Virus record (IMG/VR): IMGVR_UViG_3300028388_006420
Location: 1 to 42,122 of that record
Length of the DNA stretch: 42,122 nt
Source: a virus
Strand: one strand, 5' to 3'
Position 1 is the first letter of the stretch; each line of letters begins with the position of its first letter. The position numbers were made by a program, and so were the translations under genes. This document shows, piece by piece, positions 1-42,122 of this stretch. Below the pieces are notes generated by a model, which did no database searches, was not told the DNA's origin, and saw only the letters and a list, made by a program, of their open reading frames with translations.

Positions 1-6213: not shown

Positions 6214-6751
6214 AAAGAATGTAAATCTCTTCGACGAAATCTTCCTACTTTCTGTCTACCTGACGGCTAACTCTGACTATCCTGAGAAAGCGGATGTAAT
6301 GGCAGGCTTGCTGGAAGAAATGGCCGAAGCGGGTATGGGACGAGGATTGTCCGAGCGATTAATCAATTTCGATCCGAAAGAAGGGTGGACTCTGAGCCGT
6401 GCGGGTAAAGCTATTGCTGCCCGAAAGCTAAACTACACGCAAGATGGTACAGAGCGTCGTCTAACGCAATTGCTGCGGCAGACACAGAACACAAAGATTG
6501 ATCCTACCAAAATCAACTTTAACACGTTGTTTTATGGATTACAAGGTAAGGAAACGAATGATCGTTTCAAGCTGGTGCTACTCACCAGTATTCTGCAAAA
6601 CATGACTGCGCATCTGCGCGAGAATGCGTTGCAAGACGTACTACCTAAACAACACGAAGACTTGGTAAATGCTTATCAAGCATTCGCCAAAGTCTTCAAC
6701 GAAAGTAATATCGAGTATCTCGATGTTGCTGATAATACTGAAGAAGAGTAA
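6206..6751 (+). CDS. Hypothetical 181-aa protein, GC-rich relative to its neighbours
   Basis: ATG 6206 is chosen over an upstream in-frame codon that would overlap the previous gene further. The protein is soluble and mainly helical, with an acidic C-terminus. Codon choice (CTG, GCG, CGT, GCC) is clearly more GC-rich than in surrounding genes. This resembles the Ro60-like gene and gene 1, and suggests high expression or a different origin. A good terminator follows directly. No family recognised. Confidence 0.6.
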   Translation: MSKKNVNLFDEIFLLSVYLTANSDYPEKADVMAGLLEEMAEAGMGRGLSERLINFDPKEGWTLSRAGKAIAARKLNYTQDGTERRLTQLLRQTQNTKIDPTKINFNTLFYGLQGKETNDRFKLVLLTSILQNMTAHLRENALQDVLPKQHEDLVNAYQAFAKVFNESNIEYLDVADNTEEE

Positions 6752-6777
6752 TCGGTTTTAGCGGCAAACTTAGGGGA

Positions 6778-6816
6778 GTAGGAAGTCTTCGGGCTTCCTA
6801 CTTCTCTTTGATTTTT
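6778..6816 (+). terminator. Rho-independent terminator with UUCG-type loop
   Basis: GTAGGAAG (6778-6785) pairs with CTTCCTAC (6794-6801) around a loop containing CTTCGG. The pairing extends outward (GA/TC), and a T-rich tract ending in TTTTTT follows. Confidence 0.8.
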
Positions 6817-6833
6817 TAACAAATTAAAACTGT

Positions 6834-7391
6834 ATGAATGTTCTTATCAAAGCCCTTTTACTAATTGGCTTTCCCTTGTTTTTAAGTTATACTAATGATT
6901 ATGAAGATAATAATCTTTATAGTGGTGGTAATTTACCACAAATTCTCGTAACTACAAAAATTTTAGGTCTTCAATCTACAGATATTAATAAAGAAGATTA
7001 CGATCGTGCGTATAAATATGTATCTAGAAAAACCGGAATTCCCGCTAGTGTAATATATATGTTACATATGTTTGAAACTAGACGTGGTAAATCTCAGTTA
7101 TGGCGTAAACATAAAAATGGATTTGGAATTAAAGGTAATTCTTTAGGTAGAGATTATGTTGTATATTATAACGATGATTGTGGTAATGAAAAATGTGGTT
7201 TTGCTGCTTATAATTCAATTGATACTGCATTTGAGGATTTAATTAGATTACTTAATAAAGTTTATAAACCATGTAAAAACTTAGAAGCTAGTGATTGTAT
7301 TAAGTGTTTAAAACAAATAGGATACCACACTGATAATAGTGTGCCTGACAGAATTAAAATAGCAAATGAATATAAAAACAATAGCGTATAA
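6834..7391 (+). CDS. GH73-like beta-N-acetylglucosaminidase (putative lysin), signal-anchored
   Basis: Residues 5-18 are a hydrophobic signal or anchor. The rest matches the GH73/flagellar-muramidase type of peptidoglycan glucosaminidase. It has the conserved E-x(4)-GKS segment (ETRRGKS; E81 the likely acid), the NGFGIKG motif (95-101) and the terminal FAAYNSIDTAFEDLIRLL block (123-140). It would cut the glycan strand of peptidoglycan during lysis or DNA entry. The Cys pairs at 116/121 and 147/155/158 could form disulfides in the periplasm. It overlaps the next gene by 26 nt. No holin is identified next to it. Confidence 0.7.
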   Translation: MNVLIKALLLIGFPLFLSYTNDYEDNNLYSGGNLPQILVTTKILGLQSTDINKEDYDRAYKYVSRKTGIPASVIYMLHMFETRRGKSQLWRKHKNGFGIKGNSLGRDYVVYYNDDCGNEKCGFAAYNSIDTAFEDLIRLLNKVYKPCKNLEASDCIKCLKQIGYHTDNSVPDRIKIANEYKNNSV

Positions 7392-7971
7392 GAATTGGAA
7401 AGAAGAGAAAGGAAAAAGAACAGAAGTAACTAAAATTAACTTTAGAGGATATGTATTAACTAAATATAATGTATTGTATAGGTTTAGACAAGACAAAAAA
7501 GTTTATGTTGCTGAAAAATGGGAATGTTTAACAGAAGATGAAGAATTGCGAGAATTTATTTTTCGTAGTGAATACATTGATGATGGAGATGATGATGTTT
7601 CTTGGTCTTATACTGCATTAAGTGATACTCAAACATATTGTACTGTTCCTAATTCTATAACTGATTACAGAATTGAACGAAAAGAGTTTGAGCAAGATGG
7701 TTTAACTATTTATAAACGCGGATTTGTGCGTAGAAATTCTAATATCTTTTTAGATGAAGAAAACAAAAAACATAAATTAAGAATACGTGCATTAAATGCT
7801 TTAGTTAAGCATAAGCATTTTCCAAGCGCATTACGAAAAGCAATTAGGTTACGAAGAAAAGTAGAAAAAGAACCGTGTAAATCAGTATTTAATAAATGGA
7901 ACAGTTTAGATAAAGTTACTAAAGATTTAGTAATAAAATTACTTAATCTAAAGTTAAAGAATTATGAATAA
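7366..7971 (+). CDS. Hypothetical 201-aa protein upstream of DNA polymerase
   Basis: A soluble, charged protein with an N-terminal beta-rich half and a basic helical C-terminus (about residues 135-201). It overlaps the lysin gene by 26 nt and the DNA polymerase gene by 8 nt, so it is translated with the polymerase. The basic C-terminus would suit nucleic-acid binding, but no family is recognised. Confidence 0.55.
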   Translation: MNIKTIAYKNWKEEKGKRTEVTKINFRGYVLTKYNVLYRFRQDKKVYVAEKWECLTEDEELREFIFRSEYIDDGDDDVSWSYTALSDTQTYCTVPNSITDYRIERKEFEQDGLTIYKRGFVRRNSNIFLDEENKKHKLRIRALNALVKHKHFPSALRKAIRLRRKVEKEPCKSVFNKWNSLDKVTKDLVIKLLNLKLKNYE

Positions 7972-9113
7972 AACATGGGTGTATGACTTAGAAACGTATA
8001 AAAACTGTTTTCTTGCTGGATTTCGTAATATAAAAACAGGTAAATATAGAATATTTGAAATATCGTTTAGAAAAAATCAAGTAGAAGCTTTATATAATTT
8101 CTTAGTAAATGAATGTCAGTTGCTTATTGGATTTAATAATTTATCATTTGATTATCCAATATTACACGCTTTATTATTATACAAAAGCGCTAATCCAACT
8201 TATTATTTTAATATAGCACAAGCAAGAATTACTACGAGTAGAATGCACCCTAATCCTAAGATTCCACAATTAGATATGTATCGTATACTTCATTATAATA
8301 ATAAGGCTAGAAGAACAAGTTTAAAATGGTGTGAGTTTGGTCTAAGAATGGAAAATATTGCTGACTTACCATATGAATATAGTATAAAGTTAACCTACAA
8401 AGAAATTGATCTTTTAGTTGATTATTTGCATAACGATTTAGACGCAACGTATGCATTATTTGATGCTTTTCAGGATAAAATATACATTAGAAATGTATTA
8501 AATAGAGAATATAATCTAAATTGCTTAAATTACAGTGACTCAAAAATAGGTGAAGAATTAATACTTAAATTTTATTTAGATTATACTGGTAAAGAACGAG
8601 AGAAAGTAATAAAAAAGAGAACTAAAAGAGAAAAAATAATAGTCAGAGATATAATCTTTGATTATGTAAATTTCAAGACTAAACTATTTAACGATGTTCT
8701 TGAAGAATTACGAAATACTATAATTACTAATACTCGTAATGGGTTCTCATTATCTTTTGTGTATAATGATTTAGAATACCATTTAGGTCAAGGTGGGATA
8801 CATTCGTCACAAAAAGGAATATTTAAAAGTAATGAAGAATATGTGATACTTGATCTCGACGTCGCAGGCTACTATCCAAGCTTAATGATCCAAAATAATA
8901 TTTATCCAGAACACTTAGGGCCGGAATTCATTAAAGTATTAGACGAAAAAATCGTTACACCTAGAGTAACTGAATACAAACCAAAAAGTAAAGACAAAAC
9001 ATTACATTATAAGCAACGTAAATTATACGGAGCTTATTCTGATTCATTTAAATTAGCGGGTAATAGTGTATACGGTAAAAGCAATGATAAGTATAGTTTT
9101 TTATATGATCCGT
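7964..9113 (+). CDS. DNA polymerase B, exon 1 (exonuclease, palm motifs A and B)
   Basis: Exon 1 of the replicative polymerase, about 383 aa. A 3'-5' exonuclease is shown by YDLET (residues 7-11, Exo I), NLSFD (59-63, Exo II) and HNDLDATY (156-163, Exo III). Polymerase motif A is DLDVAGYYPS (297-306) and motif B is KLAGNSVYGK (363-372). The frame runs on to TAG at 9122-9124, but those bases are part of a group I intron: exon sequence CCGT ends at a U-G pair in the P1 helix, placing the 5' splice site after 9113. Motif C lies downstream at about 10443. Confidence 0.85.
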
Positions 9114-10430
9114 TAAGTAACTAGCGGATTTAAAACTCATTAAATTGCTGGAAAGTTCAACACGTTAATTAAACTACAACGCAATCCGCGAGGATATTCG
9201 TGAATGTTTAAAAATTAATTAATTTGGAACAATCAGCAGCCAAGCCAGTCTCACGTAAGACGGAAGGTTCAACGACTAATTATTAAATTTTTTAAATAAA
9301 ATTGAAAAAGTGAGTAAGAATTTTAAAATATATGGGTTAACTGACAAAAATGAAACAATTCGTTATATCGGTTTAACTTCAAAGTCTTTAGAAAAGCGTT
9401 TAAAACAACACAAGCAAAGTTCAAGAAATAAATTTACACACAAGGCTAATTGGATAAAACAACAAGATTATAAAATTGATATAATTCTTTTAGAAGATAA
9501 CTTAACAAAAGAAGAAGCTATTGAATTAGAAATTGCTTATATTGTACAGTACGGTAGAGATAATTTAACTAATGCTACAGATGGTGGGGAAGGTGTGAAA
9601 GGATACTTATATACGTTAGATGATCTAAAAAATTGGTATAGCGCTATACCGATTTGTCAATATGATTTGACGGGTAAATTTATAAAATCTTTTCCAAGTA
9701 TTAGTATAGCTGCTAGAGAATTAAATTTAGGTATTGATGCAATAAACAAATGTGTAAATGAAAATAGTATTACATCTTATGGTTATTTTTTTATCAAAAA
9801 TGATGATAAAAAAGAAGAAGTGTTGGCTAGAAAACTTAAAGATAATTATAATTATAAATTAGTAGATATAGAAGGTAATATAATTGCTAAAAGTAATACT
9901 ATTAAATATTTAACGGAAAATTATCCGGTATTAAAAAATAGTTATAAAACAACTAAGCAGTGTTATTATAACAATGGTGTGGAGAAACCTAAAACAAAAT
10001 ATTTTATTTTACACAAATCAATGGACGAAAAAATATTTGCTGAAAAAAATAAAAGAATTATTGTATATGATATTCATTGTAATAAAATAGGTACATATGC
10101 TAATTCAAATATTGCCGCAAAGTATTTAAAAGCAAATCCGTCATCCATTAATAATTGTGTTAGCGGTAGAAGAAAAAGTTTTAGAGGTAATAATAAACAG
10201 TATATTGCTTATTATATTGGTAAAAAATGTAAGCAATATAAACACGCTCGTTGGAACTCTGTCGCGCTAGTTGATGAAAAAAGTAAAATATTGCAAGTAT
10301 ATAAAAATGCAAAATTAGCTTCTTACGATACCGGATGTGATCCAAGTGTTATTCTTAAATGTTGTAAAAAAGAACGTAAACAAACTAAAGGAAAGTATTT
10401 TAAATTTCTTAATGATATAGTCTAAAAAAG
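9114..10430 (+). other. Group I intron in the DNA polymerase gene
   Basis: The paired elements occur in group I order: P1 CCGTTA (9110-9115) with TAGCGG (9122-9127, U-G at the splice site); P3 ATTTAA (9128-9133) with TTAAAT (9283-9288); P4 TTGCTG (9145-9150) with CAGCAG (9234-9239); P6 GTCT/AGAC (9248-9261); P7 GACTA (9274-9278) with TAGTC (10418-10422). The R-like stretch GGTTCAACGACTA is typical. A homing endonuclease sits in the P8 loop. After P7' only about 8-11 nt remain before coding sequence, so P9 appears absent; the 3' end is approximate (a G at 10430 or 10433). Confidence 0.8.
9310..10425 (+). CDS. GIY-YIG homing endonuclease with NUMOD-type repeats
   Basis: A 371-aa protein starting at GTG 9310. 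Residues 6-34 show the GIY-YIG core (KIYGL, then RYIGLTSKSLEKRLKQH), with the catalytic Glu region EAIELEIAYIVQYG at about 76-89. The C-terminal part holds several NUMOD-like DNA-binding repeats: YDLTGKFIKSF near 116, VYDIHCNKIGTY near 250 and VALVDEKSKILQVY near 320. It would cut intronless polymerase alleles to spread the intron. It lies in the P8 loop, and its last codons overlap the P7' strand of the ribozyme. It is AT-rich, like other mobile intron genes. Confidence 0.85.
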   Translation: MSKNFKIYGLTDKNETIRYIGLTSKSLEKRLKQHKQSSRNKFTHKANWIKQQDYKIDIILLEDNLTKEEAIELEIAYIVQYGRDNLTNATDGGEGVKGYLYTLDDLKNWYSAIPICQYDLTGKFIKSFPSISIAARELNLGIDAINKCVNENSITSYGYFFIKNDDKKEEVLARKLKDNYNYKLVDIEGNIIAKSNTIKYLTENYPVLKNSYKTTKQCYYNNGVEKPKTKYFILHKSMDEKIFAEKNKRIIVYDIHCNKIGTYANSNIAAKYLKANPSSINNCVSGRRKSFRGNNKQYIAYYIGKKCKQYKHARWNSVALVDEKSKILQVYKNAKLASYDTGCDPSVILKCCKKERKQTKGKYFKFLNDIV

Positions 10431-10433
10431 TAG

Positions 10434-11069
10434 TTACAATCGAACACTGATGGTTTTACTCTTTACCTCAAACGTAAAGACGTCCCTAAAGTCAAAAAGT
10501 TAGTTTCTCAATGGGAAAAAACTACTAACTTGATAATGGAATATCAAGAGTATAATCAAATGTTTATTAGAGACGTAAACAATTATTTAGTAGATGCTGC
10601 TTCATACACCAAAGAAAAAGGCGCTTATGAAGTAGAAAAGAAAGTAGGTTCTGAATTAGCACTACATAAGAATAATAGTATGCCTATTGTTCAGCTTGCT
10701 GTTAGAGAACATCTAATAAATAATGTAGACTTGGAAGAGTTTATTAGAAATCATGATAACATTTATGATTTTTGTATTGGTAAAAGAGCTAGAAGTGGTT
10801 GGTATTTTACTTATGATGATAAAAAACTAAAAAACACAAAAACAGTAAGATATTATGTGACCACAGATGATAAATGTGGTATACTTAAGAAATGTAATGA
10901 AGATGGTAGAGAATTATTATGTGAAGCTTGGCCTAGCAATAAGGTTGCCGATAGAGATAAACATTGGAAAATTAAGCTTTTAAATAAATACGAAACTTTA
11001 GAAGATTATCAGATTAATTACGACTATTATTTGCGTGAATGTCGTAAATTAGTAAATGACTTAAACTAA
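10434..11069 (+). CDS. DNA polymerase B, C-terminal exon (motif C onward)
   Basis: The open frame from 10434 begins LQSNTDGFTLYLKRKD, which is polymerase B motif C (NTDG in place of DTDS). It continues with a typical thumb-like end (IRDVNNYL, KGAYEV, HKNNS), 211 aa in total. There is no proper start here; a TTG at 10530 is unlikely to be one. Between motif B in exon 1 and motif C here only about 20 residues are found, while polymerase B enzymes usually have about 50-65, so some 30-45 residues seem missing. Joining 9113 to 10431 or 10434 is also out of frame. Confidence 0.75.
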   Translation, partial: LQSNTDGFTLYLKRKDVPKVKKLVSQWEKTTNLIMEYQEYNQMFIRDVNNYLVDAASYTKEKGAYEVEKKVGSELALHKNNSMPIVQLAVREHLINNVDLEEFIRNHDNIYDFCIGKRARSGWYFTYDDKKLKNTKTVRYYVTTDDKCGILKKCNEDGRELLCEAWPSNKVADRDKHWKIKLLNKYETLEDYQINYDYYLRECRKLVNDLN

Positions 11070-11074
11070 ACAAA

Positions 11075-11674
11075 ATGGTAAGTATTATTTTGGCGGGTAA
11101 TGGTACATATATTATAGGCGGTGATAATAATAGAACAATTACAGTTAAAGATAATGAGATTGTTAGATATACTGCATCAAAGAATGATTTAATAGGGTTC
11201 ATTCAGTATTATTTATACACTCAGCTTTGCATGGGAAAAGATAATTATATAAAAGCACCAGTTTTAAGGAGAGCTTCTTACTATGATTTAGAAAGAATAA
11301 ATCAAGGATATAGGTTTAAAATCAATATACCTATATTTATAAAGTTTAGGCAACTTTACTGTATTATATTATCAAATAATGCAATGTTAAAATATGAGCT
11401 ACCGTATAATGATTGTGGTTTAAAAGCTTTTAAGCATCCAAAAATTTATAATGGTAATAAAAAAGATTTTATTAAGTTATTTTCAATTCTTACTGAGCAG
11501 TTTTTAAATTACTCATTAATGTACATTGGTAATCCTGATATTAATTTATATTATAATAAAGAAAACCTTAAAGTTATTGATGCTTTTACTGAGTTAGGCT
11601 TCAAACAAGAAGCTACTTACAAGAACAAAAATTATAATCAACCTAGGGTTGTTTTAATTAAACATCTTGAATGA
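11075..11674 (+). CDS. Hypothetical 199-aa protein
   Basis: A soluble protein between the polymerase and helicase genes, overlapping the helicase start by 4 nt (ATGA). The C-terminal segment (about 160-199, with AFTELGFKQEATYKNKN) faintly recalls the end of GNAT acetyltransferases, where a YxxLGF motif precedes the last strands. The acetyl-CoA binding motif is not evident, so I keep it as hypothetical. Confidence 0.5.
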   Translation: MVSIILAGNGTYIIGGDNNRTITVKDNEIVRYTASKNDLIGFIQYYLYTQLCMGKDNYIKAPVLRRASYYDLERINQGYRFKINIPIFIKFRQLYCIILSNNAMLKYELPYNDCGLKAFKHPKIYNGNKKDFIKLFSILTEQFLNYSLMYIGNPDINLYYNKENLKVIDAFTELGFKQEATYKNKNYNQPRVVLIKHLE

Positions 11675-12546
11675 GAGAAAAAATTCAAAAGAGAATACTA
11701 GATAAGCTTATTAGTACTGATACAGATCGCACTAGAGTAATTGATGTATCCCCACGAGTTGGTAAAACAAAACCAACAATAGATTATTTAAAGTTAAAAG
11801 ATAAAGGTAAAGTATTGATTACAGTACCATATAATACAATTATTGATTCATGGCATGATGAGTTTAAAAAGTGGGATTACGAATTTACTGGCGATATTAT
11901 TAATAAAGTTTCATTGTATAAGATTAACGTACAAGATTATGATTTTATTATTATTGATGAAATTCACGATTTAAGTGAAAATCAATTAAATGCAATAGTA
12001 AATCATAAACAATTATTAGGTTTAAGTGGATCAATTAATGATGAAACGTTAATTACGCTTAAAAGTAAACTAAAAGGTTTAGAAATAATTTACAAATATA
12101 CTGTAGATCAAGCAGTAAATGATAATATTGTTGCTGATTATGAGATTAGAGTAGTTACTTTACCATTAGATCGTAAAGATAAATATCTTACTGCCGGTAC
12201 AAAGAAAAAACCATTTAAGAGTACTGAATTTGCTCAGTATGAATATTTAAGCAAACAGTTTAAACGGTTTAGAGTTATGGGGTGGAAAGATAAAAAATAC
12301 GAACCTCTAAAATACGCATGGGCGGGTAAGAGATCAAGATTACTATACTCTGCTAAATCTAAAGTAGAATTAGCAAAACGAATAATTGCTAATCATAAAA
12401 GATGTTTAGCTTTTACAGTATTAAATGATGTAGCTGATGAACTAACGGAATACACATTTCATTCTAAATCAGAAGATACTACATTAGAACAATTTATTAA
12501 TGGTGATATTAATAAATTAACAGTTTGTAATATGGTGAACATGGGT
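11671..12546 (+). CDS. SF2 DNA helicase, exon 1
   Basis: An SF2 (DEAD/DEAH-type) helicase. The Walker A region is SPRVGKTKP (28-36, with the usual A/G-rich part reduced), motif Ia-like TVPYNT follows at 51-56, motif II is DEIH (96-99) and motif III is GLSGS (117-121). Motif V begins at VCNMVNMG (285-292) and is cut off there. Translating straight on gives KLMPL and a stop. The rest of motif V (ITIPNLKVG) is found at 13762, after a group I intron, and the two exons join in phase 0. The full protein is 365 aa. Confidence 0.85.
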
Positions 12547-12615
12547 AAACTTATGCCCCTTTAAGTGGTAACACTTATCGAATAACTTTGAATCCTTTAA
12601 ATAGGGGTAATTATT

Positions 12616-13257
12616 ATGAAAGTATTAAAAGAAAGAATTTGTATCTTTAAAAAAGCAAATGGTGATATTCGTAAATATTGTTTTAGAAATAATCCACCTT
12701 GTGGTGATAACTTCTTCAACTTTGCGGGTTATAATCAAACTAATAGAACTTTACTATTAAATTATCCGGCACCTAGATTTACTAATTATATGAGTGCTTT
12801 TTTTAAAACGCCAGATACTAAAACAGTTGTTGTTAATAATTTTTATCATTTTAAATTTGTTGTAAAGCTGTATCGATATGCTCGTAATGACTTTAATCTA
12901 TCCATTTTACATAAGATTTTTGATTATTATGAAGAAGGCTATACTGGTGTAGAAGCATTGCTTTTGGGTCATATTCATATATTCCATGAGATTTATAGTG
13001 AAATGCGATCAAAAAATCATTTTTTTAGGTACATATATACAAAAGGATATTACGGACCAATGGATATTTTTAATTTTGTTTCAACTACTAAAATCCGAGT
13101 GCTTGCAACTGATAAAGAGTATTTACAATTATTAGCAACTAAAAAAAACATTAACAAGGCTTTACTGATTAACCAAAAAGATATAAAATGGATTGACATA
13201 ATCGCATCGTTTGATAAAAACAACCCAAAAGCAACACTTAAATTACTTTCACAATAA
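12616..13257 (+). CDS. Intron-borne protein of unknown family, 213 aa
   Basis: It sits between P1/P2 and P3 of the helicase intron. No LAGLIDADG, GIY-YIG, HNH, Vsr or PD-(D/E)XK motif is visible, although intron ORFs are usually homing endonucleases. The protein is aromatic-rich and basic, with Cys at 9, 22 and 29 and a helical C-terminus. The ATG follows TAATTATT. It could be a highly diverged or new homing enzyme, a splicing factor (maturase), or cargo. Confidence 0.6.
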   Translation: MKVLKERICIFKKANGDIRKYCFRNNPPCGDNFFNFAGYNQTNRTLLLNYPAPRFTNYMSAFFKTPDTKTVVVNNFYHFKFVVKLYRYARNDFNLSILHKIFDYYEEGYTGVEALLLGHIHIFHEIYSEMRSKNHFFRYIYTKGYYGPMDIFNFVSTTKIRVLATDKEYLQLLATKKNINKALLINQKDIKWIDIIASFDKNNPKATLKLLSQ

Positions 13258-13283
13258 TTGCTAACGGCGAAAATCAATAACTT

Positions 13284-13616
13284 ATGACAAAGACAGAAAA
13301 AGAACTTATTGTAGAAATAAGTAAAGCAGGTATGGAGATCATTGATTGGAAACTAATGGATGGCCATGAATTACCAATCACTCGTAAACCAAATGTTGAC
13401 AACGCCGTGCCGTCACTTGATAATTTAACGCTACCAGTTGATAAAAGTGTTGACTTTTGTCATGGTTGGTTAGCAGCAATTGATGCTGTAAAAGAATTAC
13501 AAAACGGTGTAGAGACTGCCAAGAAGCAACCTAAATGTATAAATTGTAATCATCCATTAAGTTTCCCAAATGATTGGTGTAATGAATGTGGATATGATCA
13601 AGGAGACATTGGTTGA
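13284..13616 (+). CDS. Intron-borne zinc-ribbon protein, 110 aa
   Basis: The C-terminus has a textbook zinc ribbon: CxxC (CINC) and then CNECG, about ten residues apart (about residues 86-105). The N-terminal part contains a GWLAAIDAV helix seen in various small phage proteins. The leader AAAATCAATAACTT precedes the ATG. The frame covers the P4', P7 and P3' strands of the intron core, so the same bases appear to encode protein and ribozyme. The function is unknown; it may bind nucleic acid. Confidence 0.6.
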   Translation: MTKTEKELIVEISKAGMEIIDWKLMDGHELPITRKPNVDNAVPSLDNLTLPVDKSVDFCHGWLAAIDAVKELQNGVETAKKQPKCINCNHPLSFPNDWCNECGYDQGDIG

Positions 13617-13761
13617 AGGCACAGTCCGAACTGTAAATATAAACAATTAAATTACAGAATAAGCCAGAAATGAGCTTATCTTAAATCAAGAATAAAGTTT
13701 AATCAAATACTATCTGTATATTGCAGTGGTGAAAAAATTCTTGATTTAAAGTAACAAACTG

Positions 13762-13983
13762 ATAACTATTCCTAACCTCAAAGTAGGGATATTTCACCAA
13801 TTACAAAGTAACTCTGAAGCAGCTTTACAGAAGATTATGAGAATGTGTAATTATTCTGATAAAAAAGCAATAATTTATATTCTCGCTTATGAGAATACAG
13901 TTGATATTAAGTGGGTAGAAAAAGCTTTAGAGTTATTTGATCCAAACAAAATAAAATATGAATCTTATCGAGCCTACGGCTAA
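13762..13983 (+). CDS. SF2 DNA helicase, exon 2
   Basis: Seventy-three codons from ATA 13762 to TAA 13981-13983. The exon starts ITIPNLKVGIFHQLQS, completing helicase motif V (NMVNMG + ITIPNL), and continues into motif VI-like and C-terminal sequence. It has no start of its own. The last codons overlap the start of the next gene (ATG 13958) by 26 nt. Confidence 0.85.
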   Translation: MTIPNLKVGIFHQLQSNSEAALQKIMRMCNYSDKKAIIYILAYENTVDIKWVEKALELFDPNKIKYESYRAYG

Positions 13984-14488
13984 AGAAAGCAAAACAGAAA
14001 TTAACTTTCATGATCTTAGTTACGAAAAAGTAACTATCGATTTAGAGTTTATTGAAACTATGATTTTGCATTATAGAATAGACTATGATGACCAACAATT
14101 TGTAGATTTTATTCAAGACTCTTACTCGGCTGTTAAAATTGGTCCCAAAAAAAGCAAAAAAACAACCTTTATTTTTCAGTATTTACAGCAGCAGTGTGGA
14201 ATTAAATACGTACACGGATTAAACTCATTTGTACTTCTGTTAACGTACATTAAAAATAAAGGTGGTGATGTGCAAAAAGCTTTTAATAATTTTATTGATA
14301 TACTGGAAAATCTTACAGATGATTACGTAGGGTCAAACATGTTAATGTTTACCCATGCAGGAAGTATGTCAAAAGATATGCAAAAACTTTTGCAAAGCCA
14401 TAAAGATTTTGTACTTGTTTCACAAGGTAGAAATAAAAACTCAAACAATATGATTAGAACTTATATGTATACAAATGAATACAAATGA
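13958..14488 (+). CDS. Hypothetical 176-aa protein
   Basis: It overlaps helicase exon 2 at its start and the next gene by 14 nt at its end, so it belongs to the replication operon. The protein is soluble and helical, with a basic patch (GPKKSKKTT, near residue 62) and aromatic-rich helices. No family recognised. Its position suggests a replication accessory role. Confidence 0.55.
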   Translation: MNLIEPTAKESKTEINFHDLSYEKVTIDLEFIETMILHYRIDYDDQQFVDFIQDSYSAVKIGPKKSKKTTFIFQYLQQQCGIKYVHGLNSFVLLLTYIKNKGGDVQKAFNNFIDILENLTDDYVGSNMLMFTHAGSMSKDMQKLLQSHKDFVLVSQGRNKNSNNMIRTYMYTNEYK

Positions 14489-14972
14489 CAAATTACTAAC
14501 GATTAAAAGTGATATTCCTAAATTTCATGAAAAAGCTACTTTATTTTTATACGCATTAGATCACAAGCTAATTAATATGCTTAAATCAGATCAAGAACTA
14601 ATTAATGCGTTAATAGATAATGAAGTTATTGTTGTAGATAAAGATCGTTACGTAATAAATACTGAACAAGCGAGAGATTATGTTAAAGATTACAGAGCTT
14701 TATGGCGTGGTACTTCTAAATCAGGTGATAATAAGACAGTAGCAACTAAGATGCGTAGATTCAGTACTGAATATAATATTAGCTATGATGAAATTATCGA
14801 TCTTGCTAGGTACTACGTTAACAATTACGAAAGAATCAGTGGAATATTACAAGGAGCTAATTACTTTTTATATAAGCAAAAGCTAATAAAAGGTAACCGC
14901 GTAACAACAAGTAGAGCGGCAGAGTTATTAGATGAATTTAGGGATAGAGCAGCTTTTAAAACAGCCATTTAA
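14475..14972 (+). CDS. Hypothetical 165-aa protein, possible helicase loader or accessory
   Basis: An all-helical soluble protein located directly before the DnaB-like helicase, overlapping it by one base. Residues 68-110 (RALWRGTSKSGDNKTV and after) resemble small phage replication-accessory proteins, but I cannot name a family. The helicase-loader idea rests on context only. Confidence 0.5.
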   Translation: MNTNDKLLTIKSDIPKFHEKATLFLYALDHKLINMLKSDQELINALIDNEVIVVDKDRYVINTEQARDYVKDYRALWRGTSKSGDNKTVATKMRRFSTEYNISYDEIIDLARYYVNNYERISGILQGANYFLYKQKLIKGNRVTTSRAAELLDEFRDRAAFKTAI

Positions 14973-16063
14973 TGAATGCTGACGAAAGAATTAAAAAACT
15001 AAAACAGAATTATGAACAAAAGAAACAAGGAATTGTTAATATTGTTCCGTTCTATAATCATTTTCCAAGATTAAGTGAATATTTACCAGGCATGTTTAAA
15101 GGTAGTATTAATACATTAATGGCTCCTACTGGTGTGGGTAAAACTAAAGCAGCTAAATACTTTACAGTATTAATGCCGCACATGATTAAAAAACAGTTAC
15201 CAAAGTTTGACTACCACACCATATACTTTGCATTAGAAGAGTCAAAAGAAGAGTTTATTGATAACTTGTTTATATATCTGTTAAAGATGCGGTATAATAT
15301 ATCAATCGATTATGCTACGCTGAATTCTTATACTAATAAAGCTCCTAGTGCAGAAGTATTTAAACGAATGGAAGAATGCAGAGAAGAAGTTAATGAGATA
15401 TTGAGTAATACTACTATTTATGATTCTATTCATAATCCTACGGGTTTATATAATGCTTGTAAAGACTATGCAGATGCTAACGGAGAACATGTATATAAAA
15501 AGGTTAACTTTAGTAAGCATCGTATATATGATAAATATATTCCCAGTAATAATAAATTTGTAATTGTTGTTGTAGATCATATTTCATTATTAGAAAGCGA
15601 ATATTCCAGTAAGCAAAAGAAAACTTTAAGTAAAGCCGAATCAATGGCTTTATGGTCTAGTGAATATTGTCTTAAAAAGATTACTAAACACTGGAACTGG
15701 ATTGTATGGAATGTACAGCAAACTACAATGACGGGTGATGATACTTTTAATAAGAAGAATAATACTTTGGAACCGACAATGGCAGATGCGGCTAACAATA
15801 AAGAAATTTTAAGAGATAGTAAAGTCATATTAGCATTATATGATCCGAATAAGCACGAAATAAACCGCCACAATGGATATGTTATTAATGCTGGGGGTAA
15901 TGGATTAAAAAACAATTATCGTTCCTTAGAAGTGCTTAAAAACCGTTACGGGCAAAGTAATATTACACTGGGATTATATATGGATGGAGCTACTGGTATA
16001 TTTAAAGAACTTCCCCCGGTAGGTTCGGGGAAACTTAAACAACTTTATAAAAGAATGAATTAA
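14972..16063 (+). CDS. DnaB-like replicative helicase (RecA fold)
   Basis: A 363-aa RecA-fold ATPase. Walker A is APTGVGKTKA (51-60), an FALEES motif comes after the second strand, and Walker B is VIVVVDHISLLE near 190. Then follow a WNVQQTT sensor-like strand near 247 and a MADAANNKEILRDSKVIL block typical of DnaB/SF4 helicases (catalytic Gln and arginine-region order). It lacks the N-terminal DnaB domain, like many phage versions. It should unwind DNA at the fork together with the TOPRIM primase encoded at 17772. Confidence 0.75.
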   Translation: MNADERIKKLKQNYEQKKQGIVNIVPFYNHFPRLSEYLPGMFKGSINTLMAPTGVGKTKAAKYFTVLMPHMIKKQLPKFDYHTIYFALEESKEEFIDNLFIYLLKMRYNISIDYATLNSYTNKAPSAEVFKRMEECREEVNEILSNTTIYDSIHNPTGLYNACKDYADANGEHVYKKVNFSKHRIYDKYIPSNNKFVIVVVDHISLLESEYSSKQKKTLSKAESMALWSSEYCLKKITKHWNWIVWNVQQTTMTGDDTFNKKNNTLEPTMADAANNKEILRDSKVILALYDPNKHEINRHNGYVINAGGNGLKNNYRSLEVLKNRYGQSNITLGLYMDGATGIFKELPPVGSGKLKQLYKRMN

Positions 16064-16074
16064 AAAATTATTAA

Positions 16075-16857
16075 ATGTTAGAACTTCCTAAGAAAAAGGA
16101 AAAGGAATTAACAGACGCGTCTAAATTAGTTATTTTAGCGTTTCCTAAAACAGGTAAAACTAGCTTGATTGCTAGATTAGACGATTGTCTTGTTTTAGAT
16201 TTAGAGGGTAGAATGAAAAACTACGGCGGTACTTATTGGGATTTAAAAGAAATTGCAGTAGAACAAGGTATTTCAGTCAGTGATGCTTTTTTTGTAGCAA
16301 TGAAGTCATTGTTAACTAAAGTTAAAGAAAACAAAGGTCCGCTTTACAAATACCTTGCAATTGATACTATTACCGTATTAGAAGATGTGGCTAAAGATTT
16401 AGCATTAAAGATGTATAAGGAAACACCAATGGGTAAAGCATTTAAAGGTTCAGATGTTACACTTTTACCTCGGGGTGCGGGATATGGGTATTTAAGAAAC
16501 GCTTTTAAAAAGATTTATCAAACATTAGAACCTGTTTATAGTAAGTGTTTAATTATGTTAGCTCATCCTAAAGATTCTTCTATTATGAAGAATGGTGAGA
16601 ATCTACAAGCTACTGATATTGCTTTAACTGGTACGTTAAAAAATATTCTAGCTGCTGATGTAGACGCTATTGGTTTGTTGTATCGCCAAAAGAATACAAA
16701 TACGAATATTCTTAGCTTTAAGAAAACAGAAAGAGACTTATTTACTGGTACAAGTGTAGAACATTTAGCCGATCAAGAAATTGAAATGAGTAAGTGGAAC
16801 CCAGAAACAAAAGAAATAGAAGAAGACGCCTGGGATCAAATTTTTATTTATAACTAA
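16075..16857 (+). CDS. Sak4-like single-strand annealing ATPase (AAA_24 type)
   Basis: A 260-aa RecA-like P-loop protein. Walker A is FPKTGKTS (23-30), followed by the characteristic early Asp strand (VLDLEGR near 42), and Walker B is YLAIDTITVLED near 99. Then MLAHPKDS and the VDAIGLLYRQ strand. Length and order match Sak4-type recombination ATPases, which assist phage recombination together with a phage SSB; an SSB-like gene follows directly. An alternative is another AAA_24 NTPase. Confidence 0.75.
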   Translation: MLELPKKKEKELTDASKLVILAFPKTGKTSLIARLDDCLVLDLEGRMKNYGGTYWDLKEIAVEQGISVSDAFFVAMKSLLTKVKENKGPLYKYLAIDTITVLEDVAKDLALKMYKETPMGKAFKGSDVTLLPRGAGYGYLRNAFKKIYQTLEPVYSKCLIMLAHPKDSSIMKNGENLQATDIALTGTLKNILAADVDAIGLLYRQKNTNTNILSFKKTERDLFTGTSVEHLADQEIEMSKWNPETKEIEEDAWDQIFIYN

Positions 16858-16871
16858 AAAACTAATCAAAT

Positions 16872-17759
16872 ATGTTTAACAACTATAAGGAATCAATTAA
16901 TCAGAATACGAAAAGTGTAAATGAAGTTTATGTAGGTATTGGTGTTGCTAAAGTACTAGCTATTAATCCTACTCAAGATGAATTAAGTTCTATCATTGGA
17001 CCAGAAACAGCAGAGCGTTTCGATACTAAGTATAATACTACTACCAATTATAATGGTGATCAATCTCGTCCTATTACCGTGTGGTTAACTGATGAAGATG
17101 AAAAAGTTCGTCCGACCATCCTAAATCTTAATTTAGCAGATGTTCCGCGTGTATCTAAGAATGAAAAAACTCAGTACTTAGGTTATCGTGTTGATCCAGA
17201 AGGTAATCCTACTACGTTAAGTTTTGCTTGGCCTGAGAAAAATAACCCTGAACAGTTTGATTGGTTTAAGCCGTTAACAGAAGCTAAAGACGGTATGGAA
17301 CAGTATTATACTTTTCTATACACGATTCTACGATGGAATGATCCTACTAACTTTGTAGAAGCACTAGTTGAAAATGAGCTTGATTTTGATACCATTTACA
17401 ATGGTAATTTTGATGGTTTGCGTAGACTAGTAGATTATCTTAACGATAACGATATTAACTCTATCACAATGCTATTTGATGCGCGTATGATTGAGCGAGA
17501 CGGTGGTGCAATGATGGTACAAAGTGTAGTTAATCGTCCTAATACTTGGCGGAAAGAGTATAACGGGATTAACGATTGGGTGCTTAATTATTATGAAGGC
17601 GTGCGTAAAAAGCAAGTAGATGCTGGTTATGATATTAGTAAAAACTTTTACATCATCGATCATCTACAACCTTATACCGACGAGCTACGAACTAAAGAAA
17701 TTCCAGTAGATACTGCAACAGAAGATACTACCAGCCTTCTCGACGATATTCTTAGCTAA
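16872..17759 (+). CDS. Putative single-stranded DNA-binding protein
   Basis: A 295-aa protein with a beta-rich N-terminal half (residues 20-130) and an acidic C-terminal tail ending TSLLDDILS, a feature of SSB proteins that recruit partners. It is encoded between the Sak4-like ATPase and the primase, where phages often place their SSB. Codon use is somewhat more GC-rich, fitting high expression. The OB-fold assignment is inference. Confidence 0.55.
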   Translation: MFNNYKESINQNTKSVNEVYVGIGVAKVLAINPTQDELSSIIGPETAERFDTKYNTTTNYNGDQSRPITVWLTDEDEKVRPTILNLNLADVPRVSKNEKTQYLGYRVDPEGNPTTLSFAWPEKNNPEQFDWFKPLTEAKDGMEQYYTFLYTILRWNDPTNFVEALVENELDFDTIYNGNFDGLRRLVDYLNDNDINSITMLFDARMIERDGGAMMVQSVVNRPNTWRKEYNGINDWVLNYYEGVRKKQVDAGYDISKNFYIIDHLQPYTDELRTKEIPVDTATEDTTSLLDDILS

Positions 17760-17771
17760 AAAAATAATAAT

Positions 17772-18755
17772 GTGTTTAGAGGATATACCCACAATATAAA
17801 TACTAAAGTTCAAAAGGAACAAATCTTTAAAAATCAAAAAAAGATATTTAAGAATTATCTTGGCGTAACTCCTAGTATATCCTCTAGACTACATTCTCCA
17901 TTTCGTAGTGATCGAAATCCAGACTGTAGGTTTACTACACATGAGGGTATATGGTATTTTATAGATAATGCTACGTATAAGGGTAAACTTACATTCAATT
18001 GTATTGAATTAGTAATGTATATGTTTGAAGTTAATTTTAAGCAAGCATGTAATATGATCTCGCAGGAAGTTGATCTTAGTGGTCAAGAACAGTATGAAAA
18101 TTACTTGTTTAAACCAGTAATTAAGTTTAAGTATAGTAAGTGGCCAGAAGATAATTATTTTACGCGTAATTATGGCATTAGTACAAAATATTTAGATCAA
18201 CAACCGTATTATTATGTAACAGATTATTATACTAATTCAAAGAATAATTTACTGTTAACTAAAAACACAATATATAATCCCCGAAACGTTGAAACAATTG
18301 CTTATCATTTTGATGAACGAGTAAAGTTGTATTTTCCTAATCAGGATATACGATTTTATAGTTCGTGTAATAATGATGATATTTTTGGATTTCATCGTTT
18401 TGGGGATTATCTTTTTAGTAATGATGTCATCATTACTAAATCAGGTAAAGATGAAATGGTTGCTAATTATCATTTAGGTTTAGCAACGTTAGCGGTACAA
18501 CAAGAAACTACAAGATATTTACCAGATAAAGTATTAAGAAATTTAAATAGATTTGATAATATTTACGTATGGTATGATGCAGATTATACCGGATTAGCTT
18601 GGTCAAAATATATGGTAAATTATCTTAATTCACATTTTCCTAATAAAGCTAAAGGAATTTATCACAAATTGGAGCTAGGTAATGATATTGCAGAAATATA
18701 TGAAAATTATGGAAAAAATCTTTTAAAAATAACTTATGAAAATTGTACAAGATAA
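17772..18755 (+). CDS. DnaG-like primase with TOPRIM domain
   Basis: A 327-aa protein starting at GTG 17772. The N-terminal segment contains SPFRSDRNPDCRF (42-54), as in the CHC2-type primase domain, but without its full set of zinc ligands. The TOPRIM part has a TKSGKDEM strand near 222 (Lys/Glu of the metal site) and a VWYDADYTGLAW motif near 266 (DxD). It would make RNA primers and partner the DnaB-like helicase. It overlaps the next gene by 20 nt. Confidence 0.75.
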   Translation: MFRGYTHNINTKVQKEQIFKNQKKIFKNYLGVTPSISSRLHSPFRSDRNPDCRFTTHEGIWYFIDNATYKGKLTFNCIELVMYMFEVNFKQACNMISQEVDLSGQEQYENYLFKPVIKFKYSKWPEDNYFTRNYGISTKYLDQQPYYYVTDYYTNSKNNLLLTKNTIYNPRNVETIAYHFDERVKLYFPNQDIRFYSSCNNDDIFGFHRFGDYLFSNDVIITKSGKDEMVANYHLGLATLAVQQETTRYLPDKVLRNLNRFDNIYVWYDADYTGLAWSKYMVNYLNSHFPNKAKGIYHKLELGNDIAEIYENYGKNLLKITYENCTR

Positions 18756-19104
18756 GAATCCTCTTGGGAAAAGCCCACGTTTTCGATTTGATGAAGCTGG
18801 GATTATTTTCGATCATCACGGGCGAACAACTTTTAATCATCTTCGCCATGAACATGTGACTAGAGAATTTAATTTTGAAGAGTTAATTAACTTACTTGAG
18901 TATAAACCTAAAAAAGTTAAAATCCCTAGCGAACTTCAAGAGTTTATTGAAGGATTACAACACGTTGATGAAGAACAATTAGATAAACAACAGTTGCTAG
19001 ATATTATATATAAGTTCAATAACTTTTTAATTAAAAACTTTCTTGATGATCAAGAAATTCAAAACGAAGTTCAAGATACACAAGAGTTGGTATTCTCTAT
19101 TTGA
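18736..19104 (+). CDS. Hypothetical 122-aa protein
   Basis: A soluble protein starting inside the primase gene's 3' end and overlapping the UDG gene by about 59 nt. The N-terminal part has His-rich stretches (IIFDHHGRTTFNHLRHEH), a possible metal site. The acidic helical C-terminus looks like an interaction tail. No family recognised. The long overlaps show tight packing of the replication operon. Confidence 0.5.
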   Translation: MKIVQDKNPLGKSPRFRFDEAGIIFDHHGRTTFNHLRHEHVTREFNFEELINLLEYKPKKVKIPSELQEFIEGLQHVDEEQLDKQQLLDIIYKFNNFLIKNFLDDQEIQNEVQDTQELVFSI

Positions 19105-19687
19105 GAATAACTTAGATGTAATTGTTAAAATATTAAGCGAGCTTCCTAGTAAAGATATTTCCCCTAAACCAGAGCTTATGTTTAAAGCGTTTGAAACAGA
19201 TTTGGCTAATGTAAAGATGGTTATTGTTGGTCAAGACCCGTACCCTAATGCACAGTTAGCAACAGGTAATGCTTTTGCTGTACCACAAGGCAAGACTTCT
19301 GAAAGTTTAAAAGAAATAGAGAAATATGCAAATCAGTACGGTATTAAACTAGATTATACACTCCAAAACTGGATGGATAATGGGATACTGTTACTGAATG
19401 CAGCATATACTACAAAAAGTGGTTCTATTGGAACTCATCGTAGTTTATGGGAACCATTTACTAAACTAGTTTATGATTATATTGTGAAACATAATCCTGA
19501 ATGCATGATTATTGCGTTGGGCAGTGTTGCAAAAAATGCAGCTAAAGGTATTGTACCAAAAGATAAATTTATGTATTTTCCTCATCCTGCCGCAAATGTA
19601 TACAGCAATCAAGAACTTTTTAACAAGGAATTTTTTACCCAAACAGAACAATATGCAAATTGGAATAATTTCCACGAGAACGTCTAA
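19046..19687 (+). CDS. ung: Uracil-DNA glycosylase (family 1)
   Basis: A 213-aa enzyme that removes uracil from DNA. Hallmarks are GQDPYP (62-67, catalytic Asp64), the LLLNAAYTTKSGSIGTH block (115-131) and the HPAANVY leucine-loop position (180-186; canonical HPSPLS), so the second motif is altered but the His is kept. ATG 19046 is used. It overlaps the previous gene by 59 nt and the following amidotransferase gene by 35 nt. UDG is a common member of crAss-like phage replication modules. Confidence 0.85.
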   Translation: MIKKFKTKFKIHKSWYSLFENNLDVIVKILSELPSKDISPKPELMFKAFETDLANVKMVIVGQDPYPNAQLATGNAFAVPQGKTSESLKEIEKYANQYGIKLDYTLQNWMDNGILLLNAAYTTKSGSIGTHRSLWEPFTKLVYDYIVKHNPECMIIALGSVAKNAAKGIVPKDKFMYFPHPAANVYSNQELFNKEFFTQTEQYANWNNFHENV

Positions 19688-20309
19688 TGGTGTAACTGGA
19701 CAAAATGATGCTTATCTTAGATTTTTCAGTATGTTTACTGATAACATAATTCAAATTGATCCTTTGAATGAAGTAGTATATGATAATTTAAATTTGTTAG
19801 TACTACCCGGTGGTCCAGATGTTGATCCACAACGTTATGGTGAAAAGCCAAGTCGTTTTACTGGACGACCAAACCCACAAACAGAGTGGTTTGATCGAGT
19901 AATGTTACCTAAATATATTGCACGTAAAATACCTACTTTTGGTATTTGTCGAGGACATCAATCTTTAGTTGTTCATTTTGGTGGTAAAATCAATCAGCAC
20001 ATCAATGTTGATCATTCTACTAAATCTCGCGCCGAACTGGTAGATGTAATGAATATTGTTACTGAAAATTTACCCTTTGAATATAAAGATAAGTCAGTAA
20101 AAATTAACAGTATTCACCACCAAGCAGCAAATGCAGAGAGCTTAAAGAATACAATTATGCGTCCATTAGGTTTTGAACGCACGTATAAGAACATAGAAGC
20201 ATTAGCTTACGGTGATTTACCCATTCTATCGGTACAATGGCATCCAGAAGAGTGCTATGATAAATTTGCAATTGCTTGTGTTAATTACTTACTAAATTAT
20301 AACCAATGA
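19653..20309 (+). CDS. Class I glutamine amidotransferase-like hydrolase (peptidase C26 / PuuD-like)
   Basis: A 218-aa protein from ATG 19653; the longer frame upstream is the UDG gene read in another frame. The triad is visible: Cys99 in GICRGHQ and His198/Glu200 in WHPEE. The LVLPGGPDVDP motif (49-59) and the INSIHHQAA block (151-159) are typical of gamma-glutamyl hydrolases of the PuuD/C26 group. It would cleave gamma-glutamyl or glutamine amide bonds. It heads the amide-bond cassette and overlaps the amidoligase start by 4 nt, so it may reverse or edit the ligase reaction, or supply ammonia. Confidence 0.8.
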   Translation: MQIGIISTRTSNGVTGQNDAYLRFFSMFTDNIIQIDPLNEVVYDNLNLLVLPGGPDVDPQRYGEKPSRFTGRPNPQTEWFDRVMLPKYIARKIPTFGICRGHQSLVVHFGGKINQHINVDHSTKSRAELVDVMNIVTENLPFEYKDKSVKINSIHHQAANAESLKNTIMRPLGFERTYKNIEALAYGDLPILSVQWHPEECYDKFAIACVNYLLNYNQ

Positions 20310-21097
20310 TAATCAATCCCACTTTTGGTAGTGATTTTGAAGCATTTGTCGAATCACCAAATGGAATTATTCCTGTTACTGGGCTTTTAGGTGGAACTAA
20401 AAGCGACCCACTTGAAATTGGTAACGATTGTTTTCGTCAAGAAGATAATGTTTGCTGTGAGTTTAATACAAAAGTAGTGCAAACAGAAGATGAATGGATT
20501 GATAGTATTCAGTACTGTATTAAGGTAGGTAATGAGATTTTAGATGATAATAAACTTGTACTTAAAAGTAGTCATGAATTTGATTTTATGACATTAATGA
20601 GTGATGAATCATTAATGACTTTTGGTTGTGAACCAGCCTTTGACGCATACAATGACGGTAAACCAATTGAAATTAATATGGTTGATGCGCTAGAACTACG
20701 TAGTGCAGGATTTCATATTCATGTAGGATTTGAAGGTAATATTGAACATGATGAAATTATTCGTTTTATTCAGTTAATGGACCATACTGTAGGTAAATAC
20801 AGTGTAGAAGTAGATGATGATACTAAACGACGTATCTTGTATGGTAAAGCAGGAGAGTATCGTTTTAAGCATACTAAAAAAGATATTTCTATCATCGAAT
20901 ACCGATCAGTAGGTACTGGTGCTGCTAATACAGAAGAAAAACAACGTCAATTATTTCGTCTTACAAATCAAGCAATTGATCTGTTTAACGAAGGAGTTAA
21001 GTTAACTGAAGAACAACTAATTAAAAATCAACAAATAATTAATACATGTCAGAAACAAGAAAAGTCGCAGTATACGGAAGCCTTCGAGCAGGTTTAG
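20306..21097 (+). CDS. COOH-NH2 amidoligase, phiEco32-like type 2
   Basis: A 263-aa member of the glutamine-synthetase-fold amidoligases found in phiEco32-type phages. It begins TFGSDFEAFV (6-15), the metal-binding GxDxE strand, then CCEFN (50-54), GFHIHVGFE (135-143) and the diagnostic EYRSVGTGA near 198. These enzymes join a carboxyl to an amine with ATP. The substrate is unknown; peptide tags, cell-wall peptides or small molecules are the usual proposals. It is encoded in a run of amide-chemistry genes and overlaps the next one by 52 nt. Confidence 0.8.
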   Translation: MIINPTFGSDFEAFVESPNGIIPVTGLLGGTKSDPLEIGNDCFRQEDNVCCEFNTKVVQTEDEWIDSIQYCIKVGNEILDDNKLVLKSSHEFDFMTLMSDESLMTFGCEPAFDAYNDGKPIEINMVDALELRSAGFHIHVGFEGNIEHDEIIRFIQLMDHTVGKYSVEVDDDTKRRILYGKAGEYRFKHTKKDISIIEYRSVGTGAANTEEKQRQLFRLTNQAIDLFNEGVKLTEEQLIKNQQIINTCQKQEKSQYTEAFEQV

Positions 21098-21489
21098 GTA
21101 ATCATGGTCTAATTGGTCATCCTTTACAACAAGGTAATGCTAAGTTTTTAGGAGTTTTTAAAACAGAACCAGTATATACATTACATCATTTAGGTGGATT
21201 TCCTGGATTAAAGCGTAATGGTAATACAGCCGTGGTAATGGAAGTTTATGAAGTAGATCAACAAACTGGTAAAAGTATTGATCAGTTAGAAGGTTACAGT
21301 GAAAAACGTGAACCTACGTTTTACGATCGGGATGTAATCGAAACTCCTTGGGGAAATGCGTTTACTTATATTTATATGGGAAATCCTAATAATCCTGTTG
21401 AATCAGGTGATTGGACATTAGAAATCACTGGACAAACAAACTATGTCGAGAATAAAGAACAAGAAGGGCTATCTGCACATTCGGAGTAG
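21046..21489 (+). CDS. Gamma-glutamylcyclotransferase-like (AIG2/GGCT fold) protein
   Basis: A 147-aa protein with the AIG2/GGCT signature VYGSLRAG (9-16), a hydrophobic core, and LEGY near 85 with the catalytic-type Glu (DQLEGY). GGCT enzymes release gamma-glutamyl groups as 5-oxoproline. Here it probably removes or recycles a gamma-linked glutamyl product of the neighbouring ligases. It overlaps both neighbours, so translation is coupled. It ends with TAG. Confidence 0.8.
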   Translation: MSETRKVAVYGSLRAGLGNHGLIGHPLQQGNAKFLGVFKTEPVYTLHHLGGFPGLKRNGNTAVVMEVYEVDQQTGKSIDQLEGYSEKREPTFYDRDVIETPWGNAFTYIYMGNPNNPVESGDWTLEITGQTNYVENKEQEGLSAHSE

Positions 21490-22231
21490 ACACCCTTCTC
21501 ACGATCAAATAAAAAATCAGATTGAACATCCTAGTGCGTGTATTCGTTTTGGTTCTCAAACAGAAACAAATCACGATATACAACTGAATTTACCACGAGC
21601 GATTGCGCTAAGTGCTAATAAGTTAGAGATGAAACGAATTTTTGCCGAAACTACCGAACACACTCCGCAATATTGGGAGTCTCATGAAAACGTTCAATTG
21701 CCTGTATTAGCGAAACGTGCGTTTCGCTCACGGGGTGTTGGTATGCGTAAAATTGATACGCAAGAGCAGTTAACAGAGTTCATTAATTCTAATCGCTATC
21801 GTAACTCAATTGGGAGTAATAATCCATATTACTTTGAGAAGTATCATAATTACACACGAGAGTATCGCCTTCATATAAGTGAATTTGGATGTTTTTACTC
21901 TTGTCGTAAAATGTTACGTAATAATGTAGAAGAAAATCGTTGGTTTAGAAACGATTCAAATTCTGTATGGATTACACAATATCACTATACTAATGGTGTA
22001 TATCATAAAGGTTTACTTAAATCACAATTTAATCAGCCAGACACTTGGGCATTAATTGTTGAAGAATGTGAAAAATGTTTAGACGCTATTGGTTTAGATA
22101 TTGGAGCATTTGATGTAATTGTTGCTCGTGATGGTCGATTTAAGATTCTAGAGGTAAACTCTGCCCCTAGTTTTGGTGAACTTACTGCAAAAATGTATAT
22201 TGAAGAATTAAAAAAAATACTGAATGTGTAA
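21443..22231 (+). CDS. ATP-grasp ligase
   Basis: A 262-aa ATP-grasp enzyme. The ATP-binding glycine-rich loop is seen in VLAKRAFRSRGVGM (89-102), and the metal-binding end in FKILEVNSAPSFGEL (232-246). These enzymes activate a carboxylate as acyl-phosphate and couple it to an amine. It resembles the RimK/YheCD-like phage ATP-grasp proteins that occur with amidoligases. It overlaps the GGCT gene by 47 nt and the GATase II gene by 8 nt. The peptide or amino-acid substrate is unknown. Confidence 0.8.
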   Translation: MSRIKNKKGYLHIRSRHPSHDQIKNQIEHPSACIRFGSQTETNHDIQLNLPRAIALSANKLEMKRIFAETTEHTPQYWESHENVQLPVLAKRAFRSRGVGMRKIDTQEQLTEFINSNRYRNSIGSNNPYYFEKYHNYTREYRLHISEFGCFYSCRKMLRNNVEENRWFRNDSNSVWITQYHYTNGVYHKGLLKSQFNQPDTWALIVEECEKCLDAIGLDIGAFDVIVARDGRFKILEVNSAPSFGELTAKMYIEELKKILNV

Positions 22232-23813
22232 TTTATCTGGATACATTGGAAAAGAAGCTAATGTAAACACATTAAAGTTATTAATGATATTTGGCAGGGA
22301 GCGTGGTAAACATGGTTGTGGTTTTGCTTATAACGATGTACATAGTCGTTCCACTACATATATAGAAAAAGATAGTATTGATTTTGTGCTTAATAATGAG
22401 TTCCCCATAATTGATGGGGACTCTCATCGAATTATTATGCATAATCGACAAGCTTCTTCGGGTAGTCAGTTAGTTAAAAACGCACATCCTTTTAAATATG
22501 ATGATAATGGTCGAGTTATGTATTTTATGCATAATGGAACCATTAACAATACAACTGCTTTAGCTAAACAGTTTAACTTAGATTTTAAAGACTTTGATGT
22601 AGATTCTCAACTGTTGGGTCAAATAATCTATAATGCTGATAATGATTTTAAAGTTATTGGTGATATGTTGCGTAGCTATGAAGGTGGTGCAGCGTTAGTA
22701 TGGTATTACGAAGACGAAAATACTGTAAATGTATGGAAAGGTGCATCAATCAATCATAAAGGAAAAGAAAAAGAAGAACGTCCTTTAGATTTGATTTATT
22801 TAGATCAAGGTATTTATTTTGCTTCAAAATGGGAACATTTAGCAGCAATTGCTAATCATCTCAATCATAAGATTTATACTTTTATTCCTAACCAGATTTA
22901 TACTTTAAGTACAGATTCAACGCATATGCGTGCACGTAAGATTAATCGTCAAGTAAAAGAATACGTTTCCGTTACTTATTATAAAAATTATACTAGAGGT
23001 AGTTCAACAGTTACTAAATATGAACAAGAACGTAATCCAAGTAAAATGGCTAGTTTTGATGAGATTTATTATTATAATGGTAAGTATTACGTTAAGAAAG
23101 AGAATACAGATGTATTAGTGCATGGTGGAGTATGGGTTAATGATGATAATATTATTACTGAGAACACAAACGATGAGCGTCTCTGGTTCTACCGAGGTTA
23201 TTGGATGAAAAATGAAGAAGCTTACAGTAGAATACTTGCTAGAACTAATCAAATTAAGCCACCCTATCACGATGTTCATAAAGAAAGTATTTACTTGGTT
23301 GGTCAAAAATACTACAATGGTCGTAATTGCATTAACCAGTGGATTACTGATAAGCGATTTGCGTTTTATGATTATAAAACAGATGTAAATGCTTACTTAG
23401 AAAAAGATCGCTTGACTCGACAAGTTTTTCGTGGTTTATTTAATATTACTGGTGACGAAATTGATGAAACTGAACAGTTACAGGTAGAAAATTATAATAA
23501 GGGAATGGCTGGCTGGCAAGTTAAAAGTGATTGTAAAACATTAGACGAATGTGAAGAACACTTTGCACAAACTATGGGGGTTGAATCGTATTTAAACCTG
23601 CAAGCAACTTATAATGAGTTAATTACTGGTTTTTGGGATAATGATCACCTCAATTTGCATTCTGATGTAGATCAATTTAATAGAACACATGGTACTAGTT
23701 TTATTACCAAACGTGCATGTAATGATTATTATTATGAAAAGAATCATGCTCCTTACAATAATGCTTGGCCGCTAACTGAATCTAAATTTGTAAATTACGA
23801 ACAATGTCAGTAA
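22224..23813 (+). CDS. Class II (Ntn-type) glutamine amidotransferase with novel C-terminal region
   Basis: A 529-aa protein. Residues 1-200 are an Ntn-hydrolase glutaminase: it starts Met-Cys, so Cys2 becomes the catalytic N-terminus after Met removal. ERGKHGCGF (26-34), HNRQASSG (73-80) and MHNGTINN (102-109) are the GATase II glutamine-binding motifs. The remaining 330 residues are not a known synthase domain; they are Tyr/Asn-rich with repeated YYNGKYY-like segments (about 270-360). It would release ammonia from glutamine for an adjacent ligase. It overlaps both flanking genes. Confidence 0.75.
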   Translation: MCNLSGYIGKEANVNTLKLLMIFGRERGKHGCGFAYNDVHSRSTTYIEKDSIDFVLNNEFPIIDGDSHRIIMHNRQASSGSQLVKNAHPFKYDDNGRVMYFMHNGTINNTTALAKQFNLDFKDFDVDSQLLGQIIYNADNDFKVIGDMLRSYEGGAALVWYYEDENTVNVWKGASINHKGKEKEERPLDLIYLDQGIYFASKWEHLAAIANHLNHKIYTFIPNQIYTLSTDSTHMRARKINRQVKEYVSVTYYKNYTRGSSTVTKYEQERNPSKMASFDEIYYYNGKYYVKKENTDVLVHGGVWVNDDNIITENTNDERLWFYRGYWMKNEEAYSRILARTNQIKPPYHDVHKESIYLVGQKYYNGRNCINQWITDKRFAFYDYKTDVNAYLEKDRLTRQVFRGLFNITGDEIDETEQLQVENYNKGMAGWQVKSDCKTLDECEEHFAQTMGVESYLNLQATYNELITGFWDNDHLNLHSDVDQFNRTHGTSFITKRACNDYYYEKNHAPYNNAWPLTESKFVNYEQCQ

Positions 23814-25303
23814 TAACTATTAATAATGAAAGAGTAGCACGAGAAGAAGCTGCTTATATCCGTGGAGCTTATTATAAAATTGGTGATCCTAACGTAAAAG
23901 ATTCGGGAGATTGTTATCCAATGGAAGAAGATGATCGTTCTATTCAGAGATATCGAATGGGAACTGGAAAAATTGAATGGGATCATGTTTTAAATCGGTA
24001 TAATTTTACCGATCGTATGCTCAAAGGAATAACTAAAGATGGTACGTTGGGTTACTTTACATCTAATAATAACACTCGAGCTTATTATGCTGATGATAAA
24101 GGTCGAGTAATGATGTATCCAATTATTGAGTATAATGAAGATATTGGTTACTGGTGCAGTAACTCGGGTGATTTTGTTGTTAATAATAGCAATCATCCAA
24201 ATAAATTAATTAGCGAGCATCTTAATCGAGTTAATCGTAAACAATATAATGAGTTTGGGTCTACTCAATCAGGAACATATAACTTAGTAGATGTAAGTAA
24301 ACGTTTACGAAATAAAGTTGGTCATACAGCAAATAAAAAAAAGCCATTATTTGCATATGCGGAAGAATGTTATAATGCACTAAATGGACGCACGCTTGGA
24401 TTAGAAATTGAAACAAGTCGTGGAGTAGTTCCCGAACCGTGGTTGTTTGATTACGGTTTTATTCCACTGCGCGATGGATCAGTTTCAGGTGTAGAATACA
24501 CCAGTATTGTTATTAATAATCTACAACGATTTAATAATATCTTTCACTTTCTTACTAAGGGAAAAGATTTTATGTCAGTAAATAATAATACTAGTTTTCA
24601 CGTACACGTAGGTAATTTTGAGTTCAAGAATAACCAAGAACTAATGCAATATGCATTAAGTATTTATATGCTTTATTATCACCTACAAACTGAGTTTGAA
24701 GATATGGTTCCGTTGTATAAGCGTGATCGTCGTCATCAGGTTCGTCGTGACTATTGTCAACCAATGCGTTCGTTGAGGCTTTATTATAATAATATAAAGA
24801 ACGATCCCGAAACTTTTGAGATTGAGTTTAATAAAATTTATCAGCTTTATAATGATGGATTACCGATGTCGCCTAAATCTAATTTAGATACTCGTACACC
24901 ATATAAAGATGTTGCTAAATATCAGCACGATGGTCGTTATTATTCACTGAACTTGTTTAACTTGTTCTTTGGTAATACTTATACTACTGAATTTAGAATT
25001 CATCACGGAACAACTAATCCTGATAAAGTTATTGCGTGGACAATGATTTGTGCGGCATTAGCTAATTTTGCTAAAGATAACTATGAAAATATTGTACTGA
25101 ATAAACGTAAATATAATTTATTTGAAGTTATTGAAAGTGTCTACGGCAACAGCTTTATTACTGAATATCTTAATGCTTACATTGATGATCGCAAACAATA
25201 TTTCCAAGATTTATATTTTCGTGGTGATATGCAAGGAAATGAGTTTAAAGCTGATAATACCTTTAAATTTAAATTAAATGGACGAAGTTTAACAGATGAG
25301 TAA
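23804..25303 (+). CDS. Amidoligase (PF12224-type)
   Basis: A 499-aa protein whose C-terminal half is a classical amidoligase domain of glutamine-synthetase fold: GLEIET (near 199), RDGSVSGVEYTS (near 223), SFHVHVG (near 264) and TEFRIHHGT (near 395). The N-terminal 190 residues are an unassigned Tyr/Asn-rich region resembling the style of the preceding GATase's C-terminus. It is the second COOH-NH2 ligase in the cassette, overlaps the GATase II gene by 10 nt and the nuclease gene by 8 nt. It likely makes an amide link using ammonia or an amine provided by its neighbours. Confidence 0.8.
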   Translation: MSVITINNERVAREEAAYIRGAYYKIGDPNVKDSGDCYPMEEDDRSIQRYRMGTGKIEWDHVLNRYNFTDRMLKGITKDGTLGYFTSNNNTRAYYADDKGRVMMYPIIEYNEDIGYWCSNSGDFVVNNSNHPNKLISEHLNRVNRKQYNEFGSTQSGTYNLVDVSKRLRNKVGHTANKKKPLFAYAEECYNALNGRTLGLEIETSRGVVPEPWLFDYGFIPLRDGSVSGVEYTSIVINNLQRFNNIFHFLTKGKDFMSVNNNTSFHVHVGNFEFKNNQELMQYALSIYMLYYHLQTEFEDMVPLYKRDRRHQVRRDYCQPMRSLRLYYNNIKNDPETFEIEFNKIYQLYNDGLPMSPKSNLDTRTPYKDVAKYQHDGRYYSLNLFNLFFGNTYTTEFRIHHGTTNPDKVIAWTMICAALANFAKDNYENIVLNKRKYNLFEVIESVYGNSFITEYLNAYIDDRKQYFQDLYFRGDMQGNEFKADNTFKFKLNGRSLTDE

Positions 25304-25757
25304 TAAAAACCGAAACAAAGGTCATCGTCTTGAACGATTGTTGGCCAAAGTATTTCGGTGGTTGGGGTTTGCCTACTGTAAGACTAGTAGGCAAGCTTCC
25401 CGACTTTTAGATGATTGCGGAATTGATTTAGCTTTTGTGCCATTTTTGGTACAAGCAAAAGCAGGATATAATCGTAATCGACCGAAATATGAAATTGAAT
25501 ATCAAAATATTAAGAAGAATATTAAAGAGAATTATCCGAAAGATGATAAAATACATGATATGCCAATTGTATTAATACATAAGTTAGACGGCAGAGGTCC
25601 AGAACATTTTCAATGGATTTTTATGCATGACGATATTATTCATATATTAAAAGAATATTATGAACTAAAAAATGAAAGAGAACTATCTAAAAGACAAGAG
25701 GTTAAATCAAAGCTTTCTAAAGAAATTCCTAAACCCAAATCCAAGGAGTCTATATAG
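25296..25757 (+). CDS. PD-(D/E)XK nuclease, Holliday-junction-resolvase-like
   Basis: A 153-aa protein. It has the resolvase-type layout: a basic N-terminus with KGHRLERLLAKVF (Glu13), SRLLDDCGIDLAF (Asp44) and VQAKAG (Gln-x-Lys, 53-55), matching E-GxD-QxK of archaeal-type resolvase/VRR-NUC nucleases. It could resolve replication or recombination intermediates. The last 30 residues overlap the next gene by 86 nt and are Lys/Ser-rich. It ends with TAG. Confidence 0.7.
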   Translation: MSNKNRNKGHRLERLLAKVFRWLGFAYCKTSRQASRLLDDCGIDLAFVPFLVQAKAGYNRNRPKYEIEYQNIKKNIKENYPKDDKIHDMPIVLIHKLDGRGPEHFQWIFMHDDIIHILKEYYELKNERELSKRQEVKSKLSKEIPKPKSKESI

Positions 25758-26553
25758 ATGTAAAGATCAAGATTTATACTTTGAACGAGAGAAAATACAC
25801 TTTACAAAGGGTAAATTAGTAGATATATTTTTAACTGGTACAAATGAAGATTTTCATAATAATTACATAGTTAGTGACGTGGAGTATAAAGCCAGCGCTG
25901 CTGTTGATTCAATTATACAAGAATTATTGGATAATGATTTAGATTACTCGCAAATTATAAATATTGCTAGAAAACAAGGATACCGTAATAATTATACGGA
26001 TGAAACGTTAATAGAATATTTTGATAAATATAAAGAATATTATAACTTTAGAAAAGAAAGTAAGAACAAAACAGTAATTAGTGTAGAAGACTTAGAATTA
26101 GCTGGACAAATGTCTACTGCATTATTACAGGGAGAATATACCTCTAAATATTTTAAAAATGCTAAATTTCAAGTTGATCTTTATACGGATAAGTGCAAGG
26201 GATTAATTGATATTTTACAACTCACTGATAATACAGTTAGAGTAGTAGACATTAAAACTACTGGTGATTATTTAGAAAAATTCTCTTTTGACAAATTCAA
26301 TTATGATGTACAGTTATTGTTTTACGAGCAAATAGTTATCCATAATTATCCTAAACATGAACTATTACCAAGTACAATACTAGCAGTTAGTAAAAAGGAA
26401 CCAGAATATGCGGAACCTTTTCAAATGACTGAAGAAACAAGAAATAATGGATTAGAAAAACTTAATACTATTTGGGAAAACTACAATTACTGGACTCAAC
26501 ATCATAATTATTATAATAGAGAACTAAAAGAAAACGGAGTAAATTATGTATAA
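25672..26553 (+). CDS. PD-(D/E)XK exonuclease (RecB/ExoVIII-like)
   Basis: A 293-aa nuclease. The N-terminus LNQSFLKKFLNPNPRSLY is the standard opening of phage RecB/Exo VIII-like nucleases, supporting ATG 25672 despite the 86-nt overlap. The core is GLIDIL (near 178), VDIKTTGD (near 192-199, Asp and D-x-K) and YDVQLLFYEQ (near 211-220, the Gln/Tyr helix). It likely resects double-stranded DNA ends for the Sak4/SSB recombination pathway. Confidence 0.75.
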   Translation: MKENYLKDKRLNQSFLKKFLNPNPRSLYRCKDQDLYFEREKIHFTKGKLVDIFLTGTNEDFHNNYIVSDVEYKASAAVDSIIQELLDNDLDYSQIINIARKQGYRNNYTDETLIEYFDKYKEYYNFRKESKNKTVISVEDLELAGQMSTALLQGEYTSKYFKNAKFQVDLYTDKCKGLIDILQLTDNTVRVVDIKTTGDYLEKFSFDKFNYDVQLLFYEQIVIHNYPKHELLPSTILAVSKKEPEYAEPFQMTEETRNNGLEKLNTIWENYNYWTQHHNYYNRELKENGVNYV

Positions 26554-27184
26554 AAATTATCAAGATGAAAGAATTGATGTTGAATCAAAACAGTTATACG
26601 TTAATTCTACTTTTTTGTATTTACGCCCACAAATCTATTTATTTGATGAAGTATTTAACTATAACTTTAATTCTACGTGGTGGTTAGGTTTTGGAATTAA
26701 TGATTATATGCATTACCATCAAGATTTAAATTATGAAAATTATATGTTTATGTTGTGTAGAGTAGGACCAACAAGTACTTACTTTAGAGAAAACTTTGAA
26801 ACATATACAGTGTTTGATGATGATTTAAACAAAATGATGATCAAAGTAGAATTACCAATTAATAATCGTAGTGCTTTTTTAGAGGGCAGGTATTCCGAGT
26901 TATACGATAAGCAGCAAATTCAAAAGCTATTTTATCCACGTAGAAAAGTACGTAGTCCGGTTAACCCACATGTTTACGTTACCAGTAAGTCATGGGGTGT
27001 AATTAATAAACTACCAGAAAGAAAATTAAGCTTTTCAAAACAACTTAAAGAAGATTTTGGAGTAAATGTAACGGTGGATGATTCTTTTGAATTAGAGTAT
27101 CCACCATTTATTAATCGAGAAGTGTTTAATTATGATTGCACTCAACAATTCAACCAAGTTCAAACAGAGCGAGAATACATCTAA
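26546..27184 (+). CDS. Hypothetical 212-aa protein
   Basis: A soluble, aromatic-rich protein (many Tyr, Phe, Asn) with no recognised motif. It overlaps the exonuclease gene by 8 nt, so may act with it. The middle contains FYPRRKVRSPVNPHVY (near 131-146), a basic strand. The function is unknown. Confidence 0.5.
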   Translation: MYKNYQDERIDVESKQLYVNSTFLYLRPQIYLFDEVFNYNFNSTWWLGFGINDYMHYHQDLNYENYMFMLCRVGPTSTYFRENFETYTVFDDDLNKMMIKVELPINNRSAFLEGRYSELYDKQQIQKLFYPRRKVRSPVNPHVYVTSKSWGVINKLPERKLSFSKQLKEDFGVNVTVDDSFELEYPPFINREVFNYDCTQQFNQVQTEREYI

Positions 27185-27377
27185 TAAAGTTTATATTACT
27201 ACAGAAGAGAAACATGGATTATTAGTTCATTCTGATTTCTATTGTTGCACAATAAGTGATGTAGTAATTTGTGTGAACGGGCAGTATCATAAAAACAATG
27301 TTCATTTCTCTGAAGAAGAATTAGCAAATTATGTTGCTAAATATTTTATTAATGATCAAAACATTACTTTACAATGA
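27132..27377 (+). CDS. Hypothetical 81-aa protein
   Basis: The only ATG is at 27132, giving a 53-nt overlap with the previous gene. Similar long overlaps occur in this operon, so it is plausible. The core (about residues 18-60) looks like a small beta-rich domain with VVICVNGQYHKNNV. No family recognised. Confidence 0.45.
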   Translation: MIALNNSTKFKQSENTSNKVYITTEEKHGLLVHSDFYCCTISDVVICVNGQYHKNNVHFSEEELANYVAKYFINDQNITLQ

Positions 27378-27784
27378 GTAATAAAAAACAATTTACATAT
27401 AATTATTGGAAGCATAAAGTTTTAGAGGAAGTTATGAGTGATCCGGCGGAAGAAGTAGTAGCGTCACAAGATGATGAGCTTAATGATGCTGAAGAATTAA
27501 ATGACTTAGACTATCTTATGAGTATCTCATATACACCATCACATTTAAAAAGAAAAACTAAATCGTCTAATATTAAAGTACTTCCAGAACTTAAAGGCTT
27601 AAACGCTGATCAGATTGAGTTTATTATTGATGAACTTGATACTATTGATGCAATGATTCCGCACAAGTTTACAATGAATGGAACAGAATTAATTCTTCGA
27701 GAGAAATATGCACTTAATATTAATGGGCGTGTGTTTGTTTATTACCCAAACGAACATCGATACGAAGAGATTATTGCGGAATGA
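27374..27784 (+). CDS. Hypothetical acidic 136-aa protein
   Basis: It starts in a 4-nt ATGA overlap with the previous gene and ends the same way with the next. Residues 17-45 are very acidic. A compact domain at 65-136 has alternating strands (LILREKYALNINGRVFVYYP). No family recognised. Confidence 0.5.
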   Translation: MSNKKQFTYNYWKHKVLEEVMSDPAEEVVASQDDELNDAEELNDLDYLMSISYTPSHLKRKTKSSNIKVLPELKGLNADQIEFIIDELDTIDAMIPHKFTMNGTELILREKYALNINGRVFVYYPNEHRYEEIIAE

Positions 27785-27981
27785 AAAACTTAGTACATTT
27801 ATCACTTGATGAAATTGAAATGATGGACTTTAAAGTACCTAAATATAACAAGCTAAAAAAAGAGCAATTTAAACGTTGTAAAGAGTGTAAAGGTTCAGGA
27901 GCACTTGTAGTTATTGATTCAGAAACAAAAGAAGAAAAAGCAATAACTTGTCCTCGCTGTGGTGGTGAGGGTATAATTTAA
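27781..27981 (+). CDS. DnaJ-type zinc-finger protein, 66 aa
   Basis: Two CxxCxGxG repeats are visible, CKECKGSG (about 34-41) and CPRCGGEG (about 57-64), the half-unit of the DnaJ cysteine-rich zinc finger. The J-domain is absent. Small DnaJ-zinc-finger proteins in phages may act in protein folding or nucleic-acid binding. It is part of the coupled operon. Confidence 0.65.
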   Translation: MKNLVHLSLDEIEMMDFKVPKYNKLKKEQFKRCKECKGSGALVVIDSETKEEKAITCPRCGGEGII

Positions 27982-27992
27982 AAATAACAACT

Positions 27993-28259
27993 ATGCCAAA
28001 AACATTAGAAGAATTAGAAGAAAAGGATATTAAACGAATGAAAGCTAGCCGTAATGCCTGGTTAGAGATAAACGCAAAAGCTCAAGATCATATTAAAGCT
28101 TTACAGCAGGATATTATTAATATTCGTGCTGCTGCTGCGCAAAAAGTTGCAGAAAAGGAAGCAGAACTTAAGAAACGTCAACAAGAGGTAGAAACTGCTT
28201 GGGAAGAAGCGTTAAAGATTATTGCTGCGTTAGAAGAACACATTTCAGACGAAGAATAA
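27993..28259 (+). CDS. Small coiled-coil protein, 88 aa
   Basis: An almost continuous, highly charged helix (residues 5-85) with heptad spacing of Ala, Ile and Leu, typical of a coiled coil. No other domain. It is the last gene before a strong terminator. Confidence 0.55.
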   Translation: MPKTLEELEEKDIKRMKASRNAWLEINAKAQDHIKALQQDIINIRAAAAQKVAEKEAELKKRQQEVETAWEEALKIIAALEEHISDEE

Positions 28260-28267
28260 TGACCTGG

Positions 28268-28301
28268 GGAGAAGGTATTAATTTACCTTCTCCTTTTTTT
28301 T
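28268..28301 (+). terminator. Rho-independent terminator
   Basis: GGAGAAGGTA (28268-28277) pairs perfectly with TACCTTCTCC (28284-28293) over a TTAATT loop, followed by eight T residues. It ends the long replication/amidoligase operon. Confidence 0.95.
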
Positions 28302-28319
28302 AACACCTAAGATTAAACA

Positions 28320-28541
28320 ATGGACTTTTTACTATTTATATTTACGGTATTATGTTTTACTGCTTCTTTATTAAATGTATTTATATTGTTTTTAGAACTA
28401 AACGAGCACGATATAAATAAATTAGACAAATACAGTCGAAAAGCACTAATTCTTGAAAGAGTTGAATATGCGTTTTATGCATCACTATGTTATGCTGGCG
28501 GATTAATTATTCTTTCTTGGTTAATATTAAAAAATATTTAA
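28320..28541 (+). CDS. Two-helix membrane protein, 73 aa
   Basis: Hydrophobic segments at about residues 2-25 and 51-71 with a charged middle. It is the first gene after the terminator, with leader AAGATTAAACA. No family recognised. Confidence 0.5.
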   Translation: MDFLLFIFTVLCFTASLLNVFILFLELNEHDINKLDKYSRKALILERVEYAFYASLCYAGGLIILSWLILKNI

Positions 28542-28544
28542 CAC

Positions 28545-29759
28545 ATGATTAAACAATCAGCAATTGGGTTAAACTCTCGAACAGAAGCTAATCCTTATAA
28601 CGAACATGGATTTTTACCAATTATTACATCACCGATGAATAGTGTGGTAAACAGTAAAACATGTAATAGCTTTTTAAAGAATAAAATTCAAGTATGTTTA
28701 CCTCGTAAGTCTGAAGCACAGTTTTTAACATTAAACGAACTTAATGTAGTATTTGAATCATATAGTTTAAGTGAGTTTAACAAACTATTTATTGGAACAG
28801 ATCAAGGTATGTATAACGGTGTAGATAGTCAATATACTGTTACTAAAGTTTGTATTGATACTGCTAATGGTAATATGCAAGTTTTACATGATAAAATTAG
28901 TTTTGCTAAGAAACTGTATGGAGATAAATTAATCATCATGGCAGGTAATGTATCTTCTGTAGATGCGTTTATTGAATTAGCTAAAACAGGTGTAGATTAT
29001 ATTCGTGTAGGTATTGGTGGCGGTGGTGGGTGCACTACTACTGTGCATACTGGTGTAGGTCAAGAAAACTTAGAAACGTTAATTAAAGATTGTAAGAAAG
29101 CACTTAATAAACTAACCTTAGAAAGTTTTGGTGCTGGTATGAGTAACCCGCATATCGGCGGTAATCATGATAAATTTAAAGCACACGAACTTAAAGCTGT
29201 TGAAAAGCTTAAAAAGTTTAGTCGTGTAAAGATTGTCGCAGATGGCATTTCAAGCTTTATTAAGCAAGAGAATTTACATCGTAATGGCTATGCTGCTATT
29301 AATCGTTTACTCTACGCAGGGGCGTCCCTAGTGATGATTGGAAGCATTTTTAATAAAGCTTTAGATAGTGCTGGTGAGAAACTCATTAAAGATGGTAATA
29401 GAATGTTAAAAGAATCAGAGATTGATAATGATTTGCAAAAAGAATGGTATACTAATCCGGTGTGGAAACGAGATAAAACAATTTATTCTACATATCGTGG
29501 AATGAGTACTCGGGAAGAGCAGAAGACTTATCGTAAACCAGTAACAAGCATAGCACTCGATACGGGTGTCAAACGCAGTCTTCCAAATATACGACCATCA
29601 GAAGGTAAAACTATCACTCTTCTCGTAGAATATACTATTAAGGAGTGGGTAGAAGGTTGTGACGACAATCGTCATGATGATTTTCCTGGATTTGTTAATG
29701 CACTTAAATCTGCTATGGCTTACACTGGTAGTAAAACAATGAAAGAATTTAAACAATGA
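28545..29759 (+). CDS. IMP dehydrogenase / GMP reductase family enzyme
   Basis: A 404-aa TIM-barrel protein. IIMAGNVSSVDAFIEL (near 128) matches the strand of IMPDH/GMPR before the active loop. VGIGGGGGCTTTVHTG (155-170, catalytic Cys163) is the substrate loop, KIVADGIS the phosphate strand, GASLVMIGSIF the second phosphate site, and YRGMSTREEQ (near 320) the flap. CBS domains are absent. IMPDH makes XMP toward GTP and GMPR converts GMP to IMP; the motifs do not decide which. Phage copies likely adjust purine pools. It overlaps the next gene by 4 nt. Confidence 0.8.
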   Translation: MIKQSAIGLNSRTEANPYNEHGFLPIITSPMNSVVNSKTCNSFLKNKIQVCLPRKSEAQFLTLNELNVVFESYSLSEFNKLFIGTDQGMYNGVDSQYTVTKVCIDTANGNMQVLHDKISFAKKLYGDKLIIMAGNVSSVDAFIELAKTGVDYIRVGIGGGGGCTTTVHTGVGQENLETLIKDCKKALNKLTLESFGAGMSNPHIGGNHDKFKAHELKAVEKLKKFSRVKIVADGISSFIKQENLHRNGYAAINRLLYAGASLVMIGSIFNKALDSAGEKLIKDGNRMLKESEIDNDLQKEWYTNPVWKRDKTIYSTYRGMSTREEQKTYRKPVTSIALDTGVKRSLPNIRPSEGKTITLLVEYTIKEWVEGCDDNRHDDFPGFVNALKSAMAYTGSKTMKEFKQ

Positions 29760-29959
29760 ATATTTTATATAAACGAGTTACCTACAGTGCTTCGTTTTTT
29801 CTTACCGATGCACGAGCATTTAGATTAAGGGAATTTAAAAGATTTGATAAAATTCCTAGCTATAAAGATTGGTTGGTTGAAGTAAGGAAAGAAGTAAAGC
29901 AAACAATGGGTGGTGAGTGTAGTCTTACTCATTGGAATATTGATAGACAAATATTTTAA
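29756..29959 (+). CDS. Hypothetical 67-aa protein
   Basis: A basic, aromatic-rich small protein coupled to the IMPDH-like gene by an ATGA overlap. No family recognised. Confidence 0.45.
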   Translation: MNILYKRVTYSASFFLTDARAFRLREFKRFDKIPSYKDWLVEVRKEVKQTMGGECSLTHWNIDRQIF

Positions 29960-29961
29960 TT

Positions 29962-30180
29962 ATGACAGCTAAAGAATTTTTAAATCAAGAACATATAATT
30001 AAACGTACACTTGATCAAAATCTTACAAGAATAGAACTAATGGAACTGTATAAAGATTATCATGTAGACGCTATTGTAGAATACATACAAGAAATGCGTG
30101 AAGAAGGTGAAAACGATTTACGCTCTATTCTTCAAGTAATTACTTATAAATTTTATTTAGAAAATGATAATAACGTTTGA
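29962..30180 (+). CDS. Hypothetical 72-aa helical protein
   Basis: A highly charged, all-helical small protein with no membrane segment. It overlaps the next gene by 17 nt. No family recognised. Confidence 0.45.
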   Translation: MTAKEFLNQEHIIKRTLDQNLTRIELMELYKDYHVDAIVEYIQEMREEGENDLRSILQVITYKFYLENDNNV

Positions 30181-30649
30181 AACAGCTAAATTAGCTAAAG
30201 TGAAAGGGGTACAAATAGGAATTGAAATAGATGCTTATGCTTTAACAGATGTGTTTAATTATAAACGTGGTGAGTTAATTCCACTATACTTTGAAGAACC
30301 TGCGGATGTTGCCTTGATGAGAGATAAGATAGCAGAAGCTTGTTCTCAAGATATTTTATGTGGAATTCTACGAAATAACTATAATATTTTTATAAATATC
30401 AATAGACATTCTATTGGTTCTGATGAATGGGTATTTGGTTATTATATTGAATACCTTCCTAAAAAACATTGGCAAGCTAAACGCAGGTCTTCTAAGTTTG
30501 AATATATAGAAGATAAATTCTATATAGGTTATGGAACGTATGGTAATGCTTGGGATACTTACGAAGAAGCATTGGAAAATGCATTAGTTAAATCTTTAAC
30601 ACTAATAGAGAATGAAGAAGAAGCTCAAGAACTAATTAAAACAAACTAA
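30164..30649 (+). CDS. Hypothetical 161-aa protein
   Basis: A soluble protein. The C-terminal WDTYEEALENALVKSL pattern (about 130-145) is common in small phage hypothetical proteins of unknown role. It has a beta-rich centre around FGYYIEYLPKKHW. The start is in the 17-nt overlap with the previous gene. Confidence 0.5.
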   Translation: MIITFETAKLAKVKGVQIGIEIDAYALTDVFNYKRGELIPLYFEEPADVALMRDKIAEACSQDILCGILRNNYNIFININRHSIGSDEWVFGYYIEYLPKKHWQAKRRSSKFEYIEDKFYIGYGTYGNAWDTYEEALENALVKSLTLIENEEEAQELIKTN

Positions 30650-30651
30650 AC

Positions 30652-30915
30652 ATGGCAATGTTTGCACATATATTGATATGGTTAATTGTTGAAAGTACTC
30701 AAATAAACAGATACCTATTGGTAGACCGTTTGATGACAGTCTTCTTTGTAGGATGTTTTGCATTTGATATTGTATCAACTGTTAAGTTTTTAACTGAAAA
30801 TCGCTATGCATTTCCTACTTATATAGAGCTTGGAGTGCTGTCAGTAATTCATTATAGTGTGTATGCTGTATTATTTATGATCCATTTATTGTACAAACAT
30901 AATCAAAATGAATAA
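30652..30915 (+). CDS. Membrane protein, 87 aa
   Basis: Three likely hydrophobic stretches, at about residues 3-15, 25-42 and 57-80. It begins 2 nt after the previous stop. No family recognised; the size suits a holin-like or exclusion protein. Confidence 0.45.
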   Translation: MAMFAHILIWLIVESTQINRYLLVDRLMTVFFVGCFAFDIVSTVKFLTENRYAFPTYIELGVLSVIHYSVYAVLFMIHLLYKHNQNE

Positions 30916-30918
30916 ATA

Positions 30919-31140
30919 ATGAGTGAAATAAAAAAACTAGTAGTAGTTTCAATTATTTTTATAGGTTTTGCAATGTTGATCGGTTACCAAATGGGACAAC
31001 AAGATGTTATCAACTTTTTAAAGCCCGTTGGGGTAGTGCAATGTGAAAGTGTATTTTATACAATCTACGCGGTTGACCTTCCCTATATACCGCAAGATTC
31101 TACCTGTAAAGTTATTCGATTATTTAATCAAACAAATTAA
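30919..31140 (+). CDS. Membrane-anchored 73-aa protein
   Basis: An N-terminal hydrophobic helix at about residues 7-23, then a soluble segment with two Cys (about 41 and 62) that could form a periplasmic disulfide. It is the second membrane gene in a row. No family recognised. Confidence 0.45.
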   Translation: MSEIKKLVVVSIIFIGFAMLIGYQMGQQDVINFLKPVGVVQCESVFYTIYAVDLPYIPQDSTCKVIRLFNQTN

Positions 31141-31143
31141 CAA

Positions 31144-31833
31144 ATGAGATATGTAATTGGAGACATTCATGGAAATTACCAAGCTTTAAAAAGTTTGTGG
31201 AGTAAGCTAGATTTTGATTATGAAACAGACCAACTAATCTGCTTGGGTGATTATGTAGATGGACATTCTGACTGCATTCCTGTTATTAATCATTTGATTG
31301 AAGTTCAAGAAAAGAGTAAGATTAAACCTATCTACATTTTAGGAAATCACGATGTTTGGTTAAGAGACTTTTTTGAAACTAAGATTCCTGAAAGACATTG
31401 GTTGACTCAAGGAGGCCAAGTAACATTTGAAGCTTACAACACAACAAAGCTATATGGACTTGAATATGAGGACTTAATCAAAAAACATCATACTTTTCTA
31501 AAAGAGTTAAAGCCTTATGCTATTCTTGAAGATAATTATGTATTTGTTCATGGTGGATATTATGAACAGATTCCTTTAGAGGAAAATCCTACTGATATTC
31601 TTTTATGGGATCGCGCCCTATCAGCAATAGCTAGAAATCGTAACATAACTTTAAAAATAGGAGATAAAGAAATTACCCCCAAGAAGGTTTTTATTGGTCA
31701 TACAGCTATTGATCGTATTACTGGTGGTATGCCTTTAGAAAGAAACAACTTAATCAATCTAGATACAGGTGCAGGTGGTAGTGGAAAACTTTCTGCTTAC
31801 TGTATTGAAACTGAAGAAATTTTTCAATCTTAA
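31144..31833 (+). CDS. PPP-family Ser/Thr protein phosphatase (lambda-phosphatase-like)
   Basis: A 229-aa metallophosphatase. All PPP motifs are in order: GDIHGN (6-11), GDYVDG (35-40), GNHD (67-70), HGG (136-138) and GHTAI (185-189). Such enzymes remove phosphate from Ser/Thr (or other phosphoesters) using two metals; phage lambda carries a well-known relative. Possible roles are changing host protein phosphorylation, RNA-end metabolism, or nucleotide hydrolysis (ApaH-like). It follows two membrane proteins. Confidence 0.85.
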   Translation: MRYVIGDIHGNYQALKSLWSKLDFDYETDQLICLGDYVDGHSDCIPVINHLIEVQEKSKIKPIYILGNHDVWLRDFFETKIPERHWLTQGGQVTFEAYNTTKLYGLEYEDLIKKHHTFLKELKPYAILEDNYVFVHGGYYEQIPLEENPTDILLWDRALSAIARNRNITLKIGDKEITPKKVFIGHTAIDRITGGMPLERNNLINLDTGAGGSGKLSAYCIETEEIFQS

Positions 31834-31850
31834 ATTAAAGCAATTATGAA

Positions 31851-32015
31851 ATGAAAATACCCATAAAAAAACTACCGTGGTGTAATAATCACAATAAAGG
31901 AATTAGAATGAATTATGTTGGTACACATGTTACTGATTACGGTACAAAAATTTATAAATTTAAATGTGCTCAGTGTAATAATAAAAAACGTTTACCAGCA
32001 ATAAATTTTGAATAA
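31851..32015 (+). CDS. 54-aa putative zinc-binding protein
   Basis: ATG 31851 after AATTATGAA; 54 codons to TAA 32013-32015. The ligand pattern C11-x2-H14 ... C39-x2-C42 suggests one zinc site, and the protein is very basic. It is short but the pattern and placement are consistent with a real gene. Confidence 0.5.
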   Translation: MKIPIKKLPWCNNHNKGIRMNYVGTHVTDYGTKIYKFKCAQCNNKKRLPAINFE

Positions 32016-32024
32016 AAAAAATAA

Positions 32025-32846
32025 ATGAGAACTAAAAATTATTGCGCTACGCAAGATATTAGTCTTGCTCAACAAGCTGTTGGAGTTACTAGTAAATACT
32101 GGAACGTAGGACAAACAATTAACATTGCTTTTATAGAAGGCACACAAGATCAACAAGATTTTGTTAAGAAAACTGCAAAGTTATGGTTAGATCATGCTAA
32201 CTTAGACTTCAATTATACACACGATCTTTTAGAAAGTGACATACGTATTGCTTTTATGGAAGGCAGAGGTTCGTGGTCGTATATAGGTAAAGATAATTTA
32301 CATATTAAAAAAGACGAACCAACTATGAATTTTGGTTGGTTAGACCAAGCTGTAGTATTACATGAATTTGGTCATATGTTAGGATTGGGTCATGAACACC
32401 AAAACCCTAATAAACCAATTGAATGGGATATTGATGCATTAGTAGCAGACTTAAGTCAACCACCTAATAATTGGACTAGAGAACAGATTCAATTTAATAT
32501 TATTAATCGTTATGACCCTAATTCAGTAGATGCTACTGCTTTAGATTCTGAATCAATAATGATGTATCAAATTCCAAGCAGGTGGACAAAGAATAATTTC
32601 TCTGCCGGATTTAATGAAGAGTTGTCTGAAACAGATGTTATGTTTATTTCAGCTATTTATCCAGAAACAATAAATATTCCCGATAAAGAATTACTTACTC
32701 ACGTATTTCAAACTAGGAAAGAACTAAAAAAACTAAAAGAAATTACAGTAGTTCGCATTGGAGCTTTATTTGGATTACCTACTAATCAAAAATTACGCAA
32801 GCGACATAATGTTGATATTGTTGCAAGACATTTAAATTTAAAGTAA
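32025..32846 (+). CDS. Metzincin metalloprotease (astacin/matrixin-like)
   Basis: A 273-aa protein with the metzincin zinc site HExxHxxGxxHE at 113-124 (H113, E114, H117, H123) and a Met-turn region SIMMYQIP near 182-189. No signal peptide is seen, so it may act inside the infected cell, be carried in the virion, or be released at lysis. The C-terminal 60 residues are helical. Metzincins are usually secreted enzymes, so a cytoplasmic phage one is uncommon. Targets are unknown. Confidence 0.75.
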   Translation: MRTKNYCATQDISLAQQAVGVTSKYWNVGQTINIAFIEGTQDQQDFVKKTAKLWLDHANLDFNYTHDLLESDIRIAFMEGRGSWSYIGKDNLHIKKDEPTMNFGWLDQAVVLHEFGHMLGLGHEHQNPNKPIEWDIDALVADLSQPPNNWTREQIQFNIINRYDPNSVDATALDSESIMMYQIPSRWTKNNFSAGFNEELSETDVMFISAIYPETINIPDKELLTHVFQTRKELKKLKEITVVRIGALFGLPTNQKLRKRHNVDIVARHLNLK

Positions 32847-32935
32847 TGAGAAAACTATTTGTTGACTTATTAATAATTTTATGTTTTTTTGGATTATTAT
32901 TCTCTGTACTTAAAATTCTAGAATTAATTGTATGA
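32846..32935 (+). CDS. 29-aa single-helix membrane peptide
   Basis: It starts one base inside the metalloprotease stop (TAATG). It consists of one membrane helix (LLIILCFFGLLFSVLKI) with a short basic start. The stop overlaps the next start. Too short for the usual gene callers; supported by the chain of start/stop overlaps. Confidence 0.45.
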   Translation: MRKLFVDLLIILCFFGLLFSVLKILELIV

Positions 32936-32991
32936 AATTTTTAATCAAAGTTAGTTGGTTTTTATACTTACTGCTATTAACAATTCGATAA
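32932..32991 (+). CDS. 19-aa hydrophobic micropeptide
   Basis: ATG overlaps the preceding TGA (ATGA), and its TAA overlaps the next ATG (TAATG). The product is a single hydrophobic segment (WFLYLLLLTI). The perfect overlap at both ends favours a translated micropeptide, or at least a coupling leader for the next gene. Confidence 0.35.
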   Translation: MKFLIKVSWFLYLLLLTIR

Positions 32992-33254
32992 TGGAAGAAC
33001 AATCTTTAATAAGCCTCTTACAAGATTATCCAGATAATTGGGATAATATATTTGAGTATCTTGATCCTACTTACACACTAAATAGTTTAGTTCCAGTTGT
33101 AGAATTTGAAGATGCAGTATCCTTAGCTGGATTGCGTGGAGAATATCATTCAGATAGCAATAATATAGTGCGTATTGTAGAAAAATGCTTATACTGTGAT
33201 AATGAGCGAATGTATAAGAAAAATCTTTGTCATGATCATATTCAGAGTAAATGA
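32991..33254 (+). CDS. 87-aa protein with C-terminal zinc finger
   Basis: ATG 32991 in a TAATG overlap. The N-terminal part is acidic. The C-terminus has CLYC ... CHDHIQSK (zinc ligands C-x2-C and C-x-x-H), nearly the same as the micro zinc finger encoded at 33531 (CRYC ... CIKHVQSK). No enzyme motif. It overlaps the next gene by 4 nt. Confidence 0.55.
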   Translation: MEEQSLISLLQDYPDNWDNIFEYLDPTYTLNSLVPVVEFEDAVSLAGLRGEYHSDSNNIVRIVEKCLYCDNERMYKKNLCHDHIQSK

Positions 33255-33538
33255 TTAAAATAAATAACTTTCCAAAAGAAAAGGTTGCTTTATATAGATA
33301 TAATAAAATATCAGATAACGATGAATTTATAGCTATTATAGATTATTATCAGTTTTTAGATGTAAGAAGACAAATAATTGAACAAAAAGAAAATGGATAT
33401 TTTATTATGTATAAAAAAGATAAGATTAATATTTACCCTAATGGTGATCTTGCTTATTGGCCAAATGATTTATTTAAATTACCTCAAAAATTGTTAGCTA
33501 ATATATTTCAAGCACGTAAACAACAAAACAATGGCTAA
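33251..33538 (+). CDS. Hypothetical 95-aa protein
   Basis: A small soluble protein, basic and aromatic-rich, with alternating strands around residues 30-65. It is coupled to the zinc-finger gene before it (ATGA) and overlaps the one after it. No family recognised. Confidence 0.45.
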   Translation: MIKINNFPKEKVALYRYNKISDNDEFIAIIDYYQFLDVRRQIIEQKENGYFIMYKKDKINIYPNGDLAYWPNDLFKLPQKLLANIFQARKQQNNG

Positions 33539-33650
33539 AATAGAAAAAGACAAATGCAGGTATTGTCATCGTGACGCAATGCCTGGGAAAGTAGTTTGTA
33601 TTAAACATGTACAAAGCAAACCTAAAAATATTAAAAACATAAGAAAATGA
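33531..33650 (+). CDS. 39-aa micro zinc-finger protein
   Basis: ATG 33531 overlaps the previous gene. The 39 residues contain CRYCH (9-13) and CIKH (23-26), a complete zinc ligand set, then a basic tail. The finger matches the C-terminus of the protein at 32991, including the IQSK/VQSK end, so one probably arose from the other. The stop overlaps the next start by 4 nt. Confidence 0.55.
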   Translation: MAKIEKDKCRYCHRDAMPGKVVCIKHVQSKPKNIKNIRK

Positions 33651-34243
33651 AAAACTTTTTAACAATTCTAATCATGTGCCTAGGAACATTTCTAAGCGCA
33701 CAAAACATTTATGTCGGGGTAGAAGGTGGAGGAAATGCGTTTAGCTCTGAGACGGCTTTAAACGCAGCCGTAGAGCGAGTTAGTACGGGTAGAGGAAGTA
33801 CTTATTTAGGTACGTTTGAATTTACTACTGCAAACGAAGAATCTTCTAACGCAGGAGTATACTTATCAGCTAGTGCTGGATATACCGCAACATCTGTAAA
33901 ATTTAATAATCCTCAACCAGAAGAATATCCGGTTCGTTTAAACAATACAGAGATTACAGGTCGTGCTGGTGTTGGATTTATGCCTAGTGGTAATTTAGTA
34001 GCTATTTATGGTTGTGTTACGGGAGTTGCTAATCACGACGAACTACCTACTGTATTTAAAGTAGGTGTAGGTGGAGTATTACACGTTAACGTATTTAATC
34101 GAATTAATCCTTTTGTTCGTGGTGAAGTAACAATCATGAGTCTTAATCAAGCATATTCTACACAAAACTTTAATAATCCGTTTGCGGCACAGGCTACTGC
34201 TGGTGTTGCTTATTTACTCACTAATCCACAACCCCGACAATAA
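33647..34243 (+). CDS. Secreted beta-rich protein with '-SAQ' signal peptide (outer-membrane-barrel-like)
   Basis: Residues 1-19 are a signal peptide with likely cleavage after SAQ. The mature 179 residues alternate hydrophobic and Gly/Asn-rich strands (for example NAGVYLSASAGYTAT and VFKVGVGGVLHVNVFN), as in small outer-membrane beta-barrels of Bacteroidota. The last residues are not the usual terminal Phe strand. A phage-encoded outer-membrane protein could mask or replace a receptor to block superinfection. The gene is somewhat more GC-rich than its neighbours. Confidence 0.6.
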   Translation: MKNFLTILIMCLGTFLSAQNIYVGVEGGGNAFSSETALNAAVERVSTGRGSTYLGTFEFTTANEESSNAGVYLSASAGYTATSVKFNNPQPEEYPVRLNNTEITGRAGVGFMPSGNLVAIYGCVTGVANHDELPTVFKVGVGGVLHVNVFNRINPFVRGEVTIMSLNQAYSTQNFNNPFAAQATAGVAYLLTNPQPRQ

Positions 34244-34836
34244 TGAATATCAAGAAATTAAGTAAACAAGTATATCAAAATAATAAAGCTAAAGGTTTTT
34301 GGGAAGAAGATCGGGAAGTATATGAAGTTTTATTTCTGATTAAATCAGAAGTATTTGAAATGTACGAAAGATTTCGCAAACATGGGTTTGATCAATTAAT
34401 TCCTGAATTAGGGTTAGCTATTAACAATAAAGAAGAGTATAAAGCTAAATACAAAGATTCTTTGTTTACTGAACACGCAGATGTAATTATTCGTTTGCTA
34501 GATATTATCGGTTATTTTGATAAAGATATTAAACTTGAAGATGAAGAAGAATTAAAGAAATATTACTTTGATGGAGATGTATCTTTATTTAGATTAAAAA
34601 CTTATATTTATCAATTAGAACATCAAATAAGTCATTTAATGGATTTTACAACTTTTGATGAAAAACTAAGTGAAGTGGTGAGTCCTTTTGATGATAGTAT
34701 GCACGCAAGCTTTGTAAAGTTACTTAAGCGTTGCTTATACGTACATCGCACATTCTTTGAGCCAGGATATAATAGCGTTTACGAAAAAATTAGTTATAAT
34801 ACTCAACGAAAATATAAACATGGAAAACAATTCTGA
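34243..34836 (+). CDS. MazG-like nucleotide pyrophosphohydrolase
   Basis: A 197-aa all-helical protein. The EVLFLIKSEVFEMYERF helix (near 27-43) and the EHADVIIRLLDIIGY helix (near 75-89) are the two metal-binding helices of MazG-like NTP pyrophosphatases (E-x2-E and E-x2-D types). It may clean nucleotide pools or lower alarmone levels. It shares one base with the previous gene's stop and overlaps the DUF5664-like gene by 17 nt. Confidence 0.65.
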   Translation: MNIKKLSKQVYQNNKAKGFWEEDREVYEVLFLIKSEVFEMYERFRKHGFDQLIPELGLAINNKEEYKAKYKDSLFTEHADVIIRLLDIIGYFDKDIKLEDEEELKKYYFDGDVSLFRLKTYIYQLEHQISHLMDFTTFDEKLSEVVSPFDDSMHASFVKLLKRCLYVHRTFFEPGYNSVYEKISYNTQRKYKHGKQF

Positions 34837-35149
34837 AGCAGTAGCATTAAAGAATGATCAAGAAAAAGCAGATTTTACACAAATACCACAACTAGCACTA
34901 TTAGAAGTAGCGAAAGTAGCTACTAAAGGTGGAAAGAAGTATGAACAATTTAATTATTCATTAGAGAAATCTCCACGTAGATATGTAGCTGTTGGTTTAC
35001 GACACATTAATCAATACTTAAGTGGTGAAGATATTGATGAAATTGGCACACATCATTTAGCTAATGCTAGTATGAGTATAATGATAGCGCTTGATAATAT
35101 TTTAAATGAAACAATTGAAGACGACAGAAACAAAACCTATAATCGTTGA
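34820..35149 (+). CDS. DUF5664-like (dATP/dGTP diphosphohydrolase N-terminal-type) protein
   Basis: A 109-aa protein from ATG 34820. KYEQFNYSLEKSPRRYVAVG (47-66), LRHINQYLSGEDIDE (67-81) and HHLANASMSIMIALD (85-99) follow the DUF5664 pattern found in many phages. It is linked to nucleotide hydrolysis and often occurs with MazG-like genes, as here. The exact substrate is not known from sequence. Confidence 0.65.
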   Translation: MENNSEAVALKNDQEKADFTQIPQLALLEVAKVATKGGKKYEQFNYSLEKSPRRYVAVGLRHINQYLSGEDIDEIGTHHLANASMSIMIALDNILNETIEDDRNKTYNR

Positions 35150-35390
35150 TGCTTGGTGTATTGATAGTCCTGGCGATCCTCCTGTTGGTTTATTTGATTA
35201 CCAAGAGCTAATTCAGGGTCCGTTTACTTATGATTCAGAAATTGAATATTTACTTGCTCGTGATTTTTTAAAATTAGCATTTCAAATTAGTGTTGATGAA
35301 GATGTAAAAGTAATGACACTTAAAGAATGGAAACAACAAATCAAAGAAGAAGACAAATGGCTGAACATACCGACGAACAACCAATCTTAA
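35106..35390 (+). CDS. Hypothetical 94-aa protein
   Basis: A soluble acidic protein overlapping the DUF5664-like gene by 44 nt and the next by 34 nt. No family recognised. Confidence 0.45.
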   Translation: MKQLKTTETKPIIVDAWCIDSPGDPPVGLFDYQELIQGPFTYDSEIEYLLARDFLKLAFQISVDEDVKVMTLKEWKQQIKEEDKWLNIPTNNQS

Positions 35391-35521
35391 AAAAAGGTGA
35401 TATAGTATTATTTAAAGGTAAGCAACTATACGTTGAAGTAGATTATTACGCTAACTCAGGAACAGTAATTACTAATGATGGTAATTACTATTACAATGAA
35501 CTACGAAAAATTGATCCATGA
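35357..35521 (+). CDS. Hypothetical 54-aa SH3-like small protein
   Basis: ATG 35357 is preferred to 35327, which extends further into the upstream gene. The ILKKGDIVLFKGKQLYVEVDY pattern and strand spacing suggest a small SH3-like barrel. Coupled to the next gene by an ATGA overlap. No family recognised. Confidence 0.45.
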   Translation: MAEHTDEQPILKKGDIVLFKGKQLYVEVDYYANSGTVITNDGNYYYNELRKIDP

Positions 35522-35724
35522 AATATTATCATGTAGCACTTATATTCTTTTTAATAGGAGTAATTTTAGTACTTAGTGCAGAACTAATTGGTGATAATAA
35601 ATCCAATCTAATAGTAAATCAACCAGCAAAACTGGTAATTACTACTCTAGAAGGAGACACCATTAATGTATCTAATAAAATAGATACTTTAAAGTTACGT
35701 TCTGTAAATAAAATTTGTGAATAA
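35518..35724 (+). CDS. Membrane-anchored or secreted 68-aa protein
   Basis: A hydrophobic N-terminal helix at about residues 5-22 (signal anchor) is followed by a beta-rich, likely periplasmic segment. It overlaps both neighbours by 1-4 nt. No family recognised. Confidence 0.45.
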   Translation: MKYYHVALIFFLIGVILVLSAELIGDNKSNLIVNQPAKLVITTLEGDTINVSNKIDTLKLRSVNKICE

Positions 35725-36107
35725 TGAATACAGAATTGATTACACAATTAGAACAATCACCTTTTGATTTAAAAGAAATCATAGATATTTCAACTACGTT
35801 AACTGAAAAAGTTAAAACGTATGTAACAAATAAAGAAATCCCCATTGAAGATAGATGGGAAGTACTTATTACTTATCCATCTATTCCTATAAGTAATACT
35901 TATCAAAACCCCGAACCAATTGATTGGGATAGAATTTCATTATATGATGATTTTTATGTAGATAAATATGCAACATGTACTGCTGAAGATTTTGTAGAAG
36001 TGTGCGAAGACAAACAAGAAGAATGGAATCTATCAGATGACGATATTACTGAAATTAAAGAATATTTTTGTCAGAAATTTATTAGAGGATTTATAAACAA
36101 CTGGTAA
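35724..36107 (+). CDS. Hypothetical acidic 127-aa protein
   Basis: A strongly acidic soluble protein with helices at about 1-35 and 85-127. It is the last plus-strand gene before the bidirectional terminator. No family recognised; the charge resembles DNA-mimic or decoy proteins, but this is only an impression. Confidence 0.45.
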   Translation: MNTELITQLEQSPFDLKEIIDISTTLTEKVKTYVTNKEIPIEDRWEVLITYPSIPISNTYQNPEPIDWDRISLYDDFYVDKYATCTAEDFVEVCEDKQEEWNLSDDDITEIKEYFCQKFIRGFINNW

Positions 36108-36118
36108 AGACACAAAAA

Positions 36119-36155
36119 AAAGGGAAGAGTATCCGTAGTGGACGCTCTTCCCTTT
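36119..36155. terminator. Bidirectional terminator between convergent operons
   Basis: AAAGGGAAGAG (36119-36129) pairs perfectly with CTCTTCCCTTT (36145-36155), and an inner TCC/GGA extends the hairpin. A-rich sequence precedes it and T/A-rich sequence follows, so it can end transcripts from both directions. Confidence 0.85.
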
Positions 36156-36174
36156 ACTAAAAAATTTAAGGTCT

Positions 36175-39100
36175 TTACTGAGAGAACATTTTAAGTTGTT
36201 CTTCAGGAAACATTGCTTTCTCAATATTATTAAGTATTGGAAATAAACGTTTCGAGTTGACCCACATATATGTATCACCTTTATTCTTTCCACTTTGATA
36301 AACCCTCCAAAAAGGATCATCTTCAATTGCATAACCGATTGGATCGATTACTTTTCTAAATCTAAGTATGGTTTCAATTTGATTTACCGCAGCCGCGGGA
36401 GACTTAAGAATTCTTAAAGCTTCTGATGGATTAGTGTAAAACGATAATTCAGTATATAAACGATTTGCTTGATAAGCAGTAAATGCTAATAACTTATCGT
36501 CTACTTCATCATCACCTCCGTCAGCAAGAGCGGTTAATACCCCACCGATAGTTAAAGCAGCTAGCATATAACCTACTTCAACTTGAGTACGAACTATATT
36601 AGCTTGTTCATAAGGTTCTAATTGATCCCATTGTTCTTGTGTGGTAGCTAACAAGCCTTGCTGTCTTTCTTTAGCTTCTCTCCATATACTTGATAAGAAG
36701 CGTCCACTAGTACGATAGTATCCTTCTGTTGGTGTATCGATCTGAAAATCGTATTGCTGCTTTTTATATCTACGTAAATAACCAGGTCTAATAAACTTTC
36801 TAAAAAGTAGAGCAGTTCTACCTAATGCATATTTCTGCATTGCACCACGATCGATTTGATTATAGATACCAAATAAATCCTGATTAATTTTATTAATTGT
36901 TCGACCTAGTTTTCCTAGATCGTCTAGTGTAAACACATCACCATTTAATTTAGTAGTTCCTCTGTGAATTGCTATTCTACCATCTTTAACGTATACGGCA
37001 TCCCACAAATCAACTTCTTTACCGTTTAACAACAGTTTAGTTTCGTGAACTAACGCTAAAGCAGTACGAGATTGTATTTGATGTTCACCGGCATGATTGA
37101 TAAAATATAATGAAGATAAACTAAACATTCTACCTGTTTTTGTTCTGCCAGCATTAGAGTATCGAGCACGCTGTACGTGATTCTCAAATACATCTAAATA
37201 ATCTAGTAAAGCACCTAATTTAGATTCACTATGAGTTTTACCAATATCTTGTAATACACTGCGAAGATTGGTCCAGTAAGTCTTATCAGCTTTGTTAAAT
37301 GATTCTTTAGAAGCGTACTGTTGAGCAGCACGCTCTTGTTGAACCATTACATTACCCTGTAATACGTTAGCGAAACCAGAGTAAACATTTAAGGCTAATC
37401 CTTGAATAGATGCATAAGTATTTAAAAAGTCAACAGTTTTTGCGGTATCTAAACCTAACCACGATAACCATTCTTCTTTTTCTTTTAACTTACCGTATAC
37501 AACCATATCCATATAGTCTTCCCATCTATTTGCTGCCTGTCCACCAGGCTTAGTATCATAGGCTTTCTTGCCACTAAATAATTCTGATACTTTACCAAGC
37601 AAATCATTTCCTTTAACAACTTTACGCGTATTAATTACATCAGTAGCTACATTCAACACGTCAATTATATTATTCATTTCAATATAATTATTACCCATAT
37701 CTAAATAAGCAGCTAATGACTCAGTAAAATCAGTAGATAAATCATCTACATTTTGAAGTGGACGAGTGAAGAATACAGGTAAGAACTTAACTTCTCGATC
37801 AAGCTCATCGGTTAATGTCATACCAAATTCAGTATCGTCTTCTACTGCTTGAAAAGAATCCTTTAGTTCCTGTAAAGTATCTAGCGGACTGCTTTGTAAG
37901 CGTTGTAAAAAGTCTTTACGTAATTGAGGCAATAAATTATCCTGTCGATATACTTCAGGAAGTTTACTGTCTATTTGCTCTTTAAGTTCAATAAAACGTT
38001 CGTAATATTTCTTTTTAATCGGATTATTTTGAATTGCATCATACTGAGGATTAGCATATCTATCATTAGGTACAGTAAGCTCATTACGATAATAAATACC
38101 ATTACCTGTTTGATTATGTAAATATGCAGAATATCCTCTATTCTTGTGCAACCAACCTAAGAATAATTCTTGAATTCTAATTAGTTGAACTTGGTGTTCC
38201 GTAGATGCTTCTTTGTTTACATATTCACTACCTTTTTTAAGCTTCTCAAACATTTCATCTTTATACTGCGGATCATCCATAAGTTCATCATAAATACGAT
38301 CAAACTTCTTTCTGATTTCCTCACTAGCATTAGAATTAGGTTGTGTGTTATCTGCAAACCATAAAGCTTGTTCTTTTTTATACTTTTTCTTAACAGCATT
38401 AATTACAAAGTTAACTTTTTCAGTGCGCGTTTTGCCCGGTGCCTTTTTAAGTTCTTTTTTGTAATTCTCAATAAATTCTTCTTTAGCGTCATTAAGATCA
38501 ACGTAATCAAATAATTTTCTACGCTCTTTAAAATCTAACGGTATGTGATATTTGTTACGAAGTTTAGTCATGAATTTATTTAACTCTTCGTCAAATTGAG
38601 TTTGATTGTACTCCTTAACAATATTATGCGTACCCTTTCCATTATATTGTTCTTGTATAAATGAGTTATCAATTCCCGCTTCTTTTAATTCTTTTTCAAG
38701 ATTAAATAACTCAACAATTTGTTCTTGCGTAGTTAATCGTGCATTTGTTTTAGCATTCTTTACATACTGATCGAGTAGTTTCAATCCGTTATCATTAGTA
38801 TTTGCTAATGAATCCCACCACCTTGATATAGTATTAATATCATCTGTTTCACGTAAATGAGCTTCAATGTCTTCCTTGGTTAATTGACTATTACCTACAT
38901 AAGGAGACAATACCTCGGCTAACATTGGAATTGCAATATTATAATACTCTGTTTCAAGATCGGTTACTTGATCAATTATTTTAACTAACTTACCTCTAAT
39001 TTCTTTTAGTTCTTCTGTATCTGCCATCTTAGCTTTAATGTCTAAAACTATTGGCTTATACGTAGTAAGATAGTCTTTTAATGCGGTTAATGTTCGAGCA

Positions 39101-40086
39101 ATTTCTTTTACACTACGATTTTCTTTATCTTGTTTTAATTCATTGAATCGCTTAATAATATTGTTAGCATTTTTAGCAATCTTATCAATTGCTTCCACCA
39201 TACCTAATGCGTAATTCTTTTCTAAGATGCGTTGCTCAAGATTCTTTACGTATTTTTCTTGTTTTTTAGTAAATTGCTTTTTACCTCTTTTCTCATAAAT
39301 CTTAAGCTTTTTAGTTTCTTTAGCTAACAAATCAACTAATTGCTTTTTAAACTTACTTAACTCATATTTAATTTTATCCGTTTCAGGAAGATCGACATCT
39401 ATTTCTATTTTATCTTTAATAGTATCTCGAATATAAGCTGCATATTCTTTCATTTTAGAAAAATCTTTATTATAAAAAGAATTAATTATTTGATTAATTG
39501 CACGAGTAAGACGATTAGAATTCTTTTTATGATAACCATCTTGAATCGCTTTATTCAATAATTCTTTATCGGTTAATTCTTTATCGTACTTCTTCGCGTA
39601 TTCTTTTTTATATACAGCATATTCACCTTCTTCTTTGATTAATTCAGCGGCACGTTTAAACGCAGGTAAGTCTTCCTGAATGTTCAACATTACACGATTA
39701 GCGCCCTCACTTAATGTGTTATTTTCAATATCTCGTACAATATCAGCAAGTTCATATGGATTTAAATCTCTACCATAAACTTTTTTATAATCTTGCTTAA
39801 ATTGCTCTAATTTAGTAGGGTCTAAAGCTACTAAAAATTTATCAATATCTTTGTACTGAGCTTCATTAGGAATATCATACTTAGAGTATAATGCAACAGC
39901 GATTTCTTCTATCGATTCATCTCTAATAATTCCATTAATTAATCCTGCTTCAATATATGGATCATTTAAAGCTTCATCTATATTTATAGTCCTTTTGAGA
40001 TATTCATAATAAGATGAAGGATTCCCGGAGGAATCCAACACCTTACTAATATTATCATCATTGTCTCTAATTATTCTACACGCCAT
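36175..40086 (-). CDS. Giant virion-associated protein, 1303 aa
   Basis: A 1303-aa protein that is helical and highly charged through about residue 650 (long Lys/Glu-rich coiled-coil-like stretches). It is followed by a more globular part with a hydrophobic helix near residue 1180 (VGYMLAALTIGGVLTALA) and an aromatic C-terminus. No catalytic motif is visible. In crAss-like phages such giant proteins in the convergent late block are thought to be packaged and ejected with the DNA; that role is inference here. It overlaps the upstream gene by one base (TAATG). Confidence 0.6.
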   Translation of the reverse strand: MACRIIRDNDDNISKVLDSSGNPSSYYEYLKRTINIDEALNDPYIEAGLINGIIRDESIEEIAVALYSKYDIPNEAQYKDIDKFLVALDPTKLEQFKQDYKKVYGRDLNPYELADIVRDIENNTLSEGANRVMLNIQEDLPAFKRAAELIKEEGEYAVYKKEYAKKYDKELTDKELLNKAIQDGYHKKNSNRLTRAINQIINSFYNKDFSKMKEYAAYIRDTIKDKIEIDVDLPETDKIKYELSKFKKQLVDLLAKETKKLKIYEKRGKKQFTKKQEKYVKNLEQRILEKNYALGMVEAIDKIAKNANNIIKRFNELKQDKENRSVKEIARTLTALKDYLTTYKPIVLDIKAKMADTEELKEIRGKLVKIIDQVTDLETEYYNIAIPMLAEVLSPYVGNSQLTKEDIEAHLRETDDINTISRWWDSLANTNDNGLKLLDQYVKNAKTNARLTTQEQIVELFNLEKELKEAGIDNSFIQEQYNGKGTHNIVKEYNQTQFDEELNKFMTKLRNKYHIPLDFKERRKLFDYVDLNDAKEEFIENYKKELKKAPGKTRTEKVNFVINAVKKKYKKEQALWFADNTQPNSNASEEIRKKFDRIYDELMDDPQYKDEMFEKLKKGSEYVNKEASTEHQVQLIRIQELFLGWLHKNRGYSAYLHNQTGNGIYYRNELTVPNDRYANPQYDAIQNNPIKKKYYERFIELKEQIDSKLPEVYRQDNLLPQLRKDFLQRLQSSPLDTLQELKDSFQAVEDDTEFGMTLTDELDREVKFLPVFFTRPLQNVDDLSTDFTESLAAYLDMGNNYIEMNNIIDVLNVATDVINTRKVVKGNDLLGKVSELFSGKKAYDTKPGGQAANRWEDYMDMVVYGKLKEKEEWLSWLGLDTAKTVDFLNTYASIQGLALNVYSGFANVLQGNVMVQQERAAQQYASKESFNKADKTYWTNLRSVLQDIGKTHSESKLGALLDYLDVFENHVQRARYSNAGRTKTGRMFSLSSLYFINHAGEHQIQSRTALALVHETKLLLNGKEVDLWDAVYVKDGRIAIHRGTTKLNGDVFTLDDLGKLGRTINKINQDLFGIYNQIDRGAMQKYALGRTALLFRKFIRPGYLRRYKKQQYDFQIDTPTEGYYRTSGRFLSSIWREAKERQQGLLATTQEQWDQLEPYEQANIVRTQVEVGYMLAALTIGGVLTALADGGDDEVDDKLLAFTAYQANRLYTELSFYTNPSEALRILKSPAAAVNQIETILRFRKVIDPIGYAIEDDPFWRVYQSGKNKGDTYMWVNSKRLFPILNNIEKAMFPEEQLKMFSQ

Positions 40087-42122: not shown

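Follow-up and report, generated by a model that had tools for sequence, protein, structure and literature searches.

For RIO1-like phages, a seven-gene "peptidoglycan modification cassette" is described in PMC5498523, which cites Hardies 2013 and counts phiEco32, 7-11, PA11, tf, MR299-2, LUZ24, PaP3 and CW02 among the phages that carry it. In PMC11945000 this module is named for a LUZ24-like phage, and two suggested roles are repeated there, either a block to superinfection or the building of a phage-directed wall that suits the endolysin. PMC10580990 credits the idea of a wall target to Iyer 2009. The gene table of UFV-P2 (PMC3890496) holds five of the six families considered below, and a PaP3p47-like ORF separates the two ligases in it. 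The literature yielded no demonstrated reaction for any cassette enzyme, and in its open-access part we found no paper linking an amidoligase with crAss-like phages.

Characterised relatives of the ligases with a GS fold activate the gamma-carboxylate via an acyl phosphate. In the PuuA/PuuD putrescine pathway and in butirosin protection, a ligase adds a gamma-glutamate that is removed by a C26 hydrolase or a GGCT. These are bacterial metabolic pathways with known substrates, whose likeness to the phage cassette lies at the superfamily level.

Here, we describe a locus that probably represents, in a crAss-like virus, the phage amidoligase cassette already known from phiRIO-1, phiEco32 and LUZ24 as a putative peptidoglycan-modification module, and that most likely encodes a cytoplasmic gamma-glutamyl ligation-and-removal pathway. 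That the cassette occurs in crAss-like viruses, with a layout of its own there, may not have been described in open-access text so far, though the corresponding gene annotations of the Cellulophaga phage phi14:2 are in GenBank.

Results and Discussion

The virus and the cassette region

The window, by which we mean the whole stretch of 42,122 nucleotides that was analysed, covers 42 kb of the IMG/VR virus record IMGVR_UViG_3300028388_006420, which is itself a fragment of 50.8 kb. Its only nucleotide-level relative in the phage collection is phi14:2 (Crassvirales, Steigviridae), and matches to Pfam and PHROGs surround the cassette with PolB, Sak4, DnaB, primase, a UDG-like protein and a PD-(D/E)XK exonuclease. 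By these replication genes and by synteny with phi14:2, the virus, known from the 50.8-kb fragment, is assigned to Crassvirales.

Table 1 Cassette genes and flanking genes in the window, with the matches by which they were recognised
Feature	Length	Position	Strand	Matches and remarks
DNA primase		17772..18755	+	phrog_12622 7e-29; upstream neighbour of the cassette
Uracil-DNA glycosylase-like protein		19043..19687	+	Pfam UDG 2.5e-7; neighbour typical of crAss-like context
C26 / class I GATase-like hydrolase	218 aa	19653..20309	+	Peptidase_C26 5e-29 (best Pfam family), GATase 2e-15
phiEco32-type COOH-NH2 ligase	263 aa	20306..21097	+	phrog_3815 7e-45; GS-fold carboxylate-amine ligase
GGCT / gamma-glutamylamine cyclotransferase-like protein	147 aa	21046..21489	+	Pfam GGACT 3e-16
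RimK-like ATP-grasp ligase	262 aa	21443..22231	+	phrog_2599 6e-29
Ntn class II glutamine amidotransferase	529 aa	22224..23813	+	GATase_6 4e-9
Amidoligase_2 (PF12224)	499 aa	23804..25303	+	Pfam 4.5e-7; phrog_2443 1e-21
RusA-like nuclease and PD-(D/E)XK exonuclease		25296..26553	+	phrog_244 4.5e-8, phrog_412 8.5e-17; downstream neighbours

The cassette (19653-25303) consists of six ORFs on the same strand in the order C26 hydrolase, COOH-NH2 ligase, GGCT, ATP-grasp ligase, class II GATase and Amidoligase_2, with successive overlaps of 4, 52, 47, 8 and 10 nt. The sequence-only reading of this DNA had proposed six consecutive overlapping genes of these six families, and both proposals hold, each family assignment being supported by Pfam and PHROGs. 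The core, comprising both amidoligase types, the ATP-grasp ligase and the class II GATase, is adjacent in one operon-like block, beside which the window carries both the GGCT and the C26 hydrolase. Since promoter-like sites are no more frequent in the cassette region than in shuffles, the transcription unit is deduced solely from gene packing. None of the six proteins was matched by a PADLOC defence model.

Several other features of the window deserve mention. The PolB gene is apparently split, with ORFs 7964-9124 and 10530-11069 matching phrog_1252 positions 52-425 and 486-651, and a GIY-YIG/NUMOD homing-endonuclease-like ORF (9310-10425) sits between the two parts, which suggests an intron or homing element inside the gene (7964-11069). 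A protein resembling IMP dehydrogenase/GMP reductase (PF00478, 9e-22) is encoded at 28545-29759 of this phage genome. An astacin-family (M12A) metalloprotease-like protein (32025-32846, 4.5e-10), unusual for a phage, lacks a PHROG match, as do two very long minus-strand ORFs of 1303 and 631 aa (36175-41981) on the strand opposite to the cassette.

Comparison with described cassettes

The cassette of phiRIO-1 and PSA-HP1 likewise packs two GS-like amidoligases, an ATP-grasp ligase, a class II GATase and a GGCT beside DNA metabolism genes. The window differs from it in being crAss-like, in having its own gene order, in lacking the P47-like protein and in carrying both removing enzymes. Within the crAss-like phages, phi14:2 (NC_021806) has five of the six genes between a primase and a group of UDG, RusA and exonuclease genes, the same neighbours as in the window. 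In the window, however, the UDG gene is located upstream, and phi14:2 lacks the C26 hydrolase and has the order GGCT, ATP-grasp, COOH-NH2 ligase, class II GATase, Amidoligase. The gut crAss-like phage cr108_1 (NC_055878) has consecutive genes for the C26 hydrolase, the COOH-NH2 ligase, the class II GATase and the amidoligase with an ATP-grasp gene nearby, but it contains two extra genes and no GGCT was found in the vicinity.

Active sites and predicted folds

The model of the COOH-NH2 ligase (pLDDT 93.4) has a GS-like fold, and acidic, His and Arg residues are conserved in its active site: D10, E12, E52 and H137 occur in 82/82 loci, and E198 and R200 are invariant in 81-82. Comparison of the model with 1tt4 gives a VIA Z of 14.5 (3.1 A, 214 aligned), followed by YbdK (14.3), PafA/Dop (14.0-14.2), a plant glutamate-cysteine ligase (13.6) and glutamine synthetases (about 13); the top VIA rows are tied, PafA/Dop being as close as YbdK. 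The Amidoligase_2 combines a separate beta-rich N-terminal domain (1-110) with a GS-fold domain at about 190-490, in which E201, E203, E231 and H266, part of a conserved E-x-E and an HxH, are present in 78/78 loci. Residues 194-488 of its model (pLDDT 84) come nearest to 1tt4 (VIA Z 11.9, 4.4 A, 240 aligned) and YbdK (11.8). Judging from these models, both GS-fold ligases are closest to YbdK and related glutamate ligases. When the profiles of the two GS-like ligases were searched by sequence against solved structures, neither gave a useful match; only the fold comparison was informative.

The ATP-grasp ligase has a profile closest to RimK (1e-11), and its K60, E140, R142, D224 and E237 are found in 79/79 loci; fold family and metal ligands fit a RimK-like ligase. 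The class II GATase displays the motifs of a glutaminase site (an MCNLSG start with Cys2 as the nucleophile, R75, NAHP, HNG and D127), with Cys2 retained in 76/77 loci and R75 and D127 in all, followed by a C-terminal half of about 290 aa without an assigned fold. An accessory domain common to this half and the N-terminus of Amidoligase_2 was considered and rejected (profile comparison probability 0.1%).

For the first gene, the sequence-only reading had given the triad Cys99/His198/Glu200; the cysteine is correct, whereas the other two residues are in fact His197 and Glu199. The triad is kept in 56/58 loci. That reading had also seen two ligase types joined with two types of glutaminase. All of these families are present, and such a combination is common for this cassette, but the class I protein is more likely a gamma-glutamyl hydrolase (C26, PuuD-like) than an ammonia-feeding glutaminase. 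Its nearest relatives among solved structures by sequence are Lin1909 and PuuD and also GMP-synthase subunits, and it matches PuuD-type models as well as glutaminase models. We favor the hydrolase because the protein alternates with GGCT in podophages.

The GGCT has a YGSLR loop and a catalytic Glu82 that is invariant in 48/48 loci, and its profile matches YtfP and human GGACT-family chains. The conserved active-site loop is encoded within the 52-nt overlap with the COOH-NH2 ligase gene (21046-21097); in the three related contigs that share the window's gene order, the corresponding overlap is only 8-11 nt.

Recurrence and two arrangements

An alignment-based scan added 80 further loci from IMG/VR and 7 from bacterial genomes, while viral contigs searched with the window's ligase alone as query gave no matches. 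Removal of near-duplicates at 80% identity left 82 non-redundant loci. The survey was seeded on the COOH-NH2 ligase, so that all counts describe what accompanies this ligase. The four core enzymes occur together in 74/82 loci; of the 47 loci flanked by 6 kb in both directions, 46-47 contain any given core enzyme. All six families are united in 20 of the 74 core-complete loci. The set had been called unusually complete, a description that fits poorly with these numbers and with a cassette previously described and named. It had further been considered that the genes might be scattered in relatives and their catalytic residues not conserved. Instead, the core stays together, and the key catalytic residues are intact in the window and hardly vary among the 48-82 non-redundant loci available for each family, so the proteins look like working enzymes under selection.

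The window's gene order, for which a search in other phages had been proposed, was found again in three related contigs (L012, L013 and L014), although in L013 the C26 ORF is cut short by the end of the contig and does not pass the strict motif test. Named phages bearing the cassette include phi14:2 and cr108_1 (crAss-like), Leptolyngbya phage Lbo-JY46, Alcaligenes QDWS535, Vibrio 1.293.O, PA11, GP100 and CVT22 (Zobellviridae), KBNP1711 (Gordonclarkvirinae), BUCT695, 3H10_20 and SE131 (Grimontviridae), LUZ24, LAh_9, BA6 and Asterion, along with others.

Two arrangements can be distinguished. In the podophage type, a P47-like protein (phrog_4877) separates the COOH-NH2 ligase from the amidoligase that comes after it. 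The P47-like gene is present in 45/74 core-complete loci and absent from the window and the crAss-like type; it marks a subtype, not the cassette as such. Among the 34 loci lacking P47, 28 have UDG, Sak4, exonuclease or another crAss-type replication gene as a neighbour; no locus of the podophage type does. A primase-like gene (single-linkage cluster) is found close to the cassette in 55 loci, 25/34 of the P47-lacking and 30/48 of the podophage type. Among environmental crAss-like viruses the cassette is common, in the arrangement without the podophages' P47-like protein. The "hypothetical" of ~190 aa between the COOH-NH2 ligase and the amidoligase of podophages was also evaluated as a class I GATase and rejected, as it forms a separate family.

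Among the recurrent neighbours, LUZ24 gp14/gp15, KBNP1711 gp090/gp091 and cr108_1 gp029/gp030 had no informative Pfam match. Genes for a ribose-phosphate pyrophosphokinase and a nicotinamide or nicotinate phosphoribosyltransferase lie near the cassette in Aeromonas LAh_9 (L100, 17000-20138), Salmonella SE131 (L102, 1920-4483) and Leptolyngbya Lbo-JY46 (L003, 1-2673). A 160.8-kb contig of a Rickettsiales MAG (L094), possibly a mis-binned phage or an integrated element, carries the C26 hydrolase, COOH-NH2 ligase, class II GATase and two amidoligase matches, with no ATP-grasp gene in the stretch examined.

Distribution of the two putative removing enzymes

At least one of C26 and GGCT is present in 71/74 core-complete loci. 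Of the 45 core-complete loci of the podophage type, 22 have only C26, 19 only GGCT, two both and two neither. This exclusivity is pronounced when relatedness is ignored (Fisher p 1.6e-8), but the COOH-NH2 ligase tree requires only about four changes to account for the alternation, and a tree-based independent-pairs test, with too few pairs, is not significant. Replacement of one enzyme by the other in the podophage arrangement is hence suggestive, not proven. A simple reading of the two families would be that both remove gamma-glutamyl groups. Since they usually co-occur in the crAss-like type (18/29 loci), the two are not simply redundant.

Proposed function and alternatives

The interpretation of the cassette as one that makes and removes amide bonds, already offered by the sequence-only reading, appears right. 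In the order of reactions that we infer, the class II GATase would hydrolyse glutamine to release ammonia or glutamate, and the two GS-fold ligases would use ATP to activate a carboxylate, most likely the gamma-carboxylate of glutamate, and couple it to an amine. A further amino acid would be added by the RimK-like ATP-grasp ligase, while the C26 hydrolase and the GGCT would strip gamma-glutamyl groups in a trimming or deprotection step. That named phages from several families share this gene set counts for the explanation, as do the nearly invariant active sites, the GS-fold models of the two ligases, the RimK-like profile of the ATP-grasp ligase, the PuuD-type relatives of the C26 protein and its alternation with GGCT, and the fact that prior authors arrived at the same module and at the wall hypothesis. 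The resemblance of the C26 protein, by sequence, to glutaminase subunits counts against it, as do the small number of changes behind the alternation and the usual co-occurrence of C26 and GGCT in crAss-like loci.

Wall peptides, virion proteins and small metabolites had all been listed as targets, and we accept them as possibilities. Our best guess, a tentative one, is that the substrate would be soluble peptidoglycan precursors, giving a phage-altered wall. None of the six proteins has a signal-peptide-like hydrophobic start, so that peptidoglycan, if it is the target, would be reached only through such precursors; against the wall reading, a cytoplasmic pathway has no access to the finished wall. 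The window's recognised lysis-type enzyme is a glucosaminidase (6834-7391; PF01832, 1.8e-14). Its N-terminus is hydrophobic, its gene shares a strand half with the replication genes, and it is likely an endolysin. It cuts glycan and not peptide, which bears on the idea of an endolysin-suited wall, and other lysis genes may be missing from the fragmentary record.

Alternatively, the cassette might not act on peptidoglycan but make or remodel a small gamma-glutamyl metabolite, such as a glutamylated amino acid or polyamine, in which glutamate would be a protecting group in the manner of Puu and butirosin. The combination of a GS-fold ligase with a C26 hydrolase mirrors PuuA/PuuD and that of a ligase with a GGCT mirrors butirosin, the C26 protein resembles PuuD-type models, the alternation with GGCT fits deprotection, and all proteins look cytoplasmic. 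We nevertheless regard this alternative as doubtful, as no oxidase, aminotransferase or transporter appears among the clustered recurrent neighbour families and three ligases exceed the needs of a single protection step. A related proposal, which we consider unlikely, is that crAss-like and unrelated podo-type phages have in common a cytoplasmic pathway that does not modify the wall but protects and deprotects with gamma-glutamyl groups, serving a dedicated phage metabolite or a reversible tag, with C26 and GGCT being interchangeable.

The similarity of the ATP-grasp ligase to RimK, a ribosomal S6 glutamate ligase, and the equal closeness of the COOH-NH2 ligase fold to PafA, Dop and YbdK raise the question of protein tagging, in which proteins of the host or the virion would receive glutamate or peptides from RimK-like and PafA/Dop-like ligases and lose them again through GGCT/C26. 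The GS fold is, however, common to many non-protein ligases, and no Pup-like or other recurrent small carrier was seen in the conserved set (clustering covered ORFs of at least 90 aa), making this a quite improbable explanation. Least credible is hypermodification of DNA to an amino-acid-bearing base. The cassette does adjoin a primase and other replication genes, with a uracil-DNA glycosylase in crAss-like viruses, but these are general replication genes of such viruses. The cassette set contains no recognised base-hydroxylating or base-kinase partner, and HaeIII is reported in the literature to cut the DNA of tf, a phage that carries the cassette.

Implications

This cassette of five to six enzymes is maintained intact with invariant active sites in crAss-like, phiEco32-like and LUZ24-like phages, Zobellviridae and Grimontviridae, and must therefore be useful in infection. 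The differing layout in crAss-like viruses allows the essential parts to be told from those that are lineage-specific. The long-standing guess that such cassettes modify the wall becomes testable in tractable phages of laboratory E. coli and of Cellulophaga baltica.
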